Shown here piece by piece: positions 1 to 64,000 of a stretch of DNA of 64,000 bases. How positions within the stretch are numbered: position 1 is the stretch's first letter; each line of letters starts with the position of its first letter. The notes beneath the pieces were generated by a model. It was given only the letters and a program-made list of their open reading frames with translations, had not been told where the DNA came from and made no database searches. The stretch spans positions 3,322,001-3,386,000 of the forward strand of contig NZ_CP020918.1 of assembly GCF_003076455.1 (NCBI RefSeq), in the 5' to 3' direction. Both the position numbers and the translations under genes were made by a program. The stretch is from Flavobacterium faecale (lineage in GTDB: Bacteria > Bacteroidota > Bacteroidia > Flavobacteriales > Flavobacteriaceae).

Positions 1-97
1 TATACTATCAACTTCTTCCCCTTGAAAAAAGGAATATTGTCTTAAGTCTGGACGAATTAATTGTTTTATTATATTTAATTTTTCATCTGCATCATAT
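1..97 (-). pseudogene. Downstream fragment of IS-split DndD/SMC-like ATPase gene
   Basis: Read on the minus strand, this stretch continues the ATPase gene whose 5' part lies at 1416-1863. Removing the IS and one copy of the CATAT duplication joins ...TPVY to DADEKLNII... with no stop up to the window edge, about 31 more residues. The fragment ends with FFQGEEVDSI, which resembles the Q-loop region (FQGE) of DndD/Rad50-like ABC ATPases. The remaining 3' part of the gene lies outside the window. The open frame across the junction is seen directly; the family assignment is inferred from short motifs. Confidence 0.7.
93..97. repeat. Target site duplication CATAT (left) of IS copy 1
   Basis: CATAT at 93-97 is repeated at 1416-1420, immediately outside both ends of the 1318-bp element. 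A 5-bp duplication falls in the usual range for IS3-family insertion. Confidence 0.8.
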
Positions 98-147
98 TGT
101 TTTGACCCCTATAAAACAAGAGTATTATTCTAAATTTCGATTATTAA

Positions 148-993
148 TTATGCGGTTAATTTTTCCAATAAAATTAGATCTTTATCTTGGTTCCATTTTT
201 CCATTGGTGTAATACGTCCTAATAGCCCATGCAGCCTATTATTGTTATAGAAAATCACATACCTTTTTAATATCTGTTCAATTTCTCCAAAAGTTCTATA
301 ATCAACCCTTTGGAACACTTCTTTTTTTAGGATTCCATGATAAGCTTCAATATGTGCATTTTCTTCAGGTGTGGCTACATGTGTAAATTCCTGCTGAACA
401 CCTATTATACCTAGGTATTCACGAACACTTTTGGCAATAAATTGACTACCATTATCACTTCTAATAACAACGTTTTCAGGGTATTGGTATTCTAAAAATA
501 AATCAGAAAGGAATGTTATTACTTTGTTCTGTTTTATTGAAAAAGAGAAGTAATCTTTTAAAATTCTACGGGTATGAACGTCTATGATTGATAGTAAGTA
601 GGCATTTTTACCTACACTAGGAATCCAAACCATCTTAATATCCATTTCTATACACTGAAACGGCCTAACAGTAATAACCTTTCTATATTTTACAAACTTA
701 CGCCCAGAACCACTCCTGTTTATCCTATTTTCGAGTTTTAACAAGCCTTCTTCTTTCATAATTCGGTAAAGCTTTTTGTGATTAATCTTATATCCATCTC
801 GATGTAAGTAAGAAGTCATTAAGCGGTATCCGCAGTCTATAAACTCATGGCTTAAAATCTCTTTAACCGATGCTATAACAGTTTCTTGACTCACCATTCC
901 CTTGAACTTATTATAAGTAAAGACACTAGGCTTATTACCTTTTTTGCCAAGACTTGGCCTTCGGTAATAGCTGCTTTGATTCATACCTAACAT
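148..993 (-). CDS. IS3-family transposase OrfB (DDE integrase core), copy 1
   Basis: This is the catalytic half of an IS3-type transposase, 281 residues from the first ATG. An HTH_21-like N-terminal part is followed by an rve/DDE core. Visible catalytic residues are the Asp in IEMDIKM, the Asp in IRSDNGSQF and the Glu in HIEAYHG, with the spacing typical of retroviral-type integrases. The reading frame is open upstream of the ATG into the end of orfA, so the active protein is probably an OrfAB fusion made by -1 frameshifting. It is identical to the product at 49400-50245. Confidence 0.93.
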   Translation of the reverse strand: MLGMNQSSYYRRPSLGKKGNKPSVFTYNKFKGMVSQETVIASVKEILSHEFIDCGYRLMTSYLHRDGYKINHKKLYRIMKEEGLLKLENRINRSGSGRKFVKYRKVITVRPFQCIEMDIKMVWIPSVGKNAYLLSIIDVHTRRILKDYFSFSIKQNKVITFLSDLFLEYQYPENVVIRSDNGSQFIAKSVREYLGIIGVQQEFTHVATPEENAHIEAYHGILKKEVFQRVDYRTFGEIEQILKRYVIFYNNNRLHGLLGRITPMEKWNQDKDLILLEKLTA

Positions 994-1043
994 ACAAATG
1001 ACTTTGCTTTTACTGATTTTATGTTTGCTACAGATACTATCAA

Positions 1044-1355
1044 CTAAATCTTTCTTGGATCGGACGTCCCAAACTTTTTTTTTAAAAGTTCACGTCCAAT
1101 TTCTAGTTCAATTTCTTTATTAGCTAATAATTTACGTAGAATTCTGTTCTCTTCCTCAGCTTGCTTTAACTCTTTGCTACGATCGTCATAAGTAACTTTT
1201 AAGCCTGCCTCTCCTTGTTTTTCATGCTTCTTCTTCCAACTATACAAACTTCCTGTACTAACACTGTATTTACGACAGGTTTCTACAACGCCTAAATCTT
1301 CGCAAGAAGATAAAATTTCCAACTTCTCTTCTAAACTCCATTTCTTGTATTTCAT
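1044..1355 (-). CDS. IS3-family transposase OrfA (HTH), copy 1
   Basis: This 103-residue DNA-binding protein starts MKYKKWSLEEKLEIL. It has a helix-turn-helix of the transposase_8 type (residues about 5-50, including CRKYSVSTGSLYSWKKKH) and then a heptad-like coiled coil (ELKQAEEENRILRKLLANK), the usual arrangement of an IS3 OrfA. Its 3' end carries the A-rich -1 slippage site into orfB. The product is identical to that of copy 2. Confidence 0.93.
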   Translation of the reverse strand: MKYKKWSLEEKLEILSSCEDLGVVETCRKYSVSTGSLYSWKKKHEKQGEAGLKVTYDDRSKELKQAEEENRILRKLLANKEIELEIGRELLKKKFGTSDPRKI

Positions 1356-1415
1356 ATCTCAAATGTACTATTTGAAATTTAGAATATCACTCTGAACTTA
1401 TAAGGGGCTAAAATA

Positions 1416-1420
1416 CATAT
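1416..1420. repeat. Target site duplication CATAT (right) of IS copy 1
   Basis: Matches CATAT at 93-97 on the other side of the element. Confidence 0.8.
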
Positions 1421-1863
1421 ACAGGAGTATATTTTGGTAAAATATGATCGGTCCGATTAACTTCTACATCATTTATATTAATTTGCCAACTTTCAAAAGA
1501 AGTTATACTTTCACTAATACGGGTTGCTGTAAAAGATTTTGTTATTTGATACTTATACCTTCCATTAGAATATTCAATTTGAATTCCAGTTACAACACTT
1601 TCTCCAATTTGGGTTTCACTTTTTGCTTTATCAGATATGATTTTTACCGCTATATCTTTAATTCCTTTCTTTCTTTTATCATCAGAATCTAATATTTGGT
1701 CATAGAATAACCATAAAAAAGCATTGAAAAACTTAGATTTTCCAGCACCATTATCAGCTACTATTATGTTAAGTCCTTCTTCAAAATCATAACGAGTTTC
1801 AAAATAATCGCCATAATAATTGAAAAAATTTTTGAAACAAATACTATTTATTATTGATGCCAT
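1416..1863 (-). pseudogene. 5' part of DndD/SMC-like ABC ATPase gene, broken by IS3 element
   Basis: About 149 native residues remain before the reading frame runs into the IS and stops on IS-derived codons (VF then stop). The N-terminus has the layout of an SMC/RecN/DndD-type ATPase: a short first strand (INSICFKNFFNYYGDYF), then a Walker A motif DNGAGKS at residues 37-43. Such ATPases work in DNA repair or in anti-phage conflict systems. The start ATG lies 2 bp after the stop of the 69-residue gene upstream, so it is the last gene seen of a tight operon with the helicase. The truncated product keeps Walker A but lacks the signature and Walker B regions, so it is presumably inactive. Confidence 0.75.
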
Positions 1864-1865
1864 AA

Positions 1866-2075
1866 TTAACCTATATTATGAATATTTTTAATTTTTTTAT
1901 AAATCTGCGATTCACTCAGATTATTATCATTTTCATTTATTATAACAGACAATACTTCAACTAATTTGTTGTGATATGGAGCGTTGGTTGTTAGTGTTTC
2001 AACTTCTTTAATATTATACTTTTCGCAAATTTCTTTGTCAGATAATATCTCTTTTAATACTTTATTTCTATCCAT
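1866..2075 (-). CDS. Small protein between helicase and ATPase genes; possible middle component
   Basis: A 69-residue protein that I do not recognise by sequence. It is charged and probably helical (MDRNKVLKEILSDKEICEKYNIKE...), with no membrane segment or signal peptide. It begins 1 bp after the helicase stop codon and ends 2 bp before the ATPase start, so the three genes are almost certainly co-transcribed. Small proteins encoded next to DndD-like ATPases occur as middle components of ABC-three-component conflict systems; that role is inferred from position alone. Confidence 0.6.
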   Translation of the reverse strand: MDRNKVLKEILSDKEICEKYNIKEVETLTTNAPYHNKLVEVLSVIINENDNNLSESQIYKKIKNIHNIG

Positions 2076-2076
2076 T

Positions 2077-4311
2077 TTATAATTCGTTTATAATTGTATC
2101 TAAATCCAAGTCATATTTAAAGCAAACGTCTTCTAATGCTTGCTTTGAGTCATAAAAATTCATTGCTAAACTTGCAAAATAGCCAACTCTTCTTAATTCA
2201 TTAAGAACAAGATTTCGTTCCATATTATAAAGTTCAGCATTGTTGTCATTTAATCTTGGTATTACAACCATATCGAATATTGTTGCATAAGGCTTATCAT
2301 CGTGTTTTCTTAACAAGCGACCTCTTCGCTGAATAAACTGCCTTGGGTTTCCCGTACTACTTGCAAAAATTCCAACTTCTGCTCTTGGGACATCAACACC
2401 CTCATCTAACATTTTCATAGCAAAGAGCATATCAATTTTTCCTTCGGAAAAACCTCTTAACAAATCGTTCAAATTTTGTCCATCTGCGATATAAGAATTC
2501 ATTTTTAGATTAGGTAACATTTCGTGTCCAGCTACTAAAAATTTATTTAACATTCGCTCAGATGTACCATCTTCTTCATAAACATAGCCTTCTGGTATAT
2601 AAGTAAAAATATATTTGAGTTTATTAATCTGTTTTAATTCGAGCAAAACATTTTTAAAACATTTAATTTTATCATTTGCTTTGTGAATGATGCTTTTCCT
2701 TTTTAAAAGTAAAATTTCAACGATTGGATCTTTTTTAAATTCACCCTTTTCAAAATCAAAAAACTTTAAAAGTTTTTTAGAAATTTCAATATATTCTTCT
2801 AACTCATCTTCGTTTAATTCAACAATTACTGGATAATACTTATAGTTGCATAGAAAATCATTTTCCATTGCTTCCTTCATTGAAAAACTATAAGTATATG
2901 GTTCTTTGTCATTGAAGAAAGTATCTATAAATTCTGTTCCTTCAGGATCATAAATTCTTTTAGGCGTTGCAGATAAACCAATTCTTTTTTTAATTAGTGA
3001 TTTATTCATTGCAGCTTTTATATTTTTCGCACCCATATTATGAGCTTCATCTGCAATAAGTATAAAATCTTCCTCTACTTTTTTAAAATATTTTTGAAAT
3101 TTACTTGAAGTAAAACTAGCATAGGTAGAAATTAAGATGATGTTTTTCCTTAATCCAGCATTAAAATTACTTACATAATTAGAAAACTCTTTTTCCCAAT
3201 TATTTCCACCACCAATTTTAATTATATTTTGGAAATTGAAAGATAAAACTTCTTCTTCCCATTGATTAAGTAATGCTATCGAAGGAACTAGAATAACGGC
3301 ATAGTAAGTATTGGTTTTTCTATATTCATTCAAAACACAATTTAATGAAGTTTTTGTTTTACCAGTTCCAGTTGCCATTCCAAAAACACCTGTAAAATCA
3401 TTTTTTACCCAATTATTATATGCAATTTCTTGATATCTTCTAGGTTTAAATGGCACAGGAAATCTTGGTTCATTTACAATTTTATCTACAGTATTATTGA
3501 ATTTTTCTTTTAAATAGTCATTGACTCTTTTAATTTTATGTTCTTCCTCCGAATAGACTTCATTATTTATCTCTACTAGGTCTAACTCTTCATCTAGTAG
3601 TTGTTTTTCATCAAGTGAAATAGATTTTTGTTTTATGATATTAATAAGTTTCTCTGGATTCAAATAAATAAAATCCTTTGATTCTTTTTTAAATATTTTT
3701 TCATAATCGTTAATCTCATTATTTAAGTTGGCTCTTTCAGAAGCTTCTCCCCAAGAACGCTTAATACTGAAGCTTTCTCCATTGCAAACAATGCCTTTAT
3801 AAGTAAAATTACAACTGCCAATGATATTAATAATATTGTCTTGGCTGTCCCAGAACAAAGCTTCCTTGTAATGTGAAATCTCTCCGGATTTTGTGGTTAC
3901 AGGAATAATATTAATTCTATTATGATCTATCAAGTATCTTAAACAATTATAAAAATGACTGACCTGTTTTTTTGTAAGTACATCGTTAAGCCGTTCTAAA
4001 TCTTTAAGAATATTTTGTTCAATCGAATTATAGAATTCAGGTTCCAGAAATAATTCATTATTGATCAATTTATAATCGTTTTCGGAAACAAAGTGATTTA
4101 TTATAAAATCTATCGTACCACCGTTATATATAAATTGCGCAAAACCGTAAGATAGTGTGCTTATAGAATTTGAACTAAAGTAACCTAACTTGAATTGTAT
4201 CTTTTTTGAAATAGGAATTACTTCTCCAAAAAATTCAAATGGAATCATATCACTCGTAGATGATACTTTTAAAGTTATAGGAAATTTAATTGTTTTAAAA
4301 TTAGTAATCAA
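2077..4311 (-). CDS. SF2 DEAD/DEAH-box helicase with N-terminal PLD-like nuclease domain
   Basis: This 744-residue protein appears to fuse a phospholipase-D-type phosphodiesterase module to a superfamily 2 helicase. The PLD motif lies around residues 147-168 (H147-x-K149, D155, then GSCN with N168). Helicase motifs follow in order: Walker A ATGTGKT at 313-319, DEAH at 421-424, SATP at 447-450, and an arginine-finger motif QRRGRLLRK near the end. Such PLD-helicase fusions resemble restriction or anti-phage effector proteins acting on foreign DNA. The start is a TTG; no in-frame ATG precedes residue 22 and an in-frame stop lies just upstream. It sits between an XRE regulator and a DndD-like ATPase, which supports a defence role, but the exact system is not identified. 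Confidence 0.8.
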   Translation of the reverse strand: MITNFKTIKFPITLKVSSTSDMIPFEFFGEVIPISKKIQFKLGYFSSNSISTLSYGFAQFIYNGGTIDFIINHFVSENDYKLINNELFLEPEFYNSIEQNILKDLERLNDVLTKKQVSHFYNCLRYLIDHNRINIIPVTTKSGEISHYKEALFWDSQDNIINIIGSCNFTYKGIVCNGESFSIKRSWGEASERANLNNEINDYEKIFKKESKDFIYLNPEKLINIIKQKSISLDEKQLLDEELDLVEINNEVYSEEEHKIKRVNDYLKEKFNNTVDKIVNEPRFPVPFKPRRYQEIAYNNWVKNDFTGVFGMATGTGKTKTSLNCVLNEYRKTNTYYAVILVPSIALLNQWEEEVLSFNFQNIIKIGGGNNWEKEFSNYVSNFNAGLRKNIILISTYASFTSSKFQKYFKKVEEDFILIADEAHNMGAKNIKAAMNKSLIKKRIGLSATPKRIYDPEGTEFIDTFFNDKEPYTYSFSMKEAMENDFLCNYKYYPVIVELNEDELEEYIEISKKLLKFFDFEKGEFKKDPIVEILLLKRKSIIHKANDKIKCFKNVLLELKQINKLKYIFTYIPEGYVYEEDGTSERMLNKFLVAGHEMLPNLKMNSYIADGQNLNDLLRGFSEGKIDMLFAMKMLDEGVDVPRAEVGIFASSTGNPRQFIQRRGRLLRKHDDKPYATIFDMVVIPRLNDNNAELYNMERNLVLNELRRVGYFASLAMNFYDSKQALEDVCFKYDLDLDTIINEL

Positions 4312-4322
4312 TTGGTAATATT

Positions 4323-4535
4323 TTATATGTTATGTAATAATTCCGATAGGCTTAAATTGAAAGCTTTTGCTATTTTTTCAATTACTACTAATGAAATATT
4401 CCTTTTACCACTTTCGATTCCAGGAATATAGGTTCTATCTAAGTCAGAAAGCTCTGCTAACTTTTCTTGAGAATAACCTTTAAGTAATCGTAATTCTTTT
4501 ATACGATGTCCGAATTTTACTTTAATATCTTCCAT
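4323..4535 (-). CDS. XRE-family transcriptional regulator
   Basis: A 70-residue protein that is essentially one HTH_3/Cro-CI domain (RIKELRLLKGYSQEKLAELS through GIESGKRNISLVVIEKIAKAF). I chose the ATG at 4535 (MEDIKVKFGHRI) over an upstream TTG at 4562, because the TTG overlaps a 9-bp inverted repeat at 4555-4585 that looks like the protein's own operator. Size and layout resemble restriction-modification controller proteins. It is the first gene of the leftward helicase/ATPase operon and probably sets its expression level. Confidence 0.85.
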   Translation of the reverse strand: MEDIKVKFGHRIKELRLLKGYSQEKLAELSDLDRTYIPGIESGKRNISLVVIEKIAKAFNLSLSELLHNI

Positions 4536-4554
4536 ATTACGAAGATGTGGTTTT

Positions 4555-4585
4555 GTAGACAATTGTACAATAGACGATTGTCTAC
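4555..4585. promoter_or_regulatory. Inverted repeat upstream of XRE gene, likely autoregulatory operator
   Basis: GTAGACAAT (4555-4563) and its exact reverse complement ATTGTCTAC (4577-4585) flank a 13-bp spacer. The spacer itself holds a partial direct repeat, TAGACGATTG against TAGACAATTG. The site lies 20 bp upstream of the chosen XRE start, the arrangement expected of C-box-like operators. Confidence 0.55.
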
Positions 4586-4687
4586 TTTGTATATCATTAG
4601 TATTTATGCTTTGTTTAAATTTGTAATTTCTTCAAAATAATAAAACCAACTTGTTACAGTTGGTTTTGATAAAACATTCATTCAGTT

Positions 4688-4828
4688 TTACTTCTTCGGT
4701 GAGTTTCCTCTGTTACCGCCTGAAGGATTGCCATTGGTGCTAGGATAATTTGGATTCGAACCTCCTGTTTTTGAACTTCCTGCATTTGAACCTCCAATTC
4801 TTGGACCACTAGTGTTTGACTTACTCAT
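4688..4828 (-). CDS. Gly/Asn/Ser-rich 46-residue protein
   Basis: A short ORF starting MSKSNTSGPRIGGSNAGSSK and ending GNRGNSPKK. It is low-complexity, with repeated GGSN/GSSK-like units and several Pro and Lys residues and no hydrophobic segment. It has its own ATG and lies alone between the XRE operon and the LytTR gene. The amino-acid bias stands out against the AT-rich background, where random frames would be rich in Lys, Ile and Phe, and this argues that it is coding. Function unknown; probably disordered. Confidence 0.5.
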   Translation of the reverse strand: MSKSNTSGPRIGGSNAGSSKTGGSNPNYPSTNGNPSGGNRGNSPKK

Positions 4829-4991
4829 AATATTTGGTATTAAATTAAATAGCACCTACTCTATTAGCTTTTCGGTTACCGCTTTTGATAATTATATACC
4901 AAATTTCAGTACAAAGGACTTGCTAAAATAATCTTGAATAATATTAACCAACTAGAAATAACGAGAAGTATTTTTAGAGTAACAAGAGCGG

Positions 4992-5750
4992 TTATTTTTT
5001 AAATTGTTTTACAATTGATTGGTAATTTTCGGAGACAGGAAGTTGTTTCGGTTCTAGTTTACCTACACTAGAAAAAATATCGACTTCGATAGTTTCTGTT
5101 TTTTTATCGTAGTGTTTGATGTGATTGATATTTACTCGAAAGGATTTGTGAATGGTAAGGAACTGCGATTTTAGTAAACCTTTATCCTCCATTTTAGAAA
5201 ATGAAAAATCAATCAAATTTTCGGACTTTCTATGGTTAAAATGAATCTGCTTGTTATTGGATTCCGATCCACTTGCTTTGTCTGCCGTGAGGTAAACTAT
5301 AGAATCTAATGCAATTTTGGTACGCTTAACTGATCCAAAATCTAGGTATACATGTTGCTGACTTGCAAAAAAATGTACTTCCATAAAAAAGCGAGACAAA
5401 GTCTTTTTGAATTCAGTTTCGGTAAACGGTTTTGTCAGATGGTCAACGCAAATGTGAAACTCTCTTTTCAAACTTTCCATTTCCTTGATGTATTGCGAGG
5501 TATTACTACTAACAAAAATAACAGGGAGTTTCAATTTATGAGCTACTTCCATTCCTGTCATGTAGGAATCTCCGAGATTTAAATCTAATACCAAAATATC
5601 TGGTTTGGTTTCAGCAACTTCCTTTAGAAAAGCTTTGGCTTCAAAACATGTAGCGACTACGTTTACAACTCCCAACTTTTGCAAGTATTCTTTATTGATT
5701 TCTAGTTGTTCAATATTATCATCAAGTAGAGCCGCCTTTAAAACATTCAT
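4992..5750 (-). CDS. LytTR-type response regulator
   Basis: A 252-residue two-domain regulator. The receiver domain (residues 1-120) has an acidic pair D10/D11, phospho-acceptor D56 in LVLDLNLG, and a late Lys in LTKPF. The C-terminal half matches the LytTR DNA-binding domain (HLDFGSVKRTKIALDSIVYLTADK..., then FLTIHKSFRVNINHI). It would bind DNA when phosphorylated by a LytS-type histidine kinase. No kinase gene is adjacent, so its partner is encoded elsewhere. Confidence 0.85.
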   Translation of the reverse strand: MNVLKAALLDDNIEQLEINKEYLQKLGVVNVVATCFEAKAFLKEVAETKPDILVLDLNLGDSYMTGMEVAHKLKLPVIFVSSNTSQYIKEMESLKREFHICVDHLTKPFTETEFKKTLSRFFMEVHFFASQQHVYLDFGSVKRTKIALDSIVYLTADKASGSESNNKQIHFNHRKSENLIDFSFSKMEDKGLLKSQFLTIHKSFRVNINHIKHYDKKTETIEVDIFSSVGKLEPKQLPVSENYQSIVKQFKK

Positions 5751-6000
5751 ATATACTTTTATTAGATATCTGATTACTTATTATAAAACTGTTATAACAT
5801 CCAAACTTAGACATTTAAACGCAAATTATAAAGTGAGCAAAAACTTAATTCAATGAATTTATACAAAGACAAACTGTTTATTTGAAGTTTACTTACCGTT
5901 TTCCGCATTGAGACTAAATAAGTCCTAATCTATTTTAGAAATTAAAATTCTAATTACATTGATAAACCTAAAATAGCTGCAAAGAACCCTAACAAATCAA

Positions 6001-6642
6001 TCAAAAAAGCAGCAAAGGATTATCATCCAATTTTCTCGCCACTAAATCCACATCATAAGGAAAAGCAAAATCTTGAACAGAAGCCTGATTCAGCCATTTT
6101 GCTTCATCTCCTGGAAGAAGGATGATCGGCATTCTTTTTTTGATATTGTGTATTTCAGCCATCAGCGGATTGGCCTGAGTGGTCACGATGGTATAGGTAT
6201 TGCGTGACTCACCTGTGTGCGTATCTGTCCAGTGCGAATAGAGGCCTGCAAATGCAAAGAGTTCGTCATTTTCTACACCTATCTGATATTTTATTTTAGT
6301 ATTGCCCTTAGAGTCGAGCCATTGCCATTCGTTGAAACCCGTTGCAATAACCAAACAGCGTTGGTTGATTACATTTTTGAAGGATGGTTTCTCGTCCAAG
6401 GTTTCAATTTTGGCATTGAGGGTCATTTTCTTAATTTGATCGTCTTTTGACCAATCTGGAATCAAACCCCAATTATAATGCTCAATTATATCTGGATGCT
6501 CGTTTGTAATAATGGGCGTTTTAGGAAACGTAAATCCATTTATACTATCTTGTGTAGCAAATAAACTTTCATCACGCATTTTGGCCTTAAAACGTTTTTC
6601 GATTTGTTTGGATAATTTGTTTTGAATCGTATGAAAGCACAT
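6001..6642 (-). CDS. SOS response-associated peptidase (SRAP/YedK/HMCES family)
   Basis: A 213-residue SRAP domain protein. Members form a covalent thiazolidine link through Cys2 with abasic sites in single-stranded DNA. The start was set at 6642 so that the protein begins MCFHTI with the essential Cys directly after the initiator Met; an upstream in-frame start would bury it. Family motifs are NAKIET, RCLVIATGFNEWQW and IHNIKKRMPIIL, carrying the conserved Asn, Glu and His. It appears monocistronic. It is a genome-maintenance gene, although relatives are also common beside mobile or defence genes. Confidence 0.92.
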   Translation of the reverse strand: MCFHTIQNKLSKQIEKRFKAKMRDESLFATQDSINGFTFPKTPIITNEHPDIIEHYNWGLIPDWSKDDQIKKMTLNAKIETLDEKPSFKNVINQRCLVIATGFNEWQWLDSKGNTKIKYQIGVENDELFAFAGLYSHWTDTHTGESRNTYTIVTTQANPLMAEIHNIKKRMPIILLPGDEAKWLNQASVQDFAFPYDVDLVARKLDDNPLLLF

Positions 6643-6871
6643 GGAGATTATTTTTTTTGTAGGTGGAATTAATATCAAATTTAATCATTAAAATGTGATT
6701 CCAAAAATAAAAAAAGCGCCTTTATAAAATAATAAAGAGCTATTTTTCTGCCAAATAAAAAAACTTATAAATGGTGTTTTTGCTAATGAATAAATAACAA
6801 AGCTTCAAATTACTGTCGAAGCAGTAATATATAAGATGACTAGAGATAATTACTACCGCATTATTTTAATG

Positions 6872-6893
6872 TAAACAAAATTGTTTATATTTG
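6872..6893 (+). promoter_or_regulatory. Promoter -7 box with overlapping palindrome, AbiE-type TA operon
   Basis: TATATTTG at 6886-6893 fits the Bacteroidota -7 consensus TAnnTTTG and lies only 4 bp before the ATG at 6898, so the mRNA may be leaderless or nearly so. A near-perfect palindrome, TAAACAAAATTGTTTA (6872-6887), overlaps it and is a good candidate for autorepression by the HTH antitoxin. Confidence 0.5.
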
Positions 6894-6897
6894 TACT

Positions 6898-7395
6898 ATG
6901 AATACATTAATAGAAAAATACAAAGGCATACACCCTGGAATAATATTGGAACGCTTACTGAACAAAAAAGCGATTTCACAACGTCCTTTTGCCCTTTCTA
7001 TTGGAGAACATCCACAAACCTTAAACACTATAACAAAAGGCAAAAGAAGGCTTAATACTGCTTTAGCATTGAAAATTGAGGAGAAATTAAACTTAGAAGA
7101 AGGCTCGCTTGCTTTACTACAAACGTATTATGACATTAAAGAAGAGAAGAGCAAATCAAAACAAAGCACGCCTGATTTATCTCTTTTAAGAAAATCATTA
7201 TTTTGGGATACTGATATTTCTAAAATAGATTGGCAAAAACAAAGAGAAGCGGTAATTAGACGAATATTTGAACGTGGTAATGATATCGAAAAAGAAGAAA
7301 TTAAACACTTCTATAAAAGTGCCATCGTTAAAAGTACACTTGCAAAAAGTAGTCGTAAACCTTACACCATTTACAGCAATAAAGAAAACGCATAA
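6898..7395 (+). CDS. HTH (HigA-like) antitoxin/regulator of AbiEii-type pair
   Basis: A 165-residue protein. Residues about 10-75 form an XRE/HigA-like helix-turn-helix (HPGIILERLLNKKAISQRPFALSIGEHPQTLNTI split by short loops), and the C-terminal half is charged. Its stop codon overlaps the start of the downstream nucleotidyltransferase gene (TAATG), which indicates translational coupling. In AbiE-type systems the regulator represses the operon and counters the nucleotidyltransferase toxin. This regulator is XRE-like rather than the classical AbiEi winged helix. The role is inferred from the domain and the pairing. Confidence 0.8.
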   Translation: MNTLIEKYKGIHPGIILERLLNKKAISQRPFALSIGEHPQTLNTITKGKRRLNTALALKIEEKLNLEEGSLALLQTYYDIKEEKSKSKQSTPDLSLLRKSLFWDTDISKIDWQKQREAVIRRIFERGNDIEKEEIKHFYKSAIVKSTLAKSSRKPYTIYSNKENA

Positions 7396-8042
7396 TGTTA
7401 TACTACTCTACTGTAAATGATTTACTGAAAAACAGTTTATTACAATTAATGCAATCTGAAATTTTTAATGATTTTAGACTTGTAGGAGGTACTGCATTAA
7501 GTTTACAAATAGGTCACAGAGAATCTATCGATATTGATTTGTTTAGTGATGCCGACTATGGAACATTAGATTTTGGAAGCATCGAGAACTATCTAAAAGA
7601 AAATTTTAAATTTGTTGATTATTTAGATACAATTCCAGCAATGGGAAAGTCTTATTTTATTGGAGAAGACAAAGAAAATACGATAAAATTAGACCTATAT
7701 TACACAGATAGTTATATACAACCTTATATCGAAGTAGACGGAGTCAGAATGGCAACTATTGAAGAAATTATTGCAATGAAAATAGATGTTGTGCAACGAG
7801 GTGGGAGAAAAAAAGACTTTTGGGATCTACATGATTTGCTTCAATTATACAATATCAGCCAAATGTTAGATTTACATGAGCAAAGATATCCTTATACTCA
7901 TGACAGAGATTTAATAATTCAAAACTTCACTTCCTTCGATCAAGCTGATGAAGATTTTAATCCAATTTGTTTTAAAGGAAAATATTGGGAATTTATAAAG
8001 GAAGATTTTGAAGAAATTATTAATGAGTTTAAAAAAACATAA
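7395..8042 (+). CDS. AbiEii/AbiGii-family nucleotidyltransferase toxin
   Basis: A 215-residue nucleotidyltransferase. The diagnostic stretch LVGGTALSLQIGHRESIDIDLF holds the GG(T) nucleotide-binding loop and the DxD metal-binding aspartates. A second conserved part, IEEIIAMKIDVVQRGGRKKDFWDLHDLL, is typical of AbiEii/MenT-like toxins, which nucleotidylate tRNA or other targets and cause abortive infection or growth arrest. It overlaps the antitoxin stop by 1 nt. It could also be a non-toxic family member. Confidence 0.88.
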   Translation: MLYYSTVNDLLKNSLLQLMQSEIFNDFRLVGGTALSLQIGHRESIDIDLFSDADYGTLDFGSIENYLKENFKFVDYLDTIPAMGKSYFIGEDKENTIKLDLYYTDSYIQPYIEVDGVRMATIEEIIAMKIDVVQRGGRKKDFWDLHDLLQLYNISQMLDLHEQRYPYTHDRDLIIQNFTSFDQADEDFNPICFKGKYWEFIKEDFEEIINEFKKT

Positions 8043-8376
8043 TTTCTTTTTGATACCTTTAATATAGTTTTTCTATTAAGAAACGTACTCCTTTTGTACA
8101 CCTCCACCCTCTTAATCCCTTTAAATACAAGGATTATTACTTATTGTATTGGTAAATAGTTAGCAGTCGCATTTTTCAGTTTTCAGTTTGATCAGGCATA
8201 TATAACATTTGGCTGCCATGTCAGGCTATCCACTACAAGTCCGCAGTCATCACCCAAAAAACATACCCCTACAACGAGCTTCCTTCGGTCGCTGTTGTAG
8301 GGGTTGTTTTTTATGGGTTCTTCCTTTGCGGGCTTTTCGTTACTATCCTGGGCAGAGAGAGGTGGAAATTGCAATC
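8043..8376. other. Intergenic region with strong hairpin and flavobacterial-type repeat
   Basis: There is no convincing gene. A hairpin with 10-bp arms lies at 8266-8303. Downstream of it, 8329-8341 (cgggcttttcgtt) is the reverse complement of 13 nt at 57528-57540, suggesting a dispersed intergenic repeat family. The segment is locally richer in G+C than its surroundings. Confidence 0.5.
8266..8303. terminator. Hairpin (CCCCTACAAC / GTTGTAGGGG) followed by T-run
   Basis: Arms at 8266-8275 and 8294-8303 are exact reverse complements with an 18-nt loop, and a T-rich tract (ttgtttttt) follows. On the plus strand it could end the AbiE operon transcript, though it lies 220 bp past the stop; it may instead be part of a repeat element. 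Confidence 0.5.
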
Positions 8377-8679
8377 TTACAAATCAATCACCAATTCACT
8401 TACTCCATAAGAAAACCATACGTTAAAAATTTTAAAGGTTCTTTTCTGCGGCCAATCTTCTTCGTCTGTCCAATGTCCTTCCAATTCTTCTTCGAAAATT
8501 TTTTTATAATACTTTTTAATGCATTTATCTGCATCATCAAAATCACCTTTGACTAAATACGTAGTGGCCAATTGAGCAACCTTATCCGACATTTGAAGTT
8601 CGGGAGTCAAAGCATTAGTCCAGTCGATAAATGGCTGTTTGTAGCGGATTGTAATGGCTGAACGATCAATTATATCCAT
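8377..8679 (-). CDS. Hypothetical protein, 100 residues
   Basis: Begins MDIIDRSAITIRYKQPFIDW and is Trp- and acid-rich (FEEELEGHWTDEEDWPQKRTFKIFNVWFSYGVSELVIDL). There is no signal peptide or membrane helix. The balanced composition and conserved-looking aromatic positions suggest a genuine small cytoplasmic protein. I do not recognise the family with certainty. It stands alone on the minus strand, and any terminator would fall in the hairpin-bearing intergenic region to its left. Confidence 0.7.
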   Translation of the reverse strand: MDIIDRSAITIRYKQPFIDWTNALTPELQMSDKVAQLATTYLVKGDFDDADKCIKKYYKKIFEEELEGHWTDEEDWPQKRTFKIFNVWFSYGVSELVIDL

Positions 8680-9072
8680 AATATGTATTTGTTTTTGATT
8701 TACAGAACTTTAATTTCTCTTAAATGGAATTATAAAAATAGAACTATTACTTTTATCTAAAGCATTTTCTTTTCGTATCTACACTCGTATTTCATCAGAA
8801 GCTATTTTTAAGCCTTCAACAATTGCAATAAGAATCTGTTGAAACATGTTTTTTGTTAAATCTTGAGAATAATCAAAAGTAAGTACTAAATCTTTAATGG
8901 TTGTACTTCGTCAAAAAAAAAAGTAACATACAACTAAATCTGAAAGGGATCTTTCGTATTGCAATGCTTATTTGACTACTTTAAACATTTATCTAATTTC
9001 GTACTGCCTTACCTAACTATAAAACAAAATCTTATCTTGTCGTTATTTACTATTTAAAATTAAATCATACCA
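8680..9072. other. Intergenic, possible decayed coding remnant on minus strand
   Basis: No intact gene is seen. On the minus strand the frame 8910-8779 is open for 43 codons and ends in a plausible helical stretch (MFQQILIAIVEGLKIASDEIRV then stop). Its upstream end is a stop codon inside an A/T tract, with no good start or promoter. It may be the 3' end of a decayed gene or chance. Confidence 0.25.
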
Positions 9073-9432
9073 ATGACCATTAAAGAATTACCTGGCTCCT
9101 ATGCTATTGAAGGCAGTAATCAAGAGCAATCTGATCTTGTGACCTACACCGGAACTTTGCACCTGTCACTTGATAGTGCTAATCGAATTCTAGCACACTG
9201 GCAAATTAGCGAGGATCAAGAGCAACATGGCAGTGGATTTTTTAAGGATAATATTCTGGTAATTAATTTTTATTATCTTGGTGATAATAACCTTAAATAC
9301 AAAGGAGTAGCTGTGTACCGTTGCATTACCAAAGATATACTTGAAGGTTTTTGGTCCGAAAAGCTCGGTAATCCATTGTATCTAGGCAGTGAGCGCTGTC
9401 TACGATTACATTCGACCGATTTTAAAAATTAA
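9073..9432 (+). CDS. Hypothetical protein, 119 residues
   Basis: MTIKELPGSYAIEGSN... The sequence alternates hydrophobic and polar residues (TYTGTLHLSLDSANRILAHW, ILVINFYYLG, YKGVAVYRCI, ILEGFWSEK), suggesting a small all-beta or calycin-like fold. There is no signal peptide and no recognised catalytic motif. It is monocistronic, between a decayed stretch and the histone H1-like gene. Function unknown. Confidence 0.65.
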   Translation: MTIKELPGSYAIEGSNQEQSDLVTYTGTLHLSLDSANRILAHWQISEDQEQHGSGFFKDNILVINFYYLGDNNLKYKGVAVYRCITKDILEGFWSEKLGNPLYLGSERCLRLHSTDFKN

Positions 9433-9596
9433 TTGATCGATAAAGTACAATAATTAACAAATTTATTAGCACCAAAAGGAGCTACAAGGCATAAATAGGC
9501 CATTTGAAGCAAAAAATAAATGTTTTTTAACATAATTTTACTAGGCTATCGACTGTAAAACTCTATTTTTGTTACTTTATAATTAAAAAAAAAATC

Positions 9597-9773
9597 ATGA
9601 AAGAATTAGTAGCAAAAATTAACGCTGAATTTGAGACATTTACAACTGAAACTGAATCTCTAATCGAAAAAGGAGTAAAAGCTGCTGGTGCAAGAGCACG
9701 TAAGTCAACTTTGGAAATGGAAAAAATGCTAAAAGAATTTAGAAAACTTTCTATCGAAGAGTCTAAAAAATAA
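9597..9773 (+). CDS. Histone H1-like protein (Hc1-type)
   Basis: A 58-residue Lys/Glu/Ala-rich helical protein (MKELVAKINAEFETFTTETE..., then KAAGARARKSTLEMEKMLKEFRKLSIEESKK). This matches the short histone H1-like proteins widespread in Flavobacteriia, which have the conserved KAAGARARKS core. Members are thought to bind DNA non-specifically and help organise the nucleoid. It is preceded by an A-rich leader and followed by a very strong terminator, as expected of a highly expressed single gene. Confidence 0.85.
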   Translation: MKELVAKINAEFETFTTETESLIEKGVKAAGARARKSTLEMEKMLKEFRKLSIEESKK

Positions 9774-9785
9774 TTTCCCTTTTAT

Positions 9786-9820
9786 CAAAAAGTCCTTAGT
9801 TCGCTAAGGACTTTTTTTTT
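9786..9820 (+). terminator. Rho-independent terminator after histone H1-like gene
   Basis: AAGTCCTTAG and CTAAGGACTT (9790-9799 and 9804-9813) pair around a 4-nt TTCG loop, followed by a run of Ts. Confidence 0.92.
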
Positions 9821-10145
9821 ATGCCTACTTTTACGTACGCACTGTACATGACATTTTTTTCTTCCTCTATCTCTCCCCTTTTCCGCTACAGTCTTTTATT
9901 TATTTTTCGAAAAATAAAATTCAGATGTAAACCCCGGCACTTTCAGATTGTAAATCCAAACTTTTGATCGTCTAATTGGCTTTTAATCTCCTAAAAACAA
10001 TTGCTCATTTATAAGAAATCGCTATTTTGACTCTTAATTTTAGCCGCATTTGACAATTCTCCGCTAAATCGAGTAGTATTTTGGATTCCTCCTTTTCTTT
10101 TGTTAATTTTAAATGATTAGGAATCAGCAAAAAAAAGACTACTTT
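9821..10145. other. Intergenic leader region before GH15 gene
   Basis: No ORF, RNA gene or clear repeat was seen. It holds the upstream region of the GH15 gene. An in-frame ATG at 10113 would add 11 residues, but the conserved family start is the ATG at 10146. Confidence 0.4.
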
Positions 10146-11948
10146 ATGAAAAACTTAAATTATGGTATAATAGGTAATTGTCGCAGTGCTGCATTAATTT
10201 CAGACAAGGGCGCTATAGAATGGTGTTGCTTGCCCGAATTTGATTCGTCTTCTATATTTGCCAAAATTTTGGATACACAAATTGGCGGAAGCTTTGAAAT
10301 TCACTGTACAGATGACTACTTAATTACCCAAAAATACCTCGAAAATACCAGCATTCTTGTTACTACATTTGACAATGGAGCTGACGCATTCGAAATAAAC
10401 GATTTTATGCCCCGATATCGCAAGGAGAATCTTAGCTATAAGGTACCTCCAGAAATTATTCGATATTTTAGAAAAATTAAAGGTGCACCACAATTTAAGG
10501 TGCATTACGATCCTAAATTAGAATATGCTGTAGGTATAACATCCAATTATGTAAAGGAAGATCACGTATTGAGTTTGAGCGAGTCGACCAAATTTGACTC
10601 TTTGTTTTTATACAGTAATTTTGATCTTGAAGCGGTAAAAAACGCTCACAACATTACTCTTGAAGAGGATGGTTATATTTTGTTAGCTTATAATGAAAAG
10701 ATCCTCAAAACTACTCTCACAAAAATTAACTTGGAATTTGAGAGAACGAAGTCGTACTGGCTTGGTTGGGCAGACAAAACGACCCATTACAAAAAATTCA
10801 ATAAAGAAATTATTCGCAGTGCTATCACCTTAAAGTTGCTTAGCTATGAAAAAACGGGAGCGGTACTTGCTGCAGCAACTACTTCACTACCCGAAACTAT
10901 TGGTGAAGTTCGTAACTGGGATTATCGCTTTTGTTGGATTCGTGATGCTTCTATGGTCGTAAAAGTAGTGTCTGAGCTTGGACATAAAAAAATGGCCAAA
11001 AATTACCTGCAGTTTATTGTGGATTTGATTCCGGATAAGGATGAAAAACTGCAAATCATGTACGGAATCAACAAAGAGAAAAAATTGACTGAGGAGACTC
11101 TTGATCACTTAAGCGGTTACATGGGCAGCAAGCCCGTACGTATAGGGAACGCGGCGTACTCACAACGACAAAACGACATCTATGGAATTTTAATGGATGT
11201 TATTCACCAACAATTAAGCACTTTTTCTAACGATACCGAAAACGGTGAAGAATTGTGGAACATTACCAAAGGTATTGTATGGGTGGTAGAAAAACACTGG
11301 CAAGAACCTGATAAAGGTATATGGGAATTTAGAACTGAAGAAAGACATTTTACTTTTTCGAAAGTTTTATGCTGGACAGCAATAGATCGCGCTGTAAAAG
11401 TGGCCAAAATTTTGGGTAAGAAAACACAATTGGCAAAATGGGAACCACTTGCGGCTACCATTAAACAAGATATTATGGATAATGCATGGAATGAATCGGT
11501 TCAAGCATTTACGCAATCGTACGGGTCACCAGATTTGGATGCTTCAGTTTTGCTAATGGAAAATTATGGCTTTATTGACGCCAAAGACCCTAAGTTTGTT
11601 GCTACGGTACAAGGAATTGAACGTGATTTGAGCAACGACGGACTCTTATATCGTTACAAAAACAAAGATGATTTTGGACTTCCATCTTCTTCTTTTACTA
11701 TTTGTACTTTTTGGTTTATAAATAGTTTGTACAAAATTGGAGAAACTAAAAAAGCCGAGAAAATGTTCAAAAAACTATTGTCTTACAGCAACCATTTAGG
11801 TTTATTTAGTGAAGATATTGATTTTGAAACCAAAAGACTTTTAGGTAACTTCCCTCAAGCCTACTCCCATTTGGCTTTGATTGAAACGGCTATCAATCTT
11901 TCTAATATCTCAGATGATGATCAAGTGCTAGAGGCAATTAAAAACTAG
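10146..11948 (+). CDS. Glycoside hydrolase family 15 protein (trehalase/glucoamylase-like)
   Basis: A 600-residue cytoplasmic GH15 enzyme. Residues 1-240 form the N-terminal beta domain (MKNLNYGIIGNCRSAALIS; WCCLPEFDSSSIFAKILD), and the (alpha/alpha)6 barrel begins near ETIGEVRNWDYRFCWIRDA, the family hallmark. Bacterial GH15 enzymes of this type hydrolyse alpha,alpha-trehalose or other alpha-glucosides by inversion. It converges with the trehalose-phosphate synthase/phosphatase gene across a shared bidirectional terminator, which makes a trehalase role likely. The start at 10146 was chosen because MKNLNYGIIGNC is the usual family N-terminus; ATG 10113 is the alternative. Confidence 0.88.
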   Translation: MKNLNYGIIGNCRSAALISDKGAIEWCCLPEFDSSSIFAKILDTQIGGSFEIHCTDDYLITQKYLENTSILVTTFDNGADAFEINDFMPRYRKENLSYKVPPEIIRYFRKIKGAPQFKVHYDPKLEYAVGITSNYVKEDHVLSLSESTKFDSLFLYSNFDLEAVKNAHNITLEEDGYILLAYNEKILKTTLTKINLEFERTKSYWLGWADKTTHYKKFNKEIIRSAITLKLLSYEKTGAVLAAATTSLPETIGEVRNWDYRFCWIRDASMVVKVVSELGHKKMAKNYLQFIVDLIPDKDEKLQIMYGINKEKKLTEETLDHLSGYMGSKPVRIGNAAYSQRQNDIYGILMDVIHQQLSTFSNDTENGEELWNITKGIVWVVEKHWQEPDKGIWEFRTEERHFTFSKVLCWTAIDRAVKVAKILGKKTQLAKWEPLAATIKQDIMDNAWNESVQAFTQSYGSPDLDASVLLMENYGFIDAKDPKFVATVQGIERDLSNDGLLYRYKNKDDFGLPSSSFTICTFWFINSLYKIGETKKAEKMFKKLLSYSNHLGLFSEDIDFETKRLLGNFPQAYSHLALIETAINLSNISDDDQVLEAIKN

Positions 11949-11974
11949 AACATCATTTAATTTTAATCAAAAAA

Positions 11975-12007
11975 GAACCGCAATTAGCTAATTGCGGTTC
12001 TTTTTTT
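11975..12007. terminator. Bidirectional terminator between GH15 and OtsAB genes
   Basis: Arms GAACCGCAATTAG (11975-11987) and CTAATTGCGGTTC (11988-12000) form a perfect 26-bp palindrome, with a T-run on the plus strand and an A-run before it that serves the minus strand. Confidence 0.9.
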
Positions 12008-12114
12008 AAATTATTTCGAAAAAGAGTTAGATCTATTTCGATAAGCTCAATCTGATAATAGATATAGGACAAACTAGTATTTAAATGTCATCCAACAGCT
12101 TATCATATCATTAT

Positions 12115-14325
12115 CTATACTCCCGTAACGCTGCGCAACAAATCAAGAACTTCAGAACTGTCTTTAATATAATAATTGGCTACTGTTTTCACGTTTCCAA
12201 CTTTGACGGTGTATGCACTATCGGGCAATTCCTCAAACATAAATTCATCTGTCCAGTCGTCACCAATTGAAAAAATAAAGTCATATTCCGTTTCTGAAAC
12301 GATTCGTGTAGCCGCGCGCCCTTTGTTGACATTGCTATTTTTAACTTCGAGTACTTTATTTCCGTCCAAAACTGATAGCGCATTGTTGGTCAGTAAACTT
12401 TTCAGTACATGCTTGAGTTCCATTGTTCTCAACGCCGCCATATGTGGATCTACTTTTCGATAGTGCCACGCAAGCGAGTACTCCTTTTCTTCAATCAAAG
12501 AGCCCGGTGTGCTATCGGTAAAGGATTCAATAACGGGGCGAATATTCTCTTTCCAACTTTTTTTCATTTGGTCCAGCATACCCCATTCTCCTCCTACTTT
12601 TCGTAACCATGCACCATGATCGGTCACCAAAGTATAAGGTTTATGGCCAAACCAACGTTCTAATGTTTCGCGATCGCGTCCGCTAATGATTGCAATTTCG
12701 GTATCTTTATTCTCATTTATCTTATCCAATAAATCGTAAAGTTCTTGAGTTGGAATCGCATCACTAGGATTGTTTTTAAACCCTGCTAATGTTCCATCGT
12801 AATCCAGTAAGAAAAGTTTTTTACCCTCTTTTTTATAATGTGTAGCAAATTTACCAATAGTTGCAGCATCCAATTTCTGCGCTACTTGAACAGGTACAAT
12901 ATCTTTTGCTACTTTCAAAGCTTTCAAGAATTCGCTAGCCCAACGTTCTACATCGTATCTCGAAATTCGTTTTTGCAACGCATCCAAACGGGTCTTTTGT
13001 TCATCAGCAGGCATCTCTAGAGCTTCCTTTATACTATCAGCAATTTGATCAAAATTATTTGGATTAACAATCAGTGCTTCAAGCATTTCCTTTGCCGCAC
13101 CTGCCATTTCACTTAATATTAAAACTCCATCACCTTTGGTACGTGTCGCAACATATTCTTTGGCAACAAGATTCATTCCATCTCGTACAGGCGTAACCAT
13201 AGCTACATCAGATGACACATAAAGATCAATCAATTCTCCGAAGGGTAACGAACGATAAAAATACCAAATGGGTGTCCAACTAATCGTTGATAAATCACCG
13301 TTTATTCGTCCAACCAATTCGTCAGTCTCTCTTTTTAGTAGTTGATATTGAGCTACATTTTCTCTTGATGGCACTGCCAACATTACCAATCGCACCTTCT
13401 CTTTATATTCTGGATATTTGTTCAAAAAATATTCGAATGATTTGATTCGGTTCGGAATCCCTTTGGTATAATCCATTCGGTCAATGGACAAAATTAATTT
13501 ACTACCATCATTTGATTTATTATGAAAATCGATACTTTTCATCAAATCCGTTTTCGATTCTTCTGATGATTGATCATGTTCTAGAGCTGCATTATGATAG
13601 CGATCATAGTCTATACCCATTGGGAAAGAATCCACCTTAATAATTCTATTTGCATAAGAGATCTCATTGAAGTTGATTTCGATACCTTTAATTCTACTAA
13701 CACAACTTATAAAATGTCGTGCATAATCATAGGTATGAAAACCAATCAAATCTGCCCCCAACATACCTTGCAAAAGTTCGTCACGCCATGGGCAAGTTCT
13801 AAATAATTCGTACGACGGATATGGTATATGCAGAAAAAATCCAATTGTTAAGGTTGGATTTTTGGCACGTAACATTTCTGGCAACAATAACAATTGATAA
13901 TCATGTACCCAAACGGTATCACCATCATTTACCTGCTGCAAAACAACATCGGCAAACTTTTGATTGACCTCTACATAAGAATCCCAGTGCGTCAATTCAA
14001 ATTCGGTATAGGCTTGAAAGTAATGAAACAGAGGCCACAAAGCAGTATTACTAAAACCATAATAGTAGTTCTCTATATCATCATTATTCAATGGAACAGC
14101 TACGCATTTTTCTTTGGCAAGAGCGGTATCAACAGCGTTTTTTTGATTTTCGTCCATTTCCTCATCTGCCAATCCAGACCATCCAACCCAAATACCATTT
14201 CCTTCAGAGTGAACCGATTTCATTCCGGTTGCTAGTCCACCAGTACTTGATTTCACTACCAGCTCGTCATCAATATATTTTAGGTCTACTGGTAATCTAT
14301 TTGAAACTATTATTGTTTTATTCAT
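12115..14325 (-). CDS. otsAB: Bifunctional trehalose-6-phosphate synthase/phosphatase
   Basis: A 736-residue fusion. Residues 1-480 are a GT20 synthase ([48 protein letters not shown]) that makes trehalose-6-phosphate from UDP-glucose and glucose-6-phosphate. From about residue 500 a HAD phosphatase domain starts with [13 protein letters not shown] (the DxDGT motif), contains [14 protein letters not shown] and ends with [15 protein letters not shown], dephosphorylating the product to trehalose. Fusion of both activities is common in Bacteroidota. Trehalose serves as a stress protectant or carbon reserve, and the convergent GH15 enzyme probably degrades it. Confidence 0.95.
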
Positions 14326-14389
14326 CGCAATTATCTCTATATTTTAATGCTCAATTAACTTACTATCCTTTTCGAATGTGAATTCCTAA

Positions 14390-14575
14390 TCAATTACTTG
14401 TTTGTGAACTTTCAATGATTATAAGATCACTTTCGATAAATTCTCCGATTAAGGTATTCCCCAATTCATCTTGCCACTGCGTAATTACGTTTTCACCCGC
14501 TCCAGGCTCAATATCGATTACTTTCATAATCTGTTCTCCTTCTTCTACTTGTACATTTTGTCCTAATTTAACCAT
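14390..14575 (-). CDS. DUF2158/YodC-like small protein
   Basis: This 61-residue protein (MVKLGQNVQVEEGEQIMKVI..., WQDELGNTLIGEFIESDLIII) matches the DUF2158 layout: an opening G-x-x-V strand, a G-x-x-M-x-V turn, a central W-x-D and a closing F-x-x-x-x-L strand, forming a small beta barrel. The biochemical role of the family is unknown. It lies 64 bp upstream of the trehalose gene on the same strand and may be expressed with it or singly. Confidence 0.6.
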   Translation of the reverse strand: MVKLGQNVQVEEGEQIMKVIDIEPGAGENVITQWQDELGNTLIGEFIESDLIIIESSQTSN

Positions 14576-15142
14576 TGCTTTTGTTTTTTAGATTTAGAAT
14601 TTATACTTCAATTTTACAAACAACCAAAAAGGTCTTTTAACTAGTCTTTTTTTGACATCCCTAAAATAAAAAGTAGTCCTCTATTCCTTATTATATTATT
14701 TTCTACAAATCTTATAGAATTTCTTCCAAAATAGGCATTTTTAACGGTTTTAACTAGTAAATCACCCTAAAACAGTGTGAAAAGTCTTGATTATTGCGAT
14801 TATTGTAATTAATATACGCGGCAAAATGTATATGTGGTAGGTAATATATAAACGTAGTATTAAAGTGGTATTTCCTAGTTTATAAGTGCTTTTTTTGAAA
14901 ATTACTGAAACGTTTTGTAATTTAAAAAAGATATTTGTGGAGAGCGAAAATGAAAAGATATCGCGCTTATGTTAATGGTAATTTCTTTACTAATCAAACA
15001 TAAAGTGGTTATTACTTACGAATCTGTTTCATTACTGTAGTGTGCAGTAGTAAGGACAATATTAACAATGTTTTTATTTTCGAAATAAAAAACTAACAAC
15101 TTATAATACAGTTATTTGAATTGTAGCGTTTAAAATAATACT
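14576..15142. other. 567-bp intergenic region, nothing recognised
   Basis: Very AT-rich. No ORF above 25 codons with coding character, no tRNA and no strong hairpin was seen. It presumably holds the promoter of the DUF2158/otsAB genes and the end of the downstream leftward transcript. Confidence 0.4.
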
Positions 15143-15670
15143 TTACTCCTCATCGTCTTCAAATTCGTCATCTATATCTTCATCAAAATCATCAAAAACA
15201 TCATCAAAGTTAAAAAGTCCTTCGGCAAGATCATCCAATAAAGAAGGTGGTAATGTCCCCGGAGGATTAAAGAGTCCCCACTCAGCCCAAATATGATCTG
15301 ATGCATCAAAGCCCGCAATCCATTGTACAAAGAGTCCACGAAACTCCTCTAGCTCCCTACGTATCAACAAGGCATACTCCACATCGCTAAAGTTTTCGTT
15401 AAAACGCAAACTTCCCACTTGCACATACAACGACATGGCGTGCTCACGTATGATGGCTGCATTCTGCATTTTGATACTGTATAGGTTTCCGGCTTCGGCA
15501 CCTGCAATTTTAGCAGGTAAGATCATGGCGTCTGCAAGCATAAAATCTTTGGAAGCTTCTAAATAATCATCATCTTCTGGTAATATACCTACAAGGCTTT
15601 CTACCAACTGAAATAATAATTCAGCTTTCTTGTAGATGGGTAATTCGTCTATTTTTTCTCGTTTGGACAT
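15143..15670 (-). CDS. Four-helix-bundle-like protein with acidic tail
   Basis: A 175-residue cytoplasmic protein. Residues 1-140 look all-helical (LPIYKKAELLFQLVESLV; DAMILPAKIAGAEAGNLYSIKMQNAAIIREHAMSLYV in part), resembling the four-helix family related to 23S rRNA intervening-sequence proteins. The last 30 residues are almost entirely Asp, Glu and Phe (DDVFDDFDEDIDDEFEDDEE). It appears monocistronic. Function unknown; the acidic tail suggests contact with a basic partner. Confidence 0.7.
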   Translation of the reverse strand: MSKREKIDELPIYKKAELLFQLVESLVGILPEDDDYLEASKDFMLADAMILPAKIAGAEAGNLYSIKMQNAAIIREHAMSLYVQVGSLRFNENFSDVEYALLIRRELEEFRGLFVQWIAGFDASDHIWAEWGLFNPPGTLPPSLLDDLAEGLFNFDDVFDDFDEDIDDEFEDDEE

Positions 15671-15966
15671 AATTCCTTTTTTAAGTTCATTAAAAGTAAG
15701 AATTATTCTAATACCTTTTACGGCAAAAAAGCTGTTTTTTAGCAGAAAACCAATTACTTAACATTGGAATAGCGCTAGTATAAAGTCAATTATAAAAAAT
15801 GTAGAAGATTTATCGAATCGTACTCCATTGAGATACCATTGATTTACATAATTTTTTTTGCTCTTTCTACTCTATCCTATATATTCCATTTCAATTTTAG
15901 GAATAATGCAATAATGTTCAACTGTTTTTGTAAATTAGCCCTAACATTATAAAACCAGCACACCAT

Positions 15967-17595
15967 ATGGATCTAAACTTCAATAAAAACGAAGACCACA
16001 ATAAATTATTACTTTCTGCTCTAAAGCAAAAATTTGCTAAAGTGAAACTTGGAGGTGGAGAAAAACGAATCGAAAAATTACATAGAGAAGGAAAAATGAC
16101 AGCTCGAGAGCGCATTGATTACTTACTTGATGAGAAAGCAAAAGTGATCGAAATTGGCGCTTTTACTGGTGAAGGAATGTATCTCGAGCACGGAGGATGT
16201 CCATCTGGTGGGGTCGTTGTGAAGATTGGGTACATCAGAGGGAAACAATGTATTGTCGTTGCAAATGATGCTACAGTAAAGGCTGGTGCTTGGTTCCCAA
16301 TTACAGGAAAGAAAAACCTACGTGCTCAAGAAATTGCCATGGAGAACAAACTTCCTATAATTTACCTAGTAGATAGTGCCGGGGTTTACCTACCGATGCA
16401 AGACGAAATTTTTCCAGATAAGGAGCATTTTGGTCGTATTTTCAGGAACAATGCTATCATGAGTAGTATGGGTATTACGCAAATATCTGCAATCATGGGT
16501 AGTTGTGTAGCTGGTGGTGCTTACCTACCTATAATGAGTGACGAAGCTATTATTGTAGACAAGACAGCCAGCATCTTTTTGGCGGGTAGTTACTTGGTCA
16601 AAGCAGCAATTGGCGAATCTATAGACAATGAAACCCTGGGAGGTGCTACTACGCATTGCGAAATCTCTGGTGTTACAGATTATAAAGCTAAAGATGATAA
16701 AGATGCACTGGACAAAATAAAAAATATAATTGATAAAATTGGTGACTATACTGTTGCTGGTTTTAATCGCATAAAGGCTGAAAAGCCTGCGATGGACGAA
16801 AACGACTTATATGGAATTCTTCCAAAAGCACGTAACGAACAATATGACATGATGGAAATCATTCATCGTTTGGTGGATAATTCTGAATTTGAAGCTTATA
16901 AAGAGGGATACGGTCAAACGATCATTACGGGATACGCTCGTATTGACGGTTGGGCAGTTGGAATTGTAGCAAACCAACGTAAAGTGGTAAAAAGTAAAAA
17001 AGGCGAAATGCAATTTGGGGGCGTAATTTACTCTGACAGTGCAGACAAAGCCACTCGTTTTATAGCGAACTGCAACCAAAAGAAGATTCCGTTGGTTTTT
17101 CTTCAAGATGTTACCGGTTTTATGGTAGGATCAAAATCTGAGCAAGGCGGTATTATTAAGGACGGTGCCAAAATGGTGAATGCCGTGAGTAACTCTGTGG
17201 TGCCAAAATTTACTGTAGTCATAGGGAATTCATACGGTGCAGGTAACTACGCTATGTGTGGGAAGGCTTTTGACCCTAGGCTTATCTTTGCTTGGCCAAG
17301 TGCAGAGCTTGCTGTTATGGGAGGTACTCAGGCTGCTAAAGTTTTGGCGCAAATTGAAGCTTCTTCTTTGAAATCGAAAGGTGAAACTATTGATGAAGCC
17401 AAAGAAAACGAACTTTTTATGAAAATAAAAGCACGCTACGATGATCAAGTTTCTCCTTATTATGCAGCAGCGCGCTTGTGGACAGATGCCATAATTGACC
17501 CACTAGATACCCGTACATGGATTTCAATGGGAATCGAAGCTGCCAACCACGCCCCTATCGAAAAACAATTTAATCTCGGCGTAATTCAGGTATAA
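15967..17595 (+). CDS. Acyl-CoA carboxylase beta (carboxyltransferase) subunit, methylcrotonyl/propionyl-CoA type
   Basis: This 542-residue biotin-dependent carboxyltransferase transfers a carboxyl group from carboxybiotin to an acyl-CoA. The N-terminal crotonase-like half carries VDSAGVYLPMQDEIFPDKEHFG and MGSCVAGGAYLPIMSDEA, and the C-terminal half carries QDVTGFMVGSKSEQGGIIKDGAKM and GNSYGAGNYAMCGKAF. The wording of these motifs is closest to methylcrotonoyl-CoA carboxylase beta subunits (leucine degradation), but propionyl-CoA or another acyl-CoA cannot be excluded. The biotin carboxylase subunit is not encoded nearby. The downstream DinB-like gene starts 15 bp after its stop and is probably co-transcribed. 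Confidence 0.88.
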   Translation: MDLNFNKNEDHNKLLLSALKQKFAKVKLGGGEKRIEKLHREGKMTARERIDYLLDEKAKVIEIGAFTGEGMYLEHGGCPSGGVVVKIGYIRGKQCIVVANDATVKAGAWFPITGKKNLRAQEIAMENKLPIIYLVDSAGVYLPMQDEIFPDKEHFGRIFRNNAIMSSMGITQISAIMGSCVAGGAYLPIMSDEAIIVDKTASIFLAGSYLVKAAIGESIDNETLGGATTHCEISGVTDYKAKDDKDALDKIKNIIDKIGDYTVAGFNRIKAEKPAMDENDLYGILPKARNEQYDMMEIIHRLVDNSEFEAYKEGYGQTIITGYARIDGWAVGIVANQRKVVKSKKGEMQFGGVIYSDSADKATRFIANCNQKKIPLVFLQDVTGFMVGSKSEQGGIIKDGAKMVNAVSNSVVPKFTVVIGNSYGAGNYAMCGKAFDPRLIFAWPSAELAVMGGTQAAKVLAQIEASSLKSKGETIDEAKENELFMKIKARYDDQVSPYYAAARLWTDAIIDPLDTRTWISMGIEAANHAPIEKQFNLGVIQV

Positions 17596-17609
17596 TAAAC
17601 AAAGGAAGA

Positions 17610-18143
17610 ATGGACATCGAAAAACAAAAATTTCCTATTGGATCTTTTGTGAAGCCTGAGATTATCAATGCTGAACAATTGTCCATCTGGATCGAAAGCA
17701 TTGCTAGTTTTCCTGATCGTTTGAAAGCGGAAGTACAAGACCTCTCTAACGAACAACTCGATACACCTTACCGTGAAAATGGTTGGACAATTCGACAAGT
17801 GGTACATCATTGCGCAGACAGTCATTTGAATAGTTTTGCACGGTTTAAACTGGCATTGACCGAAGACAAACCATTTATAAAACCATATTTTGAAGATCGT
17901 TGGGCCGAAATGGTAGACAGTAAAAATTTCCCTATTGCAAGTTCGATAAAAATATTAGAAGGTATTCATTTGAGATGGACCGCCATTTTGAAAAATTTAT
18001 CAGCTACAGACTTGACGAGAACTTTTGTTCATCCTGAGCATGGAAAATCTTTCTCTCTTGATGAAAATATTGGAGTATATGCTTGGCATTGTGATCATCA
18101 CCTAGCACATATCACTACTTTGAAAATTCGTGAAGGTTGGTAA
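17610..18143 (+). CDS. DinB/YfiT-family putative bacillithiol transferase
   Basis: A 177-residue DinB-fold protein of the YfiT/BstA type. Metal-binding histidines appear in VVHHCADSH and AWHCDHHLAH, the family pattern for a Zn/Ni-dependent thiol transferase. The opening LKFPIG-like segment (KQKFPIGSFVKPE) is typical. Such enzymes attach bacillithiol to electrophiles for detoxification. It follows the carboxylase gene by 14 bp, so it is co-transcribed with it, and a strong terminator lies downstream. Confidence 0.85.
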   Translation: MDIEKQKFPIGSFVKPEIINAEQLSIWIESIASFPDRLKAEVQDLSNEQLDTPYRENGWTIRQVVHHCADSHLNSFARFKLALTEDKPFIKPYFEDRWAEMVDSKNFPIASSIKILEGIHLRWTAILKNLSATDLTRTFVHPEHGKSFSLDENIGVYAWHCDHHLAHITTLKIREGW

Positions 18144-18245
18144 TAGCTTTATTCGAATAACAGAATTATAAATAGCATTAATGAACGTAGCTTTATATTC
18201 AGTAAAAAATATTCTTTTTAAACGCTACATGAAGTGAAACAAAAA

Positions 18246-18280
18246 AAAAGCATTTTGATTACTCAAAATGCTTTTTTTAT
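18246..18280. terminator. Bidirectional terminator between YfiT-like and menE genes
   Basis: AAAAGCATTTTGA (18246-18258) pairs with TCAAAATGCTTTT (18263-18275) around a 4-nt loop, with A and T runs on the two sides, so it can end both converging transcripts. Confidence 0.9.
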
Positions 18281-18296
18281 TTAGTAGCTATACTTT

Positions 18297-19343
18297 TTAT
18301 AATTGTGCCAAAATCTCTTTCCTTCTAATTTTACCCGTTTCTGTAACGGCAAATTGTGGAACATAATAAATTTCTTTTGGTTTTTCATATTTATCCAAAA
18401 CTGAAAATATACTCTGATCGAAATTGGTGTCTTCACCTTCTAAAACTAGTATTAACTTTTCACCTAAAGTAGGATCTGCTATACCACCTACAAAAAACTT
18501 AGTATGAACAGCATTGGCAATTTTTTCTTCAATTATTTCTGGTATCAATTTAATTCCGCCACTGTTTACCACATTATCACTTCGTCCTAAGAAAATAAAT
18601 TGTTTTTCGTTTAGAATTTCTACAATATCATTTGTTACAATTTCTTCTAGAGACACGCGTGGAGCATTAATTACTAGGCAATTTTCCTCATTTTGCGAAA
18701 TACTAACTCTTGGCAAAACAGTAAAAGCTTTCTCCCCCACTTTTTTGGCTGCAATATGGGTCATTGTTTCTGTCATTCCATAAGTTTCATAGACCTTTGT
18801 ATTGATTTTCAACAAACTTTTTTCAAGCTCTCTTCCCATTTGGGCTCCCCCGACAATCATTTTCTTAACATTTCGTAATTCATTGATCGAATTTTGGGCT
18901 TGCATGGGTACCATGGCAACAAAATCATATACCGTTTCATTACGTGCCAGTGGTGTTGCAGTAGGCGCTACAAAATCAATTTCTAATCCAAGGATAAAAC
19001 TTCTTACCAGCATCATTTTTCCAGCAATAAAGCGGGTTGGTAAACAATACAAAGCTTTATCTCCAGGGCTTAAAGCAAAGAAATCACCCGTTGCCAAAGC
19101 TGAATTCACCATTCTTTGCTTCTCTGTACGTAAGATTTTCGGTACTCCGGTTGTTCCTGAAGACTCTAGATCGATATAGGTTTTATCATCAAACCAATCC
19201 AATAAAAAATCTCCAATTGATTTTTCAAATTCATCTCCCTCTTTTACCAAAGAATAAGAAACGTGAATCAAATCTTCTCTAGTAAGGTGCACTCCATTTA
19301 ACTTAAAACGATTGTGAACATTTTTGAAAGTAACATTTCTCAT
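18297..19343 (-). CDS. menE: o-Succinylbenzoate-CoA ligase-like AMP-binding enzyme
   Basis: A 348-residue ANL-superfamily ligase, shorter than typical acyl-CoA synthetases, as MenE proteins of Bacteroidota are. Visible motifs are the P-loop ESSGTTGVPKIL, the A5 motif YETYGMTET, the hinge region FIFLGRSDNVVNSGGIKLIPEIIE, and a C-terminal catalytic Lys in ETGKIRRKEIL. It would adenylate o-succinylbenzoate and join it to CoA in menaquinone synthesis. The CPBP protease gene upstream is 27 bp away on the same strand. Other men genes are not in the window. Confidence 0.88.
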   Translation of the reverse strand: MRNVTFKNVHNRFKLNGVHLTREDLIHVSYSLVKEGDEFEKSIGDFLLDWFDDKTYIDLESSGTTGVPKILRTEKQRMVNSALATGDFFALSPGDKALYCLPTRFIAGKMMLVRSFILGLEIDFVAPTATPLARNETVYDFVAMVPMQAQNSINELRNVKKMIVGGAQMGRELEKSLLKINTKVYETYGMTETMTHIAAKKVGEKAFTVLPRVSISQNEENCLVINAPRVSLEEIVTNDIVEILNEKQFIFLGRSDNVVNSGGIKLIPEIIEEKIANAVHTKFFVGGIADPTLGEKLILVLEGEDTNFDQSIFSVLDKYEKPKEIYYVPQFAVTETGKIRRKEILAQL

Positions 19344-19370
19344 TGTAAATAGTTGTGTTTTATTATATAG

Positions 19371-20285
19371 TTAGTGTGTATTTCCTGTCAATTTTTCTTT
19401 CCAATTGGTCCATTGGTACTTACGACTAAAGATAAGTAAAAGTAGCGGGTATATGACCACGACTGGCAAAATAATATCTATTCCTGCTTCTGGTTCCGCA
19501 ATATCCTTAAATATCGAGTTGGTTTGAAAGGCCGACCAATCTGAGGTAACCAACAATGCCGCAATAAGATTGTTTGCGCCATGAAAACCCAGTGCGAGCT
19601 CCATACCGTCATCCATCAAGGTAAGGATTCCCAAAAATAACCCTGTACCTATATAGTAAACCATGATCATGTTTCCCATTTTTGAAACCTCAGGATTAGC
19701 CAAGTGCATTAATCCAAAAATTAATGAGGTAAGCAACAACGGAAACCACCTATTCTTTGACAAATTAGCAAAACCTTGCATCAAATACCCTCTAAAAACG
19801 TACTCTTCCACAGTGGTTTGTATGGGTATTAAAATCGTACCAATGACCAATAACCCTAAAAACGGAATCAAATCAAATTGGAATTCATAATTGGCGGGAT
19901 TTTGATAATAAGAAATCAAAGTAGTAATAACACTTATTACCGCCCATAATCCAAATGAAAAAGCTACACGACTCCAATCTACTTTTGGTCTTGCTGTAGT
20001 TACCGACATAAATGTTTGTTTGTGCAAGTACTTTACCACCAGATAAATCCCAACAATAGCAAAAACAGAAGGAATTAGAATTAAAACCAGGGTCACATTC
20101 GAATCAAAAAAATGCATTAAATCTTGATTGGTGGTTGGATAGGGCTTTTTGTTCTTAAAAACTTCGTAAAAAATAGCACCAATTAAAGGCAGTTGCCCTA
20201 TGAAGGATGCCGAAATGATGGCTAGCGACCCTACAATATATTTCCAAAATTCATTCTCTATTCGAACACCTTGATTTACAAACAT
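19371..20285 (-). CDS. CPBP-family intramembrane glutamic endopeptidase
   Basis: A 304-residue polytopic membrane protein with about seven to eight hydrophobic segments. The protease motif EEYVFRG (E160, E161, R165) is followed by FGLMHLAN and LGFHGANN, which supply the conserved His and Asn residues. This is the ABI/Rce1-like arrangement. Substrates of such bacterial CPBP proteins are mostly unknown. It is upstream of menE and probably co-transcribed. Confidence 0.9.
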   Translation of the reverse strand: MFVNQGVRIENEFWKYIVGSLAIISASFIGQLPLIGAIFYEVFKNKKPYPTTNQDLMHFFDSNVTLVLILIPSVFAIVGIYLVVKYLHKQTFMSVTTARPKVDWSRVAFSFGLWAVISVITTLISYYQNPANYEFQFDLIPFLGLLVIGTILIPIQTTVEEYVFRGYLMQGFANLSKNRWFPLLLTSLIFGLMHLANPEVSKMGNMIMVYYIGTGLFLGILTLMDDGMELALGFHGANNLIAALLVTSDWSAFQTNSIFKDIAEPEAGIDIILPVVVIYPLLLLIFSRKYQWTNWKEKLTGNTH

Positions 20286-20416
20286 TAATTTATAGTTTTA
20301 TTAGGACTAATATAGGATTTCAAATGCTATTTTTGCCGATTCATCTATTTTTTTTCAAAATATTAACCTAATATTTTAAAAGTAATATCCTTATATCACG
20401 TTAAAAACAAACACCT

Positions 20417-20761
20417 ATGACACAAGTATATCATAATCCACGATGTGGAAAATCACGCAATTGTCTAGCTTTTTTAGAAGATAACGCAATTGATTTTGAA
20501 GTCATTAAGTACTTAGAAAATCCTCCTACAGAAAAGGAACTTACGGCCTTATTAGCTAAATTAAACCTAAGTCCTATGGATATTGTAAGACAAAAGGAAA
20601 AGCTTTGGATAGAAAATTTTAAAAATAAATCATTTACAACCGAAGAATTGATTACCATATTGTCGTCTAATCCTATTCTAATCGAAAGGCCGATTGTAAT
20701 TAGGGATAATAAAGCAATCATCGCTAGAGATTTAGAAAAAATTAAAGATTTTATCAAATAA
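20417..20761 (+). CDS. ArsC/Spx-family arsenate reductase-like protein
   Basis: This 114-residue thioredoxin-fold protein has the ArsC active-site Cys in HNPRCGKSRNCLAFLE and the conserved Arg-Pro in IERPIVI, which contacts the oxyanion. Members reduce arsenate with glutaredoxin/glutathione, but many flavobacterial homologues are free-standing and of unproven function. No arsenite pump or ArsR gene is adjacent, so a true arsenic resistance role is uncertain. Confidence 0.88.
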   Translation: MTQVYHNPRCGKSRNCLAFLEDNAIDFEVIKYLENPPTEKELTALLAKLNLSPMDIVRQKEKLWIENFKNKSFTTEELITILSSNPILIERPIVIRDNKAIIARDLEKIKDFIK

Positions 20762-20840
20762 CATTCAACTGTCGTAACTATTTTTTAAACGGACAAAATA
20801 GGACAGACTTAAAGCATGCAAAACAAAAAGCCAACTTAAA

Positions 20841-23339
20841 ATGAAACAGCACTTAAAACACTTTTTCAGTCTACTTGTATTTTTTACATTCTTGACTGCA
20901 TTCGCCCAACAAGGACCTCCACCTGCAAAAATTAAGATTACAGGTAAAGTTATTGAAAAAATATCAAATCAGTCACTAGAGTACGCAACGATCACTTTTG
21001 TCAATCCTAAAAATCCAAAAGGAATTACAGGTGGTATAACCGATCCAAAGGGAGAATTTTCTATAGATATTATTCCTGGAACTTATAACATTAAAGTAGA
21101 ATTCATTTCGTTTAAAGCAATTGAAATCAAAGGTAAACTACTTCAAAAATCAACTAGTCTAGGAACTTTTTCACTAGAGGAGGATGCTGCTCAATTAAAA
21201 GAAGTCGTAATTACCACTGAAAAGTCGTCAGTTGAAATCAAATTAGACAAGAAAATTTACAACGTTGGCCAAGACATGACTGTCAAAGGTGGTACTGCAA
21301 GTGATGTTTTAAACAATGTGCCATCAGTAACCGTAGACACAGATGGAACTGTAAGTCTGCGCGGGAATGATAACGTGCGTATACTTATAGACGGACGCCC
21401 ATCTAATGCGACTAATATTAGTGATGCCTTGCGCTCTATATCTTCTGATGCATTGGACAAAGTTGAAGTAATCACCAATCCATCTGCTAGGTATGATGCT
21501 GAGGGTGGTGCTGGAATTATCAACATTGTTTTGAAAAAAGGAAAAACAAATGGCGTAAATGGATCTGTGGTAGCTACTGTAGGAAATCCAAAAAACCTAG
21601 ACATTTCTACCAACTTAAATTATAAAACAGACCGTTTCAACTTTTTCTCAAACTTTGGATATAATGATAGTAACTCTCCAGGAAAAACTATCACAAATAC
21701 CAATTACTTAAATGAAGACGGATCGTTAAATAAGATTATCAATGAGGTTAACAACCGTAATCGTGAACGTAATGGATTCAATACTTCTTTTGGTATCGAT
21801 TTATTTTTAACACCTTCGATAACTTGGACCAATGGAATAAAATATAGAAACCAAGACGGTAATAATCCAGAAGACGTAAACTTATCCAATTTTGAAGGAA
21901 CAGACTTTTTTGTTCGAAATAGATACAATAGTCAATTTTCAACAGATAAAGACTTTCAGTATACCTCAAATTTTACTAAAAAATTTAAAAAGGACGGTCA
22001 CAAGTTAACCTTAGATTTTTCTACTGCTTCGAGTAGAGATCAAGACGTTACAACTATTGCCGATCAAATAGTTGGAACACCTAGTAGTTTGACAAACGAG
22101 TATAACAATACCAAAGGAAAAGACATTACTAATATATTTCAAGGTGATTATGTATTGCCAATTGGTGAGAACAGTCAATTTGAAGCAGGTTATAAAGGAC
22201 AATTTAAAGTTATTACAACCGATTACGAAATTGGAAAAATTGAAGATAACAACCTCTACGTACCCAATGCAAACTACAGTAATATATTAGAATACAAAGA
22301 AAAAATTAATGCAGTTTATGCTCAATTTGGTTCGAAAATAAATAAATTCTCCTATTTAGCAGGGTTAAGATATGAGGATTCTAATATTAACATCAATCTG
22401 TTGTCTTCGAACAATTTCAACACTAAGAAATATGACAATTTCTTCCCAAGTGCATTCTTGACCTACCAATTGACAGAGCACAATAGTATTTCTCTTAATT
22501 ATAGTAAAAGAATCAATAGACCAAGTTCACGTTTTATTAATCCTGCATCACGATATTCGAGTAATGTAAACATTTTTCAAGGAAACTCTGATTTAAATCC
22601 ATCATTTACGGATGTTTATGAGCTAGGTTATTTGACGAAAATTGGAAAAGCAACTTTGACATCGTCTATCTACTATAATAAAAGTAACTCGGTATTCCAA
22701 TTCATTCGTAGACCAAATGGGGATACGGTAGAATCTGTGGTTGATGGTCAAACAGTGATTACACCAGTAATTCTAACCACGCCAATTAACTTAGCCGATG
22801 AAGATCGATATGGATTTGAATTCAATTTGAATTATTCACCTTTTAAATGGTGGAAGTTAAACAACAACTTGAACTTGTTTAGCAGTAAAGTAAGTGGTTT
22901 TTATAGTTATACCGATATTAATAATGTTGTAGTGGATCAAAATTTTGATCAAAGTACTTTGGGTTGGTTTACGCGATTAACGTCAAAGGTTTCTTTACCG
23001 TATAAAATTGATTGGCAAACAAACGGAATGTATTTTGCACCTCAAAAAAGCATTCAAGGTAAATATTTAAGCATGACCATAGTTAACCTTGCTTTTAGTA
23101 AAGATGTTTTAAAAGAGAAAGCAACGGTTTCTCTAACAGTAAATGATCTTTTTAACAGTGGTAAAAGAAGGTTTGAAACTAATATACCTGGTCAAATCGA
23201 TTCCTTTACTTCGATGCAGTTTAGAGTAAGACAGATCAATCTTTCGTTTACCTATCGTTTCAACAAGAAAAAAGGCGAAGGTGAAAAACCAGGCAAACCG
23301 CAAGGGAATGATAATGAAGGCGGCGATTTCGCTGGATAA
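20841..23339 (+). CDS. Outer-membrane beta-barrel receptor (TonB-dependent type) with carboxypeptidase-like N-domain
   Basis: An 832-residue outer-membrane protein. A signal peptide (MKQHLKHFFSLLVFFTFLTAFAQ) is followed by a CarboxypepD_reg-like beta-sandwich (about 32-115; IKITGKVIEKISNQSLEYATITF). A plug-like domain follows (SDVLNNVPSVTVDTDGTVSLRGNDNVRILIDGRP; VITNPSARYDAEGGAGIINI), and then a long beta barrel. It lacks a SusD partner and differs from SusC in domain order and length, so it is not a polysaccharide porter by context. The C-terminus is a low-complexity Gly/Lys/Glu tail. The substrate is unknown. Confidence 0.88.
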   Translation: MKQHLKHFFSLLVFFTFLTAFAQQGPPPAKIKITGKVIEKISNQSLEYATITFVNPKNPKGITGGITDPKGEFSIDIIPGTYNIKVEFISFKAIEIKGKLLQKSTSLGTFSLEEDAAQLKEVVITTEKSSVEIKLDKKIYNVGQDMTVKGGTASDVLNNVPSVTVDTDGTVSLRGNDNVRILIDGRPSNATNISDALRSISSDALDKVEVITNPSARYDAEGGAGIINIVLKKGKTNGVNGSVVATVGNPKNLDISTNLNYKTDRFNFFSNFGYNDSNSPGKTITNTNYLNEDGSLNKIINEVNNRNRERNGFNTSFGIDLFLTPSITWTNGIKYRNQDGNNPEDVNLSNFEGTDFFVRNRYNSQFSTDKDFQYTSNFTKKFKKDGHKLTLDFSTASSRDQDVTTIADQIVGTPSSLTNEYNNTKGKDITNIFQGDYVLPIGENSQFEAGYKGQFKVITTDYEIGKIEDNNLYVPNANYSNILEYKEKINAVYAQFGSKINKFSYLAGLRYEDSNININLLSSNNFNTKKYDNFFPSAFLTYQLTEHNSISLNYSKRINRPSSRFINPASRYSSNVNIFQGNSDLNPSFTDVYELGYLTKIGKATLTSSIYYNKSNSVFQFIRRPNGDTVESVVDGQTVITPVILTTPINLADEDRYGFEFNLNYSPFKWWKLNNNLNLFSSKVSGFYSYTDINNVVVDQNFDQSTLGWFTRLTSKVSLPYKIDWQTNGMYFAPQKSIQGKYLSMTIVNLAFSKDVLKEKATVSLTVNDLFNSGKRRFETNIPGQIDSFTSMQFRVRQINLSFTYRFNKKKGEGEKPGKPQGNDNEGGDFAG

Positions 23340-23345
23340 AATTTT

Positions 23346-23381
23346 AAAAGCCACTAGGAAACGATTTTCTTAGTGGCTTTT
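23346..23381 (+). terminator. Terminator after outer-membrane receptor gene
   Basis: AAAAGCCACTA and TAGTGGCTTTT form the arms around a 13-nt loop just after the stop codon, with T-richness downstream. Confidence 0.8.
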
Positions 23382-23413
23382 ATATTCAATAGAAATTTAT
23401 AAATAAGGCATAA

Positions 23414-23440
23414 AAAAAGGACTCGCTTGCGAGTCCTTTA
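23414..23440 (-). terminator. Terminator after small membrane protein gene
   Basis: GGACTCGC/GCGAGTCC hairpin with flanking A and T runs. On the minus strand it follows the stop of the 54-residue gene. Confidence 0.8.
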
Positions 23441-23460
23441 TACTTCAAATCAATTTAAAA

Positions 23461-23625
23461 TTAAAGTGATTCTTGTTTCTTTGCTTTCTTTTCTTTGTAC
23501 AATTCATATAATGCACCGCCAATCCAATATTGAACGATACCTACAAGAAAGAACATTAACCAAAAACCTATAGTTAATACGGTTAAGAAAAGTAAAAAGC
23601 CTAAATACTGTGAAAATTCAAACAT
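23461..23625 (-). CDS. Small membrane protein, 54 residues
   Basis: From the ATG at 23625: MFEFSQYLGFLLFLTVLTIG, then a second hydrophobic stretch (FWLMFFLVGIVQYWIGGALYEL) and a Lys/Glu-rich cytoplasmic tail (KEKKAKKQESL). It probably forms one long or two short membrane helices. A TTG-initiated longer form is possible, but the ATG is preferred. It has its own terminator. Function unknown. Confidence 0.7.
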   Translation of the reverse strand: MFEFSQYLGFLLFLTVLTIGFWLMFFLVGIVQYWIGGALYELYKEKKAKKQESL

Positions 23626-23774
23626 GTTTTCCGGAATTTTTGAATGTAGCCACAAATATAGGACTTATATCTTTTGTTGACAATAAAAAAACAAATCAAT
23701 TTACATAAAAAATACATTTTTGTACCTTTATAATATCAAAAGTCATTTTTATAGAAAAATCAATAGATAGAGTT

Positions 23775-25160
23775 ATGAAATTTAGAATAGAAAAAGACAC
23801 ACTTGGAGAGGTTTCCGTACCTGTAGATGCCTATTGGGGTGCCCAAACAGAACGTTCAAAAACAAATTTTAAAATCGGTCCAGCGGCTTCAATGCCCAAA
23901 GAGATCATCACGGGTTTTGCTTATTTAAAAAAAGCAGCGGCTTACACAAATTACGATTTAGGAGTGCTTGCCATAGAAAAGCGAGATGCCATTGCAAAAG
24001 TTTGCGACGAAATAATAAATGGAGGTCTTGCCGATCAGTTTCCTCTAGTAATTTGGCAAACAGGATCAGGAACACAAAGTAATATGAACCTAAATGAGGT
24101 AATTGCTAATCGTGCACAAGTAAATCAGGGGTTGAAAATTGGTGAAGATGCCCCTTTTATCAAAGCAAATGACGATGTTAACAAATCGCAATCCTCCAAT
24201 GACACCTTCCCTACTGCTATGCATATTGCTGCAAAAACCAGTATTATGCAACAAACGATTCCTGCACTTGAAAAACTGAGAGATAGCCTTGAACAAAAAT
24301 CTATGGCTTTTAAAGATGTAGTAAAAATTGGTCGTACACATCTAATGGATGCCACACCACTCACCTTAGGACAGGAGTTTTCGGGTTATGTATCACAGCT
24401 TAATCACGGTATCAAAGCGCTTAAAAATACACTTCCGCATTTGTCTGAAATAGCTTTGGGCGGAACTGCGGTAGGAACTGGACTCAATACGCCAGCGGGC
24501 TATTCAGAATTGGTAGCTCGCTATATTTCTGATTTTACCGGACTTGAATTTGTAACTGCTGAAAATAAATTTGAAGCCCTGGCCGCACATGATGCAATGG
24601 TAGAGTCGCATGGAGCACTTAAACAACTCGCCGTATCTTTGAACAAAATTGCAAATGATATTAGAATGTTAGCCTCTGGACCACGATCTGGAATTGGCGA
24701 AATTATTTTACCCGAAAATGAGCCTGGTTCTTCGATTATGCCTGGGAAAGTTAATCCCACGCAATGCGAAGCGGTAACAATGGTTTGCGCGCAGGTAATA
24801 GGTAATGATGTGGCAATAACGGTTGGAGGTATGCAAGGCCAATATGAGCTCAATGTTTTTAAGCCCATGATTGCGTACAACTTTTTACAATCTGCAGAAC
24901 TACTTGCAGACGCTTGCCATTCGTTTACTATTCATTGTGTAGATGGCATTGTACCCAATTACGATCGCATAACCGAATTGCTCAATAACTCATTAATGCT
25001 AGTTACGGCCTTAAATACAAAAATAGGCTATTATAAGGCGGCCGAAATTGCGCAAACCGCACACAAAAACGGAACAACTTTAAAACAAGAAGCCGTGAGA
25101 TTGGGTTATCTCACAGCAGAAGAATTTGATCTTTGGGTTAAACCCGAAGATATGGTCTAG
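23775..25160 (+). CDS. fumC: Class II fumarate hydratase
   Basis: This 461-residue tetrameric, iron-independent fumarase interconverts fumarate and (S)-malate in the TCA cycle. The family signature [15 protein letters not shown] is intact, as are [19 protein letters not shown] and the catalytic His region [16 protein letters not shown]. The length is standard. It is transcribed alone; the miaE gene converges on it 25 bp away. Confidence 0.96.
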
Positions 25161-25184
25161 AAAATAATCACGGATAAAACCTTT

Positions 25185-25778
25185 TTATCCGTGAATTGTT
25201 TCTCCTTTTCCGTACTTGGATATTACCGCTTCTTCAAAAGCTAGCCATTCTCTCCAACGTTTTTCAACGTCAATTCCTTTTCCATACTTACGGGCGTAGG
25301 TGATAAAAGTGGTATAATGTCCCGCTTCACTTTCCATTAACTCTCTATAAAAAACAGACAATTCTTCGTCTTTGATATTTTCAGATAATACTTTGAATCG
25401 TTCACAACTACGCGCTTCAATCATGGCTGAGAATAACAATCTTTCGACCAAACCAGAAACTCTGCTCCCATCATTCGATTTTTTCATGTACAGGTACAAC
25501 TCATTCACATAATCATCTTTGCGCTCGCGACCCAATTTCAAGCCACGCTTGATGATGATATTGTGGACCATATCAAAATGCTCAATTTCTTCTTTAGCCA
25601 AAGCCAATAAATCTTTTACCAAATCTTGGTGCTCAGAGTTATGAGTGATGATCGTGATTGCATTGGTAGCGGCTTTCTGTTCGCACCAAGCATGGTCAGT
25701 CAAAATCTCTTCTATATTTTTTTCTACAATATTTACCCATCTAGGGTCTGTAGGTAATTGTAATCGTAATACGCCCAT
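25185..25778 (-). CDS. miaE: tRNA-(ms2io6A)-hydroxylase
   Basis: This 197-residue ferritin-like diiron monooxygenase hydroxylates the isopentenyl group of ms2i6A at tRNA position 37. Iron ligands are visible as paired E...ExxH motifs (LALAKEEIEHFDMVH and MESEAGHYTTF), with the family N-terminus LRLQLPTDPRWV. It lies downstream of glyA on the same strand, with a long hairpin between them, so it may have its own promoter. Confidence 0.9.
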   Translation of the reverse strand: MGVLRLQLPTDPRWVNIVEKNIEEILTDHAWCEQKAATNAITIITHNSEHQDLVKDLLALAKEEIEHFDMVHNIIIKRGLKLGRERKDDYVNELYLYMKKSNDGSRVSGLVERLLFSAMIEARSCERFKVLSENIKDEELSVFYRELMESEAGHYTTFITYARKYGKGIDVEKRWREWLAFEEAVISKYGKGETIHG

Positions 25779-25794
25779 GACAAATTTTGTTTAA

Positions 25795-25862
25795 GGTTTA
25801 AAAAGTTTAAAAGGTTTAAGGTAGTTTAATATTGTTTATAGTTTAAGCCTAGTTTAAAGCTA
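25795..25862. repeat. AGTTTAA-type degenerate repeats upstream of miaE
   Basis: Several copies of (A)GTTTAA(A/G) occur in about 70 bp. The same motif family recurs at 53434-53520 downstream of the first solute-binding-protein gene. Confidence 0.5.
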
Positions 25863-25864
25863 AA

Positions 25865-25914
25865 AAAGTTTAAAGTTTCGAGTCGTCACTGACAACTGCG
25901 AAACTTTAAACTTT
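25865..25914. terminator. Long hairpin between glyA and miaE
   Basis: Exact 16-bp arms AAAGTTTAAAGTTTCG (25865-25880) and CGAAACTTTAAACTTT (25899-25914) surround an 18-nt loop. It lies 43 bp past the glyA stop and could act as its terminator, although no long T-run follows. Confidence 0.65.
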
Positions 25915-25956
25915 AAATAATTCGTTAAATATTTAAACACTTCAACTATAGAAATT

Positions 25957-27231
25957 TTAGTAAACGAAGATTGCTCTTTCGCTCATCATATCATTTACTT
26001 CGTCAGCAACAGCTTCAATAACTGCTTCATCAGTATGGTTGGTAAGTACTCTGTCGATCAATTCAACAATAGTTTCCATATCTGCTTCAACAAGTCCACG
26101 AGTGGTGATTGCAGCAGTACCAACACGAATACCAGAAGTAACAAATGGAGATTTGTCATCAAAAGGAACCATATTTTTATTTACAGTGATCTCAGCTTTT
26201 ACCAAAGCATTTTCAGCATCTTTTCCTGAAATACCTTTGTTTCTAAGGTCAATCAACATCATGTGATTGTCTGTACCTCCTGAGATGATGTCATATCCTC
26301 TTTTTACAAAAGCATCAGCCATAGCGTTTGCATTTTTTTGTAATTGACGAGCATAAGTAAAGAATTCATCTTGCAAAGCTTCACCAAAAGCAACTGCTTT
26401 TGCAGCAATAATGTGCATTAATGGTCCACCTTGATTTCCAGGGAATACTGCTAAATCTAGTAATGAAGACATCATTCTGATTTCACCTTTTGGAGTTTTC
26501 AATCCCCATGGGTTTTCAAAATCTTTCCCCATCAAGATCAATCCACCTCTAGGTCCACGCAATGTTTTGTGTGTTGTAGTAGTAACAATATGACAATGAG
26601 GAATTGGGTCATTCATCAATCCTTTTGCAATTAAACCTGCAGGGTGAGATATATCTGCCATCAAAATAGCACCAACGCTATCAGCAATTACTCTGAAACG
26701 CTCAAAATCCATATCACGAGAGTAAGCCGAAGCACCTGCAATAATTAATTTTGGTTGCTCTTTTGTAGCAATTTCTTGAATTTTATCATAGTTTAAACGA
26801 CCTGTTTCTTTTTCAACACCATAAAAAGTTGGGTTGTAAACACGTCCTGAAAAGTTAACTGGAGAACCGTGAGTTAAGTGACCACCGTGAGATAAGTCAA
26901 ATCCTAAGATTTTATCTCCTGGTTGCAAACAAGCATGAAATACTGATGCATTTGCTTGAGAACCTGAGTGCGGTTGCACGTTTGCGTATACAGCACCAAA
27001 TAATTCTTTCGCTCTGTCAATGGCAATTTGCTCTACGATATCAACAACTTCACAACCACCATAATATCTTTTTCCTGGATACCCTTCGGCATATTTATTT
27101 GTTAAAGCTGAACCAGCAGCTTCCATTACTTCGTCACTTACAAAGTTCTCAGATGCAATAAGTTCTAATCCGTGTACTTGTCTGTCTTGTTCTTCAATAA
27201 TAAGGTCAAAAATTTGTTTGTCGCGTTGCAT
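25957..27231 (-). CDS. glyA: Serine hydroxymethyltransferase
   Basis: This 424-residue PLP enzyme interconverts serine and glycine with tetrahydrofolate, supplying one-carbon units. The PLP-lysine motif [15 protein letters not shown] is present, as are [26 protein letters not shown] (N-terminal signature), [10 protein letters not shown] and [17 protein letters not shown]. The start was moved to the ATG at 27231 ([11 protein letters not shown]), the conserved N-terminus; an upstream in-frame start would add 12 non-conserved residues. Confidence 0.96.
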
Positions 27232-27339
27232 TTTTATCAATTTAGTTAATTTACCGCAAAAATACAAAAAAACGTTTGTTCAGTAGCTAGATTATGATAT
27301 ATTTGATATAAAAAATTTCAACAATAAACATTCTTATAT

Positions 27340-28623
27340 ATGCCTATATCTGCTAACGATACCAAAAGAAAATCTTGGCTGACAGTTCACGAAAACAGCG
27401 ACTTTCCAATTCAAAACATTCCTTTCGGGGTTTTTCTTACCAAAGAAAACGTCGTTACTGTAGGAACTCGAATTGGAGACTATGCTATAGATTTGGGGGC
27501 TTTGCAACAAATGAATTATTTCTCTGGTATCGAATTGACCGATGATATGTTCATGCAAGATACTTTAAACGACTTTATTTCTGACGGAAAGAAAACATGG
27601 AGGCTGGTTCGAAATCGAATCGCGGATATTTTTGACGAAAATAATCCAAAGCTGAAAGACAATGACAAGCACAAAGACATTGTAATCTTCAATATAACAG
27701 ATGTAGAAATGCAATTGCCTGTACTAATAGGTGATTATACCGATTTTTATTCTAGTAAAGAACATGCTACCAACATGGGGAAAATGTATCGTGATGAAAC
27801 AAACGCCTTATTACCAAACTGGTCGCATATCCCTGTAGGCTACCATGGTAGAAGCTCTACCATAATACCTTCGGGAATTCCAGTGCACCGTCCTTTGGGG
27901 CAGAGTTTGCCATCAGGTGAGACTACTCCAGCAATAGGCCCTTCACGTTCAGTTGATTTTGAACTTGAAACGGCATTTATTACTACAGATGCGAATATAA
28001 TGGGTGAAATGATTCCGATTAGCGAAGCCGAAGACTATATTTTTGGTATGGTGATGATGAATGACTGGACTTCTAGAGACATCCTAAAATGGGAGTACAT
28101 GCCATTAGGACCCTTTTTATCGAAAAATTTCGCAACCTCTATTTCGCCTTGGATTGTGACCATGGATGCCTTAGAGCCATTTAAAGTTCCTGGACCAAAA
28201 CAATTTCCGAGTCCACTTCCCTATTTGCAACAAAAAGGTAAACACTCTTTTGATATTCATTTGGATGTGGCCATTCAGCCAGAAAATGGTAAAGCAAACG
28301 TGGTGAGTCAAACCAATTTCAAACATTTGTATTGGACTATGAACCAACAACTTGTACACCATGCATCAAGTGGTTGCAGAATCAATTCGGGAGATATGAT
28401 GGGTTCTGGAGCAATTTCTGGACCTACAAAAGAGAACTACGCTTCGATGCTTGAATTGACTTGGGGTGGTAAAAACCCAATAAAATTATCTGATGGTACC
28501 GAACGAAAATTTATAAATGACTACGATACTGTAATCATGACAGGACATTGTAAAAACAGTCAAGTTCGAATTGGTTTTGGTGAAATTTCAAGTAAATTAT
28601 TACCTCCATTCGTTAGAAAATAA
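27340..28623 (+). CDS. fahA: Fumarylacetoacetase
   Basis: This 427-residue full-length fumarylacetoacetase catalyses the last step of tyrosine degradation, splitting fumarylacetoacetate to fumarate and acetoacetate. An N-terminal SH3-like domain (IPFGVFLTKENVVTVGTRIG) precedes the FAH domain with VGDYTDF-like (VLIGDYTDFYSS), PVGYHGRSSTI and WEYMPLGPFLSKNF motifs, which include the Ca2+-binding Asp and Glu residues. It is divergent from glyA and ends in a strong terminator. Its length and N-domain separate it from the short FAH-family hydrolases of sugar-acid pathways. Confidence 0.93.
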   Translation: MPISANDTKRKSWLTVHENSDFPIQNIPFGVFLTKENVVTVGTRIGDYAIDLGALQQMNYFSGIELTDDMFMQDTLNDFISDGKKTWRLVRNRIADIFDENNPKLKDNDKHKDIVIFNITDVEMQLPVLIGDYTDFYSSKEHATNMGKMYRDETNALLPNWSHIPVGYHGRSSTIIPSGIPVHRPLGQSLPSGETTPAIGPSRSVDFELETAFITTDANIMGEMIPISEAEDYIFGMVMMNDWTSRDILKWEYMPLGPFLSKNFATSISPWIVTMDALEPFKVPGPKQFPSPLPYLQQKGKHSFDIHLDVAIQPENGKANVVSQTNFKHLYWTMNQQLVHHASSGCRINSGDMMGSGAISGPTKENYASMLELTWGGKNPIKLSDGTERKFINDYDTVIMTGHCKNSQVRIGFGEISSKLLPPFVRK

Positions 28624-28641
28624 TAGCTTTTAAAGCTAGAT

Positions 28642-28704
28642 AAAAATCGGATTTTGTTGAGAAGCTTTTAGAAAAGTCAATTCAGCAAAATCCGATTTTT
28701 TTTT
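28642..28704 (+). terminator. Terminator after fumarylacetoacetase gene
   Basis: AAAAATCGGATTTTG pairs with CAAAATCCGATTTTT (28686-28700) across a 29-nt loop, followed by Ts. Confidence 0.85.
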
Positions 28705-28921
28705 ATCTAAAATATTCCTGCTGGAACACCAATCGATTACAGATTGCTTTCCACCTTTGCACTTTCAGGCTTGCGTCAAAATAATCCTCCCTAAGCGTCG
28801 GGAGCATTGTCTTCATATTGAATCGACAGCAAACCAAAAGGTTTTAGACTAAATTATAAATGCATTTGGTATAAAATAACTTTAAGATATATTGCTTAAA
28901 TTAGTACTAAAATAATCACCA

Positions 28922-29713
28922 ATGACACTTACTCAATCAGATCATCAAGAATTACTAGAAGCCAAAAATCTACTAGAAAATCCTGGAATGGCGGCCAAAA
29001 TAACAAACTACATCGGTAGACCTATCGAAATGGGTTTGGAAAAATTACCCAAAGATTGGACTGCAAAAATTGGTGCCATCACCGAAAAAGCGCTGATGAA
29101 AGCTTCTGAAGCGGCTATTTTTACTATTTCTAATACACCTGGCACGCCATCATCTAATAAATGGCACAAGTTTGGAGTAGCCGTGACTGGAGGATTGGGC
29201 GGCTTTTTAGGACTACCCGCTTTGGCTATTGAGCTACCGATTTCAACAACAATCATGTTACGCTCCATTGCTGAAATAGCACGATCGCAAGGAGAATCAC
29301 TGGATACCACAGCTGCAAAAATAGCTTGTTTAGAAGTTTTTGCTTTGGGAGGGCGTACCATTACAGACGATGGAACCGAGAGTGGTTATTTTGTTGTGCG
29401 CACACTATTGGCACGTTCCATTGCAGAATCTGCAGAATACATCGCTGCAAAGGGATTTACAGAAGAAGGTTTACCGATATTACTACGAATACTTACAAAA
29501 GTAGCAGAACGTTTCAGTATTCAAATTACTGAAAAAGCAGCAGCTCAAGCAGTCCCGCTGGTAGGTGCTGCAGGTGGCGCAATCATCAACACCATCTTTA
29601 TTGATCATTTTCAAGATATGGCCAAAGGACATTTTATTGTTCGAAAATTAGAAAGAAAATATGGATCTGAAGCAATCAAAAAAGTGTACCACAATCTTGG
29701 ACATATACAATAA
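28922..29713 (+). CDS. EcsC-family protein
   Basis: A 263-residue protein with a Gly/Ala-rich hydrophobic centre (VAVTGGLGGFLGLPALAIELPISTTIMLRSIAEIARSQGE) typical of the EcsC family, and a second such stretch near the end (AAAQAVPLVGAAGGAIINTIFIDHFQDMA). EcsC-type proteins are poorly characterised; they are encoded near transport or secretion genes in Bacilli. This one stands alone with a terminator behind it. A peripheral or integral membrane location is inferred. Confidence 0.85.
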   Translation: MTLTQSDHQELLEAKNLLENPGMAAKITNYIGRPIEMGLEKLPKDWTAKIGAITEKALMKASEAAIFTISNTPGTPSSNKWHKFGVAVTGGLGGFLGLPALAIELPISTTIMLRSIAEIARSQGESLDTTAAKIACLEVFALGGRTITDDGTESGYFVVRTLLARSIAESAEYIAAKGFTEEGLPILLRILTKVAERFSIQITEKAAAQAVPLVGAAGGAIINTIFIDHFQDMAKGHFIVRKLERKYGSEAIKKVYHNLGHIQ

Positions 29714-29716
29714 AAA

Positions 29717-29760
29717 ACAGCATTTACTTAGAAGCGAACTTCTTGATAAATGCTGTATAT
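29717..29760. terminator. Nested-stem terminator between EcsC gene and mutarotase gene
   Basis: ACAGCATTTA (29717-29726) pairs with TAAATGCTGT (29747-29756), with an inner GAAG/CTTC stem. A-rich before and T-rich after, so usable by both converging transcripts. Confidence 0.8.
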
Positions 29761-29781
29761 TTTTATTTTATGGACGGTAAC

Positions 29782-30123
29782 CTATAACTGAAAAACTTTT
29801 TCCAGAGGCAGCCACTTTTCGCCATCCTGTGCCCAAGGAAGTTCTTGTTGGTAGTTCCACATTAAGTTTTCCCACTCTTGTACTTTTGGGTTTTCGGCAT
29901 CCATTTTTGACTTTTTTGCAGGGTCAAACGTTTTATCGACTTCCATAATCATGAACATTCTGTTACCGGTTAGGTAAATTTGCATGTCAACAATTCCAGC
30001 ATCTTTGATACTTTTTGTGATATCAGGCCATGCATTACCTTCAGCATGGTATTCTTTATATTCGGCAATTAATTTCGAATCATCTTTTAGATCACACGAA
30101 AAACAAAATCTTTTAGTACTCAT
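29782..30123 (-). CDS. L-rhamnose/L-fucose mutarotase-family protein (RhaM-like)
   Basis: A 113-residue ferredoxin-like dimeric mutarotase of the RhaM (DUF718) family, which interconverts alpha and beta anomers of a 6-deoxy-hexose or related sugar. Visible features are the N-terminal FCFSCDLKDDSKLIAEYKEYH with the conserved His, and NRMFMIMEVD and PWAQDGEKWLPLEKVFQL at the end. It begins 2 bp after the FucP stop, as last gene of the seven-gene operon. Because its partners are FucP and an aldose dehydrogenase, it most likely presents the correct anomer of L-fucose or L-galactose to the dehydrogenase. Confidence 0.88.
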   Translation of the reverse strand: MSTKRFCFSCDLKDDSKLIAEYKEYHAEGNAWPDITKSIKDAGIVDMQIYLTGNRMFMIMEVDKTFDPAKKSKMDAENPKVQEWENLMWNYQQELPWAQDGEKWLPLEKVFQL

Positions 30124-30125
30124 TT

Positions 30126-31451
30126 TTAGTCTTTTTTAGAAAGTTGATAGGTTATGTAGCCATATAATGTAACTACAGACAAACAGATTAGCGGTAAAAT
30201 GAAAGAGAAATTAACTTCTGGAATAAATCCTAAAATTTTCATATCTGAAAATCCAGGACCTCCCCAATCCAAAATACTTCCTTGCAATACAGGCATCAAA
30301 GCTCCTCCAACGATAGCCATAACCAAACCTGCTGATCCAATTTTTGCTTCGTCTCCCATGTTTTTTAATGCGATACCATAAATTGTTGGAAACATTATAG
30401 ACATAAAAATAGATACACACACTAGCGAAATTAATCCTGGCATACCTTGTAGCACGATTGCGCCAGCACAACAAATTACACTACCGATTCCAAAAAACAT
30501 CAAGATTTTTGAAGGATTTGTTTTCTTCATTAGTCCTGTACCAATCCATCTACCCGTAAGAAACAAAATCATTGCCGCCACATTGTAGTATGTTGCTGTT
30601 AATTCCAAACCAAAAGTTAGATTTACGTTGTCAACATATTGAAAAATGAACGTCCAACACATAATTTGAGCACCTACATAAAAAGCTTGTGCTACTACTC
30701 CTAATTTATAATTTTTGTTAGCAAACAATTTCGAAAACGATTCTGACAATGACATTTTATCTTCCTGAGGTGTTTTTGGCATTTTGGTCATAATAATAAC
30801 ACCTAAAATTACCAACACTAAAACTCCCAGACCGATATATGGAATACTAATGATACCTAAATCATTTTCGCGTATTGCTGCTACCTCTGTAGAAGATAGT
30901 GCTTTGTATGCATCAGCCGTGTAGTCATCTGAACGCAATGAGTTAATCACAAAAACTTGTGCCATAATCATCCCTGTCAATGATCCGATGGGATTAAAAG
31001 CTTGTGCCAAATTCAATCGTTGCGTTGCCGTTTCTGGATCACCCAAAAACAAAATCAATGGATTTGAGGTAGTTTCCAAAAAAGCCAGACCACAGGTAAT
31101 AATCCATAATGACACTAGAAAATAGTTAAAATCTTGATAAGCTGCCGCAGGATAAAATAGAAATGCTCCGGTTGCATATAGCAGCAATCCTAAAATAATA
31201 CCAGATTTATAGCTGTATTTTCGAATAAAAAGTGCTGCTGGCAAAGCCATAAAAAAATAACCGAAATAAAAAGCAAACTGCACTAATGAAGCTTGCATAT
31301 TGGATAATTCTGGCATTACTTTCTTGAAAGCAGAAACCATCGGATTAGTTAAATCATTTGCAATACCCCAAAGAGCAAATAAAGATGTAATTATAATAAA
31401 GGGGAAAAGTAGCTCTTTGCGGACTACTGGTTTATTCACGGTTGTATTCAT
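30126..31451 (-). CDS. fucP: L-fucose:H+ symporter-like permease (FucP family)
   Basis: A 441-residue major facilitator protein with 12 predicted membrane helices. FucP-type motifs include FALWGIANDLTNPMVSAFKK (helix 1, with the conserved Asn/Asp), LVQFAFYFGYFFMALPAA, and LETTSNPLILFLGD. FucP of E. coli imports L-fucose and also accepts L-galactose and D-arabinose. It is separated from the upstream aldo/keto reductase gene by about 100 bp but shares the operon direction. It would deliver the free sugar to the cytoplasm for the oxidative pathway encoded upstream. Confidence 0.92.
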   Translation of the reverse strand: MNTTVNKPVVRKELLFPFIIITSLFALWGIANDLTNPMVSAFKKVMPELSNMQASLVQFAFYFGYFFMALPAALFIRKYSYKSGIILGLLLYATGAFLFYPAAAYQDFNYFLVSLWIITCGLAFLETTSNPLILFLGDPETATQRLNLAQAFNPIGSLTGMIMAQVFVINSLRSDDYTADAYKALSSTEVAAIRENDLGIISIPYIGLGVLVLVILGVIIMTKMPKTPQEDKMSLSESFSKLFANKNYKLGVVAQAFYVGAQIMCWTFIFQYVDNVNLTFGLELTATYYNVAAMILFLTGRWIGTGLMKKTNPSKILMFFGIGSVICCAGAIVLQGMPGLISLVCVSIFMSIMFPTIYGIALKNMGDEAKIGSAGLVMAIVGGALMPVLQGSILDWGGPGFSDMKILGFIPEVNFSFILPLICLSVVTLYGYITYQLSKKD

Positions 31452-31553
31452 AATTTGTGGTTATAATAGTGATCTGCTGCTATACCTAAACTTTTCATTA
31501 GGCAAAAACAACAATTAGGTTAAATTATTAGAAATCGTTCTTGGTTATTTTTT

Positions 31554-32516
31554 TTAATTCGTTGCTGCTAATTTTGCAGCAATGATAGTTTCTGTAATTT
31601 CGTCAAATATAGATTCCTCTAATTTACCTTCTTCCCAAGCATTAAGTAAATCAACCATTTGTTCTTTTTTACTTGGTCCAACCACTACTCTGTCTGCTTC
31701 TTCCATAGAGAAGACGTATCTTAATGCTAATCGAGACAATGGAATGTTATTTTTAACAGCTATCTCATTAATCTTAAGGGCTGTATCTACATCTAGATTA
31801 GTAATCCATTCATTATCTGGTCTATCAGCATTATATTCTTCCAATCGTCTTCCCAATAATCCCATATGCAAAGCTGAAGCTGCATAATAAGCGATGTTTT
31901 CCTTACGAATTTGAGGAATATCTCTATCATAACCCGATAGGTTACAGGCATCCATTTTTAAAAATCCAGAAAGAGCATCAAAGTTCTTTTTAATCATATG
32001 TGGATAAAAAGCTTCTGTTGGATTCCCTCCAATTCCTAACATTTTTACAACCCCTTCTTTTTTCAATCCATTCAAACAATCCATAATTTCGTCCATTTTT
32101 TCAACTGGCACTAAATGTGGCTCATGTAAAAACAATAGATCGATCTTGTCTATGCCTAAAGTTTCTAAACTTTCATAAACACTTTTTCTCATGGTTTCTG
32201 GAGAATAATCTACAATACATTCATCCGCTCTATCCGCTTTTAATCGTCCTACTTTTGTACTGATAAAAGGTCTTTCTCCAGTCCATAACTTTAAAGTTTT
32301 ACCTAAAAATTCCTGTGATCTATTGTAAGATGGTGCCGTATCAAATACACGAACTCCGTTTTCTAATGCATACATTAATGTTCCCACAGCGTCTGATTCC
32401 TCAATAGGTCTCCATACTCCTCCTAAACCAGAACACCCACAAACGAGACGGCTTTGATTATTAAAAAAATCACTTTTTGTATAATCCCCTTTTATATAAG
32501 TCGGTTTTATTTTCAT
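31554..32516 (-). CDS. Aldo/keto reductase, L-fucose/L-galactose 1-dehydrogenase-like
   Basis: A 320-residue AKR with the full catalytic set: Asp and Tyr in FDTAPSYNRSQEFLG, Lys in FISTKVGR and His in LLFLHEPH. It is closest in pattern to D-threo-aldose/L-galactose 1-dehydrogenases, which oxidise L-fucose or L-galactose at C1 to the aldonolactone with NAD(P). The lactonase gene lies 11 bp upstream in the same operon and would open the product. Substrate preference between L-fucose and L-galactose cannot be read from the sequence. Confidence 0.88.
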   Translation of the reverse strand: MKIKPTYIKGDYTKSDFFNNQSRLVCGCSGLGGVWRPIEESDAVGTLMYALENGVRVFDTAPSYNRSQEFLGKTLKLWTGERPFISTKVGRLKADRADECIVDYSPETMRKSVYESLETLGIDKIDLLFLHEPHLVPVEKMDEIMDCLNGLKKEGVVKMLGIGGNPTEAFYPHMIKKNFDALSGFLKMDACNLSGYDRDIPQIRKENIAYYAASALHMGLLGRRLEEYNADRPDNEWITNLDVDTALKINEIAVKNNIPLSRLALRYVFSMEEADRVVVGPSKKEQMVDLLNAWEEGKLEESIFDEITETIIAAKLAATN

Positions 32517-32527
32517 TTTATTTACTA

Positions 32528-33355
32528 TTAAAGGTTATAAAAATTAATCGCATTTTGTCCCATAATAGCATTTTGCTGTTCTGGTGTCAAATGACCAATA
32601 AATTGTGTTACTAAATCTTTTGTTTTTGTATAATTCCCAGCCACTAAGCATACTGGCCAATCAGAACCGAACAATAATCGGTCGGGTCCAAATGCTTTTA
32701 ATACTAAATCGAAATACGGTTTAATTTGTTCAGGACTCCAAGAGTCATAATCGGCTTCGGTAGTCATCCCTGATATTTTGCAGTACACATTTTTTTGTGC
32801 ACCAATAGCCAACATTAATGTCGCCCATCCATCATAAAAACCGTCCTTTATGTATGGTTTTGCAATGTGATCGATGACAAACTTTTGCTTCGGAAATTTT
32901 TTAACGAATTCTAAAGTGGCTCCAAGTTGATGTGGGAAAATTAAAATGTCATAAGTGAAATTGTATTTTTCTAAAGCAGCAATACCTCGTAGAAATTCGG
33001 GTCTTAGCAGGAAATTAGGATCTAATTCGCCTTGAACCACATGCCTGAATCCTTTTAATTTCGAAAACGAACTATACATTTGTAGAATACCTTCAATATT
33101 TTCAGCTCTAAGATCTACCCACCCAACAATTCCTTTTATAAAATCATTCTCCGTTGCGAGTTCTAACAAAAAATCAGTTTCTGCCAGCGTTTGATCTGCT
33201 TGAACAGCAACGCAACCATCGATCTGATTTTCCTGAAAAACTTTATCTAAATCCTCAGCCAAAAAGTCACGACGAATAATCGCCATTTGGTCATCTATCC
33301 ATTCGTGTTTTTTGGAATCGTATTGCCAAAAATGTTGATGAGAATCTATAATCAT
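32528..33355 (-). CDS. Amidohydrolase-2 family sugar lactonase (L-fucono/L-galactonolactonase-like)
   Basis: A 275-residue metal-dependent TIM-barrel hydrolase. The HxH metal motif is in IDSHQHFWQYD at the N-terminus, and the late catalytic Asp is in LLFGSDWPVC. Close relatives hydrolyse L-fucono-1,5-lactone and L-rhamnono-lactones. Its ATG overlaps the stop of the UxaB-like gene (ATGA), so the two are translationally coupled. In the predicted pathway it turns the lactone made by the aldo/keto reductase into the aldonate. Confidence 0.88.
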   Translation of the reverse strand: MIIDSHQHFWQYDSKKHEWIDDQMAIIRRDFLAEDLDKVFQENQIDGCVAVQADQTLAETDFLLELATENDFIKGIVGWVDLRAENIEGILQMYSSFSKLKGFRHVVQGELDPNFLLRPEFLRGIAALEKYNFTYDILIFPHQLGATLEFVKKFPKQKFVIDHIAKPYIKDGFYDGWATLMLAIGAQKNVYCKISGMTTEADYDSWSPEQIKPYFDLVLKAFGPDRLLFGSDWPVCLVAGNYTKTKDLVTQFIGHLTPEQQNAIMGQNAINFYNL

Positions 33356-34809
33356 GACACTAGATTTTTAATAGAAGCTTCAATTCCGTTTTTTTCTAAT
33401 GCCTCTAAATTAGAAGCTACAGTTTCAACTAAATTTGGAATTGTTGTTAGGTTTTCTCCCCAAATAGCTACATTTCCTATTACTTTTTGCACTAGTTCTG
33501 TATACCCAATTGTACCTGCATCCTTTTGACTCCAAATCATTTTGAAAAAATCTAATGTTTCGGTAGCATCGTTAATTGGAATAATTTCGTTGTTGTATTC
33601 TCCTTTATAAAAACGAATTAAGCAAGAAAGGGAGAAAACAATACGTTTTGGTAACTGTCCTTGACTTTCTGTATATTCTTTTAAAGCAGGATATAACCTC
33701 GCCATAAATTTGGAGGTACTGTTTAAAGAAATACTGATTAAGAAATGTTTTAATGTTGGATTTTTGAATCGATCCAAAACAGCATTCACAAAATAATCAA
33801 GCTCTTCTTCTGGGAAATTCTGTAACGTTTTTGTGATTTCTTCTGCCAAAACTTCATTTACAAATTGTAAAATATTCGGGTTTTCCATCGATTCCTTAAC
33901 AGTTCGAAGACCTGCTAAATAGGCAACAGGCACCAAAGAAGTATGTGCTCCGTTAAGAATACGCACTTTCATTTCGCAATAAGCACTTATATCATTTACA
34001 AATTGTACGTTCAAATTGGTTTGTGAAAAAGGCAATTCTTTTTGCACAATTGCTGGCCCTTGTACTACAAAACTGTGGTAGTCTTCACCAGCCACCAATA
34101 AGGGGTCATTATAACCAATTTGCTTTAAAATTTCATCGGCACGGTCTGTTGGGTATCCAGAGACAATACGATCTACCAACGTATTACAGAAATAATTGGA
34201 ATTTTCGATCCAAGCAACAAAATCAGATGAAAGATTAAAATGATGCGCATATTGGATGATAGCTTTCTTCAAAGCTTCCCCATTATTTTCTATTAATTCA
34301 CAAGGCATTAGAATACAACCTTTAGAATGATCTCCTTTAAAATATTGAAAACGGTGATGCAACCAAACGGTCACCTTTGCAGGAAATTCGTGTGGAGGAT
34401 TATCATTTAATTGATCCGTTTCTGAGAAACGAATACCTGATTCGGTTGTATTCGAAATAATAAATCTCAAATCTGGACTTTCGGCCAATTTCAAATAATC
34501 ATCCCATTGTGTATAGGGCTGAATCACACGACTCACACTTTCAACAAGGGTAACTGTCGATACTAATTCTCCTTTTCGAATACCATCCAAAGCAACATGA
34601 AACAAACCATCTTGTTGTTTTAGTTCATCATAATCACCTCTTTGAGTCGGTTTTATAATAACGATACTTCCTTCGAAATCAGTTTCTTTATTTAATACAT
34701 CAAACATCCAATCGCTAAAGGCACGAAGGAAATTCCCTCCTCCAAATTGCATAATTCTTTCGGGTGCAATAGCTGTTTTATTGGCTGTTTTTCTATTTAA
34801 TTGTTGCAT
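33352..34809 (-). CDS. uxaB: Tagaturonate reductase (altronate oxidoreductase)-like
   Basis: A 485-residue long-chain mannitol-dehydrogenase-family enzyme. The NAD-binding loop is IMQFGGGNFLRAFSDWMFD, and the substrate region includes VRILNGAHTSLVPVAYLAG with the catalytic Lys/His environment of UxaB. UxaB reduces D-tagaturonate to D-altronate. The start was set at the ATG at 34809 (MQQLNRKTANK); an in-frame upstream start would add 18 residues. Together with the UxaA-like and LgoD-like genes it would complete L-galactonate to 2-keto-3-deoxygluconate, or the 6-deoxy equivalent from L-fuconate. Confidence 0.88.
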   Translation of the reverse strand: MQQLNRKTANKTAIAPERIMQFGGGNFLRAFSDWMFDVLNKETDFEGSIVIIKPTQRGDYDELKQQDGLFHVALDGIRKGELVSTVTLVESVSRVIQPYTQWDDYLKLAESPDLRFIISNTTESGIRFSETDQLNDNPPHEFPAKVTVWLHHRFQYFKGDHSKGCILMPCELIENNGEALKKAIIQYAHHFNLSSDFVAWIENSNYFCNTLVDRIVSGYPTDRADEILKQIGYNDPLLVAGEDYHSFVVQGPAIVQKELPFSQTNLNVQFVNDISAYCEMKVRILNGAHTSLVPVAYLAGLRTVKESMENPNILQFVNEVLAEEITKTLQNFPEEELDYFVNAVLDRFKNPTLKHFLISISLNSTSKFMARLYPALKEYTESQGQLPKRIVFSLSCLIRFYKGEYNNEIIPINDATETLDFFKMIWSQKDAGTIGYTELVQKVIGNVAIWGENLTTIPNLVETVASNLEALEKNGIEASIKNLVS

Positions 34810-34825
34810 TTTTTTCGATTTAAAA

Positions 34826-36478
34826 TTAAAGAGAAACCCCTCTTTTCCACGGAATAAAATCATTTTGACCCTTTAATTCGGCTTTGGTAATAATCTCACC
34901 ACTCGCTGCTTTGATAATGTATTCCAATAATTTTTCGCCCATACTTTCGATCGTATCTTCACCCGTAATTACCGTTCCAGCATCAATATCAATGATATCT
35001 TTCATTTTTTGATAAAGCGTGGTATTACTTGACATTTTGATCACAGGCGCAATTGGGTTACCCGTAGGTGTTCCTAAACCAGTGGTAAAAACAATTAAAT
35101 TACAGCCAGAACCTGCAAGACCTGTAGAACATTCTACGTCATTTCCTGGCGTACAAAGTAAGTTAAGACCTGGTTTGGTGATTCTTTCTGCATAATCCAA
35201 TACTTCAACAACAGGTGAAGTCCCTCCTTTTTTGGCAGCTCCTGCAGACTTCATTGCATCGGTAATTAAACCATCTTTGATGTTTCCTGGCGATGGATTA
35301 TTTTCGAATCCTGAACCAACTGCAATCGCAGAGGCTGAATAGGCGCGCATGAGCGACGAAAACTTGGTTGCATCTTCTGTAGTTTCACATCTATTAATAA
35401 GATCTTGTTCTACCCCATTCAATTCTGGAAATTCAGACAAAACAGGTGTTCCTCCCAAGGCTACCAATAAATCTGAAGTGTATCCTAAAGCTGGATTGGC
35501 AGAAATTCCGGAGAATCCATCTGATCCACCGCATTCTAATCCCAATATGATTTTACTGATAGGTGCTGGTTTTCTTTCTATTTTATTGGCTTCAATTAGT
35601 CCCAGAAACGTATGTTTCACCGCCTCCTCTATTAACTGTCTCTCACTTGCACTTTTTTGTTGTTCTAAAAAATGAACGGGTTTAGAGAAGTTTGGATCTA
35701 ATTTTTTGATAGCTTCTTGCAGCATTTCGATTTGTGCGTTTTGACAACCTAAACTAAAAATAGTGGCTCCCGCTACATTAGAGTGCACAATATATCCCGC
35801 TAATAAATTGCACAAAACTTGTGAATCTTCACGAGTACCACCACAACCTCCATCGTGTTTCAGGAATTTTATTCCGTCAACATTAGGAAAAAGTCTGTTT
35901 TTTGCTATTTCTTCTTTGGTAGCGATAATTGGTGTATTCAATATCTCTTCTGTAGAGGCACCTTGTTTGTATTGTTGAATCAGTGCGTCGGTATCTACTG
36001 CAAAATCTTTTTTGGTTTGGTATCCCAATTTATCAGCTAGTGCACCTTCGAGCACGTCAATATTTCTATTTTCGCAAAAAGTAAGCGGAATCACCAACCA
36101 GTAATTACCCGTACCTACAGAACCGTCTTCTCTATGGTAACCGTTAAAGGTTCTTCCTTCAAACTTTGAAATATCGGGTGCTTTCCAACTAAATTTTTCC
36201 TGCGAAACGTTAAAATCTGCCGAAGCGTGTTTGGCATTTTCAGTTTTAATAGCTGCTCCTTTGGCTATGGGCTGCGTTGCTTTTCCGATTAAAACACCAT
36301 ACATGTAAATTAGATCCCCTACAGCCAAATCAGTTGTTGTGAATTTATGTTTTTGCTTGATGTTTTCGACCAAAACAATATCGGCTCCATTATGCGCAAT
36401 TACAGTGCCTTTTGGTAAATCAATAAGGGCTGCAATAATATTGTCGTTTGGATGTATTTGTACAAAAATTTTTGACAT
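34826..36478 (-). CDS. uxaA: Altronate dehydratase family protein
   Basis: A 550-residue enzyme with both halves of UxaA: an N-terminal SAF domain (about 1-95; VQIHPNDNIIAALIDLPKGTVI) and a large GarD/UxaA catalytic domain (FNGYHREDGSVGTGNYWLVIP; KHDGGCGGTREDSQVLC; LGLECGGSDGFSGISANPA) with conserved His and Cys residues for metal binding. UxaA removes water from D-altronate to give 2-keto-3-deoxy-D-gluconate. In an L-fucose reading it could act on a deoxy analogue. It lies 16 bp upstream of uxaB and 10 bp after the dehydrogenase gene. Confidence 0.9.
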   Translation of the reverse strand: MSKIFVQIHPNDNIIAALIDLPKGTVIAHNGADIVLVENIKQKHKFTTTDLAVGDLIYMYGVLIGKATQPIAKGAAIKTENAKHASADFNVSQEKFSWKAPDISKFEGRTFNGYHREDGSVGTGNYWLVIPLTFCENRNIDVLEGALADKLGYQTKKDFAVDTDALIQQYKQGASTEEILNTPIIATKEEIAKNRLFPNVDGIKFLKHDGGCGGTREDSQVLCNLLAGYIVHSNVAGATIFSLGCQNAQIEMLQEAIKKLDPNFSKPVHFLEQQKSASERQLIEEAVKHTFLGLIEANKIERKPAPISKIILGLECGGSDGFSGISANPALGYTSDLLVALGGTPVLSEFPELNGVEQDLINRCETTEDATKFSSLMRAYSASAIAVGSGFENNPSPGNIKDGLITDAMKSAGAAKKGGTSPVVEVLDYAERITKPGLNLLCTPGNDVECSTGLAGSGCNLIVFTTGLGTPTGNPIAPVIKMSSNTTLYQKMKDIIDIDAGTVITGEDTIESMGEKLLEYIIKAASGEIITKAELKGQNDFIPWKRGVSL

Positions 36479-36488
36479 GATCTTTGAA

Positions 36489-37502
36489 TTACGAATTAAA
36501 AACTACAGTTGCTTTGATCACACCACTTTCTGGATTTAACCAACTATCAAAATTTTCGATCATTTCAGTAAATGGCACTGAATGGCTGATATAAGATTCT
36601 GTTGGGAATTGATCTAGTACATTGATTACGTGTTCAAAATCTTCAGTAGTTGCATTACGGCTACACATCAAAGTCATTTCTTTAGCATGTATTTTTGGGT
36701 GCGTGTATGTCAATTCACCTTTTGATAAACCTACCAATATAAAACGACCACCATGTGACATGTAATCTGGACAAGCTTCTAAAGCGTATTTATTTCCTGA
36801 CGCATCAAATACAGCTGTACATAAGTCACCGTTGGTGATTTTTGTAATTTCTTCAACAGCGGTATCTCCTGCTTTTACAACATAATCAACACCAATTTTT
36901 TCTTTAGCATAAGCCAAACGTTGCTCATTCATATCAATCGCAATTACTTTGGCACCAGCAATTTGAGCCAATTTCATAATTCCGATTCCGATTGGTCCAC
37001 AACCCACCACAGCTACAGTTTCGCCTGGTTGTATAGCTGCTCTACGAATAGCATGTGCCCCAATTGCCAAAGGCTCAACAATTGCCATTTGATCGTGTGA
37101 CAAATGATTTGCTTTCAATAAAATATTGGTTGGAACAGTAATTTGTTCTTGCATTCCGCCATCAGTATGCACGCCCAAAACTTTAATATTTGTACAACAA
37201 TTTGTTTTACCATTGCGACAAGCGATGCATTTTTGACAACTGATGTAGGGCATCACAACCACTTTATCTCCTGCAACTATTCCTTCAGGATTCTCTCCTA
37301 TTTCTAAAACAGTAGAAGCTAACTCGTGCCCTAAGATGCGCGGATAAGTAAAGAAGGCTTGATTACCTGCATAAGCATGTAAATCGGTTCCGCAGATTCC
37401 AACTTTGTTAATTTGTAATAAGGCTTCATTTTCTTTTCTAATCGGAGCTTCTTTTTCTTTTAAGATAAATTCTCCTGGTTTTTCGCAAACAATATATTTC
37501 AT
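36489..37502 (-). CDS. Zinc-type alcohol dehydrogenase, L-galactonate/L-fuconate 5-dehydrogenase-like
   Basis: A 337-residue medium-chain dehydrogenase. Catalytic zinc residues are in GICGTDLHAY and the following GHE (ILGHELAST). The structural zinc loop is CQKCIACRNGKTNCC, and the Rossmann motif is VAVVGCGPIGIGIMKLAQ. It resembles LgoD/YjjN, which oxidises L-galactonate to D-tagaturonate, and the neighbouring UxaB/UxaA pair fits this. It is the first gene of the operon; a perfect 18-bp palindrome lies 32 bp upstream of its ATG, a likely LacI-family operator. Sorbitol-dehydrogenase-like alternatives cannot be excluded by sequence. Confidence 0.85.
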   Translation of the reverse strand: MKYIVCEKPGEFILKEKEAPIRKENEALLQINKVGICGTDLHAYAGNQAFFTYPRILGHELASTVLEIGENPEGIVAGDKVVVMPYISCQKCIACRNGKTNCCTNIKVLGVHTDGGMQEQITVPTNILLKANHLSHDQMAIVEPLAIGAHAIRRAAIQPGETVAVVGCGPIGIGIMKLAQIAGAKVIAIDMNEQRLAYAKEKIGVDYVVKAGDTAVEEITKITNGDLCTAVFDASGNKYALEACPDYMSHGGRFILVGLSKGELTYTHPKIHAKEMTLMCSRNATTEDFEHVINVLDQFPTESYISHSVPFTEMIENFDSWLNPESGVIKATVVFNS

Positions 37503-37533
37503 TTTCTAGCTAAATAATAGGTTTAATTCATTT

Positions 37534-37551
37534 TGTTCAATCGATTGAACA
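37534..37551. promoter_or_regulatory. LacI-type operator 1 (perfect 18-bp palindrome)
   Basis: TGTTCAATCGATTGAACA, with a central CG as usual for LacI/GalR operators. It lies 32 bp upstream of the catabolic operon. The core GTTCAATCG..TTGAAC is shared with operator 2 in front of the LacI gene. Confidence 0.82.
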
Positions 37552-37678
37552 TAAATATCAAAATAAGAATTTATTTAAAATCTTCTATAGAAATAAAACT
37601 ACATAACACCTACTTAATCAGTAAGTTATATAATTACACTATTTAAACTATTTGTTTTGATTTTAAATAAAAACAAAT

Positions 37679-37708
37679 TATATTTGTTCAATCGTTTGAA
37701 CAAATATA
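37679..37708. promoter_or_regulatory. LacI-type operator 2 (30-bp imperfect palindrome)
   Basis: The palindrome centres on TTGTTCAATCGTTTGAACAA with one mismatched pair and extends outwards to 30 bp. It ends 8 bp before the TTG start of the LacI gene, so it is likely the site of autorepression, and it argues against the longer ORF start at 37657. Confidence 0.8.
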
Positions 37709-37716
37709 TAAATATT

Positions 37717-38748
37717 TTGGAAATAAAAAAAAAATCGACCATAAAAGATATTGCTACAGCATTGGGACTCACCCCTTCTGCTGTATCAAAAGCGCTGAGT
37801 GATCATCCTAGAATAAGTGATAAAACGAAAGAAGCCGTAAAAAAGATGACTATACAATTAGATTACCAACCCAATACCTTATCTAGTGCCTTGCGAAAAG
37901 GAAAATCTAATTTGGTTGGAGTAATTGTACCAAGGGTGAATAGTAACTTCTTTTCTTCAGTAGTTCAAAACATGGAAGAAGTGCTAAACGAGAATGGGTA
38001 CAATATTGTAATGACACAGTCTAATGAACAATATAATAAAGAATGTAAGAGCATTGATTCTTTATTAGGAATCCAAGTTGATGGTATTATCGCCTCCATG
38101 GCCAATGAAACAATTTGCTTGGACTATTATGAAAAAATCAAAACAAAAGGTGTTAAACTAGTACTATTTGACAGAGGTGAAGATGAACTTAATGTAGATT
38201 ATATTGGTATTGACGATTATAAAAGTAGCCATTTGATTATTGAACATCTCCACGAACAAAATTGCAAAAAAATTGCACATATCGCAGGATTTAACCATAT
38301 TCGTATTTACAAAGACAGAATTCAAGGGTATCGTGATGCGCTTGTAAAATACGGATTACCATTAAATGAAGATATGATCATCGAAAGTAATTTATTAGTT
38401 GAAGACGGCAGGAGAATAATGAAACAATTATTAGATATGCCTGAAAGACCAGACGCTGTTTATGCCGCTGGTGATTATGCTGCTTTAGGTGCTTTACAAG
38501 TGCTGCAAGAAAATAATATAAAAATTCCTGAAGAAATCGCTTTGATAGGATTTAGTGACGAGCCTTTTACATCGCTATCTTCCCCTTCTATAACAACAAT
38601 TAATCAACATAGTGCCCAAATAGGAAAATTAGCAGCCGAAGCATTTTTGGAGCGAATTAATAATCCTAATGAGAAAATTAAACTTAAAAAAATTATCCTT
38701 GAACCCGAACTTATAATTCGAGATTCTTCAAGAAAAAAAAGCTTATAA
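37717..38748 (+). CDS. LacI/GalR-family transcriptional regulator
   Basis: A 343-residue repressor from the TTG at 37717 (MEIKKKSTIKDIATALGLTPSAV in parts). Residues 7-60 form the LacI HTH and hinge (SAVSKALSDHPRISDKTKEAVKK; LDYQPNTLSSALRKGKS), followed by a periplasmic-binding-protein-like effector domain (VGVIVPRVNSNFFSSVVQNME; PDAVYAAGDYAALGALQ; ITTINQHSAQIGKLAAEAF). The chosen start lies just after operator 2; the longer TTG start at 37657 would place the operator inside the gene. It probably represses the divergent sugar operon and itself until a pathway sugar or acid appears. The HTCS gene follows 23 bp downstream. Confidence 0.9.
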   Translation: MEIKKKSTIKDIATALGLTPSAVSKALSDHPRISDKTKEAVKKMTIQLDYQPNTLSSALRKGKSNLVGVIVPRVNSNFFSSVVQNMEEVLNENGYNIVMTQSNEQYNKECKSIDSLLGIQVDGIIASMANETICLDYYEKIKTKGVKLVLFDRGEDELNVDYIGIDDYKSSHLIIEHLHEQNCKKIAHIAGFNHIRIYKDRIQGYRDALVKYGLPLNEDMIIESNLLVEDGRRIMKQLLDMPERPDAVYAAGDYAALGALQVLQENNIKIPEEIALIGFSDEPFTSLSSPSITTINQHSAQIGKLAAEAFLERINNPNEKIKLKKIILEPELIIRDSSRKKSL

Positions 38749-38771
38749 CATCTAATTAAAATAAAATAACA

Positions 38772-41700
38772 ATGCCACTATTACCTAACCAACCAAATAT
38801 CACACGTTACATCTCGCTCCTACTCCTCTTTTTTGTGCTAACTACTACAAGCGCCCAAAAAAAGAATGCATTTGTACATTTGACGACCGAAAATGGTTTG
38901 TCTCAAAGCGATGTTAATGCTATTTTTCAAGATAGTCAAGGATTTATGTGGTTTGGAACGCATGACGGACTAAACAAGTACGATGGATACAATTTTACCG
39001 TGTTCTCTCCTACCGTTAACGACTCAAAAACAATTAGCAGTAATTTAATATGGAATATAGTTGATGATAAAGCAGGAAATTTATGGATTGGAACTACTGG
39101 TGGCGGTCTTAATTTTTTCGATAAAAAAACAGAAACATTTACTCAATTTAAAAATAAAGTAGGTGATTTTTCGACTATTTCAAGTAATACAGTCAATTCG
39201 TTATTTAGAGATACAAAAAACAGATTATGGATTGGATCAAAAAGCGGTGTTAACATGCTTGATTTAAACCAACCTTTATCACAAGCCAAATTCAATCAAA
39301 TAGGAGTCAATCTTTTAAGTAATGGAATGACCTATCAGCGTAACAGTTATTACACTTTTTTAGAAGGAAGTAATGGTGATATTTTTTTAAGTAGCGCCAA
39401 TGGACTATTCAAACTTAGACGTGATAAACAAGGAGAATTATTTTTTCAACTTTTAGATCTAGGCAGTGAACTTGATTCAGTTGTCATTCGTGCTGTAGAT
39501 TTTGATCAATTTGGACGTTTAATGTTAGGGACATCTATAGGCTTATATATTCAAACAAACAAAGATGGAGAATCCTACTCTTTTGAGAAAATTGATGATA
39601 GTAGCTATAGTATTTTACTAGCAGACAAGGGATATTTTTGGGCTTCTTCAAGCAATGGTTTAGTACGTTTTGAAAATTCATCTCCCTTGAATCTTCCTAA
39701 AAAAGTTACTACTTATACCAATGATTTAAAAAACCCAGATTTCAGTTTAAGTAAAAATGATATTAAATCACTATTCATAGACAAGGCAGGAATGCTATGG
39801 GTAGGTGTTAACGGTGGTGGCGTAAATAAGTTTGACCCAAATATCAAAAAATTTAAGCACATTAAAAAAGATCTAAACCCAAATAGTATCAGCAATGATA
39901 AGGTACGTGCAGTATTTGAAGATAGTAACGGATATCTATGGATTGGTACAGAAGGCGGTGGTTTGAACTATTCCGACAAAAATGATCTTACCTACAGTAA
40001 CTTTCATAGTGTTCCTTCAAAGATGTCTAAGATTTTTGCATTTGCAGAAGTACAAGAAGGAGCAACAAAAAAATTATTAATTGGTGGCGAGTTTAAGTCT
40101 GGCTTGTACCAACTTGATATAACCAATCCCAACACAATATCTGCCGCCTCATTAAAGCCTTTTGTGGGTATAAACTTGAGCGTATTTGCTATTTTGGTAG
40201 ATAAAAACAAAAATATCTGGATTGGAACCTATGGCTCAGGCGTACATAGATGGCTCGCAACGGCAACCCCAGGCGTATACATCAAAGATGTTTTGTATGA
40301 AAACGAAAACAATCCAACAAGCATACCCAATAACATTATACGTTCCATTTATGAGGACAGAGCAGGAAATATTTGGTTTGGTACTGGTGATGGACTTAGC
40401 CAACTACCAAAAAATCAAATAAAAAGCAAAGTTCCTCAATTTAAAGTGTATAAAAATGATCCTAAAAATGCCTCAAGTTTAAGTCAAAATTATATTTTGG
40501 CTTTGTACGAAAGTAAAAAAGGGGATTTCTGGGTGGGTACATTTGGTGGAGGCTTAAACAAACTTATTCCAGCAAAAGGTGACCAACCCGTTAGTTTTCA
40601 AAAATTTTCAGAAAATGACGGTTTACCTAGTAATGTCATTAAAGGGATTCAGGAAGATGAATTTGGAAATCTGTGGTTATCCACCAACAAAGGATTATCA
40701 CGTTGGAATACAAAAACCAATAAAGTTAAAAACTATGATGTAAATGATGGATTGCAAAGTAATGAATTTAGCGAATTATCTTTTTTTAAACGAAGAGATG
40801 GTGAATTGCTTTTTGGAGGTGTAAATGGTTTTAATGCTTTTTTACCTTCAGAGATTATAGATAATGTAACGCCGCCAAAAACGGTAATTACTTCTTTGTC
40901 CATCTTTAATAAGCTAATCGCTATTGGGGACGAATTTAATGGAAGGGTAATTTTGCCTGAGTCTATAAGTACTATAAAAGAAATTGAGCTTAAGTATAGC
41001 GAAAATAGTTTTTCTATTGAATTTGCAGCTCTACATTATTCGGCTCCAAGAAAAAACCAATTTGCGTACAAATTAGAAGGTTTTAATAAAGATTGGGTAT
41101 ATACTACCTCAAAAAACCGCTTGGCAACCTATACCAACTTGGCCCCCGGTACCTATACCTTACTAGTGAAGTCAAGCAACAATGACGGAATTTGGAACGA
41201 AACACCTACGACATTGAAAATCATTGTGGTCCCTCCTTTCTACCGTACAAATTTTGCCTATTTTCTATATTTTCTAAGTATTATTGGATTGCTTTATTTT
41301 TATAGAAGGTTTACAATTATAAGTTCCACGCAAAAACATGAGTTAGAATTGGAGCATTTGGAGAAAGAAAAACATGAAGAAATTCACCGTTTGAAACTCG
41401 AATTTTTCACCAATATTTCGCATGAATTTAGAACACCGCTTACGCTAATAAAAGGACCATTGGATTATTTGATGAGCAAGGGTGATAATATTAGTGCTAA
41501 AGAAGTGAAGGAACAATACGGCCTTATGCACAAGAATACCAACTATTTGCTACGTTTGGTGAATCAGTTATTGGATTTCAGAAAAATGGATCAAGGAAAA
41601 ATGAATTTGAATTTGAGCAAAAGTGATATTGTTGGATTCTTAAATGAAGTTGGTGAGCCTTTCCAATTTTTAAGTCGAAAAAAACGTATTTCATTTGGAA

Positions 41701-43064
41701 TAAGTGCTTCAAGACAACAAATTGCAACCTGGTTTGATCCTGATGCAGTCGAGAAAATAATTAACAACTTGTTGTCAAATGCCTTCAAGTTTACGCCCGA
41801 AAATGGTTCTGTGCAATTGGATATTTATGATGGTATTGATTTTGTAAAACCCGATTTTATAGATTTGCAAATCAAGCAAGAAAACTATATTATTCTCCAA
41901 GTAAAAGATTCGGGACCAGGTGTACCCGCACACAGAATTCAACATATTTTTGAACGCTTTTATACGGCCAAAGTATTAACTAGTCATGAAAATGCAAAAG
42001 GAGCTGGAATTGGCTTGTCTTTTACTAAAAATTTGATCGAATTGCACCAAGGTATTGTTAATGTAAAAAGTGATCCTGAAAACGGAACCACGTTCTATAT
42101 TTGGTTGCCAAAAAACAAAGAGACCTTTGAGGCAAGAGCGGGTGTGAATTTTCACGAAGTTTTTGAAGCCACCGATTTTATTAGTCAAGAGGATGCAGAA
42201 TCCCATGCTATAAGCGTGATGGATGATATTGCAGACCAAAATATTTCAAGATCAAGGTCCAAATTACCGGTATTGCTAGTAGTAGATGACAATGCAGATA
42301 TTCGATCTTTTATCAAAAAAGGGTTGGGTGAAAAATATTATATCTATGAAGCAGAAAACGGTCAAGTGGGTGCCGAGATTGCAAAAAAACACATGCCTAA
42401 TATTGTAATTACCGATTTGATGATGCCTGTTATGGACGGAATCGAACTATGTAATTTATTGAAAAGCACTCAAGAAACAAGTCATATACCTGTAGTGATT
42501 TTGACTGCAAAAACTTCGCAAGAAAAAGAAATTGAAGGTTTGCAAAATGGTGCCGATGCTTATATTCGAAAACCATTTAATCTAGAACTTCTAGAACTGA
42601 AATTATCGAATATACTGAAGCATAGAGAAGAATTGAGAAAACGTTTTAATCGTGATATCACTTTACAACCAAATGAAGTAACCATCACATCATCAGACGA
42701 AAACTTTTTGAAACAAGCGATTGATATTGTAGAAAAACACATGATGGACACCGAGTTTAGTGTAGAAATGTTGGTAAAAGAAATGAACATCAGCCGAAGC
42801 AATTTATACTTAAAAATCAAGGAGTTAACAGGTTTATCTTCAAGTGAATTTATTCGAAATATTCGTTTAAAAAGAGCCGTTCAACTTTTCGAAAAAAGCG
42901 ATTATTCGGTAAAAGAAATTATGTACATGACTGGTTTTAACACCGCCTCATACTTTTCTAAATGCTTCAAAAAACAATTTGGTGTGATTCCAAGTAAGTA
43001 TATTAGGTTAAGTGAGTCGGAGAAAGGCAACGACCTAATTGAAGAAGATGAAACAGATGCTTAA
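38772..43064 (+). CDS. Hybrid two-component system sensor/regulator (HTCS)
   Basis: This 1430-residue protein has a complete two-component pathway in one chain. A signal peptide (1-29) leads to a periplasmic two-lobed propeller of reg_prop repeats (WFGTHDGLNKYDG, LWIGTTGGGLNFFD and many more, to about 690). A Y_Y_Y domain (about 760-815) and a membrane helix (828-847) follow. The cytoplasmic part has HisKA with H884 (SHEFRTPLT), HATPase (NLLSNAFKFTP; GAGIGLSF), a receiver with D1215 (ITDLMMPVMDG) and an AraC-type HTH (about 1325-1420). HTCS proteins sense glycan oligosaccharides and activate polysaccharide utilisation loci. It lies just behind the LacI gene, giving the locus both glycan and monosaccharide sensing. 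Confidence 0.96.
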   Translation: MPLLPNQPNITRYISLLLLFFVLTTTSAQKKNAFVHLTTENGLSQSDVNAIFQDSQGFMWFGTHDGLNKYDGYNFTVFSPTVNDSKTISSNLIWNIVDDKAGNLWIGTTGGGLNFFDKKTETFTQFKNKVGDFSTISSNTVNSLFRDTKNRLWIGSKSGVNMLDLNQPLSQAKFNQIGVNLLSNGMTYQRNSYYTFLEGSNGDIFLSSANGLFKLRRDKQGELFFQLLDLGSELDSVVIRAVDFDQFGRLMLGTSIGLYIQTNKDGESYSFEKIDDSSYSILLADKGYFWASSSNGLVRFENSSPLNLPKKVTTYTNDLKNPDFSLSKNDIKSLFIDKAGMLWVGVNGGGVNKFDPNIKKFKHIKKDLNPNSISNDKVRAVFEDSNGYLWIGTEGGGLNYSDKNDLTYSNFHSVPSKMSKIFAFAEVQEGATKKLLIGGEFKSGLYQLDITNPNTISAASLKPFVGINLSVFAILVDKNKNIWIGTYGSGVHRWLATATPGVYIKDVLYENENNPTSIPNNIIRSIYEDRAGNIWFGTGDGLSQLPKNQIKSKVPQFKVYKNDPKNASSLSQNYILALYESKKGDFWVGTFGGGLNKLIPAKGDQPVSFQKFSENDGLPSNVIKGIQEDEFGNLWLSTNKGLSRWNTKTNKVKNYDVNDGLQSNEFSELSFFKRRDGELLFGGVNGFNAFLPSEIIDNVTPPKTVITSLSIFNKLIAIGDEFNGRVILPESISTIKEIELKYSENSFSIEFAALHYSAPRKNQFAYKLEGFNKDWVYTTSKNRLATYTNLAPGTYTLLVKSSNNDGIWNETPTTLKIIVVPPFYRTNFAYFLYFLSIIGLLYFYRRFTIISSTQKHELELEHLEKEKHEEIHRLKLEFFTNISHEFRTPLTLIKGPLDYLMSKGDNISAKEVKEQYGLMHKNTNYLLRLVNQLLDFRKMDQGKMNLNLSKSDIVGFLNEVGEPFQFLSRKKRISFGISASRQQIATWFDPDAVEKIINNLLSNAFKFTPENGSVQLDIYDGIDFVKPDFIDLQIKQENYIILQVKDSGPGVPAHRIQHIFERFYTAKVLTSHENAKGAGIGLSFTKNLIELHQGIVNVKSDPENGTTFYIWLPKNKETFEARAGVNFHEVFEATDFISQEDAESHAISVMDDIADQNISRSRSKLPVLLVVDDNADIRSFIKKGLGEKYYIYEAENGQVGAEIAKKHMPNIVITDLMMPVMDGIELCNLLKSTQETSHIPVVILTAKTSQEKEIEGLQNGADAYIRKPFNLELLELKLSNILKHREELRKRFNRDITLQPNEVTITSSDENFLKQAIDIVEKHMMDTEFSVEMLVKEMNISRSNLYLKIKELTGLSSSEFIRNIRLKRAVQLFEKSDYSVKEIMYMTGFNTASYFSKCFKKQFGVIPSKYIRLSESEKGNDLIEEDETDA

Positions 43065-43084
43065 GTTTATTGAGGTGATCTAAG

Positions 43085-43126
43085 AAAAAGCGGCTATTAA
43101 AACTGAATTTAATAGCCGCTTTTTTA
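43085..43126. terminator. Bidirectional terminator between HTCS and RhaT-like genes
   Basis: AAAAAGCGGCTATTA and TAATAGCCGCTTTTT arms around a short loop, with flanking A and T runs. Confidence 0.9.
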
Positions 43127-43139
43127 TTTTTAATAACTT

Positions 43140-44171
43140 CTATACGATAGCATTTCCATAGGCAACCACAATAATTCCAATGGTCATGATGGTTAATCCT
43201 GCAAACAACCAATTTTTACTTTGTGCTCCTGCCTTGTTCCATTCACCAGTAAAAAAACCTAAAAGATTGGCAACCATTATGCAACCAGTTTGAAAAATGG
43301 CAAATCCAACTGAGGTTCCCAAAGGACCTAAATCATAAGCACCCAAACCGTATATAATTAATGAGGCACAATATACAATTGCCATAACCAATAAAAGAAC
43401 TAAATTCTTGGAGCTATCCGCTACTTTAAAATTAGACCAACTATTATTTTTTGATAATTGATTACTAAAATAGATCACCGTTGCAATTCCGCTACCTATA
43501 AACGAAGGCAACATCACGGCAATACGAGCAATCCAAGGTTGGTTACCAAATTGTTCTTGCGAAATTTGTCCAATATGTCCCAAATTATCAGCCACGTGAT
43601 AGGAAAGATTAAAACCAGCCGCACAAATTCCGCCAATTACACAAAGAATAATTCCGTTCCTCATTTTATTTGGGTCGATATTAGTTTGGTCAGCTTCACT
43701 ATTTTCGAACTTCTCTCGCAATAATCCCGCTTTTCCGTTGGCTATAATTCCGATCATGATGATAAAAATTCCTCCTAGAATCACTATTCCACCCGGAGTT
43801 CCTATTTTGTCGGCACTTCCCATAAAAAATGGCAACAAAGAGCCAGACAAGGTCCCTACTCCAATTAAAAGTGAAAAACCAAGAGCCATTCCGATTTTAG
43901 AGATACTTATTCCCCATAACAAATTCCCGATTCCCCATAGAATACTCAGTCCTAAAATCAGTAAAAATAATGAAGAGGATACTTGGCTATACGTTTCTAT
44001 TAATCCATCTACAAGTGCAAAAGCAGAAATAACAGGTACGACAAACATGGCCAGTATCCAAAATGCGCCCCAAGTATTTTCGATAGCGTAATTTTTTACA
44101 TATTTACTTGGCAAGGCGTAAAAACCTAGCATAACAGCGGCCATCAAGACCCAAAAGATTCCTATTCCCAT
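43140..44171 (-). CDS. RhaT-like sugar permease (DMT superfamily), copy 1
   Basis: A 343-residue membrane protein with ten predicted helices of the L-rhamnose-proton symporter (RhaT) family (MGIGIFWVLMAAVMLGFYALPSKYV; WGIGNLLWGISISKIGMALGF; LGPLGTSVGFAIFQTGCIMVANLLGFFTGEW). The family imports rhamnose or related deoxysugars, but these flavobacterial homologues are of unproven specificity. It lies downstream of the AldA-like gene on the same strand, with a hairpin between them. A second, distinct RhaT-like gene is at 51185-52237. Confidence 0.85.
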   Translation of the reverse strand: MGIGIFWVLMAAVMLGFYALPSKYVKNYAIENTWGAFWILAMFVVPVISAFALVDGLIETYSQVSSSLFLLILGLSILWGIGNLLWGISISKIGMALGFSLLIGVGTLSGSLLPFFMGSADKIGTPGGIVILGGIFIIMIGIIANGKAGLLREKFENSEADQTNIDPNKMRNGIILCVIGGICAAGFNLSYHVADNLGHIGQISQEQFGNQPWIARIAVMLPSFIGSGIATVIYFSNQLSKNNSWSNFKVADSSKNLVLLLVMAIVYCASLIIYGLGAYDLGPLGTSVGFAIFQTGCIMVANLLGFFTGEWNKAGAQSKNWLFAGLTIMTIGIIVVAYGNAIV

Positions 44172-44207
44172 AGATATTATATTTATTGGTTGTTATTTTT
44201 ATAAAAA

Positions 44208-44247
44208 AACCATTAGAAACGGCATATTTGGTTTATCTCTAATGGTT
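44208..44247 (-). terminator. Hairpin between AldA-like and RhaT-like genes
   Basis: AACCATTAG (44208-44216) and CTAATGGTT (44239-44247), followed on the minus strand by a T-run. It may end or attenuate the hydratase/AldA transcript before rhaT. Confidence 0.65.
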
Positions 44248-44266
44248 GTTGAGTTGTTTATCTATT

Positions 44267-45724
44267 TTAATCGTTGTAATCTAGGTAAACTGTTCTTTTT
44301 TGCAAGAAACCTTCAATACCATAAATGCCGTCCTCTCCTCCTATTCCCGAAGTTTTGTGACCTGAATGGTATCCTTGAATGTAGCCTACAATTCCACGAT
44401 TAATAAATATTGTTCCTACTTGCATTTGGTCAATCGCAGTCATATGGCGCTTGTAGTTGTTGGTATATAGATATGCAGATAGTCCCTCTTCACGAGCATT
44501 GGTCAAAGCCAAAGCTTCTTCAAAACCAGAAACTTTCATAATTGGCAAAACTGGACCAAATATCTCTTCTTGCATGGTAACATGATCGTTTTTAACGTTT
44601 GTCAAAATAGTTGGTTCGTACCAGTTTCCTTTTTCGAACATCGCTCCATCAGGACGTTTTCCACCCAAAACCAATTCTGCTCCTTGCTCAATATTCTTTT
44701 TCACCAAGCCATCAATGCGCTCCATACCTAACGAACTTACTCCAGGCCCCATATTTACAGAAGAGTCGAATGGATCACCCACTTTAATTTCTTTCACTCT
44801 TTTGATTAATTTATCGGTGAACTCATCGGCGATTTTTTCATCAACCATCACCATTTCGTTACAAATACAAACTTGTCCACAGTTAGCGTAGCGAGAAATA
44901 GCTGCTGCTTCGACCGCTTTTTCAATATCGGCATCGTCACAAACAATAAAAGGTGCTTTTCCTCCTAATTCTAATGTCAAAGCCGTAACATTATGCGCTA
45001 CTGCTTTGTAAATTCCTCTTCCAGCGCGCGTGCTACCGGTTAAACTCACCAATTTGGTAATCGGACTTTCAACTAATAACGAAGCTGCTTCTGCATTTTG
45101 AGTTACAACCATATTCACCACTCCCTTTGGAACCCCTACTTCATGCACCAAACGACAAAATTCTGATGCCGTGACTGGTGTCAATTCATGCGGTTTAATA
45201 ATCATAGTATTTCCTGTAACCAAAGCTGGTCCTACTTTTCGACCAATCAAAGCCAAAGGAAAATTAAACGCGCACAAACCTACAGTAACTCCGTAAGGTA
45301 CTTTGTAGATCGCCAAATGTTCGTTTTTGTTTTCAGAAGGAAACATAGAACCTTGAATTCGACGTGCGGCTTCGGCATTATATGTTAAATACTGAATCGT
45401 TCCATCTACTTCGCCTTGTGCTTCTGGAAATGTTTTTCCTTGCTCTAAAACCAATAGTTTGGCAAAGTGATCGCGCTCTTCTTTCAATTTGTCAGCAATA
45501 GCAAACAAATATAACGCACGCTGGTGTGCTGGTGTCAATTGCCATGCGAGCTGGGCTTTTTCTGAAGATTCTAAGGCGTATTGCACATCTTCTTTCGAAC
45601 AAGCGGTTACCGTTGCAAAAACTTCCAGATTAGCTGGATTTTCTACTTTAATACTATCGCGAGTCGAAGAATCTAACCATTCTCCGTTGATGTAACATTT
45701 GTAATGTTGAATATTTTGGTTCAT
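44267..45724 (-). CDS. Aldehyde dehydrogenase, lactaldehyde/glycolaldehyde type (AldA-like)
   Basis: A 485-residue NAD(P)-dependent dehydrogenase. The catalytic Cys is in [10 protein letters not shown], the general base Glu in [11 protein letters not shown], and the NAD-binding Gly-rich turn in [10 protein letters not shown]. The C-terminal stretch ([18 protein letters not shown], then [16 protein letters not shown]) closely follows AldA of enteric bacteria, which oxidises L-lactaldehyde to L-lactate in fucose and rhamnose catabolism. It lies 10 bp after the enoyl-CoA hydratase gene. Whether it serves the fucose-type operon or the CoA-transferase cluster is open. Confidence 0.9.
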
Positions 45725-45734
45725 TTTGATATAG

Positions 45735-46505
45735 TTATTTAAAATTAGGCGTTCTTTTTTCGATAAAGGCTTTAAAACCTTCTATTCCATCTGGCGTTTC
45801 ATATAATGGATTAACTAGAGCGGTTTCTAGTTGCAAAGCTTGTTGTAGATTCATCCCTTGACTTTCAAGAGTAAATTTCTTAATGCTTGCCATCGCTTCT
45901 CCTGCGCCAGAGGCTAAATTTTTACAATAGTCTAAAACATCCTTTCCGAAAGTATCCGCAGGATATAAGTGATTGATTAGTCCGAATTGATGTGCCGTTA
46001 CGGCATTAATCGTGTTTCCAGTTACGAGCAATTCCATTGCGCGACTTGCACCAATAAGAGTAATTAATCGAACTGTTCCTCCATTTCCAGGAATCAGTCC
46101 AAGTTTAATTTCTGGAAGACCAATAAGATAATTTCCTTGAGAGGCTAATCGAATGTCGCAAGCCATAGCCAATTCCAATCCACCGCCTAGAATATGACCT
46201 CTAAAAGCTGCAATGAAAATTTTTGTACTTGTGCTTATTAAATGACAAACACGACGAGCGGCCACAACCATTTCTTTATTTTGTTCTACAGTATTGCTGC
46301 CAAAAACTTTGATATCGGCACCTGCGCAAAAAAACTTTTCTGATGCACTGTTAATTAAGACCACTTTTGTAGTTGGATCTTGATTTGTATTTTCTATTGT
46401 ATTTCCTAAGGCTGTTAAGAAGTTTAACTCGTAGCTGTTTGCTGGTGGTTTATTTAAGGTGATAGTGATAAGCGCTCCGTTCTGTGAGCAGATAATTGAA
46501 TCCAT
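45735..46505 (-). CDS. Enoyl-CoA hydratase/isomerase family protein
   Basis: A 256-residue crotonase. The oxyanion-hole segments are [11 protein letters not shown] and [16 protein letters not shown], and both catalytic glutamates are present (GGLELA and [14 protein letters not shown]), so hydratase activity is likely. It is the first gene of an operon with the AldA-like dehydrogenase, an unusual pairing of CoA-ester chemistry and sugar-aldehyde oxidation. An operator-like sequence upstream resembles one in the iclR-rhaT intergenic region, which suggests it belongs with the CoA-transferase/MaoC cluster. Confidence 0.9.
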
Positions 46506-46517
46506 CTTTTAATTGTT

Positions 46518-46557
46518 AAATAGTATTTATATGTAAAAATACTATTTATATATGAAT
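46518..46557. promoter_or_regulatory. Operator-like inverted repeat upstream of hydratase operon
   Basis: Exact 11-bp arms AAATAGTATTT (46518-46528) and AAATACTATTT (46537-46547), followed by TATATGAAT. The stretch 46525-46557 aligns without gaps to 51123-51155 between iclR and the second rhaT (24 of 33 identical by hand count, mismatches mostly central). Confidence 0.5.
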
Positions 46558-46634
46558 TACCAATAAGATTTATATAAATAATATCTAGACAATACACAAT
46601 TTTAGTTAAGCTTGGTAACCACATCTTTACTTTT

Positions 46635-48016
46635 AAACCATATAAGACATAAAGCTTTACGTTACTTAAAATTGTAAGCTAGTAAAAATGGAAGTCCATA
46701 TAAGTTTTGTCGCTTTAAAGCAACAAACGTAACGCAAGCAAAATCTACGAAGTTTGTCATTCTGGAAGAATCTCTACACAAACTACTTTCGTTCTAGGCT
46801 TAATAAACGTTTGTTTATAGGAACCGCATTGCAAATGCTTCTATTTTGTTTATGATGAAAATAGGTACTCGTTGCAAACGAGCACCAGATTGGTTGGGGT
46901 TAATAAAAATTTGGTTTACAGCAAACAGATTAAAGCAAACCACATCTACAAAGTCATTGAGACGAAGAGCCTGTCCCGTTTTTCGGGAAAGCAATCACGC
47001 AAACTGCATCTTTACTTTTAAACCATATAAGACATATAAGCTTTCCTATGCTTGAAATTGTAAAGTAGTAAAAAAGGAAGTTCATATAAGTTTTGTCGCT
47101 TTAAAGCAACAAACGTAACGCAAGTAAAATCGACAAAGTTTGTCATTCTATAAGAATCTCTACACAAACTACTTCCGTTCTAGGTGTAATAAAAGTTTGG
47201 TTTATAGGAACCGCATTGCAAATGCAATGATTTTGTTTATAATGAAAATAGATACTCGCTGCAAACGAGCACCAGATTGAGTCACTAAAAAACAGCAAAC
47301 CTAACGTAAACCACATCTACAAAGTCATTGCGACTAAGAGCCTGTCCCGTTTTTCGGGAAAGCAATCACGCAAACTGCATCTTTTTTTTAAACCATATAA
47401 GGCATATAAGCTTTCCTTTACTTAAAATTGTAAACTAGTAAAAATGGAAGTTCATATAAGTTTTGTCGCTTAAAAGCAACAAACGTAACGCAAGCAAAAT
47501 CGACGAAGTTTGTCATTCTGGAAGAATCTCTACACAAACTACTTCCGTTCTAGGTGTAATAAAAGTTTGGTTTATAGGAACCGCATTGCAAATGCAATGA
47601 TTTTGTTTATAATGAAAATAGATACGCGTTGCAAACGAGCACCAGATTTGGGTATAACAAACGTAACGCAAACTACATCTACAAAGTCTTTGCGAGGAAC
47701 AGCCTGTCCCGTTTTTCGGGAAAGCAATCACGCAAACTGCATCTTTTTTTAAACCATATAAGGCATATAAGCTTTACGTTACTTGAAATTGTAAAGTAGT
47801 AAAAAAGGAAGTTCATATAAGTTTTGTAGCTTAAAAGCAACAAATGCAACGCAAGCAAAATCGCCAAAGTTTGTCATTATAGAAGAATCTCTACACAAAC
47901 CATTTCCGTCATGGGCTTAATAAAAGTTTGGTTTATAGGAACCGCATAGGAAATACTACAATTTGTTTATGATGAAAATAGGAACTTGTTGCAAACCAGC
48001 ACCAGATTGGGTTTCA
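46635..48016. repeat. Four imperfect tandem repeats of 361-385 bp
   Basis: Units start with AAACCATATAAG at 46635, 47020, 47390 and 47751; the last is partial. Each carries AAGTTTGTCATTCT, then GCAAACGAGCACCAGATT, and the first three full units end with a CCCGTTTTTCGGG hairpin followed by AAGCAATCACGCAAACTGCAT. The latter part resembles the TCATTGCGAGGAACGAAGCAATC-type repeats dispersed through many Bacteroidota genomes. Short ORFs inside differ between units and show no sign of selection. The block fills the 1.5 kb between the hydratase and PLD genes. Confidence 0.85.
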
Positions 48017-48051
48017 TTGTTGAATTTTTAACTCCAACGAAACCTTAGCAA

Positions 48052-48861
48052 TTAATGGCTGCTTTTTTCAAACTTCTGCAATCTTTCATGTGCATTGTTC
48101 AAAGTTTTAATATCAAATAATAGTTGATATTTTTTCTTTGTAATAATACTTTCAAAAGTTAAATCCATTCTATTCAATTCCCACATTTTAATAAAACCTG
48201 ATTGAATTTTGTCAGTTCCAGTAAGCATTAATCTTTTTGAAGCTCCAATTGCTCCATAAGATTTGATTAGTGGATATACTAATTCAAATTTAATTTTTGT
48301 GTTTAGTTTTTTAGATTCTTCCAAAGCTCGTATCAAATCTTGTTCTAAATCTTGTTCTAATTTTTCAAATTCTTCTTCAGCAATGTCTGCTCCAATATTT
48401 ACTCTATTTACTAAAAGTTCATTATTGAAGTTCACAACAATTTCTAATAGTTTTTTAAATCTAATACTAAATTGTTTTACTAATAGTTCATTATTACTAA
48501 TTATTACAGATTCGTGATTTTTGTATTCTGCAAAATATGTCCAATTATAAGAACCTGTAAGAATCGTTTCATTGTCAAAAAATGCAAATTTTTCGTGAAG
48601 GAATTTACCCGAATTAGTTTGTAAAATATTAAAATTCCCTCCTACACTAATAAAATCTTTAGGATTCTGCCTTTTATTTACAATATCATCACTAATAATT
48701 ATTTGAATATTTACACCATTTCTTGCTTTTTCAGTTAATAAGCCTAATAATTCTTTATTTGTAAACCAAGCAACTGAAATATAAATTGATGTTTTACTTT
48801 TTAAAATTAATTCTTCTATTGTTTTACCGATGTTTTGAAATGACGCTCTGGTACTTTCCAT
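48052..48861 (-). CDS. PLD-like domain protein (Nuc-type putative nuclease)
   Basis: A 269-residue protein. The N-terminal half is a PLDc_2 domain (about 10-140) with one HKD motif: H-x-K in LHEKFAFFD, then Asn in GSYNWT. The C-terminal half is charged, helical and Leu/Lys-rich with no recognised domain. Single-HKD proteins dimerise to form a nuclease or phosphodiesterase. It is a stand-alone gene, enclosed by the repeat block and the second IS copy, which suggests acquired accessory DNA. The target is unknown. Confidence 0.8.
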   Translation of the reverse strand: MESTRASFQNIGKTIEELILKSKTSIYISVAWFTNKELLGLLTEKARNGVNIQIIISDDIVNKRQNPKDFISVGGNFNILQTNSGKFLHEKFAFFDNETILTGSYNWTYFAEYKNHESVIISNNELLVKQFSIRFKKLLEIVVNFNNELLVNRVNIGADIAEEEFEKLEQDLEQDLIRALEESKKLNTKIKFELVYPLIKSYGAIGASKRLMLTGTDKIQSGFIKMWELNRMDLTFESIITKKKYQLLFDIKTLNNAHERLQKFEKSSH

Positions 48862-48972
48862 AATATATTTTTTTACATTAAAATAACAACAAATTAATAC
48901 ACAATATTTTATGTGTAAATTTCAATTTTAAATATCATCGAAGTTTTTTCATTTAATCAAAAAACCACCTCA

Positions 48973-48977
48973 AAACC
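48973..48977. repeat. Target site duplication AAACC (left) of IS copy 2
   Basis: AAACC at 48973-48977 is repeated at 50296-50300, directly outside the element ends. Confidence 0.8.
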
Positions 48978-49037
48978 TATTTTAGCCCCTTATAAGTTCA
49001 GAGTGATATTCTAAATTTCAAATAGTACATTTGAGAT

Positions 49038-49349
49038 ATGAAATACAAGAAATGGAGTTTAGAAGAGAAGTTGGAAATTTTATCTTCTTGCGAAGATTTA
49101 GGCGTTGTAGAAACCTGTCGTAAATACAGTGTTAGTACAGGAAGTTTGTATAGTTGGAAGAAGAAGCATGAAAAACAAGGAGAGGCAGGCTTAAAAGTTA
49201 CTTATGACGATCGTAGCAAAGAGTTAAAGCAAGCTGAGGAAGAGAACAGAATTCTACGTAAATTATTAGCTAATAAAGAAATTGAACTAGAAATTGGACG
49301 TGAACTTTTAAAAAAAAAGTTTGGGACGTCCGATCCAAGAAAGATTTAG
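49038..49349 (+). CDS. IS3-family transposase OrfA (HTH), copy 2
   Basis: A 103-residue HTH plus coiled-coil protein, identical to the orfA product of copy 1. Its last codons contain the slippery heptamer A AAA AAG at 49313-49319, where a -1 shift would lead into orfB. Confidence 0.93.
   Translation: MKYKKWSLEEKLEILSSCEDLGVVETCRKYSVSTGSLYSWKKKHEKQGEAGLKVTYDDRSKELKQAEEENRILRKLLANKEIELEIGRELLKKKFGTSDPRKI
49313..49319 (+). promoter_or_regulatory. Programmed -1 frameshift site (A AAA AAG)
   Basis: In the orfA frame the bases read A-AAA-AAG, a canonical slippery heptamer. A -1 shift enters a frame that is open (VWDVRSKKDLVDSICSKH...) up to and through orfB, giving an OrfAB transposase. Confidence 0.8.
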
Positions 49350-49399
49350 TTGATAGTATCTGTAGCAAACATAAAATCAGTAAAAGCAAAGTCATTTGT

Positions 49400-50245
49400 A
49401 TGTTAGGTATGAATCAAAGCAGCTATTACCGAAGGCCAAGTCTTGGCAAAAAAGGTAATAAGCCTAGTGTCTTTACTTATAATAAGTTCAAGGGAATGGT
49501 GAGTCAAGAAACTGTTATAGCATCGGTTAAAGAGATTTTAAGCCATGAGTTTATAGACTGCGGATACCGCTTAATGACTTCTTACTTACATCGAGATGGA
49601 TATAAGATTAATCACAAAAAGCTTTACCGAATTATGAAAGAAGAAGGCTTGTTAAAACTCGAAAATAGGATAAACAGGAGTGGTTCTGGGCGTAAGTTTG
49701 TAAAATATAGAAAGGTTATTACTGTTAGGCCGTTTCAGTGTATAGAAATGGATATTAAGATGGTTTGGATTCCTAGTGTAGGTAAAAATGCCTACTTACT
49801 ATCAATCATAGACGTTCATACCCGTAGAATTTTAAAAGATTACTTCTCTTTTTCAATAAAACAGAACAAAGTAATAACATTCCTTTCTGATTTATTTTTA
49901 GAATACCAATACCCTGAAAACGTTGTTATTAGAAGTGATAATGGTAGTCAATTTATTGCCAAAAGTGTTCGTGAATACCTAGGTATAATAGGTGTTCAGC
50001 AGGAATTTACACATGTAGCCACACCTGAAGAAAATGCACATATTGAAGCTTATCATGGAATCCTAAAAAAAGAAGTGTTCCAAAGGGTTGATTATAGAAC
50101 TTTTGGAGAAATTGAACAGATATTAAAAAGGTATGTGATTTTCTATAACAATAATAGGCTGCATGGGCTATTAGGACGTATTACACCAATGGAAAAATGG
50201 AACCAAGATAAAGATCTAATTTTATTGGAAAAATTAACCGCATAA
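49400..50245 (+). CDS. IS3-family transposase OrfB (DDE integrase core), copy 2
   Basis: The 281-residue catalytic part, identical to that of copy 1, with D, D and E in IEMDIKM, IRSDNGSQF and HIEAYHG. It is probably expressed mainly as an OrfAB fusion through the upstream slippage site. Confidence 0.93.
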   Translation: MLGMNQSSYYRRPSLGKKGNKPSVFTYNKFKGMVSQETVIASVKEILSHEFIDCGYRLMTSYLHRDGYKINHKKLYRIMKEEGLLKLENRINRSGSGRKFVKYRKVITVRPFQCIEMDIKMVWIPSVGKNAYLLSIIDVHTRRILKDYFSFSIKQNKVITFLSDLFLEYQYPENVVIRSDNGSQFIAKSVREYLGIIGVQQEFTHVATPEENAHIEAYHGILKKEVFQRVDYRTFGEIEQILKRYVIFYNNNRLHGLLGRITPMEKWNQDKDLILLEKLTA

Positions 50246-50295
50246 TTAATAATCGAAATTTAGAATAATACTCTTGTTTTATAGGGGTCAAAACA

Positions 50296-50300
50296 AAACC
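50296..50300. repeat. Target site duplication AAACC (right) of IS copy 2
   Basis: Matches 48973-48977 and directly abuts the stop codon of iclR (50301-50303 on the minus strand). Confidence 0.8.
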
Positions 50301-51071
50301 CTATCCCCCAATCAATTTATTAATCTCTCCCTGCGCTTCTTTAAGTGCTTCGATAATTTTTTCTCTTGAAATTTCATTATCTATACTAGATGAAAAGACA
50401 GAAACTGCTAAAACGGCATTCAAATCCGAATCATTCAAACCTATTGGAACGGCAAAATCGGTGATACCACTGGTGATATTACTTTCGGCAGAACGGTAAC
50501 CGTCTTTTTGAACTTGTAGAATCGATTCCTTGAATTCTTCCTGTTTTTTCTTGGTCCATTTACTATAATGTTCATCACGACTTAAAAAATCGTTTCGCTT
50601 GTCCTCTAAATAAATCGACAAAAATACCCTGCCCGAAGTAGTCAACGTTAGTGGAAAATGGGTTCCTTCTTCTATCGAAAGTGAAACCGCATTTGGACTT
50701 CGCATTTGGGCTATAATCAACAATTGGTCATTATTGATGATACTTAAATGACAAGACTGCCTGATTTTTTCGGATAAATTTTGCATCGGATAATGCGACA
50801 CTCGTTTCAACTCATCAAAAGGCGTGTGTCGGTGCGAAAGGCTATACATTTTTAAAGACAAACGATACTTTCCCGCATTCGAACCTCTTATTAAGTACCC
50901 TCTTTCTTCCAAGCAAACTAACATTCGGTAAATTTCGCTTGGCGTTTTGCTAATTCCTTGGGCAATTTCTGCTTGCGACAACGGAATCCCTTCAGAAGAT
51001 AAATATTCGAGTATATCTAAGCCTTTATCGAGTGCGGGAGCATTGTATTTTGTATTGTTTTCTTCAGCCAT
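50301..51071 (-). CDS. IclR-family transcriptional regulator
   Basis: A 256-residue regulator starting MAEENNTKYNAPALDKGLDIL. The N-terminal winged helix-turn-helix (about 15-75; LSQAEIAQGISKTPSEIYRML) is followed by an IclR effector domain (VSHYPMQNLSEKIRQSCHLSI; YRSAESNITSGITDFAVPIG; LAVSVFSSSI). The start at 51071 is the family-typical one; an in-frame extension upstream overlaps the operator region. It is divergent from the RhaT/CoA-transferase operon and presumably controls it in response to a pathway acid. Confidence 0.9.
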   Translation of the reverse strand: MAEENNTKYNAPALDKGLDILEYLSSEGIPLSQAEIAQGISKTPSEIYRMLVCLEERGYLIRGSNAGKYRLSLKMYSLSHRHTPFDELKRVSHYPMQNLSEKIRQSCHLSIINNDQLLIIAQMRSPNAVSLSIEEGTHFPLTLTTSGRVFLSIYLEDKRNDFLSRDEHYSKWTKKKQEEFKESILQVQKDGYRSAESNITSGITDFAVPIGLNDSDLNAVLAVSVFSSSIDNEISREKIIEALKEAQGEINKLIGG

Positions 51072-51122
51072 CTTTTGTGTTTTACGAGACAAATTTAATA
51101 AATTTAATCCGCTTCTTGTTTG

Positions 51123-51155
51123 TTTCATATATAAAATATACATTTGTATATGAAT
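51123..51155. promoter_or_regulatory. Putative IclR operator in the divergent iclR-rhaT promoter region
   Basis: Inverted repeat ATATACA-TT-TGTATAT (51136-51151), embedded in outer arms TTCATATA and TATATGAA. It lies between the two divergent starts (51071 and 51185) and resembles 46525-46557 in front of the hydratase operon. Confidence 0.5.
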
Positions 51156-51184
51156 CACAATAACTAACCAACCAAACGCAAATT

Positions 51185-52237
51185 ATGGCAAATCCTTTAT
51201 TAGGTACTTTTATCCACGGAGTTGGAGGTGTATCTGCTTCAACCTGTTATGTTCCCTATCAAAAAGTAAAAAAATGGTCTTGGGATACCTACTGGTTGTT
51301 TCAAGCCAGTTTCGCTTGGTTCATCTTTCCTTTCGTCATCGGATTTCTTACGGTTCCTGATTTATTAGGTGTTTTTGAAAACTCGGATACTACTATTTTA
51401 ATTAACGCTACCTTATTAGGAGCTGTTTATGGATTTGGCGGAATGTGTTTTGGTTTTGCCATTAAACACATTGGGTATTCGTTGACGTACACTATCTCTA
51501 TTGGGATTTCTGCCATTCTAGGAACCATTGTTCCCTTAATTATGCACGGTGAGTTTGTAGAAAAATACAACGCTGCTGGTGGAAGTACCATATTTATAGG
51601 AATGTTTTTGGCCTTAATAGGTATCGCACTTTGCGGTGTTGCTGGCTATAGAAAAGAAGCGGACTTGAAACGAAATGCGGTTGAAGGTGCTAATCTTCCT
51701 TCTTTCGATATGAAAAAAGGGTTGACCTTAACTATTATTGCGGGTGTTTTGTCGGCTGTTTTCGGAATCTCATTAGAAGTGGGTGCTCCCGTAGCCGAGT
51801 TGGCGGGGAAATACGGTGCTGGAAATTACGAAGGAAACGCAAACTTGATTCTTTCCACTTTTGGTGCTTTTGTAACCAATTTGATTTGGTTTCTAATCGC
51901 TGGGATCAAAAACAAAACTTTAAAAGAATTTGTAGATGTAAAAAGCATCGGTGCAAAAAATTACGGTATCAATGCCGGAATGTCCATTTTGAGTGGTGCA
52001 CTTTGGTACGGTCAATTTTTCTTTTATGGTATTGCACACGTACAAATGGGTGCTTACAAATTTGCGAGTTGGGTTATTCATATGTCCATGCTTATCTTCT
52101 TTAGCTATATCATCGGAATTGTTATGAAAGAATGGGTAGCAGTAAGCAAACGAACATATACCACATTACTATATGCTTTAATAATCTTAGTGGTTTCCTT
52201 TTTTGTAATGACTTACGGAAGCATGCAAGGAGAATAA
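51185..52237 (+). CDS. RhaT-like sugar permease (DMT superfamily), copy 2
   Basis: A 350-residue membrane protein with about ten helices and RhaT-family features (GTFIHGVGGVSASTCYVPYQKVKKWSWDTYWLFQA in parts; GAVYGFGGMCFGFAIKHIGYSLTYTIS; GALWYGQFFFYGIAHVQMGAYKFASWVIHMSM). It is the first gene of the IclR-controlled cluster and the only transporter in it, so it probably imports the substrate. The substrate may be a sugar or sugar acid; rhamnose itself is unproven. It differs clearly from the copy at 43140-44171. Confidence 0.87.
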   Translation: MANPLLGTFIHGVGGVSASTCYVPYQKVKKWSWDTYWLFQASFAWFIFPFVIGFLTVPDLLGVFENSDTTILINATLLGAVYGFGGMCFGFAIKHIGYSLTYTISIGISAILGTIVPLIMHGEFVEKYNAAGGSTIFIGMFLALIGIALCGVAGYRKEADLKRNAVEGANLPSFDMKKGLTLTIIAGVLSAVFGISLEVGAPVAELAGKYGAGNYEGNANLILSTFGAFVTNLIWFLIAGIKNKTLKEFVDVKSIGAKNYGINAGMSILSGALWYGQFFFYGIAHVQMGAYKFASWVIHMSMLIFFSYIIGIVMKEWVAVSKRTYTTLLYALIILVVSFFVMTYGSMQGE

Positions 52238-52277
52238 CAAGATAAAAAACAAACTAATAATATAATAAACCAATACA

Positions 52278-53429
52278 ATGGAATCACAACCAATCAAATT
52301 AAAAGGAATTACTTGGAATCACAGTAGAGGTTTTACCTCAATGGTCGCTACGGCACAACGTTTCTCAGAACTGAATCCGAATGTAGAAATTACATGGGAG
52401 AAAAGATCTTTGCAAGCTTTCGCCGATGAGCCTATCGACGAATTAGCAAAACGCTATGACTTATTGGTAATTGACCACCCTTGGGCAGGTTTTGCGGGTA
52501 AAACAAAGGTGATCTTACCGCTAGACGAGTATTTGCCAAAAGCGTTTATAGCTGATTTGGCCGAAAATACGGTGGGGCATTCTCATGTGAGTTACAGTTC
52601 AAACGGTCACCAATATGCCTTAGCGATTGATGCCGCTACTCCAGTGGCCTCTAGCCGTCCGGATATTTTGGAAGCTAAAGGTCTAAAATTACCGACCAAT
52701 TATGACGAACTTTTGGCTTTGGCAAAAAAAGGATTGGTGGTAATGCCAGGTATTCCGCAAGATACATTGATGAATTTCTATATGATGTGTTGCAACTTGG
52801 GCGAAGAAGTTTGTGTGTCCAAAGAACATGTTGTAAGCCAAGAAATTGGTATAAAAGCTTTGCAAATGTTACGTGCCTTAGCTGTAGAAATGGATCCAGC
52901 TATGTACGATTGGAATCCAATTAAAGTCTACGAAGCCATGACTTTGACAGACAACTATGCGTATTGTCCTTGGGCTTACGGATATTCGAATTATAGCCGT
53001 AACGGATATGCACGTAAATTGTTGCATTTTCATGACATGATCGAAATCAATGGCGTCGGTGCTATTTCGACTTTGGGAGGAACTGGATTGGCGGTTTCTG
53101 CACAATCAAAAGAAATTGAAACGGCAATGAAATACCTAGAATATGTTGGTTCAGAAGCAATTCAAAAAACGGTTTTCTTTGACGGTGGTGGACAACCAGG
53201 TCACAGAAAAGCATGGACAGATGAATATACAAACAGCATCACAGCCGATTATTTCAAGAACACATTACCTGGATTAGACAGAGCATTTTTACGTCCTAGA
53301 TACAACGGTCATATGTACTTTCAAGACAGAGCGGGTGCTCCAATCAGAAATTATTTGATGAACGGAGGCGATGAATTGGCTTTATTGCAACAACTAAATG
53401 AGTTGTATTTGAAATCATTAGAAATTTAG
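52278..53429 (+). CDS. Solute-binding-protein homologue without signal peptide, 1
   Basis: A 383-residue protein of the extracellular solute-binding family 1 (sugar ABC transporter) fold. It runs from KLKGITWNHSRGFTSMVATAQRF through YDLLVIDHPWAGFAG, LPTNYDELLALAKKG and ISTLGGTGLAVSAQSKEIETAMKYLEYV. It begins MESQPIKLKGITWN, with no signal peptide, lipobox or hydrophobic start, so it should stay in the cytoplasm. No ABC permease or ATPase lies in the window. It precedes the two CoA-transferase genes; a paralogue follows them. It may bind the pathway substrate or a CoA ester, or be an enzyme on a binding-protein scaffold. Confidence 0.82.
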   Translation: MESQPIKLKGITWNHSRGFTSMVATAQRFSELNPNVEITWEKRSLQAFADEPIDELAKRYDLLVIDHPWAGFAGKTKVILPLDEYLPKAFIADLAENTVGHSHVSYSSNGHQYALAIDAATPVASSRPDILEAKGLKLPTNYDELLALAKKGLVVMPGIPQDTLMNFYMMCCNLGEEVCVSKEHVVSQEIGIKALQMLRALAVEMDPAMYDWNPIKVYEAMTLTDNYAYCPWAYGYSNYSRNGYARKLLHFHDMIEINGVGAISTLGGTGLAVSAQSKEIETAMKYLEYVGSEAIQKTVFFDGGGQPGHRKAWTDEYTNSITADYFKNTLPGLDRAFLRPRYNGHMYFQDRAGAPIRNYLMNGGDELALLQQLNELYLKSLEI

Positions 53430-53433
53430 AAAA

Positions 53434-53520
53434 AGTTTAAAAGAGTTTAAAAGAGTTTAAAAGTTTAAAAATTGTTTTAAAGACTAATCGTTAGTACTTT
53501 AAACTTTAAACAAAAAAAAC
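53434..53520. repeat. AGTTTAAA-type repeats with hairpin
   Basis: Several AGTTTAAA units (AGTTTAAAAG and similar) are followed by a near-perfect hairpin TTTAAAG-ACTAA-TCG-TTAGT-ACTTTAAA. The same motif family stands at 25795-25914. The hairpin may dampen transcription between the first SBP gene and the CoA-transferases. Confidence 0.55.
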
Positions 53521-53537
53521 CTTAAACAATAAAGCAT

Positions 53538-54680
53538 ATGAAACCACTAGAAGGAATTGTAGTACTCGAATTTGCTCAATTTATGGCAGGCCCGTCTGCG
53601 GGATTGCGATTGGCAGATTTAGGGGCAAGAGTAATAAAAATAGAACGTCCGGTTCACGGAGAAGCTGGGAGACAAATTGCATTGAAAAATTTATTTTTGG
53701 ATGGTAGCAGTTTGGTTTTCCACACCGTTAACCGTAACAAAGAATCTTATGCAGCCGATTTGAAAAATCCTGAGGATTTGGAGTGCGTTCGACAATTAAT
53801 AGCCAAAGCCGATGTGATGACCCACAACTTCCGTCCGGGAGTGATGGAGAAAATCGGTTTGGATTATGAAAAAGTAAAAGCCATCAACCCAAAAATGATT
53901 TACGCCACCGTAACCGGTTATGGTACAGAAGGTGCTTGGGTAAAAAAACCAGGACAAGATTTATTGGTACAATCCATGTCGGGTTTTGTCAACTTAACTG
54001 GTAACAAAAACGACGATCCTGTTCCTGTGGGAGCGGCGGTTTCAGATATTATTACAGGTTCGCACTTAGCACAAGGTATTTTGGCTTCAATTTATAAAAG
54101 AACCAAAACAAACCAAGGTGCTTGGGTTGAAGTAAGTTTGCTAGAATCAACTCTTGATTTACAGTTTGAAGTCTTGACAACCTACCTTAATGATGGTAAT
54201 CAAAAACCAATAAGAGCTGAAAAAGGGAATGCAAATCCGTATTTAGGCGCTCCATATGGTGTTTATAAAACCAAAGATAGCTACCTTTCTTTGGCTATGG
54301 GAAATATTTTGAATATGGGAAAAGTGTTAGGCTGTGCACCTATCGCATCGTATATCGACTCAGATTCATGGTTTACAAAAAAAGATGAAATCATGGCTAT
54401 ATTGAGTGATTTTCTTATTCATAAAGAGACACAAGAATGGTTGGATATTTTAGAACCTGCTGGAATTTGGGCTTCTGCGGTTTTCAATTATGATGATTTA
54501 TTGAACCACGAAGGGTATAAAGTTTTACAAATGGATCAAAAGTTGAAATTACTTTCTGGTGAAGAAGTGCATACGTTGCGTTGTCCTATTCGAATGGATG
54601 ACGAAAGGATTTTTGCTCCAAAACCTGCACCAAGAGTCGGACAACACACTGCTGACATTAGAAAAGAATTTAATTTATAA
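53538..54680 (+). CDS. Class III CoA-transferase (CaiB/BaiF family), 1
   Basis: A 380-residue enzyme that moves CoA between carboxylic acids through an aspartyl-CoA thioester. The N-terminal signature is [31 protein letters not shown] in parts; GKPGQDLL-like ([15 protein letters not shown]) follows, and the catalytic Asp is D170 in [15 protein letters not shown]. The C-terminal [24 protein letters not shown] is also typical. It is 17 bp upstream of a paralogue that aligns along its whole length. Substrates are unknown; an acid made from the imported compound is likely. Confidence 0.92.
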
Positions 54681-54697
54681 CTGTAATACGAAGAATA

Positions 54698-55837
54698 ATG
54701 AAACCATTACAAGATATATTAATCGTTGATTTGAGTCAGTTTTTATCGGCTCCTTCAGCAACTTTGCGATTAGCCGATTTGGGCGCACGTGTCATTAAAG
54801 TCGAACGTCCAGAAACAGGTGATATTTGCCGTCAATTATATGTTTCGAATGTGATATTAAACGGAGAATCCACTGTTTTTAGAGCTATTAATCGAAATAA
54901 AGAAAGTTTTCAAGCCGATTTAAAGGTCGAAAAAGATAAAGCACAAGTTTTAAAATTAATCGAAAAAGCCGATGTTTTGGTGCACAATTTCCGTCCAGGA
55001 GTGATTGAGCGCTTGGGATTTGATTATGAAACCATCAAAAAAATAAATCCATCTATTGTCTATGGTGATATTTCTGGTTATGGTGATGAGGGTCCGTGGA
55101 AAAGTAAGCCAGGACAAGATTTGCTCGTACAATCCTTATCTGGTGTGACTTGGTTGAACGGGAAAATATCCGATGGACCTGTACCAGTTGGTTTGGCAAT
55201 TGTAGATATCTTGGCAGGAGCCCATTTGGCACAAGGTATTTTGGCTGGATTAATCAAAAAAGCAAAAACTGGCGAAGGTTCAAAAGTATCCATTAGCATG
55301 TTGGAGTCTATTCTTGATTTTCAATTTGAGTCGATTACTACTTTTTACCATGATGGTGGAGCGCCTACTATTCGTCCAGAAAGTAATAGCGCACATGCCT
55401 ATTTAGGAGCACCTTATGGCGTGTACCAAACTGCATCGGGCTATATGTCACTTGCTATGGGAGCTATTCCGTTTGTTGGTGAGTTGATTGGTTGCGGTGC
55501 TTTGTCCGCTTATCCTGAAAGAGAAAGCTGGTTTACAGAACGTAACGAAATCAAGAAAATATTGGCCAATCACCTATTAACAAACACCACAGAACATTGG
55601 CTGAGTTTGTTGGAACCTGCTGATATTTGGTGTGCAAAAATCATGAACTGGGACGAACTTTTTGCTCACGACGGATTCAAGATTTTAGAAATGATTCAGA
55701 AAGTAAAAATGGGAGATGGTTTTGAATACGAAACCACGCGTTGCCCAATAAAAATTGACGGACAATACATGAAATCTAGCTTAGGTTCGCCTGCATTAGG
55801 AGAACACACAGAGGCTATTATCAAAGAAATGTTGTAA
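54698..55837 (+). CDS. Class III CoA-transferase (CaiB/BaiF family), 2
   Basis: A 379-residue paralogue of the preceding protein, with the catalytic Asp at the same number (D170 in [14 protein letters not shown]) and the same motifs ([42 protein letters not shown]). Both copies keep the active site, so the pair may form a heteromer or use different acids. The next gene starts 1 bp after its stop. Confidence 0.92.
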
Positions 55838-55838
55838 A

Positions 55839-57074
55839 ATGAGTAAACCAAAATTTAAAATAGCCGTACGTAAATTTGATGCTTTCGAAACTTCCATAGC
55901 AAAAATATGGGACGCTTTTTGCGCCGAAACAGGATGTGATTTTGAGTTGGAAGCAACCGCCTTTGATTTGCACCCTTTGTATGATACTATTTTAAAAAAC
56001 AAAGGTTTAGCTAATGGTGATTGGGATGTATCTTTAATCAATACCGACTGGATTACAGAAGCTTTTGCAACGAATGCCGTCGAAGATTTAACACCTTATA
56101 TCGCTGCAAATTCACCCGCTGATTTCCCTGAAGGTTGGTCGGAGTCATTGCTGTACAAACAACGATTTGAAGGCAAAACCGTTGGATTACCTTTTCATGA
56201 TGGGCCTGAATGTTTGATTTATCGAAAGGATTTATTCGACTCAATGGAAGAGCAAATTACTTTTTATGGTTTACATGGAAAACAATTGGAAGTTCCCAAA
56301 ACTTGGGATGACTTGATGGAAGTGGCCGAATTTTTTAATCGACCGGATCAAGGTTTGTACGGAACCACATTTGCCGCTTATCCTGACGGACACAATACCG
56401 TTTTTGATTTCTGCCTACAGTTATGGACCCGTGGAGGCGATTTATTCGATTTGAATAAAAAAATTAAAATCAATACCCAAATAGCTATCGAAGGTATGGA
56501 GTTTTACCGTTCAGCATTGAAAAATACCAAAGCTATTCACCCCGATTCTCGTGAATTTGATTCGGTTAAGTCCGGAATGGCTTTCGCCAACGGAAACTTG
56601 GCGATGATGGTCAATTGGTTTGGTTTTGCTTCTTTTGGTGAAGTATATCCCGATTCGAAAGTGAAAGGAAAAATCGATGTGACGAACGTTCCTGCAGGCC
56701 CGAATGGCGAAGGAGTTTCTCTCAACGCTTATTGGATGTACGTAATTGGAAAAGGGAGTACCAATAAAGACCTTGCCTACGATTTTATACAATTTGCTGT
56801 AAATGCAAAAAACGATAAACTACTGACTTTGGAAGGTGGAATTGGTTGTAGAAAATCAACTTGGCACGACAAAGAAGTAAACGAACTGGTTCCCTATTAT
56901 TATAAATTGGAAGAATTACATAAAAATACCCGCTCCTTACCCCGCAAAAGCAACTGGTCTGAAATTGCAGATGTAATTGACCAAATTGTTGTGGAAGTTA
57001 TCAATAGCGACAAAAGCATTGCATTGATTTTGGAGGAAGCGCAAGGGAAGATTGATTTGATTGAAGAAGTTTGA
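55839..57074 (+). CDS. Solute-binding-protein homologue without signal peptide, 2
   Basis: A 411-residue family 1 solute-binding-like protein. It begins MSKPKFKIAVRKFDAFETSI, again with no secretion signal. Fold markers include DWDVSLINTDWITEAFATNAV-like substrate-cleft segments, PKTWDDLMEVAEFFNRPDQGLYG, FDFCLQLWTRGGDLFD and VKSGMAFANGNLAMMVNWFGF. It starts 1 bp after the second CoA-transferase, so the two are coupled. The order SBP-CaiB-CaiB-SBP suggests each binding-like protein serves one CoA-transferase. A cytoplasmic location is inferred. Confidence 0.85.
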   Translation: MSKPKFKIAVRKFDAFETSIAKIWDAFCAETGCDFELEATAFDLHPLYDTILKNKGLANGDWDVSLINTDWITEAFATNAVEDLTPYIAANSPADFPEGWSESLLYKQRFEGKTVGLPFHDGPECLIYRKDLFDSMEEQITFYGLHGKQLEVPKTWDDLMEVAEFFNRPDQGLYGTTFAAYPDGHNTVFDFCLQLWTRGGDLFDLNKKIKINTQIAIEGMEFYRSALKNTKAIHPDSREFDSVKSGMAFANGNLAMMVNWFGFASFGEVYPDSKVKGKIDVTNVPAGPNGEGVSLNAYWMYVIGKGSTNKDLAYDFIQFAVNAKNDKLLTLEGGIGCRKSTWHDKEVNELVPYYYKLEELHKNTRSLPRKSNWSEIADVIDQIVVEVINSDKSIALILEEAQGKIDLIEEV

Positions 57075-57366
57075 TTAACGATTGATGATTAACGATTGCT
57101 GATTTTTGATTTGTTGGAACGAGGAAAATGATTAACGATTTTTGATTGCTGATTTGTTGAAACGGAATAAAGATTAAGGATTTTTGAATTAAGGTATTAG
57201 GATTTTTAAAGTGATTAACGATTGGTAATTAACGATTTTTGATTGCTGATTTGTTAGAACGGAATAAAAATTAAGGATTTTTGAATTAAGGAATTAGGAT
57301 TTTTAAAATGATTAATGATTGGTGATTAACGATTTGTGATTGCTGATTTGTTGGAATCGTAAAAGT
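57073..57366. repeat. Imperfect tandem repeats of about 83-97 bp
   Basis: Units beginning GATTAA(C/T)GATT start at about 57073, 57130, 57213 and 57310 and share TTGATTGCTGATTTGTT and AAGGATTTTTGAATTAAGG. No coding potential is seen. Together with 57367-57609 this is the gap between the second SBP and the Gfo/Idh gene. Confidence 0.7.
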
Positions 57367-57471
57367 GATTTAAGATTTATTAATTTGATTTTTGAATTTG
57401 ACTTTTGAACTTTGACTTTTGAAATTGAATTTTGAATTTTGATTCTCGCGTGAGGGATTGAAGTGGAGCTC

Positions 57472-57575
57472 TTTTTTTATCAATTGCCTCGGGTTTAAAC
57501 CCGATAAAATTGATAAAAAAAAGCGGGAACGAAAAGCCCGACCCGTCCCGAAGCGTCGGGATACGGAGGGGCACG
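57472..57575. repeat. Hairpin element with flavobacterial-type intergenic repeat
   Basis: A large stem (TTTTTTATCAATT with AATTGATAAAAAA, 57473-57520) encloses the palindrome CGGGTTTAAACCCG. It is followed by AACGAAAAGCCCG (57528-57540, also found reversed at 8329-8341) and a second hairpin TCCCGAAGCGTCGGGA. Locally GC-rich. The hairpin could end transcription before the Gfo/Idh gene, which may then have its own promoter. Confidence 0.6.
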
Positions 57576-57609
57576 CACAAATAAAAAATACTATTAAAAA
57601 CAACAGATA

Positions 57610-58680
57610 ATGGATATTAACTACAAACCAACATTACCCATTGAGAATCGTCCGATTTACATTATTGGAGCGGGCGGAATTGTGCGTGATGCGCATTTGC
57701 CTGCTTACAAAAGTGTAGGTTTTACGATTGCGGGAATCACCAATAGAACTCGCGAAAGAGCAGAGGAAGTGGCAAAGCAATTTGCGATTCCGACTGTCTA
57801 TGACACGGTTGCCGATATGGTGAAAGATGCACCTTCGTACGCTATTTATGACTTGACTCTTATGCCGAATCAGTTTGTGCAAACATTGGAGCAATTACCT
57901 GACGAAGCAGCAGTTTTGATTCAGAAACCCATGGGAGATGATTTTGAGCAAACTTTGGCGATTTTGCAAGTTTGTAGAAGAAAAAAACTAAAGGCAGCCG
58001 TTAATTGTCAGATGCGATTTGCGCCTTACATTATGGCTGCAAAAGATATAATTGACCGAGGATTGATTGGCGAATTGTACGATTTTGAAGTCCGTTTGAC
58101 GACCTACACACCTTGGGAATATTTCCCGAATGTGGTGAATCACCCGAGATTGGAAATTCAGCAACACAGCATTCATTATATTGATTTGATTCGCTCGTTT
58201 TTAGGAAACCCAAAGAAAGTGTATTCGAAAACTTTGAAAAATCCTGGTAAAACAATGTCGTCTACTCGTACGACGACGATCATGGATTATAATGATGCCA
58301 TGCGTGCGATTATTAACACCAATCATGATCATAATTTTGGCGAGAAAAACCAAGAAAGTTTTGTGAAATGGGAAGGTACCAAAGGAGCTATCAAAGCTCG
58401 AATAGGGTTGCTACTAGACTACCCAAATGGCAAACCCGATTTGTTTGAATACTGCATTGTAACCGAAGGACAAGAACCAAAATGGATTGAAGTGCCGTTG
58501 AAAGGCTCTTGGTTTCCCGATGCATTTGTGGGAACAATGGCGTCTTTAATGCGATTTGTAGAAGGTTCTACCACCGAATTACCCACTAGCGTGGAAGATG
58601 TGGTGCACTCGATGGCGATTGTAGAAGCGGCCTATGAATCCAATGACAACGGAGGTATTTTACCCAATTATTCTATTTAA
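57610..58680 (+). CDS. Gfo/Idh/MocA-family oxidoreductase
   Basis: A 356-residue NAD(P)-dependent sugar oxidoreductase-like protein. The Rossmann motif is IIGAGGIVRDAHLPAY, and the EKP-like motif appears as IQKPMGDDFEQT; the catalytic His region is IQQHSIHYIDLIRSF. Members oxidise or reduce hydroxyls of sugars, inositols and their acids. It is followed by the MaoC gene after 11 bp and shares direction with the CoA-transferase cluster, so it is a candidate for the redox step. Confidence 0.88.
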   Translation: MDINYKPTLPIENRPIYIIGAGGIVRDAHLPAYKSVGFTIAGITNRTRERAEEVAKQFAIPTVYDTVADMVKDAPSYAIYDLTLMPNQFVQTLEQLPDEAAVLIQKPMGDDFEQTLAILQVCRRKKLKAAVNCQMRFAPYIMAAKDIIDRGLIGELYDFEVRLTTYTPWEYFPNVVNHPRLEIQQHSIHYIDLIRSFLGNPKKVYSKTLKNPGKTMSSTRTTTIMDYNDAMRAIINTNHDHNFGEKNQESFVKWEGTKGAIKARIGLLLDYPNGKPDLFEYCIVTEGQEPKWIEVPLKGSWFPDAFVGTMASLMRFVEGSTTELPTSVEDVVHSMAIVEAAYESNDNGGILPNYSI

Positions 58681-58691
58681 AATAAAGACTT

Positions 58692-59135
58692 ATGCATATA
58701 CTATCACGATTTTACGAAGATTACGAACTAGGAAGCAAAAGAGAAACTTTTGGAAGAACCATAACCGAAACCGATTTTGTAGTTCACGCGGGACATACGG
58801 GGGATTTTTTTCCACACCATATGGATGCTGAATGGTGTAAAACACAACCCTTCAAGCAAAGAATCGCCCACGGAACTTTGACCTTTAGCGTGGGAATCGG
58901 AATGACGGCTACCGAAATTAATCCAGAGGCTTTTTCTAAAGGCTACGACCGTTTGCGTTTTGTAAAACCAGTTTATATTGGTGATACCATAAACGTGGTG
59001 ATTACCATTAGCGAAAAGAAAGATTCCAACAAACCCGAATTTGGACAGGTAAACGAACATGTCGAAATTTTCAATCAAAATGGTGATTTAGTGCTTGTGT
59101 GCGACCATATCTTATTAGCAAAAAAGAAAATATAA
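58692..59135 (+). CDS. MaoC-like (R)-specific enoyl-CoA hydratase family protein
   Basis: This 147-residue hot-dog-fold protein has the hydratase-2 motif with catalytic Asp and His in [18 protein letters not shown] and the following [31 protein letters not shown] is the usual third conserved block. It would hydrate an enoyl-CoA or dehydrate a 3-hydroxyacyl-CoA. Together with two CoA-transferases this points to a pathway using CoA thioesters. It is the last gene of the cluster before the glycoside hydrolase genes. Confidence 0.9.
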
Positions 59136-59188
59136 CTTTTGTTCTACTATAATGGACATATGAGAAGGCCTTTCTTAGCTGTATCGCC

Positions 59189-59196
59189 TATGTTTG
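59189..59196 (+). promoter_or_regulatory. Possible -7 box upstream of GH29 gene
   Basis: TATGTTTG fits TAnnTTTG and lies 25 bp before the GH29 ATG, so the gene may have its own promoter. Confidence 0.4.
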
Positions 59197-59221
59197 TACA
59201 ACCAAAAAACTACAAAATATT

Positions 59222-60787
59222 ATGAAAAATACTGTTTTAGGATTAGTGACTATTGCATTGGTATCCTGCAATGCGCAACAAAAAACAACCCAAAACAAAG
59301 TCACAAATAAAAAAATCGAATACAAAGCCGATTGGAAATCATTGGAACAACACAAAACACCAGAATGGTTCTTGGATGCTAAGTTCGGAATCTATTGCCA
59401 CTGGGGACCGTACTCGGTACCAGAATATAAAAACGAATGGTACTCGCACTGGATGTACATAAACAAGGACAACCCAGAAGCTAAAAATGGGAAAGAAAGT
59501 GAGTACTATACGCACCATGTGAATACTTATGGGCCATTGGATAAATTTGGTTACAAAGATTTCATTTCGATGTTTAAGGCTGAAAAGTTTGATGCTGCTG
59601 CTTGGGCAGATTTATTTGAAAAATCAGGCGCAAAATTCTCAGGACCTGTTTCTGAACATGCCGATGGTTTTGCCATGTGGGATAGCGATTTGACCAAATG
59701 GGATGCCAAAGAAATGGGACCGAAACGTGATATCATGGGCGAGTTGTCTAAAGAAATCAGAAAAAGAGGGATGAAATTTATCGCTACTTTTCACCGTCAA
59801 TGGTTGTATGCTTGGTACCCAACTTGGGATGAAACTACCGATGCATCCGATCCAAGATATGCTGGTTTGTATGGTCCAAAAGTTAAAAAAGGTGATTTCC
59901 TTTTCCCAGATAATCCAAATAGAAAAAAACTAGGAGCGGCCTCTTATTACCCATTGGCTGACGAACAATTTAACAAAGAATGGTTGGCTCGTTTGAAGGA
60001 GATTACCAATAAGTACAACCCAGATATGGTTTGGTTTGATAATAAAATGGACATTATTGGCGAAGATTACCGCAAAGAATTCCTAGAGTATTATTACAAC
60101 CATGCCGAGAAAAAGAATCAGGAAGTAGTGTCAACTTATAAATTTCATGATTTTGCCGAAGGCACTGCTGTTCTAGATTTGGAACGAGCAAGAATGAGTG
60201 AGAAAAAAGATTTTCCGTGGTTGACAGATGATTCTATTGACTGGAAATCATGGTCACACATTTCTGATCCAAACTACAAATCGACCAATCGTTTACTTGA
60301 TTTCTTGATTGATGTAGTGAGTAAAAATGGAGCGGTTTTATTGAATATCACACCAAAAGCAAATGGTGAAATTCCAGAGCCAGTCAAAGAACGTTTGTTA
60401 CAAATGGGAGATTGGTTGAAAACCAATGGAGAAGCCATTTACGGAACACGTACTTTTGATATCTACGGAGAAGGCGATGCAGAAGTAAAAGAAGGCCATT
60501 TGAGTGAAGACAAAAATGCTGATAATACGGCCAAAGATATTCGTTTTACTAGAAAAGGAGAGGTTGTTTATGCCACGGTTCTAGATTGGCCAGCAGAGAA
60601 TCAATTGGTGATCCACTCGTTCAAGAAAGGAAGTCCGTATTTGACCAAAGGAATCGAATCGATTGAATTTTTGGCAAATAAGAAAAAAATGAAATTCACG
60701 GTGGAGAATGACGGATTACATATTCAACTCCCAAAAGAAAAAGTAGGTGATTATGCTTTTGCATTCAAGATTACTCCTAAAAAGTAA
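59222..60787 (+). CDS. GH29 alpha-L-fucosidase-family lipoprotein
   Basis: A 521-residue retaining glycosidase. A lipoprotein signal (MKNTVLGLVTIALVSC, Cys16) should anchor it to a membrane. The GH29 catalytic domain (about 35-400) shows FGIYCHWGPYSVPEYKNEWYSHWM, SEHADGFAMWDSDLTKWDA and the nucleophile Asp in NPDMVWFDNKMD. The C-terminal part resembles a beta-sandwich. GH29 enzymes release alpha-L-fucose, and some release alpha-L-galactose. Together with the sulfatase, the GH16 enzyme and the FucP operon, the substrate may be a fucose- or L-galactose-containing algal glycan. Confidence 0.92.
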   Translation: MKNTVLGLVTIALVSCNAQQKTTQNKVTNKKIEYKADWKSLEQHKTPEWFLDAKFGIYCHWGPYSVPEYKNEWYSHWMYINKDNPEAKNGKESEYYTHHVNTYGPLDKFGYKDFISMFKAEKFDAAAWADLFEKSGAKFSGPVSEHADGFAMWDSDLTKWDAKEMGPKRDIMGELSKEIRKRGMKFIATFHRQWLYAWYPTWDETTDASDPRYAGLYGPKVKKGDFLFPDNPNRKKLGAASYYPLADEQFNKEWLARLKEITNKYNPDMVWFDNKMDIIGEDYRKEFLEYYYNHAEKKNQEVVSTYKFHDFAEGTAVLDLERARMSEKKDFPWLTDDSIDWKSWSHISDPNYKSTNRLLDFLIDVVSKNGAVLLNITPKANGEIPEPVKERLLQMGDWLKTNGEAIYGTRTFDIYGEGDAEVKEGHLSEDKNADNTAKDIRFTRKGEVVYATVLDWPAENQLVIHSFKKGSPYLTKGIESIEFLANKKKMKFTVENDGLHIQLPKEKVGDYAFAFKITPKK

Positions 60788-60801
60788 TTGAACATTAATC
60801 A

Positions 60802-60840
60802 GATTTGCAAAGTTTAATCATCAATTAAGCTTTGCGAATC
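60802..60840 (+). terminator. Hairpin between GH29 and sulfatase genes
   Basis: GATTTGCAAAG pairs with CTTTGCGAATC (two non-Watson-Crick positions) around a 17-nt loop, with a T-rich tail. Confidence 0.55.
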
Positions 60841-60873
60841 TTTTCATTTAACAAAATTTAGATTAAAAAAACT

Positions 60874-62460
60874 ATGAAAAAGACCGGATTATCAATCACA
60901 TTGGCAGTACTCCTTTTTTGTCAATTGGGTATTAGTCAACGTTCAAGCAAAAACCAGCCCAACATCATTTACATCATGTCTGATGATCATACCGCTCAAG
61001 CAATTGGTGCTTACGGGAGTCGTTTGGCAAAATTAAATCCAACGCCTACCATCGATAAGTTGGCAGCCGAGGGAATGTTATTCGAAAATGCTTTTGTAAC
61101 CAATTCCATTTGCACGCCTAGTCGCGCATGTATTATCACAGGTCAGTATTCACAAACCAATGGTGTTTTGGACTTGGATGGGGAATTGGACCCCGCCAAA
61201 GAATACTTGCCAATGGAGATGAAAAAATTGGGTTACACAACAGCTATGATTGGAAAATGGCATTTAAAAAATGAACCTTCAGCCTTTGATTACTACAAAG
61301 TTTTGCATTCGCAAGGAAAGTATTTCAACCCTACTTTTTTCGAAAAAGGAAAAGGAGAATGGATGAAAAACGAAGTGAAATCAGTAGGCCATTCCACCGA
61401 TGTGATTACCGATATTACGTTGGATTACTTGAAAAAAAGAGATAAATCAAAACCCTTTTTTATCATGCACCACTACAAAGCACCGCATGATATGTTTGAG
61501 TTCGCTCCACGATATGCCGATTATTTAAAAGACGTAGAAATTCCAGAACCAGCGAGTTTGTATTTTCAACCCAATTTTGGATCTGAGGCTACGGTTGGAA
61601 AAAACGGAAAATTAGGTGCGGTAATCGGAAGCTCCATTTCAGACCGACATTTATACCGAAACTATGTAAATATGCTTTTGAAGGATACTGTTTCTGGAAC
61701 AATCGCTACTCATTTGGCTTACCAAGAATACTTAAAAAGATATTTAAGATGTGTTAAAGGTGTTGATGATAATTTGGCTCGATTGTTCGATTATCTAAAA
61801 AAAGAAGGTCTTTGGGAAAATACCGTAATTGTATATACTGGCGACCAAGGAATGATGCTTGGTGAACATGATTTAATTGACAAAAGATGGATGTATGACG
61901 AATCGATGCGCATGCCGTTTATTGTACATTATCCAAAAATGGTTAAAGCAGGTTCCAAAACCGATCTACTCATCAACAATACCGACTTTGCTCCAACGCT
62001 AATCGAATTGGCTAAAGGTAAAAAACCTTCGTACATGCAAGGGTTTAGCTTTATAAATACCTTGGAAGGAAAAGCAGAAAAAAACTGGAGAACAGCAACT
62101 TATTATCGGTATTGGATGCATAACATTCACCACTGGGTACCGGCACATTTTGGTGTTCGAAGCAAGCAATATAAGTTGATCTTTTTCTACGCCAAACATT
62201 ATTTACCAGAAGCCGAATGGAATAAGTTTTATTGGAATAAAGAAATGCGTATTTATGGCTATAACACGCCTGTAGCTTGGGAATTTTATGATTTAAAAAA
62301 TGACCCAGAAGAAATGAACAACCATTACAAAGACCCCAAATACAAAGATATTATTGCTTCGTTAAAAGAGGAAATTTTAAAACAACGCAAAGAATTAAAT
62401 GAAACAGATGCCAATTATCCTGAAATTCAAAAAGTGATTGATAAGCACTGGAATGATTAA
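60874..62460 (+). CDS. Secreted S1-family sulfatase
   Basis: A 528-residue exported protein. After a signal peptide (MKKTGLSITLAVLLFCQLGIS) comes the metal-binding NIIYIMSDDHTAQAIGAYG and the sulfatase motif CTPSR with Cys80, the residue converted to formylglycine by a maturase. Further conserved parts are MIGKWHLKN, HHYKAPHDMFEF and YTGDQGMMLGEHDLIDKRWMYDES. It removes sulfate esters from glycans in the periplasm or outside. Next to GH29 and GH16 genes it fits an algal galactan or fucan role. A maturase gene is not in the window. Confidence 0.94.
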   Translation: MKKTGLSITLAVLLFCQLGISQRSSKNQPNIIYIMSDDHTAQAIGAYGSRLAKLNPTPTIDKLAAEGMLFENAFVTNSICTPSRACIITGQYSQTNGVLDLDGELDPAKEYLPMEMKKLGYTTAMIGKWHLKNEPSAFDYYKVLHSQGKYFNPTFFEKGKGEWMKNEVKSVGHSTDVITDITLDYLKKRDKSKPFFIMHHYKAPHDMFEFAPRYADYLKDVEIPEPASLYFQPNFGSEATVGKNGKLGAVIGSSISDRHLYRNYVNMLLKDTVSGTIATHLAYQEYLKRYLRCVKGVDDNLARLFDYLKKEGLWENTVIVYTGDQGMMLGEHDLIDKRWMYDESMRMPFIVHYPKMVKAGSKTDLLINNTDFAPTLIELAKGKKPSYMQGFSFINTLEGKAEKNWRTATYYRYWMHNIHHWVPAHFGVRSKQYKLIFFYAKHYLPEAEWNKFYWNKEMRIYGYNTPVAWEFYDLKNDPEEMNNHYKDPKYKDIIASLKEEILKQRKELNETDANYPEIQKVIDKHWND

Positions 62461-62681
62461 ATTTCTGAAACAATTATTCAACCAAATAGTAATGAAATGT
62501 CACTGAGTAAGTCGAAAGTTTAAAAGTCGTACAGTCAAGAGAACAACTCGAACGTATAATTATTAAAATCATTTTATTACGATATTTTTTATTTGAATTA
62601 AGAATACGACATTATATAAAATAGTTACAACTAAAGTTATATTTTCTTTAGAAATTAAATACATAAATCTAGTAAAAAAAA
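62461..62681. other. Intergenic region between convergent sulfatase and GH16 genes
   Basis: AT-rich, no ORF of note; the terminator at 62682-62710 lies at its right end. Confidence 0.4.
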
Positions 62682-62710
62682 AGGCCTCAAATCTTTCGAT
62701 TATGAGGCCT
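62682..62710 (-). terminator. Terminator after GH16 gene
   Basis: AGGCCTCA (62682-62689) and TGAGGCCT (62703-62710) form a stem with a 13-nt loop. On the minus strand a run of Ts follows. Confidence 0.85.
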
Positions 62711-62737
62711 CTTCAATTATTAAAACTTAAGTTTTAC

Positions 62738-63859
62738 TTAATTCTTCATAATCTTAATTTTTTCCGAATCATCCTCTCCATTTAAAATTAAAAAATAGAT
62801 TCCAGATTTTAAAGATGATACATTTACATTGTACTCTGCTGATCCGACTGCAATTTTACCTTGCGCTACTGATCTACCTAAAGGATCTATAATACTATAG
62901 GAATTATAATCGTTTTCTGATTTTAAGGTTACCTGCAATAAATTCGAAACTGGATTTGGTGACACAGAAGTTTTGTAATTATAAGTTTCTGATTTAAGCT
63001 TAGACTCGACTTCTTTTCCTGTAATATTAGCCAATGTATATGTATTTATCCAATCTACATACATCGTACTTTGAGCCTCATTTGCCAAATCGCTTCTTAC
63101 TGCAAGGCCACCAAGATAATCAAATGGACCTGTCCATAAATCCCAAATAATATTCTGGGCTAATGTAAAAACACCAGTGGTTGTCAAACTACCCGCTGGC
63201 GCTCCATTAATGTAAAATTGTACATGTTTAGAATCTTTCCAATAGCAGCCAAGAACTTGATAAGTATTCCATTTTACTCCCTTTGCAGGATTACCAGCAG
63301 GGAGGTTTCTATTGTCAAAATTACCAGCATTTCTTTCAGTAACCCCATTTTTAACTATGAAATATTGTGAATACATTGTGTAAGGTCTGTATGTCTGACT
63401 AGTGATTGAAGGTTTGGGATTATTCTCGCAAATATCAATTTCATCACGGTTATTTGCATCCCCATTATTTAACCAATAAGTAGAATAAGCAGAAATATTA
63501 GCCGCTTTAATTCGGCATTCAGTGTACATAGGAAACCCTACTTTTGCTTTAGATTGTACTCGAGAAGACTGAAACCACGCTCCTGAGTTACTTTGTCCAT
63601 TATCTGTCGCTTTGATCCATAAATTCCCACCTGAGACACCCGAATTGTTATTATTCATAAGAGTCGGTGTTCCTGCGTAATTCCAAATAGATTGTTCCCA
63701 TTTCGAAGTATCAAAGGATCCGTTAAAATCATCTGAAAGATATGTAGCTTTTACCCACTTTTTTCCAGAAGGGGCGGCTGGTTGTGCAACAATAGTACTA
63801 ACAGTAAAGAATACTGTCAACAGTCCTAAACTGATTTTTTGTAATTTTTTTAATTTCAT
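62738..63859 (-). CDS. GH16 glycoside hydrolase (agarase/porphyranase-like) with T9SS sorting domain
   Basis: A 373-residue secreted enzyme from the ATG at 63859 (MKLKKLQKISLGLLTVFF), with signal cleavage likely after IVAQ. The GH16 jelly-roll (about 30-290) carries the retaining motif E140-I-D142-I-C-E145 in NNRDEIDICEN and a preceding STYWLNNGD. The absence of the WPxxGEIDIME form typical of laminarinases points to an agarase/porphyranase/carrageenase-like branch. The C-terminal 75 residues (SVSPNPVSNLLQVTL to SGIYFLILNGEDDSEKIKIMKN) are a type A T9SS sorting domain. It would cut a galactan backbone outside the cell. An in-frame longer start (63895) is less likely. Confidence 0.88.
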   Translation of the reverse strand: MKLKKLQKISLGLLTVFFTVSTIVAQPAAPSGKKWVKATYLSDDFNGSFDTSKWEQSIWNYAGTPTLMNNNNSGVSGGNLWIKATDNGQSNSGAWFQSSRVQSKAKVGFPMYTECRIKAANISAYSTYWLNNGDANNRDEIDICENNPKPSITSQTYRPYTMYSQYFIVKNGVTERNAGNFDNRNLPAGNPAKGVKWNTYQVLGCYWKDSKHVQFYINGAPAGSLTTTGVFTLAQNIIWDLWTGPFDYLGGLAVRSDLANEAQSTMYVDWINTYTLANITGKEVESKLKSETYNYKTSVSPNPVSNLLQVTLKSENDYNSYSIIDPLGRSVAQGKIAVGSAEYNVNVSSLKSGIYFLILNGEDDSEKIKIMKN

Positions 63860-64000
63860 AATTTGGTTTTTTAAGGTTAATTGAAACATTGTCATTTCTG
63901 TAGCAAAATCAGTAGTGTTTTATTTTAAACATTCTTAATTTACACTAGGTCATATGACATTTGTTTGCGATGCTAAATTATACTTTATGATAATTTAAAA

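Follow-up and report, generated by a model that had tools for sequence, protein, structure and literature searches.

In a window of 64,000 nucleotides of Flavobacterium faecale DNA, we found a gene cluster in which homologues of solute-binding proteins (SBPs) accompany class III CoA-transferases (CaiB) and a CoA hydratase, an arrangement conserved across Bacteroidota and Pseudomonadota. We give an even chance to the reading that this cluster encodes a CoA-thioester route for an L-galacto-type sugar acid, running beside the enolase-type routes. The gene content, its conservation, the catalytic residues, the predicted SBP1 fold, and the genomic company were established here; from these we infer the reactions, a CoA-transferase dimer, and the role of SBP1, and the substrate is a guess from the neighbouring genes. 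ORF and Pfam calls gave the same gene order and families as an earlier note on this DNA (Table 1). The functional neighbourhood extends to position 63895 and takes in 43140-46505 (module b); SBP2 and Gfo/Idh of module a are split by a repeat-rich gap of 535 bp.

Table 1 Features of the window, with the basis of each assignment.
Feature	Position	Strand	Basis
Separate putative L-galactose-type route	30126-37502	-	Pfam + NCBIfam
RhaT-like permease, module b	43140-44171	-	RhaT 70 bits
Aldehyde dehydrogenase, module b	44267-45724	-	Aldedh 503 bits
Crotonase, module b	45735-46505	-	ECH_1 179 bits
IclR-family regulator, divergent	50301-51158	-	Pfam IclR_C 77 bits, HTH_IclR 46 bits
RhaT-like sugar/H+ permease, module a	51185-52237	+	Pfam RhaT 176 bits
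SBP1 (SBP_bac_1), sugar-binding-protein fold, no export signal, paired with CaiB in gene order	52278-53429	+	Pfam
CaiB1, class III CoA-transferase, Asp170	53538-54680	+	CoA_transf_3 324 bits
CaiB2, class III CoA-transferase, Asp170, CaiB1 paralogue	54698-55837	+	CoA_transf_3 315 bits
SBP2 (SBP_bac_1/8), signal-less, SBP-like, tied to Gfo/Idh	55839-57074	+	SBP_bac_1 99 bits
AT-rich tandem-repeat spacer	57075-57609	.	TRF: 97-bp unit, 2.3 copies, 57131-57353, and smaller arrays
Gfo/Idh/MocA oxidoreductase, proposed sugar 1-dehydrogenase	57610-58680	+	GFO_IDH_MocA 42 bits
MaoC-like hydratase, proposed sugar-acyl-CoA dehydratase	58692-59135	+	MaoC 79 bits
GH29, exo-alpha-L-galactosidase-like	59222-60787	+	Pfam Alpha_L_fucos; PDB matches
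Sulfatase, exo-L-galactose-6-sulfatase-like	60874-62460	+	Best PDB match 7lha, exo-L-galactose-6-sulfatase, 689 bits
Beta-agarase C-like enzyme, Por sorting tail	62738-63895	-	Best PDB match 6hy3, beta-agarase C, 292 bits

Conserved synteny of SBP and CaiB had been named in advance as a check. In a sample of 108 loci from Bacteroidota (sets of 80 and 10) and Pseudomonadota (18), SBP1 directly adjoined CaiB in 103 (77/80, 10/10, and 16/18), so that the order is not confined to one strain; in 67 of the 96 pairs measured the two genes lie no more than 20 nt apart, and in 24 they overlap by 4 nt. Many loci also have an IclR-like gene close to the SBP1-CaiB pair. A CoA-transferase and a CoA hydratase (MaoC or crotonase) were encoded together in 95/108 fetched stretches (70/80, 10/10, and 15/18), and some of the 13 stretches without a hydratase end early. 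The gene order had also been taken to suggest two matched SBP/CoA-transferase pairs. This suggestion was not borne out: in 26/80 loci, those of a crotonase/aldehyde dehydrogenase type, the stretch lacks both SBP2 and Gfo/Idh, CaiB1 and CaiB2 are fused into a single frame in 7/12 Hymenobacter loci, and SBP2 adjoins Gfo/Idh in 49/51 SBP2 loci of one locus set. The core is SBP1, CaiB, and the CoA hydratase, MaoC or crotonase, and SBP2 belongs with Gfo/Idh.

The frames of SBP1 and SBP2 allow no start earlier than 52278 and 55839, respectively. In a simple export test based on hydropathy only (N-terminal, 11-residue window), the maximum was 1.64 or less in 89 SBP1 homologues and 1.35 or less in 58 SBP2 homologues, even with the longest possible frame; exported SBPs of seven Pseudomonadota loci gave 1.88-2.45. 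By start codons and hydropathy, homologues included, no export signal was found in either protein, which agrees with the secretion signal being missing, as first claimed, and both look cytoplasmic from their sequences. They are not close paralogues (20% identity, E 0.006), and the SBP fold was indicated by Pfam, a predicted model, and structural matches. The model of SBP1 is a predicted complete sugar-binding fold in which conserved residues, R17, K42, R43, R339, and R341 among them, sit in strand-end loops (p = 1e-6). The model suggests a conserved cationic ligand site, with which SBP1 would bind or present the sugar acid. We know of no precedent for an SBP-fold partner of CaiB.

The CoA_transf_3 domain spans residues 4-371, the full length, of CaiB1 and CaiB2, which are 51% identical. 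The catalytic Asp reported at position 170 was seen in both, in all homologues counted (82/82 for CaiB1 and 81/81 for CaiB2, with seven fused frames excluded), and in 22/22 CaiBs of the Pseudomonadota loci. The Asp/His dyad of MaoC (D38/H43) was kept in 52/52 homologues scoring at least 200 bits and the two Glu of the module-b crotonase (E111 and E132) in 36/36, both of which we take to be active-site residues; K106/P107 of Gfo/Idh occurred in 69/69 homologues. Against the L-carnitine CoA-transferase model, CaiB1 and CaiB2 scored 91 and 85 bits, far under the cut-off of 413, and were therefore rejected as orthologues of that enzyme. Taken together, three points of the earlier reading stand: the SBPs look cytoplasmic, the order is conserved, and the CoA enzymes CaiB and MaoC keep their catalytic residues. 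The matched pairs do not stand.

The flanking enzymes resemble those of an agar/porphyran setting, as judged from their closest matches. In the PDB, the GH29 enzyme scored highest against 7snk (366 bits; an alpha-L-fucosidase by its deposition) and 7ljj (355 bits; exo-alpha-L-galactosidase), with 4ni3 (about 254 bits) as the next fucosidase, and the single Pfam match of the beta-agarase C-like enzyme was Por_Secre_tail. The earlier note made no use of the downstream GH29-like and sulfatase-like genes.

Orthologues of the module-b crotonase adjoin SBP1-CaiB in other loci, and MaoC with Gfo/Idh replaces crotonase with aldehyde dehydrogenase in other loci. The module-b aldehyde dehydrogenase matched those from module-b loci at 60-99.8%, the one beside this genome's cycloisomerase at 44%, and one beside a DauB-like gene at 32%; the module-b permease matched that beside the cycloisomerase at 43% and the module-a permease at 22%. 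Among the genes compared, both are closest to those adjoining the cycloisomerase, and in the paralogous set SBP1, CaiB1, CaiB2, and crotonase occupy the place that the cycloisomerase has in L108. Within the module, no 3,6-anhydro-L-galactonate (AHGA) cycloisomerase was found; it is located elsewhere in the genome, and CaiB and crotonase are present instead. This cycloisomerase occurred in 29/29 crotonase-group genomes searched (in 28 of which crotonase or aldehyde dehydrogenase lies within the fetched locus), in 10/12 further marine module-a genomes (absent in two), in 0/7 FucP-type genomes, and in 2/294 of a class sample. The genes at 30126-37502 (FucP, aldo-keto reductase, fuconolactonase-like, mannitol-dehydrogenase-like, altronate-dehydratase-like, and Zn-ADH) form what we infer to be an ordinary L-galactonate route. 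Since this route lies in the window and the cycloisomerase in every crotonase-group genome searched, the CoA module accompanies the standard routes.

An enolase-superfamily gene lay in the same stretch in 7/18 Pseudomonadota loci (weak in L138), and, counting against a companion route, in just 1/80 and 0/10 Bacteroidota stretches; an FAA hydrolase was present in 3/18 (weak in L127) and RhaM in 5/18 Pseudomonadota stretches. Zn-ADH and a KduD-like SDR stood alongside Gfo/Idh in 13 loci, and the same pair in the L110 cycloisomerase cluster matched its nearest counterpart in those loci at 87-88% identity.

In the proposed CoA-thioester route, an L-galacto-configured sugar would enter via a RhaT- or FucP-type permease and be oxidized at C1 by Gfo/Idh for the pyranose (module a) or by aldehyde dehydrogenase for the 3,6-anhydro sugar (module b). 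Within the cytoplasm, SBP1 would bind the anionic acid and deliver it to, or hold it for, CaiB1 and CaiB2, which, probably as a heterodimer, would transfer CoA to it. The seven single-frame CaiB1-CaiB2 fusions are an indirect hint of such a dimer. MaoC (a) or crotonase (b) would then remove the oxygen substituent at C3 (hydroxyl or 3,6-ether) by beta-elimination, which would be eased because the substrate is a CoA thioester, and CaiB would pass the CoA on to the next acid. The 3-deoxy product would join the normal 2-keto-3-deoxy-galactonate or -fuconate pathway. The most speculative part, put forward tentatively and at somewhat less than an even chance, is that the acid carries a substituent at O2, e.g. 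2-O-methyl, and is unsuited to enolase-type enzymes; such substitution would account for the module being retained alongside the cycloisomerase or the L-galactonate route. No gene proving a methyl group was found in the loci.

A rival explanation, somewhat unlikely in our view, is that module a offers a second way to degrade L-galactose itself (L-fucose in other species), the aldonate being dehydrated as a CoA ester and not by an enolase-type dehydratase, with no methyl group involved. The GH29 and sulfatase genes downstream, which resemble L-galactose-releasing enzymes, would suit it, as would L107, where a near-complete deoxyhexose route has no enolase-type gene in the stretch. Furthermore, an L-galactonate dehydrogenase orthologue (60% identity) is missing in 5/21 non-FucP genomes with the module-a Gfo/Idh, so that in these genomes plain L-galactose could be degraded through module a. 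However, an ordinary L-galactonate-type route is present in the same window, 16/21 module-a genomes have this route as well, versus 7/21 genomes without module a (Fisher p 0.012), and module b beside the cycloisomerase is left unexplained.

An extension of the CoA-thioester route, which we consider distinctly unlikely, would make SBP1 an obligatory, perhaps catalytic, part of a CoA-dependent system that demethylates 2-O-methylated L-galacto acids with neither oxygenase nor cobalamin. Its substrates would be 2-O-methyl-3,6-anhydro-L-galactonate (agar), 2-O-methyl-L-galactonate, and 2-O-methyl-L-fuconate (plant rhamnogalacturonan-II); beta-elimination on the CoA ester would give a 2-methoxy-2-enoate, and hydrolysis of this would yield methanol and the 2-keto-3-deoxy acid. 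It is quite improbable, on the other side, that SBP1 and SBP2 are cytosolic sensors or buffers sequestering a reactive sugar acid or lactone, with the CoA enzymes independent of them. The predicted intact fold and conserved ligand site of SBP1 are consistent with such a role, and a fuconolactonase-like gene occupies the usual place of SBP2 in L106 and L107. The adjacency to CaiB and the many 4-nt overlaps nevertheless suggest a fixed partner, and replacement of a lactonase by SBP2 is weakened because 12/15 lactonase loci also have an SBP2-profile match (seven of the cytosolic kind and five of the exported ABC kind).

Family names, and nothing else, point to degradation of a hydroxycinnamate-type aromatic acid, which classically takes a CoA-transferase, a crotonase (hydratase/lyase), and an aldehyde dehydrogenase. 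We regard this as highly improbable, given the sugar permeases, the agar/porphyran setting, the exchange of crotonase and aldehyde dehydrogenase for MaoC and Gfo/Idh, and the module-b aldehyde dehydrogenase, which is closest, among those compared, to the cycloisomerase-linked one and has PRK10090 as its best NCBIfam model.

No ABC permease was found among the window genes examined, in line with the earlier note, and the genome gave one BPD_transp_1 match. No ORF with the ABC-ATPase motif was found in the Bacteroidota loci scanned, and the same motif does recover ATPases in another scan. ABC genes near homologues, which would count against the note, do occur in several Pseudomonadota loci, where genuine importers adjoin the core, each with its own separate exported SBP. 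A degenerate ABC importer whose SBPs have lost their signals, a reading that the Pfam label of extracellular SBP would favour, is already contradicted and has next to no probability, as the examined relatives are signal-less too, conservation is strong, and the genome has that one BPD_transp_1 permease.

If true, the CoA-thioester sugar-acid route would add a new branch to carbohydrate catabolism, present in both Bacteroidota and Pseudomonadota, and would offer a candidate fate for the modified (e.g. methylated) sugars that occur in agar, porphyran, and pectin. Sugar acids are usually dehydrated by enolase-superfamily or IlvD/UxaA-type enzymes. In carnitine metabolism, a CaiB-type transferase activates a hydroxy acid, a hydratase (CaiD, a crotonase) dehydrates the CoA ester, and the CoA is recycled. 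Our locus shares this set of class III CoA-transferase and CoA hydratase, but it stands in a sugar-acid setting with sugar permeases, has two CaiB paralogues and an SBP-fold partner, and carries MaoC, not crotonase, in module a. With the 3,6-anhydro-L-galactose pathway of Vibrio sp. EJY3 (AHG dehydrogenase and AHGA cycloisomerase) it shares paralogues of the aldehyde dehydrogenase and the DMT-type permease, the polysaccharide setting, and presumably the product pool, whereas CaiB1, CaiB2, crotonase, and SBP1 match the cycloisomerase step and the same genomes carry both sets. The oxidative L-fucose/L-galactose pathways consist of a dehydrogenase, a lactonase, and an enolase-type dehydratase or LgoD/UxaB/UxaA; recurrent neighbours of our core include dehydrogenases, lactonases, permeases, and, for the downstream steps, SDR, ADH, and FAA-hydrolase types, and CoA activation is, to our knowledge, no part of those pathways. 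The source names of the SBPs include 'ABC transporter substrate-binding protein'; unlike the SBPs of ABC importers (MalE, TMBP, and SmoF; 15-19% identity), they have no export signal and no ABC partner and are linked to a CoA-transferase, the SBP fold apparently being employed in the cytoplasm. MqnA and THI5 are SBP-fold enzymes and provide a precedent for cytosolic catalysis on this fold; the demethylation reading, if true, would add an SBP-fold protein recruited to CoA-transferase chemistry.

ORF calls and Pfam matches across the window reproduced the gene order proposed in the earlier note, in which two solute-binding-protein-like products (SBP1 and SBP2) accompany two class III CoA-transferases (CaiB1 and CaiB2), and the catalytic Asp170 was present in both CaiB proteins. 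The claim that neither SBP carries an export signal also held, as no earlier start codon is available in either frame and each protein runs straight into the mature fold. The nearest named relative of SBP1 was that of Flavobacterium ovatum (98%), and no TctC-type SBP was found in a search of the own genome. SBP2 together with a Gfo/Idh oxidoreductase and MaoC is termed module a here, and a permease, an aldehyde dehydrogenase (ALDH), and a crotonase module b. Module b is split from the SBP1-CaiB1-CaiB2 core in this strain by, among others, an IS3-type element; in other genomes, orthologues of its ALDH and crotonase adjoin the core. The IS3-type transposase occurs in two copies with equal Pfam scores. 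Imperfect inverted repeats of 47 nt, common to both copies, bracket each of them, and the second copy sits in the interval from module b to the IclR gene. In this strain SBP2 is separated from Gfo/Idh by a gap filled with AT-rich tandem repeats (a 97-bp unit and others).

Table. Positions of the features discussed (in the window unless stated otherwise).
Feature	Positions or loci	Strand	Basis
SBP1	52278-53429		
SBP2	55839-57074		
Module b: RhaT-like permease, aldehyde dehydrogenase, crotonase	43140-46505	-	Pfam/NCBIfam
IS3-type transposase, first copy	148-993	-	Pfam
IS3-type transposase, second copy	49400-50245	+	Pfam
AT-rich tandem repeats	57072-57444		
FucP, AKR, lactonase, mannitol-DH-like, UxaA-like, Zn-ADH cluster	30126-43064		
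Probable ordinary L-galactose route within that cluster	30126-37502		
DauB-like cycloisomerase cluster (L089 / L109)	4266000-4282000 of the own genome		
Fused CaiB1-CaiB2 frames, Hymenobacter	L061, L064, L065, L069, L075, L079, L082		

The core was retained well beyond this strain. A profile scan of genome contigs gave 581 confirmed places, of which the best 80 were kept, a choice biased to close relatives; ten further loci came from other genomes sharing the genus or the class, and in Pseudomonadota SBP1 was found in 18 of 398 genomes (22 places), 18 of these places from 16 genomes being analysed. One locus (L097), a copy of the L047 region, was excluded from the counts, and a broken match in genome G031 was left out. 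SBP1 had a CaiB gene as its immediate neighbour, in the same orientation, in 77 of the best 80 of 581 loci, 10/10 further loci, and 16/18 Pseudomonadota loci, the exceptions being L035 and L046 (CaiB downstream at 529-547 nt), L047, L127, and L139. The intergenic gap was 20 nt or less in 67 of 96 SBP1-CaiB pairs, with a 4-nt overlap in 24. The SBP1-CaiB system is real and widespread. Among the best 80 of 581, 44 loci carried module a, 26 module b, 8 both, and 2 neither. DUF6786 proteins (L034:14523-15722 and relatives) recur near module-b loci (6 loci).

Two CaiB genes, or a fused one, were present in 79 of the best 80 of 581 loci and 10/10 further loci, but in only 4/18 Pseudomonadota stretches. 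CaiB1 and CaiB2 formed a single open frame of 792-835 aa in 7 of the 12 Hymenobacter loci among the best 80 of 581, which argues that the two proteins may act as a heterodimer. The earlier note had read the nested A-B-B'-A' layout as two matched SBP/CoA-transferase pairs. This reading fails because CaiB1 and CaiB2 are paralogous to each other (51%), no such close relationship joins SBP1 to SBP2 (20%, E 0.006), and SBP2 goes with Gfo/Idh. Loci L106 and L107 had suggested SBP2 as a substitute for a lactonase, an idea that was weakened: 12 of 15 lactonase-bearing loci also matched the SBP2 profile, 5 of these 12 matches being exported ABC-type SBPs.

Catalytic residues were kept throughout: Asp170 of the CaiB proteins in 82/82 and 81/81 homologues and in 22/22 from Pseudomonadota, Asp38/His43 of MaoC in 52/52, Glu111/Glu132 of the crotonase in 36/36, and Lys106-Pro107 of Gfo/Idh in 69/69. 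From these residues, the CoA enzymes look active. Hydratases bearing the MaoC or crotonase residues are suited to dehydrating or hydrating a CoA ester. The bit-score minima for the residue counts were 200 (SBP1), 400 (SBP2), 140 (Gfo/Idh), 200 (MaoC), and 150 (crotonase), so that a second, divergent MaoC-like protein was not counted. This protein lies in the cluster in L016, L029, L107, and L126, and also in L015, L024, and L030, at some loci between CaiB1 and CaiB2; might it perform a second hydratase step?

MaoC, where the earlier note ended, is followed by genes for a GH29 enzyme and a sulfatase, and then by one for an agarase-like enzyme on the opposite strand. The top PDB match of the GH29 enzyme was 7snk (366 bits; deposited as alpha-L-fucosidase), with the exo-alpha-L-galactosidase 7ljj at 355 bits; among solved structures, the sulfatase came nearest to 7lha, an exo-L-galactose-6-sulfatase (689 bits), and the agarase-like enzyme to 6hy3, beta-agarase C (292 bits). 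These predicted activities point to agar or porphyran as the setting, with L-galactose as a sugar that would be set free.

Module b was considered as a replacement of the 3,6-anhydro-L-galactonate cycloisomerase. This was dropped, since an orthologue is present in the own genome (633 bits to 5xd7) and in 29/29 searched genomes of the crotonase group, 28 of which have crotonase or ALDH inside the fetched locus (that of G088 has neither; L043 was left out of the count). The cycloisomerase search took in 50 of the 80 loci. The cycloisomerase was also present in 10/12 further module-a genomes labelled marine ('marine' and 'soil' being taken from organism names), and in 2/294 genomes of a class sample that was not habitat-matched. 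It was absent from the FucP-type genomes (Pedobacter, Hymenobacter, Segetibacter, and kin; 0/7) and from the six class-sample genomes with SBP1, whose loci are of the Gfo/Idh-MaoC kind. Because the cycloisomerase co-occurs in this way, module b goes with agar and accompanies the enzyme rather than replacing it.

In the own-genome cycloisomerase cluster (L108), a DMT permease is found with GH2, ALDH, and a protein of GH43 type, which was taken for GH117. Among the genes compared, the module-b ALDH and permease were nearest to their counterparts there (44% and 43%, versus 32% and 25% to the neighbours of a DauB-like gene), so that module b represents a paralogous copy of this plain set, with SBP1, CaiB1, CaiB2, and the crotonase occupying the cycloisomerase's place. 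The DauB-like cycloisomerase (494 bits to 5olc), found with ALDH and a RhaT-like permease, probably belongs to a carrageenan-type sugar route, that of the D-enantiomer. We take 6j75 to be an AHG dehydrogenase. Zobellia ZGAL_4655-4659 were dropped as a candidate module b, as ZGAL_4657-4669 form the plain L-AHG cluster containing GH117 (PMC5613140).

The FucP cluster of the window, which adjoins a hybrid two-component regulator of 1430 aa and a regulator of LacI type, includes what is probably an ordinary L-galactose route. Its Zn-ADH (at least 60% identity) occurred together with the module-a Gfo/Idh in 16/21 genomes and was present in 7/21 genomes without module a, although the Fisher p of 0.012 overstates certainty, related genomes not being independent; the FucP-type genomes G101-G107, with Gfo/Idh and a 48-54% Zn-ADH match, were left out of this comparison. 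An enolase-superfamily gene lay in the same stretch in 7/18 Pseudomonadota loci (one weak), RhaM in 5/18, and FAA hydrolase in 3/18 (one weak); among Bacteroidota, enolase-superfamily genes were seen in 1 of the best 80 of 581 stretches and 0/10 further ones. The CoA module thus seems to supplement a standard route and to serve a variant of that route's sugar.

Enolase-type enzymes use the free 2-hydroxyl and reach the 2-keto product via an enol. A sugar acid blocked at O2 would defeat them, and thioester activation of the alpha hydrogen would be the obvious alternative. 2-O-Methyl-3,6-anhydro-L-galactose, which occurs in agars, and 2-O-methyl-L-fucose of rhamnogalacturonan-II (RG-II) would fit such a substrate. 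Module-a loci of Pedobacter and Hymenobacter contain enzymes of GH78, GH106, and GH2, along with a protein that aligns to positions 1-362 of NF049877 (a glucuronidase/arabinofuranosidase model), a set that we take as a link to RG-II. A cytochrome P450 was found near the core in seven loci (L010, L015, L017, L022, L024, L057, and L081), mostly with ferredoxin reductase, Zn-ADH, and esterase. 6-O-Methyl-galactose is demethylated by a P450, and the P450 and ferredoxin reductase genes resemble those for this demethylation in porphyran degraders. None of these neighbours is proof that the substrate is methylated. It may equally be L-galactonate or L-fuconate in plain form, above all in the five genomes with module a but without an L-galactonate dehydrogenase orthologue.

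In the route that we propose, the sugar would be oxidised at C1 by Gfo/Idh or ALDH, and CoA would be moved onto the acid, presented by SBP1, by CaiB1/CaiB2. MaoC or the crotonase would then perform beta-elimination on the CoA ester, CaiB would recycle CoA, and the product would enter a 2-keto-3-deoxy acid route. In 13 loci Gfo/Idh occurs with Zn-ADH and a KduD-like SDR, and the corresponding pair of a cycloisomerase cluster shares 87-88% identity with its best match among them. A search of open-licence literature turned up nothing on sugar-acid chemistry by an SBP with CaiB. What is surprising is the cytosolic SBP partner; MqnA and THI5 are SBP-fold enzymes. The enzyme logic varies known chemistry: the proposed route works like carnitine dehydration by CaiB/CaiD, although CaiB1 and CaiB2 score far below the model cut-off for L-carnitine CoA-transferase and are not its orthologues.
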